Of a stretch of 64,000 bases of DNA, positions 1 to 64,000 are shown piece after piece (the first letter of the stretch is position 1; every line of letters starts with the position of its first letter). The stretch comes from Porticoccus hydrocarbonoclasticus MCTG13d (lineage in GTDB: Bacteria > Pseudomonadota > Gammaproteobacteria > Pseudomonadales > Porticoccaceae). The notes under the pieces were generated by a model. That model was given only the letters and a program-made list of their open reading frames with translations, had not been told where the DNA came from and made no database searches. The DNA lies in the NCBI RefSeq assembly GCF_000744735.1, contig NZ_JQMM01000001.1, positions 2,356,001-2,420,000 of the forward strand, written 5' to 3'. Both the position numbers and the translations under genes were made by a program.

Positions 1-123
1 GATGGCGAAACCACCAGTGACTTTATAGACGAAACCGCCGACAGTCGCGTGGAGCGGATAACCCGGCGACAGGGGGATGAGCAACAGATGGAACAGTGGC
101 TGACCCACTGTCTGCTGCCTTAA
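1..123 (+). CDS. C-terminal end of an unidentified protein (cut by window start)
   Basis: An open frame enters from the left edge and ends at a TAA at 121-123, encoding the last 40 residues of a protein. The tail is acidic and polar and ends in QWLTHCLLP. I see no domain motif and do not recognise the family. It converges with the DUF3299 gene, whose stop lies 17 bases further on. Because the neighbours form an exporter locus that is metal-linked in other bacteria, this could be another member of that locus, but nothing in the visible tail shows it. Confidence 0.4.
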   Translation, partial: DGETTSDFIDETADSRVERITRRQGDEQQMEQWLTHCLLP

Positions 124-140
124 CAGCTGCCAATCCCGAG

Positions 141-749
141 CTATTCTTGATAGACCTCAACCACCATTACCTCCATGGCATAGGCTGAAACGGCTATGTC
201 ATTCTCCGTCATGGTGGTACTGATCCGGCCACTCAGCCAGAAAGCGTCATAGAGAGACGCCTGCTCAAAGCCCTTCTCGCTCTCTGCGTAGACTATCTGA
301 TTGGGTGGAGGCGGTGGCACATGGATACAGGCACCGAAAAATGGCACCAGGAAAAACCGCGTCACCCGCTGCCGCTCATCAAAATCCAGCGGCACCACAA
401 ACCCGGGAATGCGTATCAGTTGACCATCAAATTCCGGCCTTATCTCGTTGGAGGTCAATGCCTGCTGGTAACGATCCCCGGCAGGGTCTCCGGTGCCTCG
501 AATGGGACTTTCCAGCACATCCTCCTCGCCCCCGTCTTCGATATCGGACAGATAATCAGGGGGATTCATCAATGCATTCAGGTCGCCATCGGGCATCAGC
601 TCGGTCCACTCGACAGTCCTGAAATCCTCCTTTTCAAACACCGCGCCCTTATCAGCCATCGCCAGGGGGCCGATAACGCATAAGACCATGTATAACCACA
701 CACTACCGACAGGTAACGCTAAACGTGCAAAGCGGTGCCCACTTTTCAT
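141..749 (-). CDS. DUF3299 periplasmic protein, 202 aa
   Basis: The N-terminus has a basic start, a hydrophobic stretch and an Ala-Met-Ala-Asp cleavage-like site near residue 32, so export to the periplasm is likely. The conserved core is recognisable near residues 110-155: a hydrophobic PGFVVPLDF segment, then FFGACIHVPPPPPNQIVY, the Cys/Pro signature of DUF3299. The family has no proven biochemical role. In Vibrio a homologue (zrgE) belongs to a zinc-regulated ABC cluster, and here the gene is divergent from an ABC ATPase/permease pair, the same association. An AGGA-rich stretch precedes the ATG. Family assignment is firm; a role with the adjacent exporter is inferred from context. Confidence 0.85.
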   Translation of the reverse strand: MKSGHRFARLALPVGSVWLYMVLCVIGPLAMADKGAVFEKEDFRTVEWTELMPDGDLNALMNPPDYLSDIEDGGEEDVLESPIRGTGDPAGDRYQQALTSNEIRPEFDGQLIRIPGFVVPLDFDERQRVTRFFLVPFFGACIHVPPPPPNQIVYAESEKGFEQASLYDAFWLSGRISTTMTENDIAVSAYAMEVMVVEVYQE

Positions 750-863
750 CCTGTAAATCCTTTTTGCTTATTCGGTAAATTTTTGGCAAAACGAAAAGAG
801 ATATGTTGTATCATTTATAGCCTGAACAAACCAGTAAAGCCGTCACCCAGACACCAAAAAACG

Positions 864-1571
864 ATGCAAAATTCCACAGACAAGACCCATGCAGTTTCCA
901 TTGACCAATTGACTTTCCAGTATCCCGGTAACAGGCGTACTGCCGTGCTGGATATTCCTCACTGGCAAATTGCCCGAGGTGAACAGATTTTCCTGAAAGG
1001 ACCCTCGGGCTCCGGCAAAACCACCCTGCTAAATCTGTTGAGTGGCACGCTCTGTGCCCGATCCGGCACACTGCAAGTGCTCGGGGTCAACCTGGCTCAG
1101 CGCAGTGCCCGCCAGAGGGATCATTTTCGAGCCGCCCATATCGGGGTGGTGTTTCAGCAGTTCAATCTCATTCCCTACCTCAGTGTGAGGGATAACCTGT
1201 TACTGGCGGCAAAGCTCGGCGGGACGACAACAGCCGCGGCTCTGGAGCGCTCTGGCCTATTATTCGACACACTAAAACTGGACGAGCAATTGCTGTCCGA
1301 GCACCCCACACGACTCAGTGCAGGTCAGCAACAGCGTGTTGCGATTGTCCGGGCACTGGTCAATGCCCCGGAAATCCTGATTGCCGATGAACCCACCTCG
1401 GCACTGGACAGCCAACTCCGCGACAGCTTTGTACAGCATCTGCTGGCCCTGACCCGTGAATGGCAGAGTACGCTGATTTTTGTCAGTCACGACGACAGCC
1501 TCGGTCGGCAATTTCAGCGGGTGACAGCGCTGGCTGAGATAAATCGGTCAGGAGACAAACATGCTGATTAA
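864..1571 (+). CDS. ABC transporter ATP-binding protein (MacB/LolD type)
   Basis: A 235-residue ABC ATPase. The Walker A motif GPSGSGKTT lies near residue 50, followed by a Q-loop (VVFQQFNLIPYLSVRDN), the signature LSAGQQQRVAIVRAL, the Walker B/D-loop LIADEPTSALD, and the switch histidine in FVSHDDS. The Q-loop and signature are typical of the LolD/MacB/FtsE branch, which drives mechanotransmission or lipoprotein export rather than import. The frame is open upstream to 735, but the ATG at 864 matches the normal family N-terminus. The last 11 bases overlap the downstream permease, so the pair should be one exporter. The divergent DUF3299 gene supports a zrg-like system. Confidence 0.9.
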   Translation: MQNSTDKTHAVSIDQLTFQYPGNRRTAVLDIPHWQIARGEQIFLKGPSGSGKTTLLNLLSGTLCARSGTLQVLGVNLAQRSARQRDHFRAAHIGVVFQQFNLIPYLSVRDNLLLAAKLGGTTTAAALERSGLLFDTLKLDEQLLSEHPTRLSAGQQQRVAIVRALVNAPEILIADEPTSALDSQLRDSFVQHLLALTREWQSTLIFVSHDDSLGRQFQRVTALAEINRSGDKHAD

Positions 1572-2811
1572 AATTGCCCTGCACAGTTTGGCGAGTCGCC
1601 GCACCACGGCACTGATCACCGTGTTTTCCATTGCCATCTGCCTGTTCGTACTGCTCGGTATCGGTCATATCCGCCAAGAGGCAAAACACAGTTTCAGCCA
1701 GGCTGTCTCCGGTGTGGATCTGATCGTCGGTCCGCGCACCGGGCAGCTGAACCTGCTGTTGTACTCGGTGTTCCGTCTCGGTGGTGCCACCAACAATATC
1801 GACTGGCACAGTTTTCAAACACTGGCAAAAAAACCGGATGTAGCCTGGGCAATTCCCCTGTCACTGGGGGACTCCCACCGGGGATATCCGGTACTCGGCA
1901 CCACCGATGCCTACTTTCAGCACTTCCGCTATGGCCATCGGCAACCACTGGGGTTTGCCGAGGGGGAGCCCTTTGAACAACCTTTTGATGTGGTGATTGG
2001 CGCTGAGGTCGCCAGTCAGCTCAACTACCGGATTGGCGAGAGTCTGGTGCTGGCCCACGGCATGGCGGCCACCAGTTTTTCCCTGCACAGGGATTCTCCT
2101 TTTCAGGTGACCGGTATTCTCAAACCCACAGGCACCCCCGTAGATCGCACACTGCACATTAATCTAAAGGACCTGGACAGTATCCACCGCGACTGGCAGA
2201 GCGGCACACGGGTGGCCACTCACCAACACACAAACCCCGGGCAGGAGCAAGACCTTGAGCCAGACTCCGTCACGGCAATCCTGGTCGGCGTGAACAACCG
2301 GTTATCCACCTTTCGCTTACAACGTGAAATCAATCGTTACCCAGACGAACCACTGATGGCCATTCTGCCCGGTGTGGCGCTTTCGGAATTGTGGCAACTG
2401 ATGTCCTGGGTAGAAAAAACCCTCGGTTTTATCGCCCTGCTGGTACTGTTTGCATCCCTATTGGGGCTGGCAACCATGCTGTTATCGACGCTGCAACAGC
2501 GAGAGCGGGAGATTGCCCTGTTGCGGATTCTCGGATTGCGGCCACTGACTCTGTTGATGTTGCTGGAACTGGAGGCACTGCTGCTGGTAGCCGCCGGAGC
2601 CGTCGTTGCCGTCGGCCTGTTGAAGGGGGCTCTCACGGTAGCCGGACCAATGCTCGGCGAGCGGTACGGCCTGTTTCTCAGCGACCAGATCATTACCGTC
2701 ACGACCCTGAACGCATTGGGACTGGCATTTGTCACTACTTTTGTCATCGCACTTATTCCCGCCATTAGCGCGTACCGCCGGGGATTGCACAGCGGTCTGG
2801 AAAACCACTGA
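1561..2811 (+). CDS. FtsX/MacB-like ABC transporter permease, 416 aa
   Basis: The topology is the FtsX-family plan: one N-terminal membrane helix (about residues 17-35), a large periplasmic domain (about 40-275), then three helices near 285-305, 335-355 and 385-405. A short 'LQQREREIALLRILGLRP' segment after the second helix is the cytoplasmic coupling motif that contacts the ATPase in MacB-type exporters. The start codon lies inside the end of the ATPase gene, implying translational coupling. The protein would sit in the inner membrane and pass energy to a periplasmic partner. The substrate is unknown; homologues next to DUF3299 proteins are metal-regulated in Vibrio. Confidence 0.88.
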   Translation: MLIKIALHSLASRRTTALITVFSIAICLFVLLGIGHIRQEAKHSFSQAVSGVDLIVGPRTGQLNLLLYSVFRLGGATNNIDWHSFQTLAKKPDVAWAIPLSLGDSHRGYPVLGTTDAYFQHFRYGHRQPLGFAEGEPFEQPFDVVIGAEVASQLNYRIGESLVLAHGMAATSFSLHRDSPFQVTGILKPTGTPVDRTLHINLKDLDSIHRDWQSGTRVATHQHTNPGQEQDLEPDSVTAILVGVNNRLSTFRLQREINRYPDEPLMAILPGVALSELWQLMSWVEKTLGFIALLVLFASLLGLATMLLSTLQQREREIALLRILGLRPLTLLMLLELEALLLVAAGAVVAVGLLKGALTVAGPMLGERYGLFLSDQIITVTTLNALGLAFVTTFVIALIPAISAYRRGLHSGLENH

Positions 2812-2887
2812 CTTGTCGACCGGGCATGCACAGTGATAACAAAATCCGTAGAATCGAACCCTGTTCAACGTCAATTACATGTATCCC

Positions 2888-3418
2888 ATGACTCAAGCAC
2901 CTATCGGCCTGTTCTATGGCTCATCCACCTGCTATACCGAAATGGCGGCCGAGACAATAGCGGCCCGCCTCGGTGAAGACCGGGTGGATGTGTACAACGT
3001 GGCAGAGACCCCCGTCAGCTTGATGGAAAACTACCCGCTGTTGATACTCGGCATTCCCACCTGGGATTACGGCGAGCTGCAGGAGGACTGGGAAAACTGC
3101 TGGGAGGCCCTGGACAACGTCGATTTTTCCGATAAAACAGTGGCACTGTTCGGTCTGGGCGACCAGATCGGCTACCCGGAATGGTTTCTCGACGCACTGG
3201 GATTTCTCTGGGCAAAAGTCTGCACGCTGGGCGCAACCACCGTGGGGTTCTGGCCGGTGGAAGGATTTCAGTTCAGCGATTCCAAGGCGCTCACAGCTGA
3301 CGGCACACACTTCGTCGGCCTGGCAATAGACGAGGAAAATCAGTTTGAACTCACCGACCAGCGCATTGAACGCTGGTGCGCCCAGATCCTCCGGGAATTT
3401 CACCTCGATAGCAAATGA
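2888..3418 (+). CDS. fldB: Flavodoxin, FldB type
   Basis: A long-chain flavodoxin of about 176 residues. The FMN phosphate loop reads GLFYGSSTCYTE, the exact FldB-style variant, in which Cys-Tyr replaces the usual Gly-Asn. The downstream loops LGIPTWDYGELQEDWE and FGLGDQIGYPEWFLDALG, which wrap the isoalloxazine ring, are intact, as is the C-terminal FVGLAIDEENQ. Flavodoxins carry low-potential electrons from NADPH reductases to biosynthetic enzymes in the cytosol. An in-frame ATG nine bases upstream (2879) is an equally possible start; neither has a strong Shine-Dalgarno site. It follows the ABC permease by 76 bases and may be cotranscribed. A separate FldA-type flavodoxin lies at 17.3-17.9 kb. 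Confidence 0.9.
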   Translation: MTQAPIGLFYGSSTCYTEMAAETIAARLGEDRVDVYNVAETPVSLMENYPLLILGIPTWDYGELQEDWENCWEALDNVDFSDKTVALFGLGDQIGYPEWFLDALGFLWAKVCTLGATTVGFWPVEGFQFSDSKALTADGTHFVGLAIDEENQFELTDQRIERWCAQILREFHLDSK

Positions 3419-3504
3419 CCTACAAAGTGATGATGGCGCTGTTAGGACAGTGCACCCGGCTGACTAACAGTCACGAATTCACAGCATTGCCACTCTATCC
3501 GGGA

Positions 3505-3903
3505 CTAAAAGCTGTTCGCCAGAATCAATCCGACTGAAACCAGCATCATGCTCCAGGTACCGGCCGTGCCAATAAAGCGCGGCAGGGATGTGCCGGCACT
3601 CTTGCGCAAACCAAACGCATGCAACAGCCGACAGAAGACCAACAGACCGCCGAGCAGATGTACCAGCAAACCACTGGAGACGGAGTTCTCGACCGCCAGC
3701 AGCAACAACAGCCCGATGGGCAGATATTCTACGGCATTGCCGTGAACCCGGATACGGCGACCGAGGGCTTCGTGGCCTCCATCCCCCAGACCCACCTGAT
3801 ATTTAAGACGTCCACGCACCACATCCACAGCCAGCCCTACCATTAGCAGACCGCTGAGAGCGATATAAATCATCGAAATATCCATACTTAAACCCTGCGT
3901 CAT
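3505..3903 (-). CDS. MAPEG-family membrane protein, 132 aa
   Basis: Four predicted membrane helices (about residues 7-27, 58-75, 80-97 and 112-130) with the loop GLGDGGHEALGRRIRVHGNA between the first two. This is the MAPEG hallmark (R/HxxxN, Glu near the N-terminus), close to the bacterial YecN-like group. MAPEG proteins are inner-membrane glutathione-dependent enzymes in eukaryotes; the bacterial members are poorly characterised. The ATG at 3903 is preceded at six bases by AGGAG, which decides the start. The gene is convergent with fldB and divergent from mnmC. Confidence 0.88.
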   Translation of the reverse strand: MTQGLSMDISMIYIALSGLLMVGLAVDVVRGRLKYQVGLGDGGHEALGRRIRVHGNAVEYLPIGLLLLLAVENSVSSGLLVHLLGGLLVFCRLLHAFGLRKSAGTSLPRFIGTAGTWSMMLVSVGLILANSF

Positions 3904-3989
3904 CTGGCTCTCCTGTTTGAAAAATACCGATCAAGCCAAGGGCTTGATCTACTGATAATATGGCCGCTGCCACAGCTACGGACCTATCA

Positions 3990-6041
3990 ATGCCTGAACC
4001 TACCGCAGATATGCTACAACGGGCGACCATAAACTGGGATGCAGAGGGCCAGCCGCACGCCACAGATTTTGATGACAGGTACTTTTCCCGCACCAGCGGC
4101 CTGTCGGAAGCCCGCCATGTCTTCCTGCACCATAACGGGCTGCCACAGCGCTGGACAATCTCTACACGCCCCTTTTTTACCATCGGTGAAACCGGGTTTG
4201 GCACCGGCCTGAACTTCCTTACGGCCGCCAGTCTCTGGCTGGATCAAATCAGCAGCGGCACACTGCATTTTATCTCTGCGGAAAAATATCCCTTATCCCG
4301 GTCAGATCTACAACAGGCTTTATCCCTCTGGCCGACGCTGTCGGGGCTGGCCAATGCACTTATCGAACAGTACCCACCACCGACTCCGGGCATTCATCGG
4401 CTTTACCTGGCCAACAAGCGCATTGTACTTACCCTGCTTTACGGCGATGCCAACACCATGTTCGCCAGTCTGTCAGGGAGCGATCATCCACTTTTTTCAT
4501 CCCGGAACAACCCTGTTGTGGACGCCTGGTTCCTGGATGGTTTTGCCCCGGCAAAGAACCCGCAAATGTGGACAGACGATCTGTTTCAGACCCTCGCCAG
4601 GCTGAGCGTCCCGGGAACCACATTCAGTACCTTTACCGCCGCCGGCTCGGTTCGTCGCGGCCTTCAGGCCGCCGGTTTCGAAGTGCAGAAAGTGTCGGGA
4701 TTCGGCCAAAAACTGCACATGCTGTGCGGGCATATGGCAGAACCCATCGCACCAGACGTATCGGACATTGACTGGCAACCAGCCAGCCACAATGCGGAAT
4801 TCCAACCACCCTGGTATCTACCTCCCCAACTCAGTCCTCCGTCATCTGCCCTGGTGATTGGTGGCGGCATTGCCGGGTGCACCACAGCCAGATCACTGGC
4901 CGATCGGGGTATCAGTGTCACCCTGATCGAACAACATCCCCAACTGGCCAGTGAAGGTTCGGGAAACCCGCAGGCTATTCTCTATCCCAAATTGTCCAGC
5001 CAACGCTCACCTCTGAGCCGGTTTGGCCTAATGGCATTACTCCATGCCAGCCGTTATCACCAACGTTTTCTCGGGGAGGAAGCCACCGGCAGCCCATGCG
5101 GTGTGCTGGTTCTGCCGAAGGATCAGCATGAGTTGCCGCTGTTTGAAGCGCTCGCCCGGCAACATCCGGCGGAACTGGTTGCACTGGTGACCGGGAGTCA
5201 ACTGAATGAGATCGCCGGTATATCACTCGGCATTGGAGCTGGGCTGTTCTTTCCCCAATTGGGCTGGATCAAACCCGTCGCTGTCTGCCGGGCACTGACT
5301 GACCACCCACTGATCCGTCGCCAGACGGCTACTATCGCCACTCTCCACCATGAACAGCATCAGTGGCAGGCATATGACCAACACGGCACCCTGTCAGCCA
5401 CTGCGTCAGTGGCCGTGATTGCCAGTGGCACAGGCAGTGCGGCATTTACCCAGACGGCACACCTGCCGTTAAAACCGATTCGCGGTCAAATCAGCTGCCT
5501 GCCCGCCACCGCGGACAGCAATCAACTCAAAGCGGTGATCTGCGGCGAAGGCTATCTGGCCCCGGCCAGTGAGGGGATCCATACCCTGGGGGCCACCTAC
5601 AATATTGGCGAAACCTGCACCACGCTGCGTGAGGAGGATCATCGGGACAACCTGGCCCAGTTGCAGAAAACAGCCCCGGAAGCCGCTGCCCTGTTTGACC
5701 CTGTGGATGCAAACCACCTCGACGGCCGTGCCGCCTTCCGCTGCACCACCCCGGACTACCTGCCTATCGCCGGACCGGCACCGATTGCCGAACACTACCG
5801 GCTGGATTATGCCCTGTTGCGAAAGAATGCCCGGGCCCACATCCCGGTGGCGGGCGCCTGCTGGCCGGGCCTGTACCTGAACTGCGGCCACGGTTCCCGG
5901 GGCATGAGTTACGCACCGCTGTGCGCAGAATTGCTGGCCAGTCAGATTTGCGGTGAGGTTCCACCACTGGAGCAGGATTTGCGTCAGGCGATACACCCGG
6001 GTCGCTTTATCATCAGAGACATGAAGCGCGGCAAACAGTGA
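3990..6041 (+). CDS. mnmC: Bifunctional tRNA mnm5s2U biosynthesis protein MnmC
   Basis: Two-domain enzyme completing the mnm5(s2)U34 wobble modification in tRNA. The N-terminal SAM-dependent methyltransferase (about residues 1-245) shows the GETGFGTGLNFL motif and a PVVDAWFLDGFAPAKNPQMW segment. The C-terminal FAD-dependent oxidoreductase (about 265-680) begins with the dinucleotide-binding stretch LVIGGGIAGCTTARSLA and carries EGSGNPQAILYPKLS, typical of MnmC(o). It removes the carboxymethyl group from cmnm5U before the methyltransferase adds a methyl. I chose the ATG at 3990 because it leaves about 13 residues before the conserved INWDAEG, as in pseudomonads; an ATG at 3960 is possible. The full length (683 aa) suggests both activities are present. 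Confidence 0.95.
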   Translation: MPEPTADMLQRATINWDAEGQPHATDFDDRYFSRTSGLSEARHVFLHHNGLPQRWTISTRPFFTIGETGFGTGLNFLTAASLWLDQISSGTLHFISAEKYPLSRSDLQQALSLWPTLSGLANALIEQYPPPTPGIHRLYLANKRIVLTLLYGDANTMFASLSGSDHPLFSSRNNPVVDAWFLDGFAPAKNPQMWTDDLFQTLARLSVPGTTFSTFTAAGSVRRGLQAAGFEVQKVSGFGQKLHMLCGHMAEPIAPDVSDIDWQPASHNAEFQPPWYLPPQLSPPSSALVIGGGIAGCTTARSLADRGISVTLIEQHPQLASEGSGNPQAILYPKLSSQRSPLSRFGLMALLHASRYHQRFLGEEATGSPCGVLVLPKDQHELPLFEALARQHPAELVALVTGSQLNEIAGISLGIGAGLFFPQLGWIKPVAVCRALTDHPLIRRQTATIATLHHEQHQWQAYDQHGTLSATASVAVIASGTGSAAFTQTAHLPLKPIRGQISCLPATADSNQLKAVICGEGYLAPASEGIHTLGATYNIGETCTTLREEDHRDNLAQLQKTAPEAAALFDPVDANHLDGRAAFRCTTPDYLPIAGPAPIAEHYRLDYALLRKNARAHIPVAGACWPGLYLNCGHGSRGMSYAPLCAELLASQICGEVPPLEQDLRQAIHPGRFIIRDMKRGKQ

Positions 6042-6053
6042 GCACAGCAGCTC

Positions 6054-6455
6054 TCATGGCGACGCCACAAAGGTTCCGCAGACATCGCATCTGAAACCGC
6101 GCCGGTAAAAAAACAGCGGGAACCCCAACAACAGAAACACCACAAAGGCCGGTTTTTTGCCGCGAATGAATGGTGTCAGCTTCTGACCGCCACAGGCCGG
6201 GCAGCTCAGCTGGTCCCGGTCATTCTCTTCGTCGCTGTCGAACAGGTCGGAGAAATCTTCCGCCAATGCCTGGGTCGCCTGCTCGACAAATGGTGCCGGC
6301 ACCTGCAGTTTCACCCCGCCTATGGCAGAAGAATACAACCACTGCATATTGATGGTGTGCTCATCGGCGACAAATGCAGGAATTCCCTTGGCATCCAGTT
6401 TCAACTTGGCAATGTGTGCCTCATGGGGAAAGGAAAATGTGGCAACGGTAATCAC
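6054..6455 (-). CDS. DUF2007-type protein with C-terminal zinc ribbon and membrane segment
   Basis: The N-terminal 65 residues (VATFSFPHEAHIAKLKLDAKGI, then the GGVKLQVP strand) match the DUF2007 'putative signal transducing protein' fold, a small ferredoxin-like domain. Then come an acidic linker, a CPAC...CDVC four-cysteine ribbon (about residues 83-127), and a short hydrophobic segment FVVFLLLGFPLFF inside the ribbon insert, so it may be membrane-attached. The start is the GTG at 6455, because AAGGA lies six bases upstream. A longer in-frame start at 6548 would overlap the upstream DUF2784 gene. Both genes are on the minus strand and likely cotranscribed. Function unknown. Confidence 0.75.
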   Translation of the reverse strand: MITVATFSFPHEAHIAKLKLDAKGIPAFVADEHTINMQWLYSSAIGGVKLQVPAPFVEQATQALAEDFSDLFDSDEENDRDQLSCPACGGQKLTPFIRGKKPAFVVFLLLGFPLFFYRRGFRCDVCGTFVASP

Positions 6456-6505
6456 AGGGAATCCTTTTCTTTTTTTAATCACAGCAACCGGTAAATCCCG
6501 CTCAG

Positions 6506-6904
6506 CTATTTTTTGCCAGTGCGAGGAGTCGGAGGGAAAAGCCACCAACTGGCCAACACCAGTAACCCGAACAGGGAGTAAATCAGTAGAAACACCCAGT
6601 TAGGCGCATCGTAATAAAGCAACTCCTGCAACCAGTGTTCAATAAAACTGCCACTGTAACTGATATCCCCTGCCCTGGCCCGCAACCACTGCTCAAAGGT
6701 CGTCAACGGACAGACCCACCCGGCCCAGGATTCAGCCACCACCACGGCGATCGCACCGAGATGCGCCAACCGGAACCACCACCGGTTCACCCATCGCCAG
6801 TGGCACAGGTTGCCCAGCACAATCAGCAGCAGCCCTCCCACTACAAACAGAACAAACCCCACGTGAAGTATCAGTATCAGATCGGCAAATAACGTATATG
6901 ACAT
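6506..6904 (-). CDS. DUF2784 integral membrane protein
   Basis: A 132-residue protein with three to four hydrophobic helices (about 8-30, 43-62 and 103-122). It carries the DUF2784 hallmarks: LILHVGFVLFVVGG at the start, WRFRLAHLGAIA-like residues in the middle, the CPLTTFEQWLR motif, and a C-terminal helix. No enzymatic activity is known for the family. The ATG at 6904 has AGGTG at about nine bases; GTG and ATG codons at 6916 and 6913 sit too close to that site. It is the upstream partner of the DUF2007-type gene on the same strand. Confidence 0.85.
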   Translation of the reverse strand: MSYTLFADLILILHVGFVLFVVGGLLLIVLGNLCHWRWVNRWWFRLAHLGAIAVVVAESWAGWVCPLTTFEQWLRARAGDISYSGSFIEHWLQELLYYDAPNWVFLLIYSLFGLLVLASWWLFPPTPRTGKK

Positions 6905-6951
6905 TGCTAGCATCACCTGACATTGTTCAGGTTATCGTCCGGCTGTAACAG

Positions 6952-7611
6952 TCAGCCCAACAGAATCACTTGCACCTCACCAACCGGCAGACACCGATAG
7001 CCCGCCGCGCGGGTCACAGGTATGGTCGCCACCGCATAACCCACCATAATGGTCTGATTTTCTGTCACGGCGTCGATCGATAATTGACGCGACAGCATCT
7101 CATCCGAAGTATGGACAATCAGGTAACTCGCTGCCGCAGGTACCGTTTGTGCTGCTGTCCAATAGCCGGTCCTGGATTTATCGCTCGAGACCCAGCGGAT
7201 CACCAGATCCTCGCTTGCAATCGGTTCGTGCTGGCTGTTCAGGTAAGTCACTATCGGGCAAAAGGTCCCGCTGTTGAGGGCATTGAACCGACCCGGCGCG
7301 AACATCAACAGCAGATCGCTGCCCGGCTGGCCGTGACTGAGGGCATATGCCGAAAAATAGCTCTTGCCCGTTCTGAACGGGTATACCGGTGAACGATCAT
7401 TCAGCTCGACCACGACCGGGGTATCCGATGGGTTGACCGAGTGGATGACGGGAAAGGACATCGCCGCAAAGTCATCGCAGCAGACCTCTGCCGTGCGCAG
7501 GGCATCCCGGGTTTGCGAGACGGAAGAGCAGGAGGCCTGCAAAAACATCGACATCACCAGCAGGGCCAACCACGGGTGCCCGCCCCGAACGGGGTTACTG
7601 TTATCTATCAT
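6952..7611 (-). CDS. MalM-like periplasmic lipoprotein, 219 aa
   Basis: The N-terminus has a hydrophobic export signal (LALLVMSMFLQASC). The cysteine could be lipidated, although the residue at -3 is Gln rather than the usual Leu, so the lipobox is imperfect. The motif AEVCCDDFAAMSF right after the signal and the beta-rich remainder resemble the MalM family (maltose operon periplasmic protein), whose molecular role is unclear. No maltose transport genes are nearby, so any sugar role would be an over-reading. The stop is followed by DUF2784 on the same strand after 47 bases. Confidence 0.55.
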   Translation of the reverse strand: MIDNSNPVRGGHPWLALLVMSMFLQASCSSVSQTRDALRTAEVCCDDFAAMSFPVIHSVNPSDTPVVVELNDRSPVYPFRTGKSYFSAYALSHGQPGSDLLLMFAPGRFNALNSGTFCPIVTYLNSQHEPIASEDLVIRWVSSDKSRTGYWTAAQTVPAAASYLIVHTSDEMLSRQLSIDAVTENQTIMVGYAVATIPVTRAAGYRCLPVGEVQVILLG

Positions 7612-7688
7612 TATTCCGCCCCAGTACCTGATGCCATATCATGGTTTCCTACACCTCCCAGCATAGGTCACTCCGTTAGAACTGTCTG

Positions 7689-8339
7689 TTACTCCTCGTA
7701 ATCTCTGACTTTTTCCGACGCTTCCCGCGCATTTCTGACCAGCATTTCAGCGGAACCCGACCCACAGGCGATAATGGTACGCATAGCCTCCTCCACGGAG
7801 ACATGCGCCAGTATCTGCACACAGTCAGCGGGCAGGTGGTAGGTCATCCCGGACGTCGGAATCGGGGCAGTGGGCACGAATACCGTATAGGCACCATCCC
7901 CGTGACGGCTGGTCACAATCGCCGTTACCGTGACCGGTGAATCCGCGCCGTAGATTTTTGCCAGTGCGGTCTGACCGCTGAGCAAGGTGGTTTCACCCCT
8001 ACCGCCGAGCAACTGCGTTACGATCGCCCGGATAGTGCGATAACCCGGGGCCAGCCGGGTCAGCCAGATCTCCATATGGCCGTGCATCCAGTTACCCAGA
8101 CGGGTTCTGATCAACAGCCCGACCGCAAAACAACTGCCCAGGATCAACAGCAGCACCACCAGCAAAGCCAGAAATTCGCTGATCGTGGCCTGCTCCCGCA
8201 ACAGGCCGGTGAGGGGACTGATCAGACCTGCCACCAGATCGAACAGCCACAGGAAGATCATTGCCAGCAGTGCAATGGGCAACACGACGGTCAGTCCGCC
8301 GAGAAGCGTCAGGCAAAGAAACGAACGAAAACGCGTCAT
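7689..8339 (-). CDS. DUF502 family inner-membrane protein, 216 aa
   Basis: Two N-terminal membrane helices (about residues 8-33 and 55-79) are followed by the conserved core PGYRTIRAIVTQLLGGRG, then TVFVPTAPIPTSGMTYHLPADCVQILAHVSVEEAMRTI-type sequence. This is the DUF502 pattern of a short membrane anchor with a soluble beta domain. AAGGA sits six bases before the ATG. No function is established for the family. A short gap separates it from the MalM-like gene downstream on the same strand. Confidence 0.88.
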   Translation of the reverse strand: MTRFRSFLCLTLLGGLTVVLPIALLAMIFLWLFDLVAGLISPLTGLLREQATISEFLALLVVLLLILGSCFAVGLLIRTRLGNWMHGHMEIWLTRLAPGYRTIRAIVTQLLGGRGETTLLSGQTALAKIYGADSPVTVTAIVTSRHGDGAYTVFVPTAPIPTSGMTYHLPADCVQILAHVSVEEAMRTIIACGSGSAEMLVRNAREASEKVRDYEE

Positions 8340-8476
8340 GGTCTATCCTTTAATCACACAACCGACACGAGGGTTCGGACCGGCATGAGAATACCTGCCC
8401 TCTGATTGATCACCATCAAATCAGAATTGCCCCGTGACATCCATACTCAATAGAACACAACGTGGAGAACATTATT

Positions 8477-8677
8477 ATGAAAATTAATCTGGGTACCGTA
8501 GATCGCCTGCTTCGGCTTGTGGTGGGACTGGTCTTAATCGGCCTGGTATTTGTTGGACCACAAACGGCCTGGGGCTGGATAGGTGTCATTCCCCTTGTCA
8601 CGGCACTGGCAGGTAATTGTCCGGTCTATAGCTTGCTGGGCTTTAATACCTGCTCGACTAGGAAACCCACTGACTGA
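8477..8677 (+). CDS. DUF2892 (YgaP-type) small membrane protein, 66 aa
   Basis: A short protein of the inner-membrane YgaP C-terminal/DUF2892 type: MKINLGTVDRLLRLVVGL, a first helix, then GWIGVIPLVTALAGNCPVYSLLGFNTC, which is the family's second helix with its conserved CP and C residues. GGAG sits nine bases before the ATG at 8477. The GTG at 8462 is in frame but would place the Shine-Dalgarno sequence inside the gene. In other bacteria these domains accompany sulfur-transfer (rhodanese) proteins; no such partner is seen here. Confidence 0.85.
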   Translation: MKINLGTVDRLLRLVVGLVLIGLVFVGPQTAWGWIGVIPLVTALAGNCPVYSLLGFNTCSTRKPTD

Positions 8678-8835
8678 TAGACGTCCTTCACCCCGCCATC
8701 AACCCGGGTTCTACCGGGTTTTTGCTGTTTTTCCAGGCGGGTTCTCATTCAACCCTACTGAATAATTGACACCGAAAATAATCCTGCTTTTTACCCCTGC
8801 TCTCAAAATCTGGGCCCTCTCGACAGATTATAATT

Positions 8836-8854
8836 GATAATGGTTACCATTTGG
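8836..8854 (+). promoter_or_regulatory. Fur-box-like operator upstream of TonB receptor
   Basis: The 19-base site begins GATAATGG and continues with TTACCATT. It matches 13 of 19 positions of the classical Fur consensus, including the full GATAATG left half and the CATT core of the right half. It lies 64 bases before the receptor ATG, overlapping the expected promoter. This suggests iron-dependent repression of the receptor. I judged it by eye only. Confidence 0.6.
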
Positions 8855-8917
8855 ATTAGCATTATCACACTTCGAGACAAGCGCACTTTAACAACCAAAT
8901 CATTTTCGGAATCACCC

Positions 8918-11068
8918 ATGGCCAACAAACTCTCTCTCTCTATTTTCACCGCTTCACTGACACTGCCCTTGGTGGCAATGGCAGTGGACGAGACAAGAAC
9001 CGACATTGAAACCATCTCTATCATCGGCTCCAGGGAAGACGTCCAAGAACTCGCCGGCTCCGGCGCCCTGATTGATCAGGAGCAGATCGCTATCGAGGCG
9101 TCCACTGACATCAACCAGCTGTTGAAAACAGTTCCCGGCATCTATATCCGCGAAGAGGATGGTTTCGGTCTGCGCCCGAATATCGGTATCCGCGGTGCCA
9201 CCTCGGAGCGCTCCTCAAAAATCACCCTGCTGGAAGACGGTATTATGATCGCACCCGCGCCCTATGCGGGACCAGCTGCCTACTACTTCCCCACCACAAT
9301 GCGCATGGATTCCATTGAAGTATTGAAAGGGGCGCCCCTGCTGCGCTATGGCCCCCAGACCACCGGCGGCATCGTCAACCTGAGATCCACACCGATCCCC
9401 GAGGAGAATAGCGGCAAGTTGCGGCTGGCTGCCGGTGAGGACGGCATGCGGGACTTGCATCTGAACTATGGCGGCAGGTTCGGTGGCGGCGCACTGGGGA
9501 ACTTCGGTTGGCTGCTGGAAACCGTGCAGCGCGATGCAGACGGCTTCAAAAAAATTGACCGCAGCGGTCGCGATACCGGTTATGACATCGAAGACTACAT
9601 GGGCAAATTGTTGTGGGAAATCGAGGGGCAGAGTCTGTTGTTAAAAGCCCAGTATTCCGAGGAAGTATCCGATGAAACCTACCTCGGACTCACCGATGCC
9701 GATTTCCGGGACAACCCGAAACGCCGTTACGGACTGTCCCTGCCGGATGAAATGAGCCTGCGGCACAAGGGCTATAGCGCCATCTACAACCTTGATCTGA
9801 CCGACAGTGTGCGGATGACGGCCACCGGCTACTACAATGAGTTTTCCCGCAACTGGTTCAAGTTGAGCGGCGGTAGCGCCCTGATTAACGCAGCCAACGG
9901 GGGGGATGCCAACGCTCAGGCAATTCTCGATGGCACCGCCGATACGACGGGCCTGACCTACAAAAACAATGATCGCGAATACGAATCCTACGGCCTGGAA
10001 CTGAATTTTGCCGTAGACATGGGTGTACACCAGCTCAACATCGGTGGTCGCGCCCACGAAGATGAGGTGGATCGACTGCAACCGGTAGATGTCTACGATC
10101 AGGTGGATGGCAAGCTGGTCTATGTGAGCACCAATCCGATATCCAGTGGCGACAATCGCGTGGAAGATGCCGAGGCCATCTCGTTCTGGCTGACGGACAA
10201 CTGGCAGGTTACCGACGCACTGGCACTGAATTTATTCCTCCGCTACGAGAAAGTGCATTCGTCGGAGGAGCGCTATACGGATGAATCCCGCAATACTATC
10301 AGCAGTAAAAAATCCAACCGTTCAGAAGAGCTCCTGCCGGGTGTTTCGTTTACCTATGACCTGAACGACCAATGGCAGGTACTGGCCGGTGTACACCGCG
10401 GCTTTTCGCCCCTGGGCGGCGGCGCCTCGGAACGTGAAGACCCGGAAACCAGCATCAACTATGAAGCCGGGGTCCGTTTCAACGAAAACAGCTTCTTTGC
10501 AGAAATGATCGGTTTCTATAGCGACTTTGACAACAAAACCGAAAACTGCTCTGTGGCCAATCCCTGCAGCAACGGCGATACCAGTGGCAGCTTTACCACC
10601 GGAGAAGCCGTTATTCAGGGCATTGAGCTGACCGCTGGCAACCGTTTCCAGGCCGGTGACTTTACGATTCCGGTAGACCTCGCCTACACCTATACCAAGG
10701 CTGAAATCAGTGAAGATGAAGGGGCTCTCGGTTTTGAAAAAGGTGACAGACTGGCAGACATACCCAAAAACACCTTCAGCCTTCGTGCCGGGATTGAAAC
10801 CCCGATGGGCTGGAATAATTACATGGTCGCCAAGTATACCGACAGATTATGCAGCAATATCGGTTGCGACAATGGCTCAAGACTCGGTAGAACCGACAGC
10901 CTGTTTGTAGTGGATCTGATCAGCCGTTACAGCGTCAATCCGGACACTGTGGTCTATGCCAAAGTGGACAACGTGTTTGACCGGGAGGAGATTGTTTCCC
11001 GCCTACCCGATGGCGCACGCCCCAATAAACCGCGCACTGCCTCCGTCGGTATTGAATACGCATTCTGA
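8918..11068 (+). CDS. TonB-dependent outer-membrane receptor, FecA-like
   Basis: A 716-residue receptor. A signal peptide ends near LVAMA at residue 22, followed by the plug domain (about 45-150) with PGIYIREEDGFGLRPNIGIRG, SSKITLLEDGIMIAPAPYAGPAAYYFPT and the DSIEVLKGAPLLRYGPQTTGGIVNL segment, then a 22-strand barrel ending in the aromatic terminus GIEYAF. The plug is close to the FecA/COG4772 group (ferric dicitrate and related siderophores). It imports a chelate across the outer membrane using TonB-ExbBD energy. There is no fecI/fecR pair nearby, and the N-terminus has no room for a signalling extension. A Fur-like site upstream and a terminator downstream make it a single-gene iron-responsive unit. 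The ligand is not deducible. Confidence 0.9.
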   Translation: MANKLSLSIFTASLTLPLVAMAVDETRTDIETISIIGSREDVQELAGSGALIDQEQIAIEASTDINQLLKTVPGIYIREEDGFGLRPNIGIRGATSERSSKITLLEDGIMIAPAPYAGPAAYYFPTTMRMDSIEVLKGAPLLRYGPQTTGGIVNLRSTPIPEENSGKLRLAAGEDGMRDLHLNYGGRFGGGALGNFGWLLETVQRDADGFKKIDRSGRDTGYDIEDYMGKLLWEIEGQSLLLKAQYSEEVSDETYLGLTDADFRDNPKRRYGLSLPDEMSLRHKGYSAIYNLDLTDSVRMTATGYYNEFSRNWFKLSGGSALINAANGGDANAQAILDGTADTTGLTYKNNDREYESYGLELNFAVDMGVHQLNIGGRAHEDEVDRLQPVDVYDQVDGKLVYVSTNPISSGDNRVEDAEAISFWLTDNWQVTDALALNLFLRYEKVHSSEERYTDESRNTISSKKSNRSEELLPGVSFTYDLNDQWQVLAGVHRGFSPLGGGASEREDPETSINYEAGVRFNENSFFAEMIGFYSDFDNKTENCSVANPCSNGDTSGSFTTGEAVIQGIELTAGNRFQAGDFTIPVDLAYTYTKAEISEDEGALGFEKGDRLADIPKNTFSLRAGIETPMGWNNYMVAKYTDRLCSNIGCDNGSRLGRTDSLFVVDLISRYSVNPDTVVYAKVDNVFDREEIVSRLPDGARPNKPRTASVGIEYAF

Positions 11069-11096
11069 TTGCCAATCCCACCTTCAGACCTTGATA

Positions 11097-11124
11097 CCTC
11101 CATCCCAGCGGTGGAGGTTTTTTT
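11097..11124 (+). terminator. Rho-independent terminator after TonB receptor
   Basis: Stem CCTCCA / TGGAGG with a 9-base loop, followed by seven consecutive T. It begins 29 bases after the receptor stop and separates that gene from the AEC permease. Confidence 0.85.
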
Positions 11125-11204
11125 ATGTCAGTTCAATTAAGCCCGCCATATTGTCTGGGCAACCGGGCTGTTATGATAATGGACAGTTTTTCTGACCGGC
11201 TGTT

Positions 11205-12170
11205 ATGAACGAAACTGCTCCCCTCGCCCTGCTGGGCTTTGCCCTCTCAATTACCGGCCCGATTTTCCTGGTGGTCCTGTTGGGTCTGCTGCTGAAAAAA
11301 GTCGGCCTGATTCCCACTGCATTCATCCAGCCGGCCTCCGACCTGGTATTCAAGGTGGGTCTGCCGGTGATTCTGTTTCTGAGTATCTACCGGGCAGACC
11401 TGGCAAGTGTTGCTATGGGGCTGCCCCTGTTGGTGGCGATCCCGCTGACGGTATTGATATTCGCCGTGGCCTGGCCCATTGGCCGGTTATTCAACGGCGA
11501 AAACAAGGCCGATTGCGGTATCTTCGTACAGGGTGTTTTCCGGGGTAATCTGGCGGTCATCGGGCTGGCATTTTGTGGCAATGCCTATGGGCAGGCTGGT
11601 CTGGCAACCGCCGCTCTGCCCATTGCCCTGCTGACCGTGCTGTATAACGTTCTCGCAGTAGTAGCACTGAACTCCATCCAGACCGGTGACGGCCAATCTC
11701 CGATGAGGAGGATGCTGCGCAATACACTCACCAACCCGCTACTGATCGGGATCGCTCTGGGCTTTCTGTTCAAGCTCGGCGGGCTGCCATTACCAGCCCT
11801 TCTGGAGGACACCGGCAACTACTTTGCCCAGATGACCCTGCCACTGGCACTGCTCTGCATTGGCGCCTCGATGAACCTCAGAGCGCTGAAACACTCCGGT
11901 GCCAGCACACTGGCCGCAGCCCTATTGAAGCTGGTGATAACACCGCTGCTGATTGTCGGCACGGCCGCCTGGTTCGGTGTCAGTGGCATGGCACTGGGAA
12001 TCCTGTTTTTGCTGACATCAACACCCACAGCGGTAGCCAGCTTTATTCAGGTGAAGTCCATGGGAGGCAACGGTGAGCTGGCCGCCAATATGGTGGTATT
12101 GTCAACCCTGTTGGGCATGCTGACGGTCACCGGCGGTTTACTGACTCTCAAAGCACTGGCACTGGTCTAG
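11205..12170 (+). CDS. AEC-family transporter (auxin efflux carrier-like), 321 aa
   Basis: About ten hydrophobic helices in two inverted sets of five fill the protein. Recognisable family elements are the first helix GPIFLVVLLGLLLKKVGLI, FVQGVFRGNLAVIGLA in the middle and the C-terminal TSTPTAVASFIQVKSMGG that ends in the last helix pair. The AEC/BART family in bacteria moves carboxylates such as malate or malonate, or is uncharacterised. The first ATG after a terminator is the only sensible start. It is followed by PreP on the same strand after 81 bases, but a functional link is not apparent. Confidence 0.85.
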   Translation: MNETAPLALLGFALSITGPIFLVVLLGLLLKKVGLIPTAFIQPASDLVFKVGLPVILFLSIYRADLASVAMGLPLLVAIPLTVLIFAVAWPIGRLFNGENKADCGIFVQGVFRGNLAVIGLAFCGNAYGQAGLATAALPIALLTVLYNVLAVVALNSIQTGDGQSPMRRMLRNTLTNPLLIGIALGFLFKLGGLPLPALLEDTGNYFAQMTLPLALLCIGASMNLRALKHSGASTLAAALLKLVITPLLIVGTAAWFGVSGMALGILFLLTSTPTAVASFIQVKSMGGNGELAANMVVLSTLLGMLTVTGGLLTLKALALV

Positions 12171-12251
12171 CTCCATATCGGGCGTGGCTAAGCATCCGAC
12201 CCACAGGTAGAATGTCCCTTTGTCCGAACACCCGATAACCGAGGTCCGAAT

Positions 12252-15170
12252 ATGACGACACAGGCACATCCCGCCTTTGAGTTTCTGCGCAGCGAGCGCA
12301 TCGACTCCCTGAATATTGACGTGGCGGAATACCGCCACCGAAAAACCGGTGCCCAGCATATTCATATCACCGCCGACAATCCGGAAAACGTTTTTCTGGT
12401 GGCCTTGCGTACCGTGCCCGAGGACTCCACCGGGGTAGCCCACATACTGGAACACACTGTCCTTTGTGGCAGCGAAAAATACCCGGTACGCGATCCTTTT
12501 TTCATGATGATTCGCCGGTCCCTGAATACCTTTATGAACGCCCTTACCAGCTCTGACTGGACGGCCTACCCCTTTGCCAGCCAAAACCGCAAGGATTTTG
12601 ACAACCTGCTGGACGTCTATCTGGACGCCGTGTTTTTTTCGCGACTGGACGAACTGGATTTCCGCCAGGAAGGCCACCGGGTGGAATTTGCCGAGCCCGG
12701 CAATACTGACTCACCGCTGGTCTACAAGGGCGTGGTTTACAACGAGATGAAAGGGGCCATGAGCTCAGTGCCCTCGGTCCTGTGGCAGACCCTCTGTGAG
12801 CACCTCTACCCCACCACTACCTATCACTACAACAGTGGCGGCGATCCGGCCCATATACCCGAACTCAGTTACGCACAATTAAAGACTTTCTATAAAACCT
12901 ACTACCATCCCACCAATGCCATTTTCATGACCTTTGGCGATATACCGGTGACGGAGCTACAGGCCAATATAGAAAACCATGCCCTGCAGCGTTTCGACCG
13001 GCTGGACACGGAAATCTCCGTCCCCGACGAACAGCGCTACACCGACCCGGTGACCGTGGAAAGCACCTATCCATTTAATGAGGAAGGCAGCAGCGACAAC
13101 CGTACCCACATCGTGATGGGCTGGTTGCTGGGCAAAGCCACCGATCTGGAAGCCACCATGGAGGCACACCTGCTGTGCAGCGTGTTGCTCGATAACAGCG
13201 CCTCCCCACTGCTAAAGGCACTGGAGACCACCGAACTGGGTTCATCGCCCTCTCCACTGTGCGGGCTGGATGACTCCCAGCGTGAGCTCTGCTTTGTCTG
13301 CGGGATCGAGGGTAGCGAACCGGATCGTGCCGACGCATTACAGGCGCTGGTGCTCTCGGTGCTCGAGGGCGTGGCAGAGAATGGCGTCCCGGAAGAGCAA
13401 CTGGCGGCCTCCCTCCACCAGCTGGAGCTGCAACAACGTGAAATTGGTGGCGGCAACTTCCCCTATGGCCTGCAACTGCTTCTGACAGCCCTCACCAGCG
13501 CCACCCACCGGGGCGATCCCATCGCATTGCTGAACCTTGACCCGGTACTGGAAAAGCTCCGGCGCCTGATCCGGGACCCCGATTACATCAAACAACTAGC
13601 CCGCCGGCTGCTGCTGGACAATCCCCACCGGGTCCGTCTCACCATGAGTCCGGACCGGGAGCTGTCCGCCCGCCGTGAAAAAGAGGAAGCGGACAAACTC
13701 GCTGCCATCAAAGCCGATCTTGATGACGCGGGCAAACAGGCGATTGTGGAGCAGGCCGAGATTCTCAACCAGCGCCAGCAACAAAAGGATGACGATGCCA
13801 TCCTGCCCAAAGTGGGTCTGGACGACATTCCTGCGCACATGGACTATGTGGCTGCCACCGAACGAAAAACCCGTCCGCTGACCCTGACCAGTTACGGCAC
13901 AGGCACCAACGGTCTGGTCTATCAACAGATCCTGTTGCCGCTGCCAGCCCTGAGCGAAGCGCAACTCGACCTGCTGCCGATCTACTGCAGCAGCCTGACG
14001 GAGCTGGGGATTGGTGACCGCGATTACCTGGCGACCCAGCTCTGGCAATCGAAAGTGTGCGGCAGCATCCACGCCTACGCCACCGTTCGCGGCAAGCCGG
14101 ACAACCCGCAGGATCTGTCCGGACACCTGGTTCTGTCCAGCAAGGGACTGGCCAGACATCAAGCCGAGCTCACTGAGCTCATGCAGGCGACACTGGAACA
14201 GGTTCGCTTCGATGAACTGAGCCGGATCCGCGAACTGATGGCCCAGACCCGCGCCAGCCGCGAGGCCAGCGTCACCGGGAGTGGCCACCAACTGGCCATG
14301 GCGGCAGCCTGCAGCGGGATCAGTCCGGGGGCGGATCTGGCACATCGATGGGGGGGCCTGGCAGGCATCCGCTACATCAAACAACTGGATAGCAGTCTGT
14401 CCGACAACACCCTGGTGGACGGGCTGGCCGCTGAACTGGCTGCCATCCACCGACAGGTGTTGAACGCACCGCGGCAATTTCTGGTGGTGGGTGAAAATGA
14501 TCGGCTGGCGGACTATCAGGCAGTCATTCAACAGCAGTTCGCACCAATCACGGGCGAGGGGTTCAATGCCTTTCAGCAACCGGAACTGCATCGACGGGTG
14601 GCGGAGCTGTGGAAGGCCAGCACCCAGGTCAATTTCTGCGCCAAAGCCTACCCCACGGTGCCCCTGTCCCACCCAGATGCCGCACCGCTGACCGTGCTGG
14701 GCGGTTTTCTGCGCAATGGCTATTTGCACCGCGCTATCCGCGAACAGGGCGGTGCCTACGGCGGCGGGGCCAATCAGGAAAACAACATAGCGGCATTCCG
14801 CTTCTTCTCCTACCGCGACCCCCGTCTCGAAGACACCCTCAGTGACTTCGATCGGGCACTGCAATGGCTGCACAATGAAGCACACCAGTGGCAACAGGTC
14901 GAAGAAGCCATTCTCGGCGTGATCAGCTCAATCGATAAACCCGGCTCTCCGGCGGGCGAGGCCAAGGAAACCTTTCAAGCAGAGCTCTACGGCCGCAGCC
15001 GCGAAGTGAGAGAAACCTTCCGTAACCGGGTCAGGGAAACCACACTTGATGATCTGCGTCGGGTGGCCGCCACCTATCTGGTGGCAGAGAATGTCAGTAC
15101 CGCCGTGATCACCAGTCCCGATCAGGCCAGTCTGGCAGACGCCCTGCAACTGACCCCGGTATCGCTGTAA
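12252..15170 (+). CDS. M16C metalloprotease, presequence protease (PreP) family
   Basis: A 972-residue insulinase-superfamily peptidase of the M16C (PreP/pitrilysin-like) branch. The inverted zinc motif HILEH, with the distal glutamate in YNEMKGAMS about 75 residues later, gives the metal site. CGSEKYPVRDPFF and LNTFMNALTSSDWTAYPFAS are strongly conserved PreP sequence. Four M16 half-domains and the central hinge fit the length. In organelles PreP degrades cleaved targeting peptides; bacterial homologues digest small peptides. GAGG lies seven bases before the ATG. It leads a tight operon with a thioesterase, cmoA and cmoB, starting with a TAATG overlap. Confidence 0.93.
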   Translation: MTTQAHPAFEFLRSERIDSLNIDVAEYRHRKTGAQHIHITADNPENVFLVALRTVPEDSTGVAHILEHTVLCGSEKYPVRDPFFMMIRRSLNTFMNALTSSDWTAYPFASQNRKDFDNLLDVYLDAVFFSRLDELDFRQEGHRVEFAEPGNTDSPLVYKGVVYNEMKGAMSSVPSVLWQTLCEHLYPTTTYHYNSGGDPAHIPELSYAQLKTFYKTYYHPTNAIFMTFGDIPVTELQANIENHALQRFDRLDTEISVPDEQRYTDPVTVESTYPFNEEGSSDNRTHIVMGWLLGKATDLEATMEAHLLCSVLLDNSASPLLKALETTELGSSPSPLCGLDDSQRELCFVCGIEGSEPDRADALQALVLSVLEGVAENGVPEEQLAASLHQLELQQREIGGGNFPYGLQLLLTALTSATHRGDPIALLNLDPVLEKLRRLIRDPDYIKQLARRLLLDNPHRVRLTMSPDRELSARREKEEADKLAAIKADLDDAGKQAIVEQAEILNQRQQQKDDDAILPKVGLDDIPAHMDYVAATERKTRPLTLTSYGTGTNGLVYQQILLPLPALSEAQLDLLPIYCSSLTELGIGDRDYLATQLWQSKVCGSIHAYATVRGKPDNPQDLSGHLVLSSKGLARHQAELTELMQATLEQVRFDELSRIRELMAQTRASREASVTGSGHQLAMAAACSGISPGADLAHRWGGLAGIRYIKQLDSSLSDNTLVDGLAAELAAIHRQVLNAPRQFLVVGENDRLADYQAVIQQQFAPITGEGFNAFQQPELHRRVAELWKASTQVNFCAKAYPTVPLSHPDAAPLTVLGGFLRNGYLHRAIREQGGAYGGGANQENNIAAFRFFSYRDPRLEDTLSDFDRALQWLHNEAHQWQQVEEAILGVISSIDKPGSPAGEAKETFQAELYGRSREVRETFRNRVRETTLDDLRRVAATYLVAENVSTAVITSPDQASLADALQLTPVSL

Positions 15171-15577
15171 TGTTTGAATTGCGTATTCAGCCGCGATTTT
15201 CAGAAACCGACGCCCTCGGTCACATCAACAACACCGTCGTGCCGGTGTGGTTTGAAGCGGCCAGGGCCGATATTTTCCGACTGGTCCATCCCAGCCTCAA
15301 CCCCGCTGACTGGCCGATGATCCTCGCCCATATCGCCGTGGATTTTGTCCATCAGATTCACCTCGGCAGCGAGGTCGTCATTACCACCGGTATAAAAAAA
15401 ATCGGCAACAAATCTTTTACGGTAGCCCATCTGGCTCACCAGAAAGAGGTGCTGGTGGCGAAAGGCGAGGCCGTGCTGGTGTGGTTTGACTACGCAGCCC
15501 AGTGCTCCCAGCCACTGCCGGAGGCTGTTCGCAGGCTCATCACGCCGCTACTGCTGGAATACGACGACGCCCCATGA
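15170..15577 (+). CDS. 4HBT-fold acyl-CoA thioesterase, 135 aa
   Basis: A single hot-dog domain: RFSETDALGHINNTVVPVWFEAAR is the 4HBT motif with the Asp-Ala-Leu-Gly-His-Ile-Asn catalytic loop, and VVITTGIKKIGNKSFTV is the second strand pair. The length is standard for the YbgC/FadM-like group. It should hydrolyse acyl-CoA in the cytosol; chain length is not predictable. Its ATG overlaps the PreP stop (TAATG) and its own stop overlaps the cmoA start (ATGA), so expression is coupled. Confidence 0.9.
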   Translation: MFELRIQPRFSETDALGHINNTVVPVWFEAARADIFRLVHPSLNPADWPMILAHIAVDFVHQIHLGSEVVITTGIKKIGNKSFTVAHLAHQKEVLVAKGEAVLVWFDYAAQCSQPLPEAVRRLITPLLLEYDDAP

Positions 15578-16305
15578 ACAGCCCGAAAGATACCCTGTTC
15601 GCCACACCACAACTTGAAATCGCCGGTTTTCGTTTCGACCGGGCGGTCGCCCGCGTGTTTCCCGATATGATCCGGCGCTCGGTGCCGGGCTACGAAACCA
15701 TCATCGCCATGACCGGCACCCTGGCAGAGCGATACGTTCAGCCCGGCAGCCAGTGTTATGACCTGGGTTGCTCCCTGGGGGCGTCTACCCTTGCCATGCG
15801 CCACCATATCCGCCACAGCGACTGCCACATTATTGCCGTGGATAACAGCGCTGCCATGCTCAGTCAGTGCCGCGAGATTCTGGCCGACGATGATGGGGAA
15901 ATCCCGGTGGAGCTGATCTGCGGTGATATTGAACAGATCCCCGTACACAACGCCACCATGGCAGTGCTGAATTTCACCCTGCAGTTTATTCCGGTCGATC
16001 GCCGCAACGCTCTGCTCCAGCGTATCAGCGATGGCCTGCAACCCGGTGGCGTGCTGGTGCTGTCGGAGAAGGTGGCCTTTGAGGATCCCCAGCACCAGCA
16101 ACTGATGATTGAACTGCACCATCATTTCAAGCGGGCCAATGGATACAGCGAGCTGGAAATAAGCCAGAAGCGTTCCGCACTGGAGGATGTACTGGTCCCG
16201 GAAACCCTGGCCGTGCATCGCCAGCGACTCAGAGAGGCCGGTTTCAGCAGTGTCGATGTCTGGTTTCAATGCTTCAACTTCGCCTCGCTGATTGCCATAA
16301 AATAG
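15574..16305 (+). CDS. cmoA: Carboxy-S-adenosyl-L-methionine synthase CmoA
   Basis: A 243-residue Rossmann methyltransferase-fold enzyme converting SAM plus prephenate to carboxy-SAM. The N-terminal FDRAVARVFPDMIRRSVPGYETII is characteristic of CmoA, and the SAM loop reads YDLGCSLGASTLAM. The start at 15574 is the ATG of an ATGA overlap with the thioesterase, giving almost the E. coli length. Next is cmoB, the enzyme that uses the product for cmo5U34 wobble modification, so function and context agree. Confidence 0.96.
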   Translation: MNSPKDTLFATPQLEIAGFRFDRAVARVFPDMIRRSVPGYETIIAMTGTLAERYVQPGSQCYDLGCSLGASTLAMRHHIRHSDCHIIAVDNSAAMLSQCREILADDDGEIPVELICGDIEQIPVHNATMAVLNFTLQFIPVDRRNALLQRISDGLQPGGVLVLSEKVAFEDPQHQQLMIELHHHFKRANGYSELEISQKRSALEDVLVPETLAVHRQRLREAGFSSVDVWFQCFNFASLIAIK

Positions 16306-16340
16306 CGGCCCACCAATCAACCACACACCCAAAAGCCCCT

Positions 16341-17318
16341 ATGATCGATTTTTCCTCCCTGCTCACCAGCCTCGCCAACGCAGAACACCCCGCACTGCAA
16401 GCCTGGGCCGCACTGCTGCCCCCTCAGCTTGCCCAGGGTATGTCGGTAGAGCGCTGGGGCGATCTGCCGGGCTGGCAGGCGACACTGGAGCAACTGCCAC
16501 CGCTTGAGCCATCCCGGATCGATTTACGGACCGCTATTACGGTGGGCGATGTGGCGGACTGCGACGAACAGACGCGCCAAGAGCTGCACGCGACCCTGAT
16601 GGGCCTTCATCCCTGGCGCAAGGGGCCCTACCAGTTGTTTGGCCTGACCATTGATACCGAGTGGCGCTCGGACTGGAAATGGGATCGGGTGTTGCCCCAC
16701 ATCGCCCCGCTGAAAAACCGGCTGGTCCTCGATGTGGGTTGCGGCAATGGCTACCACTGCTGGCGGATGCTCGGCGAGGGTGCGCGGCAGGTGATCGGCA
16801 TTGATCCATCCGCAAAATTTGTCTTTCAATTCAATATATTAAAACACTACCTTGGCGATCTGCCAGTGGATGTACTGCCCCTCGGCATCGAGCAGCTGCC
16901 GACGGAAATGCAGTGCTTTGACAGCGTATTTTCCATGGGGGTGTTCTACCATCGCCGCTCGCCAATGGACCACCTCAAAGAATTAAAAGACTGCCTGCGA
17001 CCGGGCGGCCAACTGATACTGGAAACCCTGGTTATTGAGGGCGGCCCAGGCGAGGTACTGGTGCCCGAAGGGCGTTACGCGAAAATGCGCAATGTGTGGT
17101 TTCTGCCAAGCGCGGACACCCTGCTCAGCTGGTTGCGCAAATGTGGCTATCGGAAACCAAGATTGGTGGACAGTACCCGAACATCCATCGAGGAGCAGCG
17201 TTCAACGGCATGGATGACCTATGAATCCCTGCCAGACTTCCTTGATCCAATCGATCATAACCGCACGGTCGAAGGTCATCCGGGGCCCATCCGCGCAGTC
17301 TTTGTCGCGGAAAGCTGA
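16341..17318 (+). CDS. cmoB: tRNA U34 carboxymethyltransferase CmoB
   Basis: A 325-residue enzyme transferring the carboxymethyl group of carboxy-SAM to 5-hydroxyuridine at tRNA position 34. It shows RKGPYQLFGLTIDTEWRSDWKWDRV, the CmoB-specific substrate segment, then the SAM-binding loop LDVGCGNGYHCWRMLGEG and the VFSMGVFYHRRSPMDHL motif. The ATG at 16341 gives the family length. It lies 35 bases after cmoA and closes the operon. Confidence 0.96.
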   Translation: MIDFSSLLTSLANAEHPALQAWAALLPPQLAQGMSVERWGDLPGWQATLEQLPPLEPSRIDLRTAITVGDVADCDEQTRQELHATLMGLHPWRKGPYQLFGLTIDTEWRSDWKWDRVLPHIAPLKNRLVLDVGCGNGYHCWRMLGEGARQVIGIDPSAKFVFQFNILKHYLGDLPVDVLPLGIEQLPTEMQCFDSVFSMGVFYHRRSPMDHLKELKDCLRPGGQLILETLVIEGGPGEVLVPEGRYAKMRNVWFLPSADTLLSWLRKCGYRKPRLVDSTRTSIEEQRSTAWMTYESLPDFLDPIDHNRTVEGHPGPIRAVFVAES

Positions 17319-17338
17319 GGTCATTTCCCGATTAGCAA

Positions 17339-17881
17339 CTAATCGTCCAGCTCGACCACTGGCGTCGCCAGGCCAAACTCGTCGTGTATTTGCCGGCACC
17401 AGCGATTGAGCCGTTCGGCGCTGAGGGCCGGCTGCTGGTCTTCGTCGATACCCAGACCGACAAACAGGGCCTGCCCGGGAACCCTGGCTTTTGAAGCGTC
17501 AAATTCGTAGCCCGCCGTGGGCCAGTGACCGACCACTCGATCTGCTGTTTTCACCACCACATCGTGCAGCATACCCATGGCATCGAGAAAAAAATCCCCA
17601 TAACCGAACTGGTCTCCCAGGCCGATAAACGCAACCGTCTTGCCGGAAAAGTCGATGGCTTCCAGATCGTCCCAGAAGTCTTCCCAGTCCGACTGGATCT
17701 GACCGAAATCCCAAGTGGGAATACCCAGAATCAGTTTGTCATAGGGCAGAAATTCCAGCTGGGTAACATCGCCGATATCGTGAACATCCACCACCTCATC
17801 CCCCAGACGGGAGACAACCCGGTGGGCAATGGATTCGGTATTCCCCTCGTCGCTGCCAAAGAACAAACCGATCTTCGTCAC
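17339..17881 (-). CDS. fldA: Flavodoxin, FldA type
   Basis: A 180-residue long-chain flavodoxin. It has the FMN loop GLFFGSDEGNTE, then LGIPTWDFGQIQSDWEDFWDDL and IGLGDQFGYGDFFLDAMG, and the GHWPTAGYEFDASKA and FVGLGIDEDQQPALS elements of FldA. The start is the GTG at 17881: an AGAGG site lies six bases upstream and the family begins here. It is convergent with cmoB and downstream of ald on the same strand. FldA normally feeds electrons to radical-SAM and isoprenoid enzymes. Confidence 0.92.
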   Translation of the reverse strand: MTKIGLFFGSDEGNTESIAHRVVSRLGDEVVDVHDIGDVTQLEFLPYDKLILGIPTWDFGQIQSDWEDFWDDLEAIDFSGKTVAFIGLGDQFGYGDFFLDAMGMLHDVVVKTADRVVGHWPTAGYEFDASKARVPGQALFVGLGIDEDQQPALSAERLNRWCRQIHDEFGLATPVVELDD

Positions 17882-18046
17882 TGTAACCTCTGAACAACCG
17901 TGATAAAAACTGCGCGGATTCTCCCAGCTCCCGGAGAATGCTGCAACCACCGGCAGGTATTTACGAAACCGGGTCGGGCAATTCAGGCACACCCTGTTTT
18001 TAAGTACTTGCTGTTTTTTCAGTGCTGTTTATTTTTGCAAGGCTGC

Positions 18047-19162
18047 TTATTTTTTAAGTGCTTCAAAGGCATCGGTAAAATTGTGGCCGAGGGAGTCAGC
18101 TACGGCTTTATGGGTCACACGACCGCAGTGGATGTTCAGTCCATTGCGCAGGTTGGCATTACTCAGCAGCGCACGTATCGGATTGTCCGCCAGTTGCAAA
18201 ACAAACGGCAGGGTCACATTGTTCAGGGCCTGGGTGGCCGTGCGGGCGACGCCGCCCGGCATGTTGGTGACACAGTAGTGGATCACGCCATCGACCACAT
18301 AGGTGGGATCCTGATGGGAAGTGGGCCGGGAGGTAGCAAAACAGCCGCCCTGGTCAATGGCCACGTCCACCACCACCGCGCCGGGTTTCATCTGGCCGAC
18401 CATCTCACGGGTCACCAGTCGGGGAGCCGATGCACCGGGCAAAAGTACGGCACCAATCACCAGATCAGCCTCCGGCAGGTAGTTCTCAATGGCCGCCGCC
18501 GTGGCATAGACACAGCGAATCGATTCCGAAAACATCCGGTCCAGTTCACGCAACCGATCCACAGAGCGGTCCATGATCGTCACATCGGCACCGATGCCCA
18601 GCGCCACACCGGCCGCATTGCTACCCACCACTCCGCCACCGAGAATCAATACCCTGGCTGGCGCTACGCCGGGGACCCCGCCCAGCAATACACCTCGGCC
18701 ACCCTGTGCTTTCTCCAGATGATGGGCACCTGCCTGCACGGCCATTCGACCGGCCACTTCGGACATCGGTGCCAGCAGCGGCAAATGCCCTCGATCATCG
18801 GTTACGGTTTCGTAGGCCATGGCAATGGCGCCGGATTTCAGCAACAGCGATGCCTGGTCGGGATCGGCCGCCAGGTGCAGGTAGGTAAACAGCAACTGGC
18901 CAGCCCGCAGCATCCGGCACTCATCCGGCTGGGGCTCCTTGACCTTGATAATCATATCCGCCCGGTCGAACACCTCCGTCGCTGCAGGCACAATCTCCGC
19001 ACCCGCCCGACGGAAATGTTCGTCAGTAAAATCAATGGCGGCTCCGGCATTCCTCTCCACCAGCACCTGATGCCCTGCCGACACCAGCTCCTGCACCGAA
19101 TCCGGCGTCAGACCGACCCGGTATTCATGGTTTTTGACTTCTTTCGGCACCCCTATCTGCAT
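18047..19162 (-). CDS. ald: Alanine dehydrogenase
   Basis: A 371-residue NAD-dependent L-alanine dehydrogenase interconverting alanine with pyruvate and ammonia. The family N-terminus MQIGVPKEVKNHEYRVGLTP is clear. The pyruvate-binding Lys is in IKVKEP and the catalytic His in YLHLA. The Rossmann loop is LILGGGVVGSNAAGVALG, and DVAIDQGGCFATSRPTSH is the C-terminal signature. The ATG at 19162 has GGAG six bases upstream; an in-frame start four codons earlier is less likely. The last codons and the following 50 bases are A-rich on the coding strand, with a partial repetition of the gene end. Confidence 0.95.
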   Translation of the reverse strand: MQIGVPKEVKNHEYRVGLTPDSVQELVSAGHQVLVERNAGAAIDFTDEHFRRAGAEIVPAATEVFDRADMIIKVKEPQPDECRMLRAGQLLFTYLHLAADPDQASLLLKSGAIAMAYETVTDDRGHLPLLAPMSEVAGRMAVQAGAHHLEKAQGGRGVLLGGVPGVAPARVLILGGGVVGSNAAGVALGIGADVTIMDRSVDRLRELDRMFSESIRCVYATAAAIENYLPEADLVIGAVLLPGASAPRLVTREMVGQMKPGAVVVDVAIDQGGCFATSRPTSHQDPTYVVDGVIHYCVTNMPGGVARTATQALNNVTLPFVLQLADNPIRALLSNANLRNGLNIHCGRVTHKAVADSLGHNFTDAFEALKK

Positions 19163-19443
19163 CACAAACTCCAATAACTATCCAATGACTAGCCGATGAC
19201 AATGTGGATGGCAATGTGATTTCAGTATTGGACTCCCCCCGTCACATCTTGCTCCGCAAATCCCTTCAGCCCATCAACCTGCGAGCGACCAACGCCGTCA
19301 GTATTTTCTGTCGCAGTAGCAAGCGCAACAGTAATACAACCCGTGTATCATAACTTCAGCCAGTTTGCTTGCCTGCTTAATCCTGAAACCCTGCAGCATT
19401 CACACTCGATAAATAGACACTCGATAACCGGATCACAGCCATT

Positions 19444-21246
19444 TTGCCCAATCCATTCTGCAAACCTGTCTGCCCAGCACCTCGCCAGAGAGCGAGCGCA
19501 CCGGGGTTACTGAGACTGATCCTGCTGGTGGGCAAATTATTGATACTGGGATGGCTAGCCAACATCCCCGCAGTTATCGCACAAGCTCAGCCCACCGTCA
19601 TTATTTCCGGTGAAGTCTCCGCCACCGTCAGGAAAAATATCGTCCAACATCTGGGGCTGGGCAGCGAGCACTGTCAAATCAGCGACCGGCGTCGCTCTGT
19701 ATTGCTCGAGAATGCAGACGAAAAAATTCGCCAGGCACTGCAGGCACTGGGTTACTACCATGCCAGCTGGAGCTCGGCACTTTCCAGTAGCGACCAATGC
19801 TGGACAATGACGATCAAGGTAATACCGGGCACAGCCACCACCCTGGGTCGGGTACAGGTTGAAATTGACGGGGACGCCCGGAACGATCCCGCATTTACCC
19901 GGTTACTGGAAACATCACTGCCAAAAACCGGTGAGCAGTTGAATCACGGCCATTACGAAGTCTTCAAACAGTCCCTGCAAAAACTGGCGCTACAGCGCGG
20001 TTATGCTGAAAGTCGTTTTACCCGACAGCAATTACAGGTCGGCCTCGAAAGGCAGCGTGCCGATATACTGCTCAGCTTCAATAGCGGTCCCCGCTATCAT
20101 TTTGGGTCCGTAAATTTCGAACAGGCGGTTTTTGATGATGCTTTTCTGGCGCAGTTTCTGCCTTTTTCTGCCACCACCCCTTTTCACGCATCCCTGCTCA
20201 GCCAGTTTCAACAATCACTGCTCAACAGCCGTTACTTTGACCAGGTCATCGTCACGCAGCAAACACCCGACCGCGAAAAGCAACAGATTCCCGTCCAGGT
20301 GGTGCTCACCCCCGGGCCCCGCTACAGCACCTCGCTGGGGGTAGGAATTGCCACGGATACCGGCCCCAGGGGCAGCGTCGGCTTCCGAAACAATCGAGCC
20401 AACCAAAAGGGGCACCGCTATGGGGCCGACGCTCAGTTGTCGAGGGTCAAATCCACCGTCAGCCTGGAATATCAGATCCCCCTGCAACAACCGGATACTG
20501 AATTTGTCACTTTCAAAACCGGCTGGGAAGAAGAAGACACCGATAGCGCCAACAGCGAAACCTGGTTTGTCGGCGCCGCCCACAGCCGCAGTCTGGACAA
20601 CGGCTGGATCAGAACCCTCGACCTGGTTTATCAGGTGGAATCCTTCAAAGTGGGAAGTGACCGGAACAGCACGGAACTGGTGGTACCCGGCATCGGCTTG
20701 CAGAAAACCCAGGCAGATAATCCGGCCTACCCTTACACCGGCTGGCGTACCCGTTTCAGCCTGCGGGGAGCTGCCGAGTCCCTCGGCTCAGACCTGTCCT
20801 TCCTGCAATTGCAGGGAAGTGGCAAATATATTCTACCGCTGCTCGGCGGCCGGGTATTGGGGCGACTGGAAGGCGGCCTGAGCCTGATGAGCAATTTCGA
20901 GGAGATGCCCACTTCGTTCCGGTTTTTTGCCGGTGGCGACAACAGTGTGCGCGGCTATGACTACGAGGAATTGGGACCGATGAACGACCGGGGCGAGGTG
21001 GTCGGTGGGCGGCATTTATTGGCCGCCTCACTTGAATACGACTATCCGGTTTACAAGGATTATGCCCTCGCCGTTTTTTACGATGTGGGCAATGCCTTTG
21101 ACAACAGCAGCTTTACCCTGAAAAGAAGCTTTGGTGTCGGATTGCGCTGGCGCTCGCCACTGGGACCCATCAGGCTGGATCTGGCCTTTCCCGACACATC
21201 AGAACAGGCATTCCGAATTCATCTGTCCATGGGGCCGGACTTGTGA
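19444..21246 (+). CDS. tamA: Translocation and assembly module subunit TamA
   Basis: A 600-residue Omp85-family outer-membrane protein. It has a signal sequence in the first 47 residues, three POTRA domains (about 50-270) and a C-terminal 16-stranded barrel. The barrel motif FRFFAGGDNSVRGYDYEELGP is the VRGY/F lid-lock of the Omp85 family, and the protein ends in IHLSMGPDL. It works with TamB to insert some outer-membrane proteins and move phospholipid. The start used is a TTG at 19444; no in-frame ATG exists before the signal peptide, and a stop lies 30 bases upstream. The stop overlaps the tamB start. Confidence 0.92.
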   Translation: MPNPFCKPVCPAPRQRASAPGLLRLILLVGKLLILGWLANIPAVIAQAQPTVIISGEVSATVRKNIVQHLGLGSEHCQISDRRRSVLLENADEKIRQALQALGYYHASWSSALSSSDQCWTMTIKVIPGTATTLGRVQVEIDGDARNDPAFTRLLETSLPKTGEQLNHGHYEVFKQSLQKLALQRGYAESRFTRQQLQVGLERQRADILLSFNSGPRYHFGSVNFEQAVFDDAFLAQFLPFSATTPFHASLLSQFQQSLLNSRYFDQVIVTQQTPDREKQQIPVQVVLTPGPRYSTSLGVGIATDTGPRGSVGFRNNRANQKGHRYGADAQLSRVKSTVSLEYQIPLQQPDTEFVTFKTGWEEEDTDSANSETWFVGAAHSRSLDNGWIRTLDLVYQVESFKVGSDRNSTELVVPGIGLQKTQADNPAYPYTGWRTRFSLRGAAESLGSDLSFLQLQGSGKYILPLLGGRVLGRLEGGLSLMSNFEEMPTSFRFFAGGDNSVRGYDYEELGPMNDRGEVVGGRHLLAASLEYDYPVYKDYALAVFYDVGNAFDNSSFTLKRSFGVGLRWRSPLGPIRLDLAFPDTSEQAFRIHLSMGPDL

Positions 21247-24200
21247 AACGCCGTGTAATTTACCGTGGCGCCCTGCTGTTGTCAGCGTTTCTGGTGGTGT
21301 TTTTCAGCGCCCTGCTGACCTCGGGCTATCTGCTACTCGCTACCCACACCGGCAGCCATTGGCTGCTGGAAAAAGCGGCAGCCTCTGCCACTGATACTGA
21401 AATCCACTGGCAGGCCAGCCATGGCACCTTACTGAAAGGACTCACTTTTCAGGGGCTGTCTATCCGGCGAGCCAACCTGCTGATCAGCGCCACCTCGGCC
21501 GCGGGGCAATGGCAGTTACTCGGGCTGCTGGGTGGCCAACTACCTATCCAGACCCTTGAGTTTACCGATCTGCAAATCCATGAGGAGCCCACCACTGCGG
21601 ATAGCGCGTCAGCGTTTGTTTGGCCCAGCCTGAACACTGTCATGCCGGTAACGCTGGAACGCCTCACCATCGATCAGTTCCAATACCACAGCGGCCCGGG
21701 TTCCCTGACCCTGGAAGAAATCTCCGCCGCCGGCAGTATCAATCTGCTCGGCATTGAAGTGCGGGAACTGATCCTTCGCCAGCCGGAACAACAGCTGGCA
21801 CTGCAGGGCACCATCAGGGCAAAACCACCCTACCGGCTCAATTTTGCACTCCAGTGGCATACCGAATTCCAGCAAAACCGCTTCGAAGGCGAGGCCAGGC
21901 TGGGCGGCAATCTGGCCACTATGACCATTGAACACCAACTGGTGGCTCCCTTCAGCCTCTCCACCAGCGGAACCCTGGTCAGTGGCGCAGATTGGGACCG
22001 GGGAACATTGAACCCACTGGCCATCGCGGTGGATCTGGTCAATGACTGGACCATCGACAACCGGACTGTCTGGCCCGACCTGCCCGCCATCAGTTCGCAG
22101 GGGCAGTTGAGGCTCACCGGTTCAGTGGATGACTATCAGTTGCAGGGCACATTTGAGCTGACTCCGCAAACCCCATCAACATTGCCCACACAAGAGGTTG
22201 CCGTCGACCTCCGGGGTGATCGACAGGGCCTGCACCTCGAACACCTCGACCTGCACTCGGAGGCCGGCAAACTCGGTATTCAGGGAGACGTGGCCTGGCA
22301 AACAACACCCAACTGGCAGCTGGCTGTGAATCTCGCCGAGATCGATCCCGGCTACCTTCTCGACCGGAAATTGTCAGGCCAGCTGGCGGGCATGCTTACC
22401 ACCACCGGCAGCTACAGGGATCAGGGCCTGTCGGTAGACGCGGAGATTGATCAGCTGACAGGCACCCTGAACAGCTACCCGGTGACACTGCGTGGTCAAC
22501 TGGCCTCCCGGCAGGGCGTATTTTCCAGCCGTGACTTTACCGCCCGGATCGGAGATAACCATCTGCGAGTGAACGGGGAATGGGGCGGCCAAACCCCACT
22601 CAACTGGCAGCTGACGGCCAATAATCTGGCGGAGCTCTATCCCGGCCTCTCCGGCAAACTGGTCTCCAGGGGCAAGGTTTCCAAGCAAAAGGTTTCCGGT
22701 CGGGGAGGCGCCTTCTCACCCCATCACTTGCCTGAGATTCAAGGCACTGTCAGTGCCGACGAACTGGCCTTTGACGGGCACAGCGTTCGTTCACTGAACC
22801 TGCGCCTCAACATCGATAAAGCGGGCCTACAGCACATAGACCTGGCGCTGTCGGGTTCGCTGGCCGGCGATCAACAGCAGGAGACCGACCTGCAACTACA
22901 GGCCAGTGGACGACCCGAAAAACACCATTACCAGCTTTCAGCATCGCAACAGGAGCTGACCTTTACTTTGCAGGGTACCGGCCACTGGCAACAGGGCGCG
23001 TGGCAGACTCGAATTTCAGATAGCGAAATCAGCGTCCCACTGGTTGGCAACTGGCAGCTGGATAACGGCGTCGAAGGCCGGGTTTCAGAGCACGGTGCCG
23101 AGTTTAAAGAGCACTGCTGGAAACAGATCGACGGGGCTGTCTGCGGCCATCTGACATGGCATCAAAAAACCGGTATCGACACCACAGCCACCCTCCACCA
23201 TTTGCCATTGCAGTGGTTACAACCCTGGCTACCGGGCAACAGCGCTCTCACTGGTGAAATCAATGGCGACCTCAGACTTGCAGGCTGGGGTGAAACGCTG
23301 GTCGGGCAACTGACTCTCAGCACCGCGGCGGCCCGATTCACCGTAGACGAAAGGGCCAAAAAGCTGCGACAGGTCACCCTGGACAATACCGACCTTGACA
23401 TCCGTCTTGCAGAACAACGGCTGGAACTCACCGGAAACACCGAATTTACCGATACCGGTAACGCCCGAATCCAGCTCCACTGGCCACTGGCAGAAGCGGA
23501 TCGGGCTATTGGCGGCAGCCTCCACCTCCAGCTGGACAAACTGGATTGGCTGAATCCCTTTGTTACCTATGTCGACGAGCTGCAGGGTCGCGCCGATGCA
23601 CTCATCAGACTTGCCGGTACGGCCGATCACCCGGCGCTCTCCGGGCATGTTCGGCTGAACGGTCTCTCCGCCTATGTTCCACAACTCGGCATTAATCTGA
23701 CCAACGGCGACTTGCGACTGGAGCATCGCGACCGGACAAGCTGGCAGTTAGACGGCACAGTGGACTCCGGAGAGGGGTCACTGGCAATGAATGGCCTACT
23801 GCAGGTCAACCGGCCCGACGACTGGCGCGGTGAACTGTTTCTGACCGGGGTGGGGGTAAAGACGGTTGACTTGGAGACCATCAAGGCCGGCCTCAGCCCG
23901 ACCCTGAAAATAGTGGCGACCCCGGAGCAACTAAACATCACCGGCAAGATTCAGGTCCCTGATGCCGAGATTGCGCTCAGGGAAATGCCCGCCAGTGCCG
24001 TTACCGTCTCAGAAGATGCGCTGATCGTCGACCAGACCAGACCAGATGAAGAGAAGCCCTCCCCGCTCAACCTGTTAGCGGATGTCACCCTTGAGCTGGG
24101 AGACAATATCCAGTTCAGCGGTTTTGGCATCCACGGACAAATCACCGGAAAACTCCGTCTCACCGAAACACCAACCCAACCGGTGCGGGCGGAAGGTATT

Positions 24201-24773
24201 CTGCAAATTGTCAATGGTGTCTATCGCATCTATGGCCAGGAACTGACGATCGATTCCGGCAGGCTGGTTTTTCAGGGGGCACCTGAAAACCCACTGATTC
24301 ATGCCCGCGCTTCCCGAACAGTGGGCGATACGCTGGTGGGTATTCAGATTGATGGTGTGCCGGGCGCATTGACCAGCGAACTGTTTTCCAGCCCGAGCCT
24401 GCCACAGACCGACATCCTGGCCATGCTGATCACCGGCAAATCCCTGGCGGGAACCACCCAGACAGAAGGGTCGACCCTGATCAACGCTGCCGCCTCATTG
24501 GGCTTCAGTCAGAGCGATGCATTGACCGGACAATTGCAACGGCAACTCGGACTCGACGTGCTGTCGGTCTCCAGCGACGGCGGCATCGAAGAGAGCGCCG
24601 TCACTTTTGGCAAGTACCTGACACCGAGGCTCTACGCCAGCTATATTCAAAATATTCTCTCGCCCAATGCCGGCTTACTGCTTGAATACTCGGTCTCCAA
24701 AAAATTCAAGATCCGGGCTGAATCCGGCGCAACGCAAAGCATGGATATTCTCTGGAGGATCGAGCGCCCCTGA
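21243..24773 (+). CDS. tamB: Translocation and assembly module subunit TamB
   Basis: A 1176-residue AsmA-like/DUF490 protein. One N-terminal membrane helix (about residues 8-28) anchors it in the inner membrane. A long beta-taco body with weak repeats spans the periplasm, and the DUF490 domain occupies roughly the last 350 residues, including SLPQTDILAMLITGKSL and FGKYLTPRLYASYIQNIL. The GTG start overlaps the tamA TGA by four bases, the usual coupling. TamB bridges the membranes for the TAM complex and is implicated in lipid transport. The length is slightly below the E. coli protein. Confidence 0.92.
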   Translation: MKRRVIYRGALLLSAFLVVFFSALLTSGYLLLATHTGSHWLLEKAAASATDTEIHWQASHGTLLKGLTFQGLSIRRANLLISATSAAGQWQLLGLLGGQLPIQTLEFTDLQIHEEPTTADSASAFVWPSLNTVMPVTLERLTIDQFQYHSGPGSLTLEEISAAGSINLLGIEVRELILRQPEQQLALQGTIRAKPPYRLNFALQWHTEFQQNRFEGEARLGGNLATMTIEHQLVAPFSLSTSGTLVSGADWDRGTLNPLAIAVDLVNDWTIDNRTVWPDLPAISSQGQLRLTGSVDDYQLQGTFELTPQTPSTLPTQEVAVDLRGDRQGLHLEHLDLHSEAGKLGIQGDVAWQTTPNWQLAVNLAEIDPGYLLDRKLSGQLAGMLTTTGSYRDQGLSVDAEIDQLTGTLNSYPVTLRGQLASRQGVFSSRDFTARIGDNHLRVNGEWGGQTPLNWQLTANNLAELYPGLSGKLVSRGKVSKQKVSGRGGAFSPHHLPEIQGTVSADELAFDGHSVRSLNLRLNIDKAGLQHIDLALSGSLAGDQQQETDLQLQASGRPEKHHYQLSASQQELTFTLQGTGHWQQGAWQTRISDSEISVPLVGNWQLDNGVEGRVSEHGAEFKEHCWKQIDGAVCGHLTWHQKTGIDTTATLHHLPLQWLQPWLPGNSALTGEINGDLRLAGWGETLVGQLTLSTAAARFTVDERAKKLRQVTLDNTDLDIRLAEQRLELTGNTEFTDTGNARIQLHWPLAEADRAIGGSLHLQLDKLDWLNPFVTYVDELQGRADALIRLAGTADHPALSGHVRLNGLSAYVPQLGINLTNGDLRLEHRDRTSWQLDGTVDSGEGSLAMNGLLQVNRPDDWRGELFLTGVGVKTVDLETIKAGLSPTLKIVATPEQLNITGKIQVPDAEIALREMPASAVTVSEDALIVDQTRPDEEKPSPLNLLADVTLELGDNIQFSGFGIHGQITGKLRLTETPTQPVRAEGILQIVNGVYRIYGQELTIDSGRLVFQGAPENPLIHARASRTVGDTLVGIQIDGVPGALTSELFSSPSLPQTDILAMLITGKSLAGTTQTEGSTLINAAASLGFSQSDALTGQLQRQLGLDVLSVSSDGGIEESAVTFGKYLTPRLYASYIQNILSPNAGLLLEYSVSKKFKIRAESGATQSMDILWRIERP

Positions 24774-24851
24774 CCTTTCAAGACGCTGGCCCCTCCGTGC
24801 GCTATGTGCGACAGTGTCTCCCTGGACGTTAAAAAGTGATTACCCGCCGTC

Positions 24852-26297
24852 ATGTCAAATCACAACCTTCTGAGTTCTACCGTCAAGGCTCTCCAGCCCC
24901 GCTCACTTAAGTATTTAAGCACGTCCCTGCAGGGGTTGATCCGGGGAAAACTGTGGCTTCAGGTGCTTGTTGGCATGTTTCTCGGCATTGTCGTCGGCAT
25001 TTTGATGGGCCCAAGTCTGGGCTGGGTATCACCCGCTGATGCTGCCGCCATCAGCGACTGGCTGGCACTGCCCGGCAAACTGTTTCTCGCCCTGATTCAA
25101 ATGATTGTCATTCCGCTGGTTTTCGCCTCCATCATTCGCGGACTGGCGGCCACAGAGGATCTGGAGCAGCTCAAAAAAACCGGTTTCAGAGTGGTGCTGT
25201 ATTTTATCTTCACCACGGCCATCGCCATCGTGATTGGCATAACCATCGCCAACCTGATCAAACCGGGGCAATACATCGACCAGCAGGCACTGCAACTCGC
25301 TTCGCTGGTCGAGCCAATCCAGTCGACAGAAGCGTCCGGCAGCCCCGTACTTGATGAGCTGCCGCAAAAAATCGTCACGCTGCTGCCCTCTAATCCGCTC
25401 TCCGCGATGGTGGAAAGCAATATGCTGGAGGTGGTAATTTTTGCCATGATCATGGGCGTGGCACTGGTGATGATGACACCACTGCAGGCCAAGCCGCTGC
25501 TCGATTTGATGGGATCCCTCCAGGAAGTCTGCATGACCGTCGTCCGCTGGGCGATGCTGTTGGCACCGATCGCCGTGTTCGGGCTGATACTGCAGTTAAC
25601 CGCCAAGCTTGGCATCGATGCCCTGCTGGGCATGGCAGTCTATGTCCTGACGGTACTACTGGGACTGTTGCTGTTACTGGCTTTGTATTTGCTGATTATT
25701 TTGATCGTGGCAAAGCGACACCCGCTGACCTTTCTTAACGACATCAAAGAAGTGCTGTTGCTGGCCTTCTCCACCTCCAGTTCTGCAGCAGTGATGCCGC
25801 TATCTATCAAGGTGGCCGAGGAAAAACTCGGCGTCAGGCCCTCCATATCACAGTTCGTAATTCCCTTGGGGGCCACTATCAACATGAATGGTACGGCGCT
25901 CTATCAGGGTGTGGCTGCCATGTTTCTCGCACAGGTATTCGGCATCGATATCGGGCTTGGTGGCATGGTGTTGATCGTGATCACTGCAGTTGGTGCCTCA
26001 ATCGGCTCACCGGCAACCCCGGGAGTGGGCATTGTCATACTCGCCATGGTGCTCGACAGTGTCGGCATACCGGCTGCGGGCATCGCGCTGATCATGGGGG
26101 TTGATCGGATACTCGACATGTGTCGCACAGCCATCAATGTCAGCGGCGACCTGGTAACCGCGAAGCTGATGGACAGCTGGGTCGGGAGCAGCCTCAGTCA
26201 CCATGAGGAGCAGCTTGCAGAGCAGCAGAGAGAGCAGATCCGCCAACGGACCGGTGAGGATGTGCTCACCAATCAGGTGCTTAAGGAAGAAACCTGA
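24852..26297 (+). CDS. Dicarboxylate/amino acid:cation symporter (DAACS family)
   Basis: A 481-residue GltP/DctA/Glt_Ph-like carrier. Diagnostic elements are the serine-rich hairpin LLAFSTSSSAAVMP, the NMNGTA motif in helix 7, and DRILDMCRTAINVSGD in helix 8, which coordinates the substrate and cation. A longer N-terminus of about 30 residues and a charged C-terminal tail flank eight helices and two hairpins. It imports glutamate, aspartate or C4-dicarboxylates with sodium or protons; substrate choice cannot be fixed from motifs alone. It ends 62 bases before the alternate ATPase operon, same strand, with no clear terminator between. Confidence 0.88.
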   Translation: MSNHNLLSSTVKALQPRSLKYLSTSLQGLIRGKLWLQVLVGMFLGIVVGILMGPSLGWVSPADAAAISDWLALPGKLFLALIQMIVIPLVFASIIRGLAATEDLEQLKKTGFRVVLYFIFTTAIAIVIGITIANLIKPGQYIDQQALQLASLVEPIQSTEASGSPVLDELPQKIVTLLPSNPLSAMVESNMLEVVIFAMIMGVALVMMTPLQAKPLLDLMGSLQEVCMTVVRWAMLLAPIAVFGLILQLTAKLGIDALLGMAVYVLTVLLGLLLLLALYLLIILIVAKRHPLTFLNDIKEVLLLAFSTSSSAAVMPLSIKVAEEKLGVRPSISQFVIPLGATINMNGTALYQGVAAMFLAQVFGIDIGLGGMVLIVITAVGASIGSPATPGVGIVILAMVLDSVGIPAAGIALIMGVDRILDMCRTAINVSGDLVTAKLMDSWVGSSLSHHEEQLAEQQREQIRQRTGEDVLTNQVLKEET

Positions 26298-26343
26298 ACT
26301 CGCACTCGCCAGAACAGAGATCAATGTTTCCCGGCGGATTTGA

Positions 26344-28164
<1,821 letters not shown>

Positions 28165-28178
<14 letters not shown>

Positions 28179-28434
28179 TGAACTGAGAAAGCGAGTTGAG
28201 CGCCAGGTCAAGCGCATGAAAAAAGCAGAACGGGAACGGCTCACAATGCTGGGTCAGACGGTTTACATCGGCACCCTCGGACTGTTGCTTGTACTGCCGA
28301 TAGTCTGTGGTGCCTATCTCGGCCAGTGGCTGGACAGCCTGGCCACCGCCTATTCCAGCCGCTGGACTGTGAGCCTGATTCTGGTCGGCGTGATGGTCGG
28401 CGCCCTCAATGTCTACCTGTTCATCCGGGAATAG
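28165..28434 (+). CDS. atpQ: Alternate F1F0 ATPase subunit AtpQ (AtpI/ATPase_gene1-like)
   Basis: An 89-residue protein with a very basic N-terminal helix (RKRVERQVKRMKKAERER) and two membrane helices (about 30-51 and 66-85). Its GAYLGQWLD segment and VGVMVGALNVYLF end match the AtpI-like ATPase_gene1 family, which assists c-ring assembly. In N-ATPase operons this position is held by AtpQ followed by AtpR. Here only five bases separate atpQ from atpB, so atpR is absent. AAGGA precedes the ATG at six bases. Confidence 0.8.
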
Positions 28435-28438
28435 CACC

Positions 28439-29420
<982 letters not shown>

Positions 29421-29472
29421 TGGTTGAGGACACATACGCCATGCCATCACCAGATCGACAAGGAAACTATCC

Positions 29473-30219
29473 GTGGAATTGAGCTGGTCCACCTTTTTGT
29501 TCGAGATCATCAACTTTCTGGTGCTGATCTGGATTCTCAAGCATTTTCTTTACAAGCCAGTGCTGGGCGTCATCGCCAGGCGTCAGGCGGGTGTCGAGAA
29601 AACGCTCAGCGACGCCAGGGCACTGAACAATGATGCTGAAAAATTAAAGCAGCAATATGAGACGCGACTGGAACACTGGCAGCAGGAACGTCAGCAAGCG
29701 AGGGATACCCTGAACAGAGAACTGGATGCGGAGCGCGCTGAGAAGATGTCCGAGCTGCGGGACACCCTGGAGCAGGAGCGGGAAAAAGTCCGGATTGCCG
29801 AAACCCGGCGCCAGGCAGATGCCCAACGCAAGGTCGAGGAAAGTGCACTCGCTCAGGGTGCTCGTTTTGCGGGGAAATTACTGTCCCAGGTCACATCTCA
29901 GGAGACCGAGAACCGGCTGGTTGAATTGGCCATCGCCGAGTTGAAGCAGTTGCCACCAGAACGTCTGGCCACATTACTCGCCCACAATGGGGCGCCATCC
30001 AATACCATTACCATCACCAGCGCCTACCCAATGAAAGAACAGCAACGCCAGCAACTCCAGCAGGTACTCAGCCACAATGGCTGGACGGCAACCATCCAAT
30101 TCAAGGAAGACCCAACACTGCTGGCTGGCCTGCATATCACCATGGGGGCTTGGGTGCTGGCGGCCAACCTGCGCGATGAGTTACACGGTTTCGTGGAATT
30201 GAGTAACCATGAGCAGTAG
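29473..30219 (+). CDS. atpF: Alternate F1F0 ATPase, F0 subunit b with delta-like C-terminal domain
   Basis: 248 residues, longer than the usual 156-residue b. An N-terminal membrane helix (about residues 8-28) is followed by a long charged coiled coil (about 40-150). The C-terminal stretch with [28 protein letters not shown] strongly recalls the end of the delta/OSCP subunit. The operon has no separate atpH, so this protein seems to join b and delta functions in the peripheral stalk, as reported for N-ATPases. The start is a GTG with AAGGA eight bases upstream. The end overlaps atpA by 11 bases. Confidence 0.88.
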
Positions 30220-31738
30220 TTCCGACAAAAATAGCGTCGAGACTCAGGGCGACATTCACAAGGATAGCCCCGCACTCGAAAGCCACCTGCTGCAACGTCA
30301 GTCAGTATGGCTGGACAGATACCAGCCGGGCCTGCGAATTCACGAACAGGGGACAGTAGTCTCTGTGGGGGATGGTATTGCCTGGATCACCGGTCTGCCG
30401 TCGGCAGCCATGGATGACGTGCTGCTGTTTGACGATGGCAGTCGGGGTATGGTGTTCGACCTCAACGAGAATATGATTGGAGCCATTTTACTGCTCGCGA
30501 CGGAGACGCTGACCTCCGGTACCACTGTGCAGCGCTCAGGGCAACCGCTCAGCGTACCGGTGGGCGATGCACTGCTCGGCAGGACAATAGATCCACTGGG
30601 CAGGCCTTTGGATGGCGGCGAGCCACCAGTCCATACCCGCTGGCAGCCTCTTGAAGCGTTTTCTCCACCCATTGTGGCCAGGGACTTTGTTCACAAGCCA
30701 CTGTATTCCGGCATCAAAATCATCGACACCATGATCCCTATTGGCCGGGGACAGCGTCAGCTGTTAATTGGTGATGAGGGCCTGGGACGGAGCTCTGTAG
30801 CCATCGATACAGTAATCAACCAGAAGGATCAGGATATCTACTGTGTCTACGTGCTGATCGGACAAAAACGTTCCACCGTGGTCAGCGTCATGGAAACCCT
30901 GAAGGAATTCGGGGCACTGGATTACACCACACTGGTGGTGGCTGAGGCGACTGGCCTGCCGGGACTCCAGCAGTTGGCTCCATTTGCCGGCTGCGCTATT
31001 GCGGAATTCTGGATGTATCAGGGTCGTGATGTCCTGGTGATCTATGACGACCTTTCCACCCATGCCCGCACCTATCGTGAATTGTCCCTGTTGTTGCGGC
31101 GGCCACCGGGCCGGGAAGCTTACCCCGGTGATATTTTTTCAGTTCACGCACGGCTTCTGGAGCGCTCGACCAGCCTGAATGCCGCGCATGGTGGCGGCAG
31201 TATGACGGCACTGCCCATTGTGGAAACACAGCTCGGAGAGATCGCCGCCTATATTCCCACCAATCTGATCTCCATCACCGATGGTCAGGTTTATCTGGAC
31301 CGGAACCTGTTTGCCGGGGGTTTTCGGCCCGCCATTGATATTGGATTGTCAGTGTCACGCATCGGAGGCAAGGCCCAACATCCTCGCATCAAGGAGGAAG
31401 CCGGGCGGATGAAACTCGACTATCTGCAATTTCAGGAACTCGAAGTCTTTACCCGCTTTGGCGCACGCCTCGAGGCTTCCATGGAGGCGACCATCCACCG
31501 CGGCCAATTATTGCGCGAAATCCTCAAACAGGATCGCCTCTGCCCCCTGCCAGCCACTGCGCAGATGGCCTGGCTGGTTGCCTTTAATGACCATTTGCTC
31601 GATAAAATTGAACCCCAACAGATAGCGGGCTATCTCGATCGGCTACAGGAAAACGTCCGCCAAAGCGACCTGGTGCTGGACAGCCCAAGGGGTGATTGGC
31701 AAACCGCTGCGGCCAGATGGCTAAGTGAGATGGCATGA
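30209..31738 (+). CDS. atpA: Alternate F1F0 ATPase, F1 subunit alpha (altered P-loop)
   Basis: A 509-residue alpha subunit. The normal GDRQTGKTA P-loop reads GDEGLGRSS here (residues 188-196), so the invariant lysine is R194 and the following Thr is Ser. The codon is an unambiguous CGG. The arginine finger region [12 protein letters not shown] is intact, as are the [11 protein letters not shown] and [13 protein letters not shown] motifs. The non-catalytic nucleotide site is thus expected to be weakened while the catalytic interface with beta remains. The last four bases overlap atpG (ATGA). Confidence 0.93.
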
Positions 31739-32622
31739 GCCGCCGCAGTCTGGAAGAGCACCGGTACAGCCTGGGGGAAATCCAGGAAATCATGAACTCC
31801 ATGAAAACCCTGGCCTATATGGAAACGCGCAAACTGACGCGTTTTCTGGATGCCCAGCAGCAAGTGGTAAAAAGCATAGAGCATGCAGCGGCAGACCTCC
31901 TTCACTTTTACCCTGACATCCTGCCCGACAGCGAAGATATGCCAACAGTGTGTCTATTGATTGGCTCAGAGAGAGGCTTTTGTGGTGATTTTAATCATGC
32001 CCTGTTGGACCGACTGAAGAGCGAGCCACAGTATGCAGAGGTTGGGGTTATCGCGGTGGGGCACAAGCTCTGTACCTTGCTGGACGAGGATCCCAGAATA
32101 CTGCTCACTCTGGACGGAGCCGGCATCACTGAGGAAGTGACCTCACTGCTAAACCACCTGGTCAACGAACTGAGTCAGCTTCAGCAAACTCATGGTCCCA
32201 TGTCACTGGTATGTCTCTACCATGAAACTCCCGAACTGATTCGGGAACAAAGATTGCTGCCGCCCTTCCACAATCTGGCAGTTTTATCTGAAGAACAGGT
32301 AAGGACCTTCAGCCATCCACCCTTATTACACCAGCCACCTCGTGAACTCCTGGCAGAGCTGACCGAGTATTATCTTTTTGCGGTACTGTTCGAGATGCTC
32401 TACATCTCACTGATGGCAGAAAATCATCACCGGGTAGCCCACTTGGAGGGTGCTGTCAGGCATCTGGAAGATGAGGAGGCGGAGTTAACCAGAGCCTGCA
32501 ACGTATTGCGGCAGGAGGAAATTACCGAAGAAATTGAAGTTATCCTGCTCGGTGCCGAGAATCTGGGCGGACCAACAATCAACACTGCCTCACAGAGAAA
32601 GCCGGATCAAACGAATAAATAG
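31735..32622 (+). CDS. atpG: Alternate F1F0 ATPase, F1 subunit gamma
   Basis: A 295-residue rotor subunit ending the operon. The N-terminal helix [32 protein letters not shown] and the C-terminal helix with [23 protein letters not shown] form the coiled-coil axle. [15 protein letters not shown] is the conserved Rossmann-like start of the globular part. The C-terminal tail after [10 protein letters not shown] is polar and unusually extended. The start overlaps the atpA stop (ATGA). Confidence 0.93.
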
Positions 32623-32995
32623 ACATCGTTTGCTGGTTCACGGGAAATATTATTGTTTAATACCGGCGTCCAAGATCGTCATAAAGAGATCCAGAGATCC
32701 AGATAACCAGAGAATCAGGAATTCGGTCCGACCGGTTTGTCGAAGAAATCCGATTCGGGTGGAAATCAATAACCCTTGGGGGGAGTGAACCACGTGTCTC
32801 CCAAGCAACTATTTGCACACCGTTGAACGGACGTCAGTTGTACTGGCGGGCCGGCAATCCGACCACATTACAAAATCGCGACCTATGTAACCGTTTATCC
32901 TCGTCAGGGAGAGTTGGTTCAAAACGGCTTATGGCCGTTTTGCCCCCTGCGGGGCTGCGCAACCTGGGGAGGTTCTCACCACCATCGTGGCCCGT
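32623..32995. other. Non-coding stretch between atpG and tRNA-Arg terminator
   Basis: About 370 bases with no credible gene on either strand. It contains a short AAAACGGC / GCCGTTTT hairpin near 32925-32945 and a GC-rich segment behind it. Comparable hairpin-bearing filler occurs beside the tRNA-Ser at 60.7-60.8 kb, so both may be decayed tRNA-proximal sequence. I see no promoter motif I would defend. Confidence 0.4.
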
Positions 32996-33024
32996 AAAAA
33001 AACCCCCGCCTTTCAGGCGAGGGT
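32996..33024 (-). terminator. Rho-independent terminator of tRNA-Arg
   Basis: Read on the minus strand, CCCTCGCCT / AGGCGGGGG arms with a GAA loop are followed by seven T. It begins nine bases beyond the encoded CCA of the tRNA. Confidence 0.85.
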
Positions 33025-33032
33025 TTACTTTA

Positions 33033-33109
33033 TGGCGCACTCGGGAGGATTCGAACCTCCGACCGCTCGGTTCGTAGCCGAGTACTCTATCCAGCTGAGC
33101 TACGAGTGC
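33033..33109 (-). tRNA. tRNA-Arg (anticodon ACG)
   Basis: The cloverleaf is complete. The acceptor is GCACTCG / CGAGTGC, the D arm begins AGCTCAGCTGGAT, the anticodon stem CTCGG / CCGAG encloses loop CTACGAA (anticodon ACG), and the T arm holds GGTTCGAATCC. CCA is encoded. The 34th base A would be deaminated to inosine. In many gammaproteobacteria this tRNA sits directly after csrA and tRNA-Ser(GCT), but here those are 29 kb away. Confidence 0.97.
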
Positions 33110-33267
33110 GTGAGGCCGCGTAATATATTGAAGTGGCTCCGGAGAGTCAAGTCGAAAAGCCATTTTGGTTATGTGGCAGAGGCGTTTGTTGCATATTGCC
33201 ACGACTTAAATTGAGGATGTTGTTGGGCGACCAATCAGGCAATAATAGGCCTTAAAGGGAGACGAAT

Positions 33268-34275
33268 ATGCTGCGCATAGCAATTAACGGCTACGGCCGT
33301 ATCGGCAGGAATATCCTTAGGGCTTTTTACGAGAGGCCAGAGCTCAGGGAGCACGTAACCATTGTCGCGATCAATGATCAGGGCAATGTAGCCATCAACG
33401 CTCACCTGACCCGGTTTGACAGTGTTCACGGCCAATTCTACCAGTCGGTAAGTCACAACGACGAGACCCTGTTCATCGGCGAGGACGCCATCAGCGTACT
33501 CGCCGAGCCGAATCCGGCAAAACTCCCCTGGCTGGCGTTGCAGGTGGATATCGTGCTCGAATGCACCGGTCTTTTCACCGAGCGTGAAAACGCCGCGAAG
33601 CACTTGCAAGCCGGAGCCGGAAAAGTGCTGATTTCAGCACCTGGCAAGGATGTGGATGCGACCGTCGTTTTCGGTATCAATCACACACTGCTGACCGCCG
33701 AACACCGGATCGTATCCAATGCCTCCTGCACCACCAATTGTCTGGCGCCAGTGGTTCAGCCGCTGTCCGCAGCTCTCGGCCTTGAAACAGGTTTCATGAC
33801 CACAGTTCATGCCTACACCAATGATCAGCATCTGGTGGATGTCTACCACGAAGATCTTTACCGGGCGCGCTCGGCCACATTATCCATGATTCCCACCCGC
33901 ACGGGGGCTGCCAAAGCCATTGGTCTGGTGCTGCCCGAACTCTCGGGAAAGCTGGACGGTATGGCAGTCAGGGTGCCCACCGCCAATGTATCGCTGGTGG
34001 ATCTCACCTTTACGGCCAGCCGCGCCACCACAGCGACCGAAGTGAACGATATCATGCAGCAGGCAGCGCGCGGCCTGCTGGGTGAAGTGCTCGCTTATAC
34101 GGAGGAACCGATGGTGTCCGTCGATTTCAACCACTCCGCCTACTCCAGTATTTTCGATGGCTCGCACACTCGGGTTTCCGGCCAGCTGGTCAAAGTCCTC
34201 GCCTGGTATGACAATGAGTGGGGGTTTTCCAACCGCATGCTCGATACCTGCCTGGTCATGGGCCGACATCTGTAG
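33268..34275 (+). CDS. gap: Type I glyceraldehyde-3-phosphate dehydrogenase
   Basis: A 335-residue NAD-dependent GAPDH. The dinucleotide loop is [16 protein letters not shown] and the catalytic cysteine is in [31 protein letters not shown] supplies the catalytic histidine region, [20 protein letters not shown] binds phosphate, and [14 protein letters not shown] ends the catalytic domain. Some N-terminal positions recall erythrose-4-phosphate dehydrogenase, but HAYTNDQ and TGAAKAIG favour GAPDH. GGGAG lies six bases before the ATG. The gene is followed by pgi on the same strand, a small glycolytic pair. Confidence 0.93.
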
Positions 34276-34407
34276 AGTGAGCGGTGTTAAAATAATAAGA
34301 CAGACTAGTAGACTACGGCCAGACCTTTCCATACCAACTGTCATCATCGCGTATGCGATACTGGCCGACAGAATCAGACAGCGACCAAAACCAAACGAGC
34401 CCCCCGC

Positions 34408-36036
34408 ATGACAAAGACAACCTCCTCTCCCGATACACTGCCAGCCTGGCATACGCTGGAAACACTGGCAGGGGGGGGCAAACGACTCGACTTGATGTCG
34501 CTGTTCCAGAAGGACCCGGATCGCCATCGGCGTTTTGCCCTGTCGGTTGACGGGTTATTACTGGATTATTCAAAAAATCTGATCGACGAAACCATTTTTT
34601 CAACCCTGCTGACCCTCGCCGAACAATCCACATTGGAGCAACAGCGAGACACCCTGTTCAACGGCGGGCTAATCAATAGTTCGGAACAACGCGCTGCGCT
34701 TCACACCGCCCTGCGAGGTGAGCGGGAAGATGGTTACCGGTTCGGGGGAGAGGCCCTGGACGAACAGATTAGCGCCACACTGGCCGAGATGGCGGCTATC
34801 AGCAGCTCAATCCGCGAAGGCACATGGCTCGGTGTCACGGGCAAGCCCGTACAGGATATCGTTCATATCGGCATCGGCGGCTCGGTACTCGGCCCTCAGC
34901 TGGCCTGTCAGGCATTGCGCCCCTACAGGCACCCGGACCTCCGGGTTCACTTTATCGCCAACGTGGATGGGGAGGATGTACTCAACATCCTCAATCAACT
35001 GGATCCCGAACGAACCCTGGTAATTGTCGCCAGCAAGACCTTTACCACCCAGGAAACACTGTTAAACACACGCACCACCCTGCACTGGCTGGAGAATAAA
35101 CTGCAGCTATCGGGGATGGTGAGTAGCCGCCAGATCATCGCCCTGACTGCCAATCGTCAGAACGCCGAAACCTTCGGTATCCCGTCATCACAGATTCTGA
35201 CATTTGACGAGTGGGTCGGTGGTCGCTACTCGGTATGGTCCTGTGTGGGACTGACCATTTCAATCAGCCTGGGACACGAGCACTTTACAGAGATGCTAAG
35301 TGGCGCCCGGGCAATGGATCGGCATTTCCGGTCAGCACCCTTCGCCAAAAACATGCCTGTAATTCTGGCCTTGCTGGGTATCTGGTACCGGAATTTTCTA
35401 GACGCACCATCGGTGGCCATCATCCCCTACTGCCAACGTCTGTCATTGCTACCCAGCTATCTACAACAGCTCGATATGGAGAGTAACGGCAAGTCTGTCT
35501 CGCAGTCCGGCGAAACCATTGATTACCCGACAGGTCCCGTCCTCTGGGGACAAACGGGCACCAATGCTCAGCACACCTTTTTTCAGCTGTTTCATCAAAG
35601 TAACCATTTAATTCCGCTCGACCTGGTCGCCACAGTCCATGAACCCGAAAGCATCAATGAACATCACCGCACACTGCTGGCGAATTTGCTGGCGCAGGCA
35701 TCTGCCTTGATGGCGGGCAATAGAGACCAACCGGACCTCCCGGCCCACCTGATCTGTCCCGGTAACAAACCCTCGAACATGCTGCTACTCGATGCCCTCA
35801 CACCCTACCATCTCGGCCAGGTGCTGGCACTCTACGAGCACAAGGTATTCGTGCAGGGCGCGATCTGGAACATCAATTCCTACGACCAATGGGGCGTCGA
35901 ACTCGGTAAAGGCATTGCGTCCGGTCTGCTGTCTGAACATGACAGCATGAGAAACGGCGTAGATGCACCTGACCCGTCTACACGGCAATTACTTGACCAC
36001 ATCAGCCGCCGCACGGGATTATTCAAAATCCCCTGA
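34408..36036 (+). CDS. pgi: Glucose-6-phosphate isomerase
   Basis: A 542-residue SIS-fold isomerase interconverting glucose-6-phosphate and fructose-6-phosphate. Signatures are VHIGIGGSVLGPQLACQAL, the phosphate-binding ASKTFTTQETLLN, WVGGRYSVWSCVGL, MESNGKSV with the downstream GPVLWGQTGTNAQHTFFQL (base catalyst region), and SYDQWGVELGK near the C-terminus with the catalytic lysine. Only a weak ribosome site precedes the ATG. It lies 132 bases after gap. Confidence 0.96.
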   Translation: MTKTTSSPDTLPAWHTLETLAGGGKRLDLMSLFQKDPDRHRRFALSVDGLLLDYSKNLIDETIFSTLLTLAEQSTLEQQRDTLFNGGLINSSEQRAALHTALRGEREDGYRFGGEALDEQISATLAEMAAISSSIREGTWLGVTGKPVQDIVHIGIGGSVLGPQLACQALRPYRHPDLRVHFIANVDGEDVLNILNQLDPERTLVIVASKTFTTQETLLNTRTTLHWLENKLQLSGMVSSRQIIALTANRQNAETFGIPSSQILTFDEWVGGRYSVWSCVGLTISISLGHEHFTEMLSGARAMDRHFRSAPFAKNMPVILALLGIWYRNFLDAPSVAIIPYCQRLSLLPSYLQQLDMESNGKSVSQSGETIDYPTGPVLWGQTGTNAQHTFFQLFHQSNHLIPLDLVATVHEPESINEHHRTLLANLLAQASALMAGNRDQPDLPAHLICPGNKPSNMLLLDALTPYHLGQVLALYEHKVFVQGAIWNINSYDQWGVELGKGIASGLLSEHDSMRNGVDAPDPSTRQLLDHISRRTGLFKIP

Positions 36037-36109
36037 CACGCCCCGCCACCAGCCTGTCAGGGGGGAACTGCCAGCAACGGCGTCAAACAACAGTAATACA
36101 GCAGGGGAA

Positions 36110-36394
36110 TCAACCAGACACAGCGCGCAAAATACCCAGCATGAAACAACGACTGATCAGATAGATCGAGTTATTGGCACCCAGCTTGAGCCGGGCACTT
36201 CGCATGTGGAGCTTGACCGTGGCCGGGGTGATACCCAACAGTACCGCCACCTCATCATTGGTCTTGCCCAGCGCGATCCTCAATACAACTTCTGATTCAC
36301 GTTTGGTCAGACCATAGAGCGGATAAACAGCCAGCTTTTTTGCACCATTCCGGTAGGATTCATTAAATTCCAGCACATCGGTATTCATTTTCAT
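36110..36394 (-). CDS. Stand-alone LuxR-type HTH regulator, 94 aa
   Basis: Almost the whole protein is one GerE/LuxR helix-turn-helix (about residues 25-85): YGLTKRESEVVLRIALGKTNDEVAVLLGITPATVKLHMRSARLKLG. There is no receiver or autoinducer-binding domain, so it is a mini-LuxR like GerE. A second ATG two codons on is possible. It is convergent with pgi and lies upstream, on the same strand, of the terminator of the RND operon, so it is a separate unit. A dyad 41-58 bases ahead of its start could be its own operator. Confidence 0.8.
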   Translation of the reverse strand: MKMNTDVLEFNESYRNGAKKLAVYPLYGLTKRESEVVLRIALGKTNDEVAVLLGITPATVKLHMRSARLKLGANNSIYLISRCFMLGILRAVSG

Positions 36395-36434
36395 TATTGT
36401 TGTTGGGTCAAATCCGTATTTTCAGTTAATGGTT

Positions 36435-36452
36435 GGTTCGATCAATCGAGCC
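36435..36452. promoter_or_regulatory. Dyad upstream of mini-LuxR gene
   Basis: Arms GGTTCGAT and ATCGAGCC are separated by CA, with one mismatch. The 18-base size and position before the regulator's start fit a LuxR-type operator. Binding is inferred only from symmetry and position. Confidence 0.35.
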
Positions 36453-36557
36453 GGTAAAATGAAGACATCTACCAGCCTTATCAACTTTACCTCAAGGCCA
36501 AAGCGAACCCATCTTAGATAACTGGCCATAAAACACTGAACCCGATATCTACGCTAC

Positions 36558-36584
36558 AAAAAAACAAGGCCCTTCCGGGCCCTG
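36558..36584 (-). terminator. Rho-independent terminator downstream of RND gene
   Basis: On the minus strand CAGGGCCC / GGGCCTTG arms with a GGAA loop run into seven T. It lies 36 bases beyond the RND transporter stop and ends the envelope-gene block. Confidence 0.88.
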
Positions 36585-36619
36585 TTTAATCTTGCATTGG
36601 AATTCAGGCTATTATCCTG

Positions 36620-38968
36620 TCAGTGGTGCTGTACTTCACCAAACAGGAAACGCGGCTTGAAGATAAAGGCAAGAGCCGGCATCAGGAACAGTGCACTCAA
36701 TGCAGAGACACACAGCCACAGACCAATCAACATCCCCATCTCAGCCTGGAATCTCAATGAAGAGAACAACCATACAGCAACGCTGGCAATCAGTACCAGA
36801 GCAGTTACCAGCACACCCCGTCCCGCACAGTGCAGAGACATGGAAATAGCTTCGATGTGTGACTTGCCAGATTTGTATTCGATCTGGATACGGTCACAGA
36901 TGTACAGTGCGTAGTCCACACCGAGGCCAATACCCAGCGCAGCAACGGGCACGGTATTGATGTTCATACCAATGTTCTGCCATGCCATGAAGGCGAAGGT
37001 TACCAGATTGGACAGCACCACCGGGACCATAAAGAACATCCCCGCAATACTGGAGCGATACACAATGATACACATCATCACTAGGATGAAGAGCGCCAGT
37101 GCAATCGACTGAATCTGTCCGGAGAGGATAACCTCGTTCACCGCACCGATCACGCCGATGATCCCGCCAGCCATGTGAATGGTCAGCCCTTCGACTTCCA
37201 TGTTGTCCTTGAACTCATTGATCCGGGCGATCGCTGTCTGGATAGTCTTACCCTGACGATCAGTGAAGAACAACGTCACCGAAGCATTGGTGGCTTTCAC
37301 ATCGGTAAAGCCAAGCAGGTCACCGGGCTCAGAGGCACGTTCGAACATATAGATCAGTTCGGCGTTGTTGGTGGTCGTTTCACCCAGCTCCACATAGCGG
37401 TAGTTACCTTCCCGCACTGTCTGGTTAACCGTAGGCAACACATCCGCCAAGGACAGACTACCGCCAATTTCGTCCTGTTGCTCCATGTATCGCTGGAAAC
37501 GCAACATGCTGTCCAGAGACTCGACCTCTTTCATCAGGCCCTGCTCGTCTCGGGTTTCATTACCAAACACCACGAACATCCGGTCAGCACCCGGGAACTT
37601 GCTGTTGATATTGTCAGAGTCGATATTGTAACGGGCATCAGGCCAGAGAATCGGTGAACCGGGATTGGCATCACCCACTTTCAGATCCACGGCGTAAAAA
37701 CCACAAACAACAAACAGCGCCAGCGCGAACGTCACCACCACGTAGCGCGCACGGGTTTCCACAAGTTTCACACACATGTTAAGGAAGGGACGGATCACCA
37801 GCAGGTCAAGATTCAGCGGGTGGGCGTAGGACTTGGGTTTTCTGACCCATGACAGCAGGATCGGCGTGACAATAATCGAGCTCACCGCCACCGTACCAAC
37901 CCAGACAACCGCCAGTACCACCAGTTTCTGCAACAGAGGAATCGGGCTGATCGCAACTACCGTCACACAGCCAGCATCCGTAGCAATACCCAGTAAGCCG
38001 GGACGCAACAGGTCCTTCAGGGTCAGACGGGCCGCCTCTGTTGAACAGAGATCATGGCCCTCGGTCATCTTGTCAATTTCTTCGTGGAAACGGGTGATCA
38101 TCTGCACCGAATGCGATACCGCACGGGCGGTAATCAACATCGCCACTACCACTACCAGCGGATCGAAGTGAATACCCAGCATATGGGCGGCGCCCAGTGC
38201 CCAAGTGGCACTGATGGCACCGGACAACAGTGGCAACAGTGTACCGCGCCAAGTTCTGTTGATCAGGAACAGCAGTACCAGGAAGATTAACGCAGCCACC
38301 AGCACCAGATTCATAGTTTCAGGCAGGAAGTGATTTACCCAACCGTAGAGAATCGGGTTGCCCACCAGACTGATATCCACAACATCATCATCTAACCTGT
38401 CTACCAGTTCGTAGGCCTGTTTATAGGCACGGTTGTACTCGAGAAGATTGTCGTAGAAATCCACCGTCACCAGTGTTGCCGTCAGATCTTTGGACACATA
38501 GGGCCCATAGACCAGCGGGCTGCGCAGGATTGCTTCCCGAAGCCTTTCAATACCGGCCTCGTCTTCCGGAAGAGCAGGCCACATATAGGGGAAACTTTCA
38601 ATCCCCTCTGTGGAAGCGCGCACTTCCTTCAGTTTTTTACCGGCAATCGAATAGATCTGGAATTCATTGATCGCATTGATCTTGTAGAGCCCCTGGGTCA
38701 GCTCACGGACCTTCTTCAAAACCGGCATCTGGAAAATATCACCTTCTTCCGCTTCGATCATGAAGGTGATGATATTGGTGCCACCAAAGGTGTTTTTATA
38801 TTCGTTGTGTATCTGAACGTAGGGATGCGAGGTCGGCATCAAGTCGTCAAATACGGTTTTAACTTCGATATTCTGTGCAAAGTAAGCAAATACAACTGTG
38901 AGAACAGCCACCACTGCCAGAACACTTTTTCTGAATTTGATACAGGCAAGTGCAAATTTTTCTATCAT
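36620..38968 (-). CDS. RND-superfamily (MMPL-type) transporter, 782 aa
   Basis: A 12-helix RND/MMPL protein. The first helix is near residues 10-30, followed by a periplasmic loop of about 180 residues and helices 2-6 near 210-400. The second half repeats the plan: a loop at about 410-600, then helices to the end. AALGIGLGVDYALYICDRIQ in the second half is the sterol-sensing/MMPL-like core. These single-subunit RND proteins move hydrophobic molecules at the inner membrane. GGAGG lies six bases before the ATG at 38968. It is the last of four minus-strand envelope genes (DUF1302, DUF1329, YCF48-like, RND), a set that recurs next to hydrophobic-substrate catabolic genes. Confidence 0.88.
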   Translation of the reverse strand: MIEKFALACIKFRKSVLAVVAVLTVVFAYFAQNIEVKTVFDDLMPTSHPYVQIHNEYKNTFGGTNIITFMIEAEEGDIFQMPVLKKVRELTQGLYKINAINEFQIYSIAGKKLKEVRASTEGIESFPYMWPALPEDEAGIERLREAILRSPLVYGPYVSKDLTATLVTVDFYDNLLEYNRAYKQAYELVDRLDDDVVDISLVGNPILYGWVNHFLPETMNLVLVAALIFLVLLFLINRTWRGTLLPLLSGAISATWALGAAHMLGIHFDPLVVVVAMLITARAVSHSVQMITRFHEEIDKMTEGHDLCSTEAARLTLKDLLRPGLLGIATDAGCVTVVAISPIPLLQKLVVLAVVWVGTVAVSSIIVTPILLSWVRKPKSYAHPLNLDLLVIRPFLNMCVKLVETRARYVVVTFALALFVVCGFYAVDLKVGDANPGSPILWPDARYNIDSDNINSKFPGADRMFVVFGNETRDEQGLMKEVESLDSMLRFQRYMEQQDEIGGSLSLADVLPTVNQTVREGNYRYVELGETTTNNAELIYMFERASEPGDLLGFTDVKATNASVTLFFTDRQGKTIQTAIARINEFKDNMEVEGLTIHMAGGIIGVIGAVNEVILSGQIQSIALALFILVMMCIIVYRSSIAGMFFMVPVVLSNLVTFAFMAWQNIGMNINTVPVAALGIGLGVDYALYICDRIQIEYKSGKSHIEAISMSLHCAGRGVLVTALVLIASVAVWLFSSLRFQAEMGMLIGLWLCVSALSALFLMPALAFIFKPRFLFGEVQHH

Positions 38969-39054
38969 GTTATCCTCCACCAACCATCCGAAACTGCCTG
39001 GATGGGCGCATCTTTTAATTGTTTATTTGAATCGTCACGCAACTGTGTCAATGA

Positions 39055-40206
39055 CTAGTGCAACAAAGTCCACTGGTTCGTTTCGAGATCCATATAACCG
39101 ACCGTCTCACCGACACCGATAAACCCGCCATCACCGGTCAGGGCGAGTTCCGAGTGGGATGTAAAATCCTTCACTTCTGCATCGGCTTCTGTCAGGAAAC
39201 GTGTGTCAAATGACGACAGATCACCGGAGAAGATTATCCACTTGCCTTTGTTGCCTATACCTACCCACTCTTTCATGTGTTCAGACCAGGCAACATCCAT
39301 GAGGTGCTCTTTCATACCGGAGGTTTTGCTATCGATATGTGACCAGGTATCACCGCCGTCAAAGGTGCCGACAATGGTACCGGACAAACCGACGGCAACC
39401 CCTTCCAGCTCATTGCGGAAATCGATGGCCGCAAAACTGTTCAGGCTATCGGTCTTAATCGTGCGCCAGGTTTCACCATTGTCATCACTTTTGAAAATCA
39501 GTCCGTAAGCGTCCGGCACTAACTGGTGCGGATCATAAGGCGCATCGGGATCTTCAATCGCCCTTGCTTCAGCGGCGATGATGATGGTGTTTTCATTGGT
39601 GCGGGCAACGTCATTGAAGAAGACATCCTCTTCATCGCGCAGGCGCTTCCAGGTATTCCCGTAATCCAGACTTTGAATGATCATGCCCATCTCGCCTACC
39701 GCCAGCGCTTCGCCACCGGGAGATACATGGACTTTCAACAACTTGTTGGAAATTTCAGATTTGGGTGTCTCCACTGACGTCCAGGTCTTGCCACCATCGT
39801 CGGTCACCACCGCAACGCCCTTGTTCCCCACGGCCACGGCACGGTTCTCATCCCAGGCAGCGATATCCTGAAAATGGATATCCACGGTGGAGTTTTGATT
39901 AGTCCAGGTTTTCGCCCGGTCAGTGGAAATAAGGATTTTTCCGTAGTTACCGGCCGCCCAATACACATCGGGGCCGACTCGGGTGACGCCGAGAATATTG
40001 TCACGCCGGTCAATCGCCGGTGGTGTGACTTCCTCTATCACGGCAGTTGGTTTAACAAACAGGCCTGCCCACAACAGGGTGCCGACAATAGCCCAGGGTA
40101 AAATTGATAAAACCAGTGCAATAAATTTTTGGCCTGCTGTTTTTTCTACCGGCCCTGCGGGCTCAGAGGAATTGGTTCCAGCATGGTCCTGTCCAGCAAC
40201 ATTCAT
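39055..40206 (-). CDS. YCF48/BNR-repeat protein with N-terminal membrane anchor
   Basis: A 383-residue protein. After a short polar start comes one membrane helix (about residues 30-50), then a beta-propeller with repeated Asp-box-like motifs: RAKTWTNQ, GGKTWTSV, YGNTWKRL, NGETWRTI and GGDTWSHI. This is the YCF48/photosystem-stability-factor-like family, which in non-photosynthetic bacteria accompanies RND and DUF1302/DUF1329 genes. It probably sits in the periplasm as an anchored scaffold. The ATG at 40206 follows a GGGGG stretch. Confidence 0.85.
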   Translation of the reverse strand: MNVAGQDHAGTNSSEPAGPVEKTAGQKFIALVLSILPWAIVGTLLWAGLFVKPTAVIEEVTPPAIDRRDNILGVTRVGPDVYWAAGNYGKILISTDRAKTWTNQNSTVDIHFQDIAAWDENRAVAVGNKGVAVVTDDGGKTWTSVETPKSEISNKLLKVHVSPGGEALAVGEMGMIIQSLDYGNTWKRLRDEEDVFFNDVARTNENTIIIAAEARAIEDPDAPYDPHQLVPDAYGLIFKSDDNGETWRTIKTDSLNSFAAIDFRNELEGVAVGLSGTIVGTFDGGDTWSHIDSKTSGMKEHLMDVAWSEHMKEWVGIGNKGKWIIFSGDLSSFDTRFLTEADAEVKDFTSHSELALTGDGGFIGVGETVGYMDLETNQWTLLH

Positions 40207-40382
40207 AAAACCCCCAAAAAAATCTAAATGACCAGAAAGGCCACCTTTTACTACTAACAGTGCTACGAACACCGTCTGATCGGTCGTTTTTATTGATTTT
40301 TCAGTGTGTAAACTGCAACAGAGCTGCCAGATAAACGATTAGGTTTGCCTGACAGCCCTGTTTCAGAACGAACCGGTTCGAA

Positions 40383-41834
40383 TTAACGAGCCAGTGCAAT
40401 CAACGTTTGCAGCGTGACGTCTGTTTCTTCAACACCGGCCGGATTGGCTTTCATGTTGGAAGACCAGTTGGTCGCGAAGTCTGCTTTAAAGTCAATGATG
40501 TGACCAACTACCGGCATCAGCGCCTTGTAGCCATCATCACCTACGTCGAGACGGTTCTGGAAGATAAAGCCTTTCCAGAATTCACCGTTTTTGTCGTAGG
40601 CCTCACCCAGGTAGGGACGAGGATAATCGACTTCCATATACACCACTTTCTTGCTGTAGGGGTGAACATCGGGCGGAGTGCCTTCGATTACCCATACTTC
40701 ACGTGGCTCCCACTGTACCTGGGGCGCGGGGAAGTAGTGAGGCGGAATGTCCATGCCAACTGCAGGGAACTCCTGAATGGTGTTTCTGAAACGCAGATCC
40801 ACAGTCATCAGCGGTGCGTGAGCAATCGCAAATACATATCGACGATCAACCAGTTTTACATCTTTGTATTTGGTTGGTACCGCATCCCAGATATCCCAGT
40901 CATCGTACAGCTGTACCGTACCACCAATTGGATCCATCCAGGCGTTACCGGACAGACGACGTGCACGGCGAACAGACTTCAGATAAGCCCAAACGTCATC
41001 CGGTGTTTCAGCAGTGGGGTCATTGTAGCGTACAGAGAAGATACCGATACCTTTAATATCCTGGGGATAGATTGCCACCAGAACGGTTTTTTGCATGATA
41101 TCGCCATCACCTTCTACCAGCGGACCACCATCGAGACGGCCTTCCATGTAGTAGCGACGAGCCCACCAGCGCTGGATACGCTCCATGCCGTCTTCACCGT
41201 CGAGGAACACCCAGGAGATGTGACGCAAGTCCATGGTCGCACCGTAAGTCGGTGAACGCAGGTTCCAGATCAGTTTGTCACCGGCGTGGGGGTCGTCCAT
41301 AGAGATTTCTTGCGGGTCAAAGAACATACCGGCTTCCCAGCCAGACACTGCACGGGTTTCGGGGTCAAATTTTACTTTGCCCTTACCATCCTGAGTGGCC
41401 TGCATGTACTTCTCGTCCATCTCGATGAATTCCGAATGACGGATATTCATCGCCAGGTTCTTTTCCCGAATCATCCACTCGATTTTCTCGGTAATCATGT
41501 CGCCGACACGCTTACCTTCGAAATACATGTCCTTGACCTTGTCAAAGTTGGCCGCGTTGATCACGGTACCTGCTTTCATTACCTGGTCTTCGGTCACGCC
41601 TTCGGGCAGTTGTTCCGCTTCCATATCAGGTTTGCCGTTGTCCCAGCGGCCAGCTTTCGCCGGGCTGCCGTAGAACACCGGGTTAGGTTTGGAACCGTCT
41701 GCCGTTGGCTGCACATAACCGGGCTCCCGGTCTGTTGCATACAGCGGCAGCGCTGTTTCGTCTTCCGCCGATGCCATCAAGGGCGCAAAGCCCATTGATG
41801 CCACGACCGACGCCGTTAGTAACTTCTTATACAT
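40383..41834 (-). CDS. DUF1329 periplasmic (LolA-like fold) protein, 483 aa
   Basis: The signal peptide ends at MASA-ED near residue 24. The body shows DUF1329 features: NLRSPTYGATMDLRHISW, RRARRLSGNAWMDPIGGTVQLYDDWD and EVWVIEGTPPDVHPYSKKVVYMEVDYP-like segments. The fold is related to LolA/LolB-like lipid carriers, and the family pairs with DUF1302 barrels. Of two in-frame ATGs, the one at 41834 has GGGAG at seven bases. The 5' leader contains a perfect 7-base inverted repeat. Inferred role: a periplasmic carrier of a hydrophobic substrate or lipid. Confidence 0.88.
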   Translation of the reverse strand: MYKKLLTASVVASMGFAPLMASAEDETALPLYATDREPGYVQPTADGSKPNPVFYGSPAKAGRWDNGKPDMEAEQLPEGVTEDQVMKAGTVINAANFDKVKDMYFEGKRVGDMITEKIEWMIREKNLAMNIRHSEFIEMDEKYMQATQDGKGKVKFDPETRAVSGWEAGMFFDPQEISMDDPHAGDKLIWNLRSPTYGATMDLRHISWVFLDGEDGMERIQRWWARRYYMEGRLDGGPLVEGDGDIMQKTVLVAIYPQDIKGIGIFSVRYNDPTAETPDDVWAYLKSVRRARRLSGNAWMDPIGGTVQLYDDWDIWDAVPTKYKDVKLVDRRYVFAIAHAPLMTVDLRFRNTIQEFPAVGMDIPPHYFPAPQVQWEPREVWVIEGTPPDVHPYSKKVVYMEVDYPRPYLGEAYDKNGEFWKGFIFQNRLDVGDDGYKALMPVVGHIIDFKADFATNWSSNMKANPAGVEETDVTLQTLIALAR

Positions 41835-41853
41835 AGTCATACTCCCAGTTTTA

Positions 41854-41868
41854 AAATAAGTCTTATTT
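41854..41868. repeat. Perfect inverted repeat in DUF1329 leader
   Basis: AAATAAG, one T, then CTTATTT; it sits about 20 bases ahead of the DUF1329 start codon, in the 85-base gap after the DUF1302 stop. It could be an operator or a weak attenuator; too short to be called a terminator. Confidence 0.45.
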
Positions 41869-41918
41869 GTGACTATCCGGTTTTCCAATAGTTGCACAAA
41901 TTTTCATTATTATCTTTA

Positions 41919-43736
41919 TTAGAACTGTCTGGTCAGCTTGAAGACCAGCTGGTTGTCGCGGGCGAACCAGTCCATAAAGGAGGCATCATTTTCACGCACA
42001 CCAAGCAGGTCGTCGCCGACGGTTTTATCACAACCGCTTACCCCAAGGTCTTGTCCGAGCGCAGGCTGGTTACCGTTATTATCCGCTTTACCACAGACTT
42101 TTTTGCGGTCGCCGTCGTTCCACCACAGGTCTGCTTCAACCTTCAGGCGCCAGTCGTTACCCCAGACAAACTCCACCGCCGGGATCACAAAACCGCCGCC
42201 GTTGGTGAGGTCGGTACCGACCACCAGCGAGGGGTTAATGGTGTCACGGGTATAGTTCAGCAGGGTGAACAGGGTCAGGTAAACAGTATGCTCGGATTTC
42301 TCTTCACCGAAGGAGGCAAATTCGACAATTTCATCGCTCTTCTTGCGGTTGATGATCCAAGTATCAAACAGCTGGACACTGGAAAGTGACGGACGGTGAG
42401 TACCGAGAATCTCCTGCCACTTGAACTCCTTGTCGATCCGCAGCATGACGTTCAGGGTGTCCTTCTCTTTAATACCACCCCAACCCGGCAGGTCGGACTG
42501 CAACTGGCCGTAGTTGTAAGGCTTGTTCGGTATAAACGCCACTTCGGCACTCAATGTGGAGTCCATCGCCATGCTGAAGTAGTTGACGGTGAAGCCAAAC
42601 ACATCGATTTCCGGATAGAGCCACTCACCCAACAGCTTGTTACCGCGATAGTCATCGCCATAACCTTCAAGCGCGACATCAACCGGCATACCGCCTGCAT
42701 CAAATCCAGGTACGGCTACTTGGCTGCCGCCAACACCATAATAGGAACCAAATCCTGCGAGGTCACCATCTGGATTCAGACGCAAGTTCGGGTTGATCAC
42801 TGGAGCCGGGTTAAAGGTTTTCATATAGGAGAACGAGTAACCGGCTGAGCCCCAGCGGCCGTTCCAGCGGATACCGTAGGTCCAGTCGTCCCAGTCGCCC
42901 TTGTTGTGGTCTTCGTTGTAGGCATCCGTGACCTGGGTAAAGTCAACCCCGCGGTAAGGAGTGGGAATCCAGCGACCGCCTTCAATATTATAGTTGCTAC
43001 CCATGTCCACGGCGCGATCCAGTCCCGGACGAATATAGAAGTTGAACATACCATCCCACTCGTGGACCTCATAGACGAAGTTCAACAGGAACAGCGGTTT
43101 ACGCCACTCTTCGTTGTTCTCATAGAACAGCCGCTGGCGGAAGTCGTAGCCATGCACCACGTCCATCGCCTGGAAGAAGTCGGATTCCCCCCACACCAAC
43201 TGCTGACGGCCGATACGGGCGAACAGACGGTCGGTGATCTGCCAGTCGAAGTAGATTTCACGAACAATGTCCATAATCTCATCAGTGGTTTCATACTGGT
43301 CCATGAAACTGCCTTCGGTGCCATAGCGACCATAGGTGCCACGGTTATCGGTACCGGGTGTCAGAACATTAAGGGCAGCATGCTGCTTGTCCATACGCTC
43401 AGACAGGTCTTCGAGGTAATCGGTTTTGTGTTCGTGCTCGACACGGGTGACCACCCGCCAGTTCAGCGGCCCGGTTTTGATATCCCAATCGATATTGACG
43501 GTGGCTCGCGCCTGGTTCATACGCCATTTGTCGTCGGCACTGGTCTCTTTATGATCATTCAGCAACACACCGACGGTGGTGCGGACATAGCCGTTATACT
43601 TGATCGAGAAAAAACTATCATCCATACCATAATCTAGATCGACAGCAAACGTCGGGCTTGCGGCGGCCATCAGCCCCCCAAAGCCCAGCAGAAAGCCACC
43701 TACTTTCTTGATGCTGGTGTTGTTTTTCATCACCAT
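41919..43736 (-). CDS. DUF1302 outer-membrane protein, 605 aa
   Basis: A signal peptide ends at SPTFA near residue 31. It is followed by the family opening DLDYGMDDSFFSIKYNGYVRTTVGV and a long run of alternating amphipathic strands with many aromatic residues, ending LVFKLTRQF with a C-terminal Phe. RIGRQQLVWGESDFFQAMDVV is the best-conserved DUF1302 segment. It is predicted to form an outer-membrane barrel, probably a channel for hydrophobic substrates. GGAG lies six bases before the first ATG. It leads the envelope operon and faces the divergent sigma-54 activator. Confidence 0.88.
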   Translation of the reverse strand: MVMKNNTSIKKVGGFLLGFGGLMAAASPTFAVDLDYGMDDSFFSIKYNGYVRTTVGVLLNDHKETSADDKWRMNQARATVNIDWDIKTGPLNWRVVTRVEHEHKTDYLEDLSERMDKQHAALNVLTPGTDNRGTYGRYGTEGSFMDQYETTDEIMDIVREIYFDWQITDRLFARIGRQQLVWGESDFFQAMDVVHGYDFRQRLFYENNEEWRKPLFLLNFVYEVHEWDGMFNFYIRPGLDRAVDMGSNYNIEGGRWIPTPYRGVDFTQVTDAYNEDHNKGDWDDWTYGIRWNGRWGSAGYSFSYMKTFNPAPVINPNLRLNPDGDLAGFGSYYGVGGSQVAVPGFDAGGMPVDVALEGYGDDYRGNKLLGEWLYPEIDVFGFTVNYFSMAMDSTLSAEVAFIPNKPYNYGQLQSDLPGWGGIKEKDTLNVMLRIDKEFKWQEILGTHRPSLSSVQLFDTWIINRKKSDEIVEFASFGEEKSEHTVYLTLFTLLNYTRDTINPSLVVGTDLTNGGGFVIPAVEFVWGNDWRLKVEADLWWNDGDRKKVCGKADNNGNQPALGQDLGVSGCDKTVGDDLLGVRENDASFMDWFARDNQLVFKLTRQF

Positions 43737-44323
43737 TTTCTTCTCCCACTAATTTATTAAATATTATTAGTTGCCGCCGCACATTCCGCACAGCAATGCG
43801 AAATATAAACAGCTTCGTCCCCAACAGCAACAACAGTTTTGCCACAAAAATGTGGTAATTGCGTCCGAAAAACGGTCAATACACTAGTCATCGAGGTTTC
43901 TCCGGTCACTCCTTCTTCGCTGAACGCCTTTGTTCATGGGGTTTTCACGACATTAAACGTTTTATTATCGTACGAACCCCGATGCAAATCGTATGATTAA
44001 AGAAAAATCATGGCAAGCCCAATTTATTGGGTTTCAGACTTTTTTTTGGCCGAATGGGCCCGGCAGGTCGGCAATCTACGTCCTGTTACTCTATCGGACA
44101 GATCCGGGCACGGGGCATCACGAACGGACTGACAGGTCATGACACTGCGTGTTATTATCGGTCGCACCCATGCGGGACTTAGTATTTTTATTCCGGCGGG
44201 CAATGCCAGCGGAACGCAACCGGGCATTGAGCAACTCCAATAACAGTGAGCGCAGATGATGGGTTTACCACGTCATTGCCGATTACCCGGCCGATTATCC
44301 GACAACGGGGGAGGTCATCCACA
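43737..44323. promoter_or_regulatory. Divergent control region between DUF1302 gene and sigma-54 activator
   Basis: 587 bases without a credible gene. It has several short symmetric sites: CCACA-AAAA-TGTGG at 43842-43855, ATGATT-N7-AATCAT at 43993-44011, and CCCAAT-TT-ATTGGG at 44018-44031. I checked every GC dinucleotide on the minus side for the sigma-54 spacing (GG-N10-GC read on that strand) and found none, so the DUF1302 operon probably does not use sigma-54 directly. The palindromes are candidate regulator sites, not shown to be bound. Confidence 0.5.
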
Positions 44324-46339
44324 GTGAGGGGCCCAAGTCCTAAAAAGCCCGGCCTGATTTATCGGCCCGATGGCGACAGCCTGAATGCCCAGCGGGGGAT
44401 TGATCGCGCGTGGGAGCAATTTCTCTGCAAGGGTGGCCAGGCCAAAGATCTGCCGATCCGCGACGTAATCGCCAGCTCCTGGGAGCGCTGCCTGTCCCAG
44501 GGCGTGAACCCGGAACAGAAAGCGGCACCACTGCTGGTGTCTGAAAACACCCTCTCCCACCACCGGCTGAGAAACTCCGATTTATTGCTGTGCGCAGAAC
44601 CTGTGCTGGAACAGGCGCGCCTGTTTCTGCAGGATCTCGAAACCATCCTCTACCTGACCGACTACCAGGGACTAAACCTGCAGATTGTCGGCGACCCCAG
44701 AACCATTGACGATGCAAGAGATATCGGACTGGTGGAGGGCAGTGGCTGGAACGAAGGCCATTCCGGCTCCAACGCCGTGGGTACCGCCATGGCAACCCGC
44801 AAGCCGACCCAGGTGCACGGCGAAGAACACTACATTCAGGGCTTCAAACCCTGGACCTGTACAGCAGCGGTGATCGCCGACCCCTACGACAACCAGATGA
44901 TGGGTGTGATAGACCTGTCCGGACTGTGCAGCATTTACGATAAATTCCATGTGCCGCTGGTGGTGGCCTGGGCCAGCCAGATTCAATCGGGCCTGGCGAA
45001 AAAGACCTCGGACCTGTGGAGCCTGATCCTCGAACACAGCAACAGTCAGTTCGGCCACTACCGCAACACCGGCAAGCTGTTGCTGGACAAGCAGGGGCGA
45101 TTGATCAACTCTACCGCCAACGCTGCTGCCGCACTGGACTCCCTGGGTATCGACTACGATCCCGAGACCAAACGTCGCCTGTCGATGCAGCGCTTCGGTG
45201 GCGATGAAATCGTCTACCCGCACGACGCGGGGCTGTGGGTGTCGGAGGATTGGGTGGAACCGATACTGCACAAGGGCAACATTGTCGGCTTTCAGGTGCT
45301 GGTGCCGTCACCGCGCCGGTCTACCTCCAAACCCGCCGCCGAGCCACTGGCTGCCGGCCCGACGACCAGCCTCGATCCGTTTGACGGCATCTACGGCAAG
45401 AGCCCCTCTTTTCAGGCCAGTGCGGACAAGGCCCGCAAGGCTGCTAATACACCGCTGCCAGTACTGATTCTGGGGGATACCGGGGTCGGCAAGGAAGTAT
45501 TCGCCAAGGCCATTCACGACAGCAGCCAATACGCCGACGGGCCATTTATCGACCTGAACTGCGGCGGCTTCACCCGGGACATTCTCAGCAGCGAACTGTT
45601 CGGCCATGTGGAGGGGGCGTTCACCGGCGCGCGCAAGGGCGGCATGGTCGGCAAAATCGAGGCGGCCAATGGCGGCACACTGTTTCTCGACGAAATTGGC
45701 GAGCTGCCGCTGGAATTGCAACCGGTGTTTCTGCGGGTACTGCAGGAGAAGAAAATTTACCGGGTGGGGGACATCAAACCGATCCCCGTGGATTTCCGAC
45801 TGATTGCCGCCACCAACCGCGACCTGAAAGGCGCAGTGAACGAGGGGCTGTTCCGCAAGGATCTGTATTTCCGGCTATCCACCGTGACCATCAGTCTCGA
45901 CCCACTGTCGGGCCGCAAGGAAGATATCGAAGGAATCGCTCAATTGGTGATGGCGCGCATCCGCAAAACCGACGACATCTCAGCGAAACGCTTCTCACCG
46001 GGCCTGATGACGGCCCTGAAAAGCCGCGAGTGGCCCGGCAATATCCGTGAACTGGCCAATGTGGTGGAGTGCATGTGTTTTATGTCCACAAACGAAACCC
46101 TGACGATTGACGATCTCCCCGAAGGTTATCGGCCAGGGGAAAGCAATTTAGAGCCGGAGCACGTCAACGCCTTCATCACACCACCCCAGGGTAATCTGGA
46201 CAGGGTTGAAAAATCCACCATTGAGGCCGCCATCAAACAGGCGGAAGGCAACATGACCCAAGCGGCCAAACACTTGGGCATCGCCAAGAGTACGCTCTAC
46301 CAGAAAATGAAAAAATACCATCTGAAGAAGCCGACCTGA
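44324..46339 (+). CDS. Sigma-54-dependent activator, AcoR/AcxR-like (GAF-AAA+-Fis)
   Basis: A 671-residue enhancer-binding protein. An N-terminal GAF-type sensor (about residues 45-290) contains [16 protein letters not shown], typical of AcoR-class regulators. The AAA+ domain (about 350-590) has Walker A GDTGVGKE, the sigma-54 contact loop GAFTGA, and Walker [14 protein letters not shown] Fis-type helix-turn-helix is near the C-terminus ([22 protein letters not shown]). The chosen start is the GTG at 44324, with GGGGGAGG about nine bases upstream; a longer GTG start at 44246 has no ribosome site. AcxR of acetone carboxylase operons is of this class, so control of the carboxylase operon is the natural inference. 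Confidence 0.92.
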
Positions 46340-46373
46340 GAATAAGAGATAAAGTAAATAAAAGGCTCCGGCG

Positions 46374-47096
46374 CTAGTACATGTGCTGGCCACCGTTGAT
46401 GGACAGGGTAGAGCCTGTAATAAAACCACTCTCATCCGACACCAGAAACAGTACGCCCCGAGCGATATCATGGGCGGAACCAAGCCGACCAACGGGAATA
46501 CGGGCAACAATTTTTTCCAACACGGCGGCTGGCACGGCCCTCACCATATCAGTTTCCACATAGCCTGGGGCTACCGCATTAACCGTGATCCCCATGCTCG
46601 CACCTTCCAGCGCCAGCGCCTTGGTAAAGCCGTGAATCCCGGACTTGGCCGCAGCGTAATTGACCTGTCCATACTGACCCGCCTGACCGTTCAGTGAGCC
46701 GATATTGACGATACGACCAAAACGGCGCTCACGCATGCCCTCAATCACACAGCGACTCATGTTGAAACAGGAGCCCAGATTGGTATCAAGCACCTCCTGC
46801 CAAGATTGCGGGGACATTTTGTGCAAAGTGCCATCGCGGGTGATCCCCGCATTATTAACCAGAATGGAGACGGGGCCGATATCACGTTCTATCGTTTCGA
46901 TACCGTTTTTACAGGCATCGAAATCGGATACGTCGAACTTGTAAGTGGGAATACCGGTCCGCTTCCTAAACTCGCTGGCCCGGTCATCGTTGCCTCCGTA
47001 ATTGGCCACCGTCAGATAGCCCGCCTCCTTGAGCTCAATAGCAATGACTTCACCGATACCTCTTGTTCCCCCAGTCACCAGTGCTACTTTTGGCAT
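46374..47096 (-). CDS. SDR-family 3-oxoacyl/acetoacetyl-CoA reductase-like (PhaB-like)
   Basis: A 240-residue classical short-chain dehydrogenase. The cofactor loop is ALVTGGTRGIGEVIA, with an NNAGITRDGTLHKM segment close to PhaB. The Ser-Tyr-Lys catalytic triad lies in NIGSLNGQAGQYGQVNYAAAK, and the end is FITGSTLSINGGQHMY, as in PhaB. It would reduce acetoacetyl-CoA with NADPH or oxidise a related secondary alcohol. AGGAG lies eight bases before the ATG at 47096. A terminator separates it from the thiolase upstream, so it is at least partly its own unit, convergent with the activator gene. Confidence 0.85.
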   Translation of the reverse strand: MPKVALVTGGTRGIGEVIAIELKEAGYLTVANYGGNDDRASEFRKRTGIPTYKFDVSDFDACKNGIETIERDIGPVSILVNNAGITRDGTLHKMSPQSWQEVLDTNLGSCFNMSRCVIEGMRERRFGRIVNIGSLNGQAGQYGQVNYAAAKSGIHGFTKALALEGASMGITVNAVAPGYVETDMVRAVPAAVLEKIVARIPVGRLGSAHDIARGVLFLVSDESGFITGSTLSINGGQHMY

Positions 47097-47301
47097 CTCA
47101 TCATCTCCTGATTTTTTATTCTTGCTACATCTACAACTACCGGTACCAAGCAGGCTGCGCAAAATAGCTTGCCGGAACCAGCTCTATCATAACCCACGGG
47201 ACAATTATTAAACCAAGCCCACAGGAAAACAAATACTGTGACAACAAAAGTTCAGGAAGTTTGATTGGAATCAAGACTTTTTGGGGTGACGGGGAGATAT
47301 C

Positions 47302-47342
47302 AAAAAAACTGGCAGGGGCGAACCGGTAGCCGGTTCACGCCC
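47302..47342 (-). terminator. Terminator after thiolase gene
   Basis: Read on the minus strand, a long stem GGGCG-GAACCGG / CCGGTTCGCCC with one bulged base and a 3-base loop is followed, after a short spacer, by seven T. It ends the carboxylase-ligase-thiolase operon 18 bases past the thiolase stop. Confidence 0.8.
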
Positions 47343-47359
47343 TGTCAGGGAGGAAAGCA

Positions 47360-48625
47360 CTATTTGAGTCGACGCATAACCGAGACACAATTGGTCACAC
47401 CGGAGCCACCGATATTGACGGTCATCGCCACTTCCGGATTACCCTTTGCCGCCACCCCTATCGGCTCGCCCACCAGTTGTTTGTAGGCCAGCGCATGCAT
47501 CGATGCACCTGTGGCACCCACCGGGTGGCCCTTGGATTTCAGGCCACCAGACAGGTTGATCGGACAGTCACTGTCTGGATCGTATTTACCACTCATGAAA
47601 TCGTAACCGGCACGGCCCGACTCGGACAGACCGATAGCTTCAACGCAGAGAAGCTGATTGATGGTGAAACAGTCATGCACCTCCGCCAGATCGAGATCAT
47701 CCACGGTGGCTCCCGCTTCCTTCAGCGCCAAGTCGACGGCGTGACGGGTGGCGCGAAGCTCATGCAGACGACCGATGCGTTCCTTGAGCATCATCCGGTC
47801 CGTCACATGGCCGATACCGGACAACTCAACGGCATGCTTGAAGCTGGCTTTGGCATTATCGCTGGAAGTGAGCACCACTGCGGCCGCCCCATCGGTAATC
47901 AGTGAGCAATCGTGCAGGCGCAATGGCGGGGCGATCATCGGGTTACTACCCTTGCCCGATTCCGGCAGATTGAGGATCGCCTCGGCGGTAGTCAACTTGT
48001 TGATGTCCGGTATACTACCGGGGCCAAAATGCGCCAGTGGATTCTGGATACCATTGCGGTAATTCAGGGCACTGACATGAGCCAACATGATACGCAACTG
48101 CTCGGGAGAAAGTTCTTCTTTCTCTTGGTAAGCTTTACCCAGTTCAGCAAACAAACCGGGGAAGGTCATGCCCTTGTTACCTTCTTCCGGCCAGTAGGAA
48201 CAACAGGACAGCGCATGGGTCACACCAGCGGTATTCAGGGTGTTCATTTTCTCGACGCCGATCGCCAGTACATTTTTGAACCGGCCAGAGGCCACTGCAT
48301 AGGCGGCATTGTAGATGGCCAGAGAGGAGGTGGCACAGGCTCCCTCGGTGCGGGTGGTGGGCTTGAACAGCAATCCTTGAGGATCAATTTCCAGCGCCAG
48401 CGGCCCGACGTGCTCCTGGTTCACGAACAAAGATGGAGAGCAGGAGCCGACCCAGATGGCATCAATGTCCTTTGCTTCCAGCCCGGCATCAGCAATGGCA
48501 CCAGCTCCCGCCTCTGTCAGCAATTCATAAAAGGATTTGAGATCCTCGACCTCACCGGTTTCACGGTCGCGTTTGACGAACGCACCAAACTTGCTGTTAT
48601 ACGCACCAACAATACTAACCTTCAC
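47360..48625 (-). CDS. SCP2-type thiolase (acetyl-CoA acetyltransferase-like), 421 aa
   Basis: A thiolase-fold enzyme with the nucleophile C97 in TEGACATSSLAIYNAAYAVASG. Aspartate/cysteine in VHDCFTINQLL and the histidine in LSGGLKSKGHPVGATGASM complete the site. The pattern belongs to the SCP2-thiolase/lipid-transfer group, not to the canonical FadA/PhaA group. In a ketone route it would split a 3-oxoacyl-CoA made by the adjacent ligase, giving acetyl-CoA and a shorter acyl- or aroyl-CoA. The start is a GTG with GAGGA at six bases. Same strand as the ligase, 91 bases downstream of its stop. Confidence 0.9.
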   Translation of the reverse strand: MKVSIVGAYNSKFGAFVKRDRETGEVEDLKSFYELLTEAGAGAIADAGLEAKDIDAIWVGSCSPSLFVNQEHVGPLALEIDPQGLLFKPTTRTEGACATSSLAIYNAAYAVASGRFKNVLAIGVEKMNTLNTAGVTHALSCCSYWPEEGNKGMTFPGLFAELGKAYQEKEELSPEQLRIMLAHVSALNYRNGIQNPLAHFGPGSIPDINKLTTAEAILNLPESGKGSNPMIAPPLRLHDCSLITDGAAAVVLTSSDNAKASFKHAVELSGIGHVTDRMMLKERIGRLHELRATRHAVDLALKEAGATVDDLDLAEVHDCFTINQLLCVEAIGLSESGRAGYDFMSGKYDPDSDCPINLSGGLKSKGHPVGATGASMHALAYKQLVGEPIGVAAKGNPEVAMTVNIGGSGVTNCVSVMRRLK

Positions 48626-48716
48626 AATATATCCTCACTACTATTACAGACAGATGGTTAAGTGTTTCAGGCCCGGCGGGCAGGCGTGTAAAAAGTGTAG
48701 TCGAAATGGTAACCGG

Positions 48717-50282
48717 TCAGATTTTCCGACCCGCCTCTTCCCAGAAAACCTTGCGAATCTCTTTTTTCAGAACCTTGCCAACGGGACTGCGCGGCAGCTC
48801 ATCCCAGAACAGAATCTGCTTGGGCGCCTTCACGCTACCCAGTTTGCTTTTACAGTATTGAATAATCTCCTGTTCGTCCGGTGGCCGGGATTTATCTTTT
48901 AACTCCACCACTGCGGTAACCTGCTCACCCCATTTTTCATCGGGGATGCCAATCACAGCGCAATCCTTGATTGCCGAATGCCCCCAGAGCAACTGTTCGA
49001 TTTCACTGGGGTAGACATTAAAACCGCCGGATATGATCATATCCCGCTTGCGGTCTACAATTGCCAGATAACCCTGCTCATCAAAAACGCCGATGTCCCC
49101 GGAGCGCTGCCAGCCGCCCTCACAGCGGATCGCCTCAGTGGCTTCGGGATTCCGGTAGTAGGCCCGCATCAGCAGGTTGCCCCTGATAGCAATTTCTCCT
49201 TCCTGCCCCGGCTCGAGGAGCTTGCCCTCGTCGTTCAAAACAGCCACCTCAACGTGGGGTGAAGTCCTGCCACAGGAACGCAGTATAGAGGGGTTGTTGC
49301 CATCCAGCGCCAGAACGTGATCTTCGGCGGACAGGAAGGTACACAGCATCGGCGCTTCAGCCTGACCGTAAGTCTGCACCATCACCGGCCCGAAAACATC
49401 AATGGCTTCCTTGAGCTTTTCCACCGACATCGGCGCAGCCGCATACCAGAAATAACGCAGGCTGCTGTAATCCCAGGCTTTCACCCGGGGATGGGCCAGC
49501 AGCATGTAGATCGCAGTGGGTGGCATGAACAGGTGAGTGACCTGATAGGTTTCGATAGTGGCCAGCAGCCGTTCCGGCACCATGCCATCCATCACGACGA
49601 CATTGGCGCCCTGACGGATTACCTCGAAAGAGGCGATACCGGCGGCATGAGTCATGGGGGCCGCCACCAGATAGCAGGCAGGAATGTCAGGCAACGGCAT
49701 CAACTCGTTCTGAATCGCCGAAAGCGTATCCCAGGTGATGCTTCCCCACTCCGCCAGCTTGGAGTCGCCTGTGGTACCCCCGGTGGCAAACAGGTTGACT
49801 AGTCCTGCCCCGTCATCCACATCGCTTTGCGAGTCGACGACCAATGCCTGACCGGAAAGCGCACGAAGATCAATATCGGCGACACGCTGGCCATTGAGTT
49901 CAATGAGCTGATCACCGGGAAAAGTGTCAGACAGTTCAGGGAAAGCGGTGGCGACACTGTCGTCCACAAAGAGTTTTACCGCACCGGATTTTTCAATCAG
50001 CTTGCGGTTGGCCTCAAAGGTGTTGCGCATATTCAGCGGCAACCAGACAGCACCAACCCGGGAAATGGCGAAGATGCAGCAGTAGGCCGCCACCGAATTG
50101 GGGGCGTAAGTAGCGACGATGTCCTGTCGCTTCACCCCCTGTTCCTTTAACAACGTGGCAATCTTGATTGAGGCATCGACCATTTGCCGATAGCTCAGCG
50201 ACAGGTCATTGTCCAGGTCGACAAATTTCGCTTTCTCTGAAAATAGCGCAGGACTCTGATCGAGAAAATCGACTAGACGCAT
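48717..50282 (-). CDS. AMP-forming acyl-CoA ligase, 521 aa
   Basis: An ANL-superfamily ligase. The phosphate loop (A3) reads ATGGTTGDSK. QTYGQAEAPMLC is motif A5, WQRSGDIGVFDEQGYLAIVDRKRDMIISGGFNVYPSEIE is A7-A9, and the catalytic lysine is in SPVGKVLKKE (A10). Coming directly after the five carboxylase genes it is placed like the benzoylacetate-CoA ligase gene (bal) of Aromatoleum. It should activate the 3-oxo acid produced by the carboxylase. GAGG precedes the ATG at six bases. The acid specificity is inferred from context only. Confidence 0.9.
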   Translation of the reverse strand: MRLVDFLDQSPALFSEKAKFVDLDNDLSLSYRQMVDASIKIATLLKEQGVKRQDIVATYAPNSVAAYCCIFAISRVGAVWLPLNMRNTFEANRKLIEKSGAVKLFVDDSVATAFPELSDTFPGDQLIELNGQRVADIDLRALSGQALVVDSQSDVDDGAGLVNLFATGGTTGDSKLAEWGSITWDTLSAIQNELMPLPDIPACYLVAAPMTHAAGIASFEVIRQGANVVVMDGMVPERLLATIETYQVTHLFMPPTAIYMLLAHPRVKAWDYSSLRYFWYAAAPMSVEKLKEAIDVFGPVMVQTYGQAEAPMLCTFLSAEDHVLALDGNNPSILRSCGRTSPHVEVAVLNDEGKLLEPGQEGEIAIRGNLLMRAYYRNPEATEAIRCEGGWQRSGDIGVFDEQGYLAIVDRKRDMIISGGFNVYPSEIEQLLWGHSAIKDCAVIGIPDEKWGEQVTAVVELKDKSRPPDEQEIIQYCKSKLGSVKAPKQILFWDELPRSPVGKVLKKEIRKVFWEEAGRKI

Positions 50283-50310
50283 GATGGGCCTCGCTTACGA
50301 CTGGACCAGG

Positions 50311-51171
50311 TTAACCCTTCAGGCTCGACAGAGTATCAAGAACCAACTCGGGCTTCGCATCCGGCGGAATAGTCAGGTAATAAAACCCATCCACCGTTGG
50401 CAGCGACCCACCTGACTGGTCACCCCAGAGCAGGTCAGTCACCTCAACACCTTTGGATTTGCCACCCAGCGGCGATGTCGATGGAGCAATGGTAAAGGCC
50501 AGATCCGCGGGCACATCGAAATCGGCATCCGCTGTGGGAAGATATAACCCCACAGACCAGCGGTAGTGTTTTGCCACATTATAAACGGGCTGATACCAGG
50601 TCAGTTCGGCACCGCTGGCAGGCATCAGTTCGGGATCTTCCACCAGCAGCACACCGGAAAGCTCGGTTTCGCTAAAATAACGCAGAAAATCGGCCACGTA
50701 CATTGCTGCCGTATCGACGCTCATTTCATCCGGTTCGGCAGTCTCTCCATTGGCGGCCTGATGGGCCTTGACCAGCAGGGCACGAGGAGATGGCATCACC
50801 ATGACCAGCGGTGCAGAGCTGCTGTAGTTATTGGCCAGGGCTGTTATGACCTCTGCCAACAATTCGCGCGGCGCATAGGCTTCCAGCATAGCTTTCAGGG
50901 CGGCAGTGACCCGCCGTTTGCCCGCCATGGCCGGGAGGGCCTCCGCATCTTCCCTGACCCAGTGCTGAAACAGGTCCCAAACATCGATAACAACCACCTG
51001 GGCTTTCACCAGACCATGGGCCTGACGATAAAATGACATGTAGGCAGCGGGGTTGGTCCAGGGGTTTTCATCCTTTCCCAACAGCAATTTTTTAGTGTAG
51101 TCGTTGAAGTTAATCCAAAGCCGGGGGGTTTCCCCCCCGGCTGCCAGATAGGACACAAGATCTAGTGCCAT
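50311..51171 (-). CDS. Putative epsilon-like subunit of Apc-type carboxylase, 286 aa
   Basis: I recognise no enzyme motif. The sequence is mixed alpha/beta with a start MALDLVSYLAAGGETPRLWINFNDY and several hydrophobic strands (QVVVIDVWDLF, LVMVMPSPRALL, SGVLLVEDPEL). The size (about 31 kDa) and its place after the HyuB-like gene match the 34-kDa fifth subunit (Apc-epsilon) of acetophenone carboxylase, which dissociates from the core. The ATG at 51171 has AGGA at about six bases and lies one base after the upstream stop. The alternative is an unrelated accessory protein. Confidence 0.6.
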   Translation of the reverse strand: MALDLVSYLAAGGETPRLWINFNDYTKKLLLGKDENPWTNPAAYMSFYRQAHGLVKAQVVVIDVWDLFQHWVREDAEALPAMAGKRRVTAALKAMLEAYAPRELLAEVITALANNYSSSAPLVMVMPSPRALLVKAHQAANGETAEPDEMSVDTAAMYVADFLRYFSETELSGVLLVEDPELMPASGAELTWYQPVYNVAKHYRWSVGLYLPTADADFDVPADLAFTIAPSTSPLGGKSKGVEVTDLLWGDQSGGSLPTVDGFYYLTIPPDAKPELVLDTLSSLKG

Positions 51172-51172
51172 A

Positions 51173-53449
51173 CTATTTCCTTTCATTCTCGGGCGGGAGA
51201 CCAGCGTCTTTCCTGGCCGCTGCAAGTTTGGCTTCCAATTCGGCAATTCTCACGTCTTTTGGATGTGTGACGTAGATCGGGCCGGGATTTTGAGCATCGC
51301 GCTTATCGTCGAGACTACCGGCATAAATCACCTCGTTATCGCCATTCCAGGCACCGTAGAACGGAATGTTCTCGGGCGGATGATCCTTAACGTGTTTCTT
51401 GACGAACTCGGCATAGGGCACGCCCTGCTTTTTCCGCTGCTCGCGATACTCGGCACGCAGTTTTTCGGTAGCCTCGTCATCCACCACCAGCGTGGTTTCG
51501 TTGAATTCCACCTTGTAGAGCTGTTTAGCCCACTCGGGAGAAATCAGACCTTCCTCAATATCCATGATCACATAGGTGGGATCACGCTCGAGGGGGTCAC
51601 CGTAACCACCGCCGCTACCCTGGGAAATCATGTACAGCTCACCGCGTTTGGAAATGTCGAAACCCATACCCATGTGGTGGGTGGTGTATCTGGCATTCGG
51701 GAATGGCTGCTCATTCATAATTTCGTGGATACTGTGTTTGAACAGTTGCGGATTCTCCAGCAAAACCTCGTACACGTCTACACCCTGAACTTTACACAGG
51801 GGGTAAGAACCCCCGGCATAGCCGCCGAACAGACCCTGGATAGTAGGCACCTTGGAACCCTGAGTAGTGGTCATGAAGCCCCACTGTTCACTGTCCTTGG
51901 TAGCCGCGATCATGGTGTAGCCCATGCCACCGCGGTATTTGCCGGGGGCCTGGGTATTGGCCGTCATTTTCTTGGACACCAGTTGCAGGAACGGAACTTC
52001 TTCCTCGTTCATTTCCTGTTCACCGATATCCGCCATAGTGGCAAAAATCGGGGACAGTGCGTGCTCACCATCGCGGTCCATACGGGCACCGCCACCCATA
52101 CCGTTCAGGTCGGCACAGAGGTTACCCAGGGTTTCACCGTGCTGGTTGACACCACCCCAGATGAAGGTGTTGATCATATTGTGCCAGGGTGCCAGTACAC
52201 GGGTGTACTTGTCCGGACAGCTGTACAGGAATTTGGCGCAAGCGTGCTGGGCCACTGTAAAGCTGTGGAAGATAGACATCAGACTCTGGGAGTTGGGCGC
52301 CGAGTAGGAACAGTCCACTAGGGTGCCGGGCTGAGTCACGAACTCCACGGGCGACAGACCCGCCTGACCACGGGGCAGATCCGGCCAGATATGGTTCATG
52401 AAGGCCTGACCTACCATGCCCTTCATACCGGGCAGCTGGGTATTGATAGCGCGGTTGGTCAGCTCGGGGCTGGTACCGGAGAAATCAAAAATGAGCCGAT
52501 CACCTTTCTTGATCACCGCCAGATTGATTTTCAGCAGCGCATTTTCACGCAGGGTGCTGTCCATGATGGTCTGAGTGCGCACGGTCATGTCGGGCCACTC
52601 GGAAATGCGGCGACGGACTTCGGTTACCACACTCTCGTTGGTGTATCGCAGACAGGCTGTCAGGGCATCAGGACCGTCAGTAGCCAGCACTTCCTTGATG
52701 CGTTTTTCAAGACGCATACAGGCGAACAGTTTTACCTTCATATCCTCGTATTGCAGCTTCGGCTCGCGTACAGAATTCTGCAGGAAGGTCAGCAGGTCTC
52801 GCTTGATCTCGTAGTTTTCCACCACTTTGAACGGGGACATTTTCAGACCTTCGTCAAAGGAGGTTTCCGCCATGGAAGGCATGCCACCCGGCTCAATTGC
52901 ACCACACTCACCTTCGTGAACAGTGGATGCCACCCAGCAAACCAGCTTGCCTTCGTGGAATACCGGCAGAATCATGCTCTGGTCGGTATTGTGCACGTTG
53001 CCATAGCGGGAGTCGTTGTGGATGAACCCATCCCCCGAACTGACGCCGACGGTTTTTTCATCGATCCAGTTCTTGATAATGAACTTGATCGGGTGGTGAA
53101 CCAGTGCGGAGAAGATCAATACGCCACCGGCACTACCGATCGTAAGGTCACCAGACGCCGAGTAGATACCGGTGATAATGTCACCCCACTTGGCACCGGG
53201 AGCTGCACCCATCTGCTCAACCATCTCAAAACCTTCTTCACAGGCAGACTGAAGCCGGTCCCGAATGGAGGCGATCTGGTTGAGGTCGGTGAACGTTTCC
53301 ATCGCCTTTTCTTCTTCGGGCGTGCGCGGCATGATGCTGTGGTCGCGCATGATCTCGGGATCGGGCCCCAGGAAAAGGGTAGTATCCTTGAGGAATTTTT
53401 CGATCAGCTCCTGATCTTGCAAAGCTGAATTGTTTGTTTCGTTATTCAT
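51173..53449 (-). CDS. HyuB-like carboxylase subunit (Apc beta type), 758 aa
   Basis: A hydantoinase B/oxoprolinase-family protein. Family markers are the opening DRLQSACEEGFEMVEQMG-like region, GDGFIHNDSRYGNVHNTDQ (with metal- and substrate-binding residues), FDFSGTSPELTNRAINTQLPG, and GSGGGYGDPLERDP near the C-terminus. In acetone and acetophenone carboxylases this subunit performs the C-C bond-forming step between the phosphorylated ketone and carboxyphosphate. The ATG at 53449 follows AGGGG at nine bases; an in-frame TTG lies two codons before. It lies 22 bases after the HyuA-like gene. Confidence 0.88.
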   Translation of the reverse strand: MNNETNNSALQDQELIEKFLKDTTLFLGPDPEIMRDHSIMPRTPEEEKAMETFTDLNQIASIRDRLQSACEEGFEMVEQMGAAPGAKWGDIITGIYSASGDLTIGSAGGVLIFSALVHHPIKFIIKNWIDEKTVGVSSGDGFIHNDSRYGNVHNTDQSMILPVFHEGKLVCWVASTVHEGECGAIEPGGMPSMAETSFDEGLKMSPFKVVENYEIKRDLLTFLQNSVREPKLQYEDMKVKLFACMRLEKRIKEVLATDGPDALTACLRYTNESVVTEVRRRISEWPDMTVRTQTIMDSTLRENALLKINLAVIKKGDRLIFDFSGTSPELTNRAINTQLPGMKGMVGQAFMNHIWPDLPRGQAGLSPVEFVTQPGTLVDCSYSAPNSQSLMSIFHSFTVAQHACAKFLYSCPDKYTRVLAPWHNMINTFIWGGVNQHGETLGNLCADLNGMGGGARMDRDGEHALSPIFATMADIGEQEMNEEEVPFLQLVSKKMTANTQAPGKYRGGMGYTMIAATKDSEQWGFMTTTQGSKVPTIQGLFGGYAGGSYPLCKVQGVDVYEVLLENPQLFKHSIHEIMNEQPFPNARYTTHHMGMGFDISKRGELYMISQGSGGGYGDPLERDPTYVIMDIEEGLISPEWAKQLYKVEFNETTLVVDDEATEKLRAEYREQRKKQGVPYAEFVKKHVKDHPPENIPFYGAWNGDNEVIYAGSLDDKRDAQNPGPIYVTHPKDVRIAELEAKLAAARKDAGLPPENERK

Positions 53450-53471
53450 AATCAAATACCCCTATATCCAC

Positions 53472-55622
53472 TCAATTTTTTGCATCGGTGCGGAAGAACC
53501 ATACGGCGCCCTGCTCGGCAGAGACATACTTCCAGCCCGGTTCAATCAAGTAGGTTGTTACGTCTGAGGCCACAATACCGGGACCCACAATTTCTGTTCC
53601 CGACGGGATGTCAGTTTTCCGCCAGACCGGTGTTTCGATTGCCTTGGCGCCAGTGCTGACAAAGTAGCAGGTGCGTTTGGCAATGGGTTCTGGCGGTGCG
53701 GAGCGCTCACTTTCCGGGATCGGCTTGATGTGTTTGAAGTGCACGGTTTCGTGCTCTACAAATGAAGCCACACGAACGGTGTTGATACGAATACCCGCTT
53801 CCGGCGCCTGGCTACCTTCACCAAAGCGTTTGCCATAGTCCTCGGAGAACTGTTGCAGGATATTCATGACATCCATGGCAGATTCCAGAGTGTGCTTGGG
53901 CACGACCACGGTGGTCTGAACCAGCTGGTTACCATAGCGCATGTCCAGTTCCAGCGAATAACGGATGTCCTCAAGGTTCATACCCTGACGCAGCAGATCG
54001 TTTTGACCGCGGGAGCTCAGCTCGGCAACGATGTCGTTGAAACGCGTGTAGTCATCGAACACTTTACGAGTGTTGGAATCGTACAGCACCATGAACAATG
54101 ACATTTCATGAATGTGCATCTGGTGCATGTTGCCTGCACCCACTGCCGAGAATACCGAACTCATGGGTGGCGCCAGAATTTTGTCAATGCTCAGATTGCT
54201 GGCAATACCACAACAGTGCAGCGGACCATTACCACCATAGGCGAGCATGGTGAACTCTTCGGGATCATAACCGCGAACTCGCAACTCAGTGTGCAGACCG
54301 TTAGCCATGTTGCTGTCAACTTTTTCCTTGATCAGCAGCGCCGCTTCAATCGGTGATACATCCAGGTCGTCACAGAGTGTTTCTTCAATGGCAAACACAG
54401 AGCGCTTGGGGTTCAACGGAATGTGGCCGCCGGCATAATTGGTGGGGTCCAGATAACCCAGCACCAAATCGGCGTCCGTCACGGTAGGACTCATGCCACC
54501 ACGGTCATAACAGGCTGGACCGGGATCGGAGCCGGCGCTCTTCGGACCCACGGCAACCGCGTTGTACATCCGGTCAAAGCTGGCGATGGAACCGCCGCCC
54601 GCACCGAGGGTAACCAGATGGACCATAGGCACAGACACCAACCAGCGGTCAATAACCGGGTTGAAATCGTAGTGCTTGATACCGCCTTCCACCACGATAC
54701 CGATGTCATAGGAGGTACCACCCATATCGGTAGCAACCACACTGCCGAGATCGGCTTCCTTGGCCAAATGCTCCGCTGCACTGATACCGGATACTGGACC
54801 GGAGTGGATGGTTTGCAGCGCATCGGTTGAGTTCAACTGTGCCATACCACCGGAGTTGTGGATCACCAACATCGGCTTATCGTACTTATTGGAACGCAGG
54901 TTTTGTTCCAGCTGACTCATGGCGTGATACATGGTGGAGTGAAGATAGCCATCCACAATCGCCGAGGTCGCACGAACATATTCGCCCTTCCGGCCAGCAA
55001 CGCGGTGAGACAAGATTACCGGAATGGAACCCAGCAGATGCGAGGGATACTCATCCAGCAAAATCTGTTCAACACGTTTTTCATGGTCGGGGTTAACCAC
55101 GGAGTTAACCAGACAAACCACAATAGCCTGAGCACCCTTATCCACCAGTTTTCTGATCTTGACGCGCACGTCCGGCTCATCAAGCGGCATAACCAACTCA
55201 CCCTGAAAACCGAGACGCTCGCGAACACCCTCGATCATGTGCGGCAGAACCAGCGGGGCCGGACGCTGAGCATCGGGCAGGTTTTGTTTGCCCAGCTCGT
55301 CCAGACCTTCACCGTAACCACGTCCACGACTGAGTGGCACCATCGCCTCGTAACCCGCCGTCACCAACATGCCGATGCGAGGGCCTTTGTGCTCGATCAG
55401 GGCATTGGTACCCAGCGTAGTGGCGTAGCGAACCGAATCCACTCCAGAAAGGATACTTTCCATGGTGAGACCGAGTTCAGTGTATGCACTCTCCAAGGCT
55501 TCATTAAAACCGAGAGAGAGGTTTTGGTGGGTCGTCAACGCTTTGGTTTCAATGTACTTGTCATCCCAAACTACAAAGCAATCGGTAAACGTACCACCGA
55601 TATCTACTGATATACGTTTCAT
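53472..55622 (-). CDS. HyuA-like ATPase subunit of ketone carboxylase (716 aa)
   Basis: A hydantoinase A/oxoprolinase-family kinase subunit. The ASKHA phosphate-1 loop is VDIGGTFTDCFVVWDD, ATTLGTNALIEHKGPRIGMLVTAGYE follows, and DMGGTSYDIGIVVEGG is the phosphate-2 loop. MLAYGGNGPLHCCGIASNL and the hydrophilic C-terminal domain complete the family plan. It would phosphorylate the ketone (or bicarbonate) with ATP. The second HyuA-like gene of the operon is 56081-58015, and two such subunits are characteristic of Apc. The start ATG follows AAAAAGG. Confidence 0.9.
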   Translation of the reverse strand: MKRISVDIGGTFTDCFVVWDDKYIETKALTTHQNLSLGFNEALESAYTELGLTMESILSGVDSVRYATTLGTNALIEHKGPRIGMLVTAGYEAMVPLSRGRGYGEGLDELGKQNLPDAQRPAPLVLPHMIEGVRERLGFQGELVMPLDEPDVRVKIRKLVDKGAQAIVVCLVNSVVNPDHEKRVEQILLDEYPSHLLGSIPVILSHRVAGRKGEYVRATSAIVDGYLHSTMYHAMSQLEQNLRSNKYDKPMLVIHNSGGMAQLNSTDALQTIHSGPVSGISAAEHLAKEADLGSVVATDMGGTSYDIGIVVEGGIKHYDFNPVIDRWLVSVPMVHLVTLGAGGGSIASFDRMYNAVAVGPKSAGSDPGPACYDRGGMSPTVTDADLVLGYLDPTNYAGGHIPLNPKRSVFAIEETLCDDLDVSPIEAALLIKEKVDSNMANGLHTELRVRGYDPEEFTMLAYGGNGPLHCCGIASNLSIDKILAPPMSSVFSAVGAGNMHQMHIHEMSLFMVLYDSNTRKVFDDYTRFNDIVAELSSRGQNDLLRQGMNLEDIRYSLELDMRYGNQLVQTTVVVPKHTLESAMDVMNILQQFSEDYGKRFGEGSQAPEAGIRINTVRVASFVEHETVHFKHIKPIPESERSAPPEPIAKRTCYFVSTGAKAIETPVWRKTDIPSGTEIVGPGIVASDVTTYLIEPGWKYVSAEQGAVWFFRTDAKN

Positions 55623-55676
55623 AACCTTTTTCCTAAAACAGACCTAATTTATTCAATCACCAATCAACAAGCCGTA

Positions 55677-56081
55677 TCAGTGCTTGTGGGTGTGACAGCG
55701 ATCTACCAGAATATTGGGGCCTTTCACCGGCTCGAGAATCTCTTCGCGGTGACTCCACTGCTCTTTCAGGGCATCAATATCTACTTCCATATCGTAGAGT
55801 GGCATATGGTTGGGAAAGGTATATTCAACCTCTACCTGAGTGCCACAGGACGGACAGTAAAACTCGTAAATGTTGACCCACTCCCTGTCAGGACAGAAGG
55901 TGAAACGGTACTTTTCAGGGTCGATAATGGACGGGTGGATATCTGCTGGATCACGGTTGTACACCAGCAGTCCCTCTTTGTAGTTACCACGGGCTGAACC
56001 AACCACATGGTCACACACCCGGCACTCCCAGTTTTCCGAATCCAGATCAATACGGAGATATTCAGTCATCAACACTTTCAT
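55677..56081 (-). CDS. Small zinc-binding carboxylase subunit (Apc/Acx gamma type), 134 aa
   Basis: The sequence has the two Cys pairs CRVCDHVVG (residues 20-23) and FYCPSCGTQVEVEYTFP (about 74-77), forming a zinc ribbon, and a C-terminal segment rich in His and charged residues. This is the acetone carboxylase gamma-subunit family, shared with the 15-kDa Apc gamma. It probably bridges the two halves of the complex. Its ATG overlaps the upstream HyuA-like stop by one base (TAATG). Confidence 0.88.
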   Translation of the reverse strand: MKVLMTEYLRIDLDSENWECRVCDHVVGSARGNYKEGLLVYNRDPADIHPSIIDPEKYRFTFCPDREWVNIYEFYCPSCGTQVEVEYTFPNHMPLYDMEVDIDALKEQWSHREEILEPVKGPNILVDRCHTHKH

Positions 56082-58015
56082 TATTTGTCCCCCTTGGTCA
56101 GGCAGATATCGCCCAGCTCAGTCACCACGAACTCCCAACCTTCGCGAACCAGACAGGTAAAGAATTCTTCCTCAAGGATAGCCGGTCCTGTGCCGTGGGC
56201 ACCGGGCTGCATATTGTTCACTTCATAGACAGGAACGTCGCTCCAACCAGCCGCACCGTTAAACAGTGAGCGGTTTTTAGCCGAGTTGGCCTGAGCCTTT
56301 TTGGACACTTCCGCGTGCTTGTTGTCTTCAGTTTTCAGCTTTTTACGTACCGCAACTTCGAGCGTCACGTCGTCAGCTTTTGCCATGTCCTGCGGGACTG
56401 AAACTGTATGCCCGAGCTCATGGATCGACTCGACACCGGCTTTGTCTGCCACCAGTCTGGCTGTAACTTCATATTCACCCTTGCCATAGCCCTCGGCAAA
56501 CATGTCTCGCTCACCGCGCTCCATCAGTGCGGCATAGGCCGTTTCCAGAGCCTGCTGACGGCTACCAGTCAACACGGTGGAATAATTCTGACCGATATCG
56601 CAGGAACCAATACCAAAGGCACTGAAAACCGCCGCCATTTTGGGCACAAACACGGTCGAAATCCCGCAGCCTTCAGCGATGCCACAGGCATTCATCGGAC
56701 CGGCGCCACCGAAAGCCAGCAACACGGTATCGCTTTCAATTTCACCAAAAGATTTCAGTTCCCCGGCGATTTTTTGCTCGAAGGCATCACGCAGCTTGAG
56801 CAGGGCTTCATCTGTGGTAACCCCCAGCGGCGTAGCAATGTTTTCAGCGATAGCCGTACGGGCTCGCTCAAGATCAAGAGCCAGACCACCGCCAAAGAAC
56901 GTGGATGGATCCAGCAGACCCAATAACAGGTTTACATCGGTGATCGTGGCATTCTTGCCACCACGACCAAAACAGGCCGGACCAGGTACTGCGCCGACAC
57001 TTTCCGGACCTACCTGGATAGCACCGTTCTTCACCGTCAGAATGGAGCTGCCTCCCACACCGGGACTGGCAATTTCACAGAGTGCAAAGGAGATAGGAAC
57101 ACCTTCAACCGTACCGCGACGCTGCTCGTGCACACCGTGTCCGATCACATGACCGATGTCCGTAGTAGTACCACCAACGTCCATGGAAAGCACATTGGGC
57201 AGGTTGTATTGCTTGCTGAAGGTTTTAACCCCTTCCATGCCACCACGTGGACCAGAGCTGTATGTTTTTACAGCAATCGTTTTTGCAACGCGCGATGCAT
57301 CCCCGTCGTTGCGGAAAATCAGCAGCGGGTTCTTGGTGCGATACTCGCGAAGACGGTTTTCGGCGTTATAGAGAAAGTTCTCCATGGCCGGATGCAAAAA
57401 TGAGTTAATCATCGCTGTCCAGCAACGGCGCTCCGTGGACACATCATCGGCCAGCTCACTGGCAAACAACATTGGAACAGCACCGAGCAGATGGCGAGGA
57501 TAGTTGTCAAAGGCAATACGTTTGAACTGAGCTTCGTACTCGTCTGCCTTCTCGGACTCAAAACAAACCACAATACGGTTGGCACCCACGGAAGTGAGAC
57601 GGGTGATGACCGAAGTGGTATCCGCACCTTTTGATTCATCATCCACATCGGCCAATTCAACTTCAGAAACCCTGTCGCCAATCAGGAAGTCATAGAGCTC
57701 CGGATCCTGCTCACGCAAACGGGCGGGCAACGTAGAGCCCTTGTTGATGATCAAACCGAGTCGTGGACCTTTACGTTCAACAATGGCATTGGTTCCCTGC
57801 GTGGTTGAATAGCGGATATGATCCACTTCAGCCAACAACCGGGCGACATTTTCTTCTCCGTATACTGCCTTGGAAGCAGACCGCAGACCATCAAAAAAAC
57901 ACTTACTCAAATCGTAAGGTGTTGTCAGAGTTTTGGTCTTGTAGAAGTTGTTTTCTGTCAGCACACAGATATCTGTGAGCGTACCGCCATTATCGATATT
58001 TATTAGCATTCCCAT
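56081..58015 (-). CDS. HyuA-like ATPase subunit of ketone carboxylase (644 aa)
   Basis: First gene of the operon. Its loop INIDNGGTLTDICVLTENN is the ASKHA phosphate-1 motif with an unusual Asn-Gly in place of the common Gly-Gly. YSTTQGTNAIVERKGPRLGLI and SMDVGGTTTDIGHVIGHGV are the following family motifs, and VLLAFGGAGPMNACGIAEG is the adenosine loop. At about 70 kDa it is the shorter of two HyuA-like subunits, so one of the pair probably activates the ketone and the other bicarbonate. AAGGT lies eight bases before the ATG. A sigma-54 promoter lies about 107 bases upstream. Confidence 0.9.
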   Translation of the reverse strand: MGMLINIDNGGTLTDICVLTENNFYKTKTLTTPYDLSKCFFDGLRSASKAVYGEENVARLLAEVDHIRYSTTQGTNAIVERKGPRLGLIINKGSTLPARLREQDPELYDFLIGDRVSEVELADVDDESKGADTTSVITRLTSVGANRIVVCFESEKADEYEAQFKRIAFDNYPRHLLGAVPMLFASELADDVSTERRCWTAMINSFLHPAMENFLYNAENRLREYRTKNPLLIFRNDGDASRVAKTIAVKTYSSGPRGGMEGVKTFSKQYNLPNVLSMDVGGTTTDIGHVIGHGVHEQRRGTVEGVPISFALCEIASPGVGGSSILTVKNGAIQVGPESVGAVPGPACFGRGGKNATITDVNLLLGLLDPSTFFGGGLALDLERARTAIAENIATPLGVTTDEALLKLRDAFEQKIAGELKSFGEIESDTVLLAFGGAGPMNACGIAEGCGISTVFVPKMAAVFSAFGIGSCDIGQNYSTVLTGSRQQALETAYAALMERGERDMFAEGYGKGEYEVTARLVADKAGVESIHELGHTVSVPQDMAKADDVTLEVAVRKKLKTEDNKHAEVSKKAQANSAKNRSLFNGAAGWSDVPVYEVNNMQPGAHGTGPAILEEEFFTCLVREGWEFVVTELGDICLTKGDK

Positions 58016-58121
58016 ATCGAGTTACCTTAGTTCTTTTACTAGCCGAGAATAGTTAGGGTTATAAACTTCACCACAATGTGACCAATAAAAATAGCCACCA
58101 TCTGGAGAGCTCCATTACTTA

Positions 58122-58137
58122 TGCAATAGACATACCA
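58122..58137 (-). promoter_or_regulatory. Sigma-54 (-24/-12) promoter of the carboxylase operon
   Basis: On the minus strand the site reads TGGTATGTCTATTGCA, giving GG and GC with the exact 10-base spacing and a near-consensus TTGCA at -12. The expected start of transcription is about 95 bases before the first HyuA-like gene. Its presence fits the sigma-54 activator encoded in the same cluster. Confidence 0.75.
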
Positions 58138-58148
58138 ACTTATTATTG

Positions 58149-58200
58149 GTGAGAGCATGAATTATATCTATTTGTTTTATATTAAAAATTCATGTCTCAC
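58149..58200. promoter_or_regulatory. Long inverted repeat upstream of sigma-54 promoter
   Basis: Left arm GTGAGAGCATGAATT (58149-58163) and right arm AATTCATGTCTCAC (58187-58200) are complementary over 14 bases apart from one extra G in the left arm, with a 23-base AT-rich spacer. It lies just upstream of the -24 element on the operon side, so it is a good candidate site for the activator or a co-regulator. The rest of the 58016-58422 gap shows nothing else that I can call. Confidence 0.55.
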
Positions 58201-58422
58201 TTGATTGTGCAACAGACCACCTGACCTGTCCGGAAATCAATCACCTGTTTTAATTCACTATGGATTACGCCCAACAGGCTTTCTAAAAAGGAACCTGTCA
58301 GGCAACGGTGTCGACTCAACCATCGAACCCGTCAAATCAGTATAGTAACTATAGAGCGCCTTGAACAACTCTACTCGGAAACCACCCCTTCGAACCCCGG
58401 CCCCATAGTCGCTGGCCCGACA

Positions 58423-58890
58423 TCAGGCCGAGTAATACTCAATGTAAAACTGCACGTCTCCCATTGCCGGACTGAGACTGTGCGTGAGATCGGGAGCCAT
58501 GACCCCAGCAAAGCCCTTGTCGAGTAGAAAACCACGGCTGGCAGGCACGCCTGGCTCAATAACGAACTGCAACATACCCTCTTTGACCACAACCCTGGCC
58601 CATACCCCGGGCTCCGTAGAGAGGCCACCCTGCCATTCGCTCGGCATATCCGAACGCTGATACACCGGAGTGGTTTCGACCAACGTCATACCATCGGGGA
58701 TTTTAGGCATATCGCAGTCCACACACTCAACACTGTCACCAATATGTTCCTGTCGTCCCTTGCCGGTGCCAATCCAGCGGCACTCCATGTAGGGAGGATT
58801 GTGCTTCATCTGCAATTCGTGACCACATTCCAGCTCCGCCACCCACTCCTGAAAGCGGTCCAGGTGAAAACCCTCTATGACTCTCTGCAT
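58423..58890 (-). CDS. DUF3565-DUF1971 fusion protein, 155 aa
   Basis: Two small domains in one chain. Residues 1-57 show MQRVIEGFHLDRFQEWVAELECGHELQMKHNPPY...CVDCDMP, the DUF3565 zinc-ribbon-like pattern. Residues 60-155 show MPKIPDGMTLVETTPVYQRSD, AGVWARVVVKEG-like sequence and a PALGDVQFYIEYY-like end, the DUF1971/TehB N-terminal cupin. The second half is found in tellurite-resistance-related proteins. The ATG at 58890 is the first after a run of stops in frame with the domain; an earlier in-frame start at 58926 is possible. Function unknown. Confidence 0.75.
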   Translation of the reverse strand: MQRVIEGFHLDRFQEWVAELECGHELQMKHNPPYMECRWIGTGKGRQEHIGDSVECVDCDMPKIPDGMTLVETTPVYQRSDMPSEWQGGLSTEPGVWARVVVKEGMLQFVIEPGVPASRGFLLDKGFAGVMAPDLTHSLSPAMGDVQFYIEYYSA

Positions 58891-59142
58891 AACATCAAAC
58901 CTGCGATTAACTGATACACCGTACACGCCGAATAGTTTTCAACGCCCAATACCAGTATAGGGATCACTGTGGTTTCTTGCAGGCCGCATGGAAAGTTTTG
59001 TCGACAATAATCCTGCAATCCCCCGCCCCAAACTGGCAGCACTGGAACTTGTGGCACTGCCTGTCTGGCACTACGCTATAGAGTGGTTTTCCATTGTTAT
59101 TTATTTGGATATAACTCTTGTTTAGGTCGGAGGTATGAAGGG

Positions 59143-59766
59143 ATGAAATATTTAATGATCCTTTATGTAGCTGCATCGATAGCCGTGACGGGCTGTTCAC
59201 CAGGCGACGCTTCAGAATCAGAACAGGAAATATCGGCTAATGGTTTTTCTCCGTATGTCGATGAGCAGGGAAACATTAGCCGGCCAGATAATTTTCGTGA
59301 AAACTGGGTTCATCTCGGTACCTGGTTTGTGAAGGAGGATGATCATGCAAGTGGCCCCGGTGTTCACGATGTCTACGCTACACCTGAATCCGTTAAAGAA
59401 TTCAAGAAAAACGGTCAATGGCCCGATGCTACAGTGTTGATAAAAGCCGTTTCCGGAATTGAGAAGAAGCAGCTATCTACAGGAAATGCACAATGGGCCG
59501 GCGATACCGGTGTCTGGTTTGTGATGGTGCGCGACCGGGAAAACCGATTTCCGGACAACAAGGCCTGGGGCGAAGGCTGGGGTTGGGCTTTATTCAAGGC
59601 AGATGCGCCCAAAAAGAATGTAACAACCACCTGGCATGGCGAAGGGTTCAATAATTGTTTTGGCTGCCATGTGCCGGTTAAAAGTACCGAATGGGTTTAT
59701 ATCGACGGCTATCCCACCGTGAGGGATTTCGCACGCTATCCGGAACTGGACGGCCCTTCAGAATAG
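59143..59766 (+). CDS. Cytochrome P460-family lipoprotein, 207 aa
   Basis: A signal peptide with the lipobox AVTGC (cysteine near residue 17) makes it a periplasm-facing lipoprotein. The body contains DNFRENWVHLGTWFV near the start, HDVYATPESVKEFKKNGQWPDATVLIK in the middle, and the heme c motif CFGCH with H in the C-terminal half. This is the layout of cytochrome P460 and cytochrome c'-beta, which act on hydroxylamine or bind NO. GGAGG sits nine bases before the ATG at 59143. No ammonia-oxidation genes are near, so NO/hydroxylamine detoxification is the more likely role. Confidence 0.82.
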   Translation: MKYLMILYVAASIAVTGCSPGDASESEQEISANGFSPYVDEQGNISRPDNFRENWVHLGTWFVKEDDHASGPGVHDVYATPESVKEFKKNGQWPDATVLIKAVSGIEKKQLSTGNAQWAGDTGVWFVMVRDRENRFPDNKAWGEGWGWALFKADAPKKNVTTTWHGEGFNNCFGCHVPVKSTEWVYIDGYPTVRDFARYPELDGPSE

Positions 59767-59788
59767 CAACCCACTAGAAAACCGATAG

Positions 59789-60154
59789 CCAGCGAGGGCT
59801 AATAGTATTCGTAGCACTGCGGCCGATTCAAACGCTCATTTGTCAGTCACTGTCGCATTCAAAGTGAATTTATGGGTTTTACTCGACACCCAGATCGAGG
59901 ATGTCTGCACCTACCTGTCAGACAAAAATCACGAGATCACATCGGGGCTAAGCGAAGAAGAATTGTCACTATTTGAGACAAACGCCAAGCTAAGTTTCTA
60001 CACTGTCTTCAACAGGTTTCTGCTTGCCTCCGGCATTCTCGTATTAATACTGGCATTGGCACTGTTATATTTCACTCGCCAATATGCCACACAGCAGAAG
60101 CAACGAAACCGCCCGCCCACATCAGCAGTACTTGCCCGTATCTATGGAGCCATT
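59789..60154 (+). pseudogene. Open frame with one membrane helix, in frame with the GFA gene
   Basis: The frame stays open after a stop at 59786-59788 and runs into the GFA gene without interruption. It contains one strong membrane helix (FNRFLLASGILVLILALALLYF) after a polar stretch. There is no ATG that gives a signal-like start and no recognised domain. It may be the surviving end of a decayed membrane-protein gene, or a membrane-anchored extension of the GFA protein started from a TTG near 59840. Confidence 0.25.
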
Positions 60155-60586
60155 ATGAAAACCTATACCGTCCACTGCAGCTGTAACCGCATCGAATTGT
60201 CTCTATGCGGCGAGCCCAGGGCGCGGGTCATTTGCCACTGTATCGACTGCCGGGAATTGCTTGACGGCCCGTTTTATCCGGTCACCGTGTGGACTGATCA
60301 AACTGCTTCCATCACCCATGGCGAAAGCAACCTCAGCACCTACAAACACCCCAGGCTGAAAATGAAAAAGTATTTCTGCACCAACTGCGGAGAAGTGCTG
60401 TTCAACACCAACAGCGTGGACTGGCGGGCTGTTCCCCAGTGGCTGATCGCCAAGAACCACAACAACCAACTGCCCCAGGAATTAACCGCCGTGACACATG
60501 TTTTCTATGAACAGCGCATTATTGATGTCAGCGACAATCTGCCCAAGCACTTGCGCGGCTTTAGCAGCCCGCTCTTTGAAGGCTGA
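60155..60586 (+). CDS. GFA (CENP-V type) family protein, 143 aa
   Basis: The zinc-binding fold is clear: TVHCSCNRIELSLCGEPRARVICHCIDCRELL has the CxC and CHCxxC clusters, and KKYFCTNCGEVLFN the second pair. Glutathione-dependent formaldehyde-activating enzyme (GFA) homologues bind glutathione and zinc; most members are untested. The ATG at 60155 has GGAG five bases upstream, which supports a free-standing protein. An open frame in front would add 122 residues with a membrane helix if used. Confidence 0.82.
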   Translation: MKTYTVHCSCNRIELSLCGEPRARVICHCIDCRELLDGPFYPVTVWTDQTASITHGESNLSTYKHPRLKMKKYFCTNCGEVLFNTNSVDWRAVPQWLIAKNHNNQLPQELTAVTHVFYEQRIIDVSDNLPKHLRGFSSPLFEG

Positions 60587-60633
60587 AGATAGCGCCGAAG
60601 TCCCATTTCAACAGCCCTCTCCAAACAAATAAA

Positions 60634-60657
60634 AACCCCGGCATAAAGCCGGGATTT
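60634..60657 (-). terminator. Outer copy of tRNA-Ser-type terminator
   Basis: CCCGGC-ATAAA-GCCGGG, followed on the minus strand by a T-rich run. It is nearly identical to the terminator at 60821-60845 and is separated from it by about 160 bases of GC-rich filler with an AAAACGG / CCGTTTT hairpin. Confidence 0.7.
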
Positions 60658-60820
60658 GAATCAGAGCCTCAGTGGCACAACTCGATTCGGGAGGGATTGG
60701 CTCGCCGCGAGGCGGCTCGGGGTTTCACTCCGCCGTCGCAATGCGCCGGCGCCCAAAACGGTCAAGCCGTTTTGTCGAAGGGGTATTCTCATCCATGTCT
60801 CCTGACACCCACCCATAAAA

Positions 60821-60845
60821 AACCCGGCATAAAGCCGGGATTTTT
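60821..60845 (-). terminator. Ancestral terminator of tRNA-Ser, displaced by inserted element
   Basis: On the minus strand: CCCGGC / GCCGGG with a TTTAT loop followed by a run of T. It lies only five bases from the distal copy of the tRNA 3' end, exactly where a tRNA terminator would be before insertion of the 1.5-kb element. Confidence 0.8.
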
Positions 60846-60850
60846 ATGGG

Positions 60851-60876
60851 TGGCGGTGAGGGAGGGATTCGAACCC
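60851..60876. repeat. Attachment-site repeat, distal copy
   Basis: 26 bases identical to the 3' end of tRNA-Ser, from CCA through the T arm, read on the minus strand. Sequences on both sides differ from the tRNA copy, so it bounds the element. Confidence 0.85.
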
Positions 60877-61015
60877 CCTCGCAATGTTATGTTGGATACT
60901 TCGCCAAAGTGCCCAATAGGGACATATAGGGATATAACGGGTTTAAATTCAACATGTTGCATAAACGACCATTCACTACAGAGCCCTTATAGCCACTGTC
61001 CAGCCTGCCCCATTT

Positions 61016-61058
61016 GCGCCCCATTTCGAATTATTTGCGCCCCAATTGCGCCCCAAAT
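61016..61058. repeat. Clustered GCGCCCC repeats, left end of element
   Basis: Three GCGCCCC units at 61016, 61037 and 61048 in an AT-rich context. The third is part of the 17-base CCAATTGCGCCCCAAAT, repeated at the other end of the element. Such clusters usually mark arm-type integrase or excisionase binding sites. Confidence 0.6.
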
Positions 61059-61111
61059 AATTGGGGCCCAACAGACATCATAAGATCCTTTAACACAAGC
61101 TCTTTGCTTCT

Positions 61112-62017
61112 TCAGTGATCCTTTGCATCGCTTACATACAGTCGGTGCACTTCACCGTCTTTCGTTACAGGCTTTGCTGTAAAACTAAACGGTGTCTCTT
61201 GATCTAGCGCACGGGTATATACATTCCCAGGTTCCAACAAAAGAGGATCGGTTATCTTCCCTTTAACCGGTTTTTCAAAACCATCCACCAACATCTCGCA
61301 GTGGCCTGTTACCTTATTAACCTCTGTGATTGATAGACATGTATACGTTTGCACGTCCCCTACTTCCTCTTTTTCCTTTGATTTAAGAACAGCAGCTTCA
61401 GGTTCACTGATTACATCTTCATATTCTGTGCGTGCAAATTGGTGGAATTCGTTACAACTCAGGCCAACGGGATCAACCATTGTTCTTGCATTTTGGCGAT
61501 TTAGGACAAGCAGATCTGGCAGGGTATCTAATAGCTTGTTCTGCAGGCCGGCGATTGTTTCATTAGAATTCCCAACAAGTTGCATCGCAACAAGCATGAC
61601 ATCCTTATCCACATCAGCCTTGTGGCGTAACGTCTCACAGAGCTCATTCATGATTTTTTCCGTTTGGCTTTCTTTGATCATCATATTTTTTAGGGCAGTA
61701 AGCACCTTAAAAAATATGAATGAGACTGCATCTCGTGCTCCATCTGCCAATATCCCATGTTGCAACGCAAGCGGGGCAATGAATAACCATTGCTCATAGC
61801 AGCCTTGGTTAGATGCGTGGGTATAACAACTATATTCCTTCTTATAATTATTTCGGGGGACGTTGCCAGAAAGGCAATAGTGTATGACTGAGTTATAAAA
61901 CTTAGTTGCCCCGACGAGAGAGAAGCCTAATTGTTGAGTGTCGATGATATGGCTTTCAGCCAACCCCCCTTCATAGCGCAAGCTGAAGGGTGTGATTATT
62001 CTCTGCTGCACACTCAT
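61112..62017 (-). CDS. Cargo protein of tRNA-Ser element, unknown function, 301 aa
   Basis: A soluble-looking protein. The N-terminal domain (about residues 1-115) starts FSLRYEGGLAESHIIDTQQLGFSLVGATKFYNSVIHYCLSG and holds a hydrophobic stretch with DAVSFIFFKVLTALKNMM. It resembles island-borne hypothetical proteins whose starts read 'LKYEGGLAD' with a following helical bundle. A helical middle (about 115-170) and a beta-rich C-terminal part (about 205-301) follow. No catalytic motif is visible. It is the only gene of the mini-element, with lower GC content and different codon use from its neighbours, so it was acquired. An antiphage or regulatory role is plausible but unproven. Confidence 0.8.
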   Translation of the reverse strand: MSVQQRIITPFSLRYEGGLAESHIIDTQQLGFSLVGATKFYNSVIHYCLSGNVPRNNYKKEYSCYTHASNQGCYEQWLFIAPLALQHGILADGARDAVSFIFFKVLTALKNMMIKESQTEKIMNELCETLRHKADVDKDVMLVAMQLVGNSNETIAGLQNKLLDTLPDLLVLNRQNARTMVDPVGLSCNEFHQFARTEYEDVISEPEAAVLKSKEKEEVGDVQTYTCLSITEVNKVTGHCEMLVDGFEKPVKGKITDPLLLEPGNVYTRALDQETPFSFTAKPVTKDGEVHRLYVSDAKDH

Positions 62018-62325
62018 ATCTCCCCGTTTTTTATCAAGGCTACTACAACTGACTTACAGCGGCCACTCGCCTTGATGTCTGCCCAATGGTACTTTTTGCC
62101 ACAGGAACGAATACAACTAGAAAAATTTACGGTGACTAAGGGTACGCAATAAACACTCAGCCCAGATAACACCAGAGAGATATAAGCGCTTCAGAAGGGG
62201 CTAAAAAGGAAAATTCTTAGAAGAAACCGAGCTCAAAATGGGGGTTAATTGGCTTAGATTTAGCCAATTGCGCCCCAAATGAGCCCCGATTGCATTGATT
62301 TTTCTATCAAAATCAACAGGTTAAA
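62018..62325. other. Element arm between cargo gene and tRNA-Ser
   Basis: About 300 bases, AT-rich, holding the cargo gene's presumed promoter and a GCGCCCC site at 62270. One short minus-strand frame ends by overlapping the cargo start codon, but it has no convincing start or family and I do not call it. Confidence 0.4.
62264..62280. repeat. 17-base repeat, right end of element
   Basis: CCAATTGCGCCCCAAAT, identical to 61042-61058 and in the same orientation. It lies 45 bases inside the tRNA-side boundary, suggesting a recombinase-binding site. Confidence 0.65.
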
Positions 62326-62351
62326 TGGCGGTGAGGGAGGGATTCGAACCC
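62326..62351. repeat. Attachment-site repeat, tRNA-Ser copy
   Basis: The 3' 26 bases of the functional tRNA-Ser gene, repeated perfectly at 60851-60876. Integration kept the tRNA intact. Confidence 0.85.
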
Positions 62352-62416
62352 TCGATAGGGGATTAGCCTATACTCCCTTAGCAGGGGAGCGCCTTCAGCC
62401 ACTCGGCCACCTCACC
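62326..62416 (-). tRNA. tRNA-Ser (anticodon GCT)
   Basis: A 91-base type II tRNA with a long variable arm. The acceptor begins GGTGAGG, the anticodon stem CTCCC / GGGAG holds loop CTGCTAA (anticodon GCT), the T arm contains GGTTCGAATCC and CCA is encoded. It sits 84 bases downstream of csrA on the same strand, as in many gammaproteobacteria. Its 3' end is the target of the 1.5-kb element. Confidence 0.97.
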
Positions 62417-62500
62417 ATACTATTGAAACGACGATAAATGCCGCCTCGCAAAAGTGGCGGCATGATAACATACCAAATGGAAAATCAAAGCGGGCAAAGG

Positions 62501-62680
62501 TTATTGATCTTCGTCTTTTTCCTGCTGAATCCGCTGGTAAATCTCTTCCCTGTGAACGGAAACTTCTTTGGGTGCATCCACACCCAGACGCACCTGATTG
62601 CCCTTGACTCCGAGCACGGTGACACTGACATCGTCACCAATAATGAGGGTTTCCCCGACGCGACGCGTGAGAATTAACAT
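62501..62680 (-). CDS. csrA: Carbon storage regulator CsrA
   Basis: A 59-residue RNA-binding protein starting [17 protein letters not shown] and continuing with [32 protein letters not shown]. The key RNA contacts, R6/R7 region and R44, are present. CsrA blocks ribosome sites at GGA motifs and controls carbon flux, motility and biofilm. AGGAG lies seven bases before the ATG. It lies between lysC and tRNA-Ser, the conserved gammaproteobacterial order. Confidence 0.97.
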
Positions 62681-62849
62681 GGTTTAGCTCCTGTATACTG
62701 CCAAATACCAACGTCTATGCTGGCTTTCCTGGTTTAACCACGCATTGTTATTGTTATTCAGCGGGCCACCTCCCTGATGGATAATGCTTCCACAGTCGGG
62801 CAGGCGGAACTATACCAACCATTCCATATTGCGGTAAATAGTCTTTTGC

Positions 62850-64000
62850 TCACTCCTCCCTGTCAGACTCTTCCAGCTCGAAGGCACTGTGCAGGGCACG
62901 CACAGCCAACTCGAGATATTTTTCATCGATAACGACGGTAATTTTAATTTCCGAAGTACTGATCATCTGAATGTTGATATTTTCCTGCGCCAGCGCTTCA
63001 AACATCTTGGCGGCGACACCCGCATGAGAGCGCATCCCGACGCCAACCAAAGCAAGCTTGGCAATGCTGGCATTGGTATCTACTTGAGTGGCACCCAGTT
63101 CTACAGCAATACGTTCAAGGATGTCTTTCGCTTTTGCCAGTTCATTGCGATGGACGGTAAACGTCAGGGATGCGGTATTGTCATGTGCCACATTCTGCAC
63201 AATCACATCGACCTCAATATTCGCGCGACCTACTGCGCCAAGGACTTTGGAGGCGATCCCGGGCACGTCGGGTATACCGCGGATGGTCAGCTTGGCTTCA
63301 TCGCGGTTAAATGCGATGCCAGAAACAACCGGTTTTTCCATATCGTCGTCGTCCTCCAGGGTAATCAATGTACCGGGGCCATCCTCAAAGCTGGATAGCA
63401 CCCGCAGCGGGACTTTGTATTTTCCAGCAAACTCAACCGAACGTATCTGCAATACCTTGGACCCCTGGCTGGCCATCTCCAGCATTTCTTCAAAGGTGAT
63501 TCGGTCGAGCCGACGCGCATTGGCGACCACACGTGGATCTGTGGTGTAAACACCGTCCACATCGGTATAAATCTGGCACTCGTCTGCTTTCAGGGCTGCG
63601 GCGAGAGCCACTGCGGTTGTATCGGAACCACCGCGACCCAACGTTGTAATATTGCCATTTTCATCGACGCCCTGAAAACCGGCCACCACGACCACCCGGC
63701 CAGCCGAGAGATCCTGCTGCATACGGTGCGCGTCAATTTCCTGAATGCGAGCCTTGGAATGAGCGTCATCTGTGAGGATACGCACCTGACCACCGGTATA
63801 GGAGCGTGCATCACAACCCAGCTTATGAAGGGCGATGGTCAGCAGCGCAATGGTGACCTGCTCACCCGTGGAAACCAGAACATCCATCTCTCGCGCACTG
63901 GGTTCGGCCTCAATCTCTCTGGCCAACCCAATCAGGCGATTGGTTTCGCCACTCATGGCAGAAACCACCACCACCACGCTATCGCCGCGATTGCGGAAAG
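62850..64000 (-). CDS. lysC: Aspartate kinase (N-terminus beyond window)
   Basis: The last 383 residues of a monofunctional aspartokinase; the frame runs through the right edge with [22 protein letters not shown], which is close to the start. The kinase part has [41 protein letters not shown] and the [14 protein letters not shown] substrate loop. Two ACT domains follow (about from residue 235), including [36 protein letters not shown], the lysine/threonine-binding regulatory site. It catalyses the first step of lysine/threonine/methionine synthesis. csrA follows after 169 bases. Confidence 0.96.

Follow-up and report, generated by a model that had tools for sequence, protein, structure and literature searches.

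A 64,000-nucleotide stretch of Porticoccus hydrocarbonoclasticus MCTG13d DNA (hereafter the window) contains a five-gene locus that probably encodes a ketone carboxylase of the acetophenone carboxylase (Apc) type for which acetophenone is not the substrate. Our preferred, though not secure, reading is a five-subunit, biotin-independent, ATP-dependent enzyme of the Apc branch whose substrate would be an apolar ketone, most probably an aliphatic or alicyclic one. Subunits, gene order, motifs, phylogeny, a promoter-like site and gene linkage were read from the sequence. The host is a strictly aerobic marine degrader of PAHs and oil (PMC4472908).

A five-gene locus with the architecture of Apc

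The preliminary description had placed five adjacent genes on the minus strand at 50311-58015, and this was confirmed by open reading frame positions, Pfam and PDB matches, as follows.

56081..58015, minus strand: apcA-like, alpha' (second ASKHA kinase-like subunit), 644 aa; Hydantoinase_A (Pfam)
55677..56081, minus strand: apcB-like, gamma zinc-ribbon subunit, 134 aa; Acetone_carb_G (Pfam)
53472..55622, minus strand: apcC-like, alpha (putative ketone-activating kinase-like subunit), 716 aa; Hydantoinase_A (Pfam)
51173..53455, minus strand: apcD-like, beta subunit; Hydantoinase_B (Pfam)
50311..51171, minus strand: apcE-like, epsilon, an orphan, 286 aa from ATG; family alignment and hhalign

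Beta comprises 760 aa from TTG or 758 aa from an ATG two codons downstream, and epsilon extends to 311 aa with an upstream TTG. The order alpha', gamma, alpha, beta, epsilon is that of apcABCDE, the criterion given in the accessible text of PMC5214803. The top PDB match of each core subunit was a chain of 5L9W: ApcA for alpha' (E 9.1e-87, phmmer), ApcB for gamma (E 6.1e-28), ApcC for alpha (E 4.1e-163) and ApcD for beta (E 7.8e-88). The gene order and these four matches agree with the earlier proposal that subunit number and sizes fit Apc. The gene set and its order recur in related Porticoccus contigs, which argues against a chance gene set at 50311-58015.

The predicted ATP, zinc and metal motifs are retained in the window subunits. 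A motif check detected ASKHA motifs in alpha' (DNGGTLTD, DVGGT and GAVPGP) and alpha (DIGGTFTD, DMGGT and GSDPGP), and the R/KER fingerprint in alpha only, as RERLGFQG, in which the D of R/KERiDsxG is G. Gamma has four cysteines in the pairs CRVC and CPSC. Beta residues D92, H155, D158 and H180 align with ApcD D65, H123, D126 and H148, which are named as metal-site residues in the available part of PMC5214803. ApcABCDE of Aromatoleum aromaticum EbN1 (5L9W for the core, 9FOU for epsilon) likewise has five subunits in the same order with a CoA ligase next, and shares with the window the ATP, zinc and metal motifs, the Apc branch and an epsilon slot.

Epsilon had no family match in Pfam or NCBIfam and no useful PDB match, and 9FOU (ApcE) was not matched. 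In hhalign comparisons, epsilon scored 98.0% (E 2.3e-13) with intermediate families and 94.4% (E 8.7e-8) with UROD-type fifth genes, versus 0.1% with an unrelated control. The direct comparison with EbN1-type ApcE was weak (36.1%, E 3.8e-4), and the two proteins are barely recognizable as counterparts. Profile similarity thus suggests a remote relative of ApcE and of UROD-family proteins, linked to them via intermediates.

Phylogeny and spread of the clade

An alpha tree was built from 59 chosen rows, after extraction of 238 proteins (alpha, alpha' and other types) from the loci. In this tree, a quick search without bootstrap and with long outgroup branches, the window alpha fell within an Apc branch of 49 rows (SH-aLRT 99) whose basal forks lack resolution. 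Acx and two hydrolase references (hydantoinase/oxoprolinase) fell outside this branch. The window alpha, 38% identical to EbN1 ApcC, belongs to a 32-row clade (SH-aLRT 99) apart from the 15-row clade holding that protein (SH-aLRT 96). Alpha' shares one clade with EbN1-type ApcA (SH-aLRT 99).

AcxABC (5SVB, 5M45) is distantly homologous in alpha, beta and gamma and has ketone chemistry in common with the window enzyme as we read it, but it lacks alpha' and epsilon and forms a separate clade. Acx, defined by three subunits and an alpha within its own clade, was rejected, as five genes and an alpha in the Apc branch were found; membership of the hydantoinases/oxoprolinases (two subunits, no gamma) was rejected on the five genes including gamma. 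An ATP-dependent amidohydrolase (hydantoinase, oxoprolinase or lactamase) would share the HyuA/HyuB folds, and 7HK5 and 6YRA were matched at lower scores, as was the caprolactamase alpha model on the 716-aa protein (416.6 bits, under the cut-off of 1000). However, such hydrolases have two subunits according to the accessible text of PMC5214803, whereas the window set has gamma and more; alpha' is missing from all 18 Hyd/Acx-type loci, alpha branches with Apc, and a CoA ligase and a thiolase come next, making this function highly improbable.

Among the best 80 loci of the genome scan, the clade of the window occurs in Pseudomonadota, Actinomycetota, Campylobacterota, Bacteroidota and haloarchaea. 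Loci of Helicobacter (species other than H. bizzozeronii) and Rhodococcus jostii RHA1 sit in it in the alpha tree. The locus survey (epsilon profile chain and neighbor counts) covered loci other than L001-L034 and L142-L164. Outside Porticoccus, 61 loci had an alpha at least 53% identical (L091 and L182 being the same contig), and 59 of them had matches for alpha', gamma and beta. An epsilon-profile match was present in 50 of the 61, a count that holds in part by construction because 20 of the 22 profile rows come from these loci.

That an aerobic, non-Aromatoleum Apc widens the range of the family, as had been suggested, is not supported, because clusters of this kind occur widely and some have already been published. 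The available text of PMC5214803 describes apcABCD(E) clusters in other bacteria, and that of the Helicobacter bizzozeronii and Rhodococcus ruber genome papers describes 'acetophenone carboxylase' clusters. Nor is aerobic use new, since Aromatoleum also runs Apc aerobically, as stated in the accessible part of PMC4729919. The neighbors of the H. bizzozeronii and R. ruber clusters, and of the unnamed clusters on pRHL2 of R. jostii RHA1, differ from those in the window. We found no experimentally tested member of the window's branch, and no assay of the H. bizzozeronii or R. ruber clusters in the available portions of their genome papers; only one Apc-branch enzyme had been characterized as of 2017, according to the accessible sections of PMC5214803.

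The proposed ketone pocket differs from that of Apc

The published Apc alpha pocket, LFNPIQT, was proposed from a structure in which no ketone was bound. The window alpha has TIHPIHL (L81T, F281I, N282H, Q344H and T345L), keeping two of seven residues (P and I). The same or a near pocket was seen in 68/68 clade alpha proteins, counted as one per locus with near-identical Porticoccus copies and both L091 and L182 (one contig) included. Position F281 is I, V or L in all 68, F in 5/5 EbN1-type proteins and I or L in 2/2 Acx proteins. Because these residues hardly vary within a clade whose neighboring genes differ widely, the pocket may mark any methyl ketone rather than an apolar one. All four NCBI Apc models scored far under cut-off (350.7/1250, 119.8/250, 598.3/1500 and 327.3/1500 bits), which together with position 281 is part of our case for the proposed substrate class; the ApcA cut-off was passed by 2/4 EbN1-like Rhodocyclaceae genomes. 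Model cut-offs, separate clade and pocket residues led us to reject acetophenone as the default substrate; the preliminary description had named no substrate, and we concur.

A narrow-sense Apc with a drifted sequence would instead carboxylate an aryl ketone: acetophenone, acetylnaphthalene or some other aryl methyl ketone formed when alkyl-PAHs are broken down. The five-gene architecture followed by ligase and thiolase would suit this, and an aryl ketone is conceivable because the host degrades PAHs (PMC4472908). We consider it distinctly unlikely, as the window alpha lies outside the EbN1 clade, five pocket residues are changed, all four model cut-offs are missed and the ligase differs in kind from the PF14535-type one that follows apcE in the EbN1 cluster.

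Neighboring genes and regulation

The genes downstream of the locus, and a promoter-like site upstream, are as follows.

58122..58138, minus strand: sigma54-type promoter candidate, TTGGTATG-N4-TTGCA, 107-123 bases 5' of the apcA start
48717..50282, minus strand: AMP-forming acyl-CoA ligase, 521 aa; PF00501+PF13193
47360..48625, minus strand: thiolase of the PRK07516 kind, 421 aa; Thiolase_N, Thiolase_C_1 (Pfam)
46374..47162, minus strand: acetoacetyl-CoA / 3-oxoacyl-CoA reductase (SDR); TIGR01829, 336.2 bits, over the cut-off of 302.1
44246..46339, plus strand: sigma54-dependent activator, 697 aa; GAF, AAA+, Fis HTH (Pfam)

The thiolase, which we take to be SCP-x-like, scored 341.3 bits with NF005704, under the cut-off of 412. 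The activator gene adjoins the sdr gene in Porticoccus loci extending that far. The promoter pattern had its sole match in the window here, with 0.01 expected, a number flattered by the pattern having been picked after reading the sequence; a stricter sigma54 pattern with one mismatch allowed gave no match at apcA. Nine further Porticoccus loci have an intact apcA start and more than 100 upstream bases (L039 and L092 are cut inside apcA); a similar site lies 113-129 bases 5' of apcA in seven of them and is absent from L040 and L062. Most loci of other genera have no sigma54-type site. Control in the window thus appears to be sigma54-type, whereas two-component systems are predicted for EbN1 in the available part of PMC4729919.

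A carboxylase of short-chain ketones (acetone/butanone), which would do the work of AcxABC with a different type of enzyme, would be consistent with several relatives. Three Helicobacter clusters adjoin CoA-transferase and thiolase genes in genomes without true Acx (3/3), the Hydrocarboniphaga cluster is followed by an acetoacetate-CoA ligase over its cut-off, and 11/15 genomes searched have no true Acx. Among the 61 non-Porticoccus clade loci, an acetoacetate-CoA-ligase-like gene (at least 53%) was found in five and CoA-transferase A and B in ten, one being the query in each case. These counts and the Helicobacter neighbors also favor the aliphatic substrate class of our preferred reading. 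In the accessible text, the H. bizzozeronii authors suggest that their cluster may serve an alternative pathway and do not regard it as an acetone carboxylase. We judge this function unlikely for the window, as an Acx is encoded elsewhere in the same genome (65.3% identity with the 5SVB alpha over 685 aligned residues, in the Acx clade), both enzyme types occur in 4/15 genomes searched, and the genes next to the locus include a different ligase, an SCP-x-like thiolase and an apolar-compound transporter module.

Additionally, a CobW GTPase gene lies near the cluster in 15/20 tight-clade loci outside Porticoccus, but the window has none, and this genome's two good cobW copies lie just before the window start. 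The genome also has two FMO-like matches, for which a Baeyer-Villiger route was considered.

An AmeABCD-like module adjoins the locus

Four genes beyond the activator correspond in family and order (DUF1302, DUF1329, YCF48-like, RND) to AmeABCD of Castellaniella defragrans, which serves apolar monoterpene efflux.

41919..43736, minus strand: AmeA-like DUF1302 protein, 605 aa (Pfam)
40383..41897, minus strand: AmeB-like DUF1329 protein, 504 aa (Pfam)
39055..40272, minus strand: AmeC-like YCF48/BNR protein, 405 aa (Pfam)
36620..38983, minus strand: AmeD-like MMPL/RND transporter, 787 aa (Pfam)

Unlike the Castellaniella system, the window module adjoins a probable ketone carboxylase locus, and its role in transport is putative. 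The AmeD-like protein scored 164.7 bits with the HAE3 model, under the cut-off of 351.9. Ame-like genes come next in 8/8 Porticoccus loci extending past the regulator. Two or more of the four are located close to the cluster in 6/20 tight-clade non-Porticoccus loci versus 0/18 Hyd/Acx-type loci, 11 of the latter being under 13 kb; the other 14 tight-clade loci, two of them under 10 kb, have fewer than two. We read this linkage as pointing to an apolar substrate. The six Rhodocyclaceae-type genomes with this linkage have 4-11 DUF1329 matches each, so that with many copies and short loci some linkage could be chance. In the window genome, the AmeB-like gene is the sole full-length DUF1329 copy found; the genome search did not confirm that the DUF1329 copies next to apc form a score class of their own. 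The module need not be ketone-specific, since the same four families serve Tween 20 growth in Pseudomonas putida, according to the part of that report available. A monoterpene or isoprenoid ketone as named substrate was set aside as a lead only, and one narrowly worded search found no literature on isoprenoid ketone carboxylation.

A proposed pathway and its implications

We infer catalysis, substrate class and pathway order as follows. By analogy with the proposed Apc mechanism, alpha would phosphorylate the ketone enol and alpha' would turn bicarbonate into carboxyphosphate; beta and gamma would form a core with the metal site, and docking of epsilon may let the two activated substrates meet, at a predicted cost of two ATP (to ADP) for each ketone. 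The product would be a 3-oxo acid, which the adjoining ligase could convert to its CoA ester for cleavage by the thiolase into acetyl-CoA and a shortened acyl-CoA. The sigma54 activator would turn on the gene set, and the AmeABCD-like module may handle the apolar compound at the envelope.

More tentatively, and with considerable doubt, the large subfamily beside Apc might be a second natural solution for aliphatic-ketone carboxylation, replacing AcxABC in some bacteria (Helicobacter genomes), while in Porticoccus and some Rhodocyclaceae its range would extend to bulky apolar ketones, which may be isoprenoid. Epsilon would then be a worn-down UROD-family protein, so that a decarboxylase-type fold would help make, not break, a C-C bond to CO2.

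If pocket and neighbors are read right, 'acetophenone carboxylase' labels in this clade name the wrong substrate. The host is a strictly aerobic isolate that can be cultivated, and its cluster is compact and seemingly under regulation; together these offer a direct test of the clade's substrate and of the role of epsilon. Should the substrate prove to be an apolar ketone derived from oil or from algal lipids, aerobic hydrocarbon breakdown would gain a step that fixes CO2.

An Apc-type gene set in a widespread clade

The preliminary description had placed five minus-strand frames at 50311–58015, and their place, size and order all agreed with our analysis. From 5' to 3', they encode alpha' (ApcA-like), gamma (ApcB-like), alpha (ApcC-like) and beta (ApcD-like) subunits and an orphan of 286 amino acids. 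A CoA ligase, a thiolase and a 3-oxoacyl-CoA reductase follow 3' of the orphan, and a sigma54 activator faces these genes. The order equals that of apcABCDE plus ligase in Aromatoleum, as given in extracts of PMC5214803. The best solved relatives of the four core subunits were the four chains of the acetophenone carboxylase (Apc) core of A. aromaticum EbN1 (PDB ID: 5L9W). For each core subunit an NCBI Apc model was the top match, yet far under its cut-off (four models). Upstream of apcA, a small gene fusing DUF3565 and DUF1971 (58423–58926) is retained in four other Porticoccus loci, and a cytochrome P460-like protein is encoded at 59083–59766.

In the alpha tree (59 rows), the window alpha fell within the Apc branch (49 rows, SH-aLRT 99); the acetone carboxylases (Acx), including the Acx alpha of the window genome itself, and the hydantoinase and oxoprolinase references lay outside. 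Inside the branch, the window protein belonged to a 32-row clade (99) and EbN1 ApcC to a separate 15-row clade (96); the tree gave no order of branching for the two clades and a further pair of rows. Locus L165 stands for the EbN1 cluster, because its alpha and 5L9W chain B agree at all 689 compared residues. In a second tree, 25 alpha' rows, the window's among them, formed one clade (99). At the residues named for Apc in extracts of PMC5214803, the window alpha and alpha' retained the phosphate and adenosine motifs, the alpha fingerprint was retained with one change, and the gamma cysteines and beta metal residues were retained. The window genome also codes for a true Acx outside the window (L002, G000:C1:500553–504831), whose alpha is 65.3% identical to that of 5SVB.

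The host is strictly aerobic and degrades PAH (PMC4472908). A search of 144 genomes recovered the beta subunit at 84–98% identity in 11 of 16 congeners, in pieces in one of them; seven further genomes, from other genera of the same family, had it at 47–54% identity. In the congener G015, the cluster is split over two contigs (L051, L052), with apcC and apcD each matched in two pieces. L053, from a distant genome of the order (G138), holds an Apc-branch cluster with an alpha ~36% identical to the window's. A CobW-type GTPase, a possible metallochaperone, was encoded in the fetched flanks of 15 of 20 non-Porticoccus loci of the tight clade (alpha 75–78%), for instance at L068:15341–16651 and L055:24490–25749. 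Judged from its sequence, the window cluster is a real and complete Apc-type ketone carboxylase set; the clade it comes from is widespread, and the suggestion that it widens the family's range is not supported. No characterised member of this clade was found.

The fifth subunit and its probable relation to ApcE

The 286-residue orphan gave no family match and no useful PDB match; its same-slot relatives form one family (A2, 22 rows). When 21 fifth genes outside A2 in deeper Apc-branch clusters were scanned with the Pfam UROD family, seven scored over the cut-off (L060, L100, L101, L102, L103, L114 and L115), five gave a signal under it (L107, L166, L167, L168 and L169), and nine gave none, including L165, EbN1 ApcE itself. 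The solved ApcE (PDB ID: 9FOU) was matched by the UROD-type set (E 6.6e-28) and the intermediates (6.8e-6) but not by A2. In hhalign comparisons, which rest on pairwise E-values and small alignments, A2 gave 94.4% against the UROD set, 98.0% against the intermediates, 36.1% against the ApcE set and 0.1% against an unrelated control; against the UROD set, the ApcE set gave 99.7% and the intermediates 99.0%. L114 was matched by both the A2 (E 2e-6) and UROD (8e-27) profiles. Together with the hhalign chain, this makes a strongly diverged relative of the ApcE and UROD proteins the most likely identity of the window epsilon. With entry 9FOU deposited, the fold may already be known to its depositors; our literature search found no paper joining the terms ApcE and UROD or naming the entry.

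The epsilon profile had no match in 11 of 61 loci; L080, L095 and L172 are too short or cut, and three are Nevskiaceae. The slot of the fifth gene also shifts in some deeper clusters: the UROD-like gene is flanked by gamma and alpha in L100, L103 and L169, and by alpha' and gamma in L060 (16001–16969).

Control of expression

Using the sigma54 consensus, we called a candidate site 107–123 bases before the window apcA. Similar sites lie 113–129 bases before apcA in seven of the nine other Porticoccus loci able to show one, and at 125–137 bases in L070, L071, L095 (Xanthobacter) and L091; most remaining loci had none. The candidate site and the sigma54 activator together argue for induced expression of the window cluster. 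In L055 (23188–24483), and also in L064, L065 and L066, a second RpoN-like sigma54 factor gene adjoins the apc genes, close to that of the sigma54 activator.

Predicted substrates

Seven residues line the proposed alpha pocket of Apc, according to extracts of Weidenweber (PMC5214803). They read LFNPIQT in all five EbN1-type alpha and TIHPIHL in 45 of the 68 alpha of the window's clade, the remainder being near variants. All 68 clade alpha carry I, V or L in place of F281; this position holds I and L in the two Acx rows, and mostly Y, H or F in the 22 other Apc-branch rows. The EbN1 ligase after apcE carries PF14535, whereas the window ligase carries PF13193, and their best alignment spans 24 residues (E 0.002). 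Among 61 non-Porticoccus clade loci, the fetched flanks encode CoA-transferase A and B in ten and an acetoacetate-CoA-ligase-like protein in five (one locus being the query in each case). Thiolase-like and CoA-transferase genes adjoin the cluster in three Helicobacter loci, and all three genomes lack a true Acx (top match to Acx alpha, 28%); matches of 65–66% occurred in 4 of 15 genomes searched. Extracts of the H. bizzozeronii paper record the same neighbours and draw a parallel to H. pylori acxABC, its authors suggesting an alternative pathway in view of the low similarity. Collectively, the pocket, the ligase, the CoA-transferase and acetoacetate-CoA-ligase neighbours and the Helicobacter genomes without Acx point to aliphatic ketones as the clade's predicted substrates.

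Downstream of the window cluster lie DUF1302, DUF1329, YCF48-like and MMPL genes, the same families in the same order as AmeABCD, the apolar-monoterpene transporter of Castellaniella, in extracts of PMC6394551. In P. putida, the same four families serve growth on Tween 20, according to extracts of PMC10866462. The Ame-like genes come after the regulator in 8/8 Porticoccus loci reaching so far, some being cut off where the fetched stretch ends. At least two of the four occur within 13 kb in 6 of 20 non-Porticoccus tight-clade loci (alpha 75–78%; five of the Rhodocyclaceae-family set or so titled, one a betaproteobacterial MAG) and likewise in four further Apc-branch loci (L102, L170, L171 and L184), but in none of 18 control loci with hydantoinase- or Acx-like genes, 11 of which are shorter than 13 kb. 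Each of the six genomes with linkage has 4–11 DUF1329 matches, so chance could account for part of their linkage; in the window genome, the copy beside apc is the sole full-length DUF1329. The Ame-like genes downstream of the cluster argue for an apolar ketone. The predicted substrate of the window enzyme is thus most likely an apolar aliphatic ketone, with isoprenoid ketones as one possible lead.
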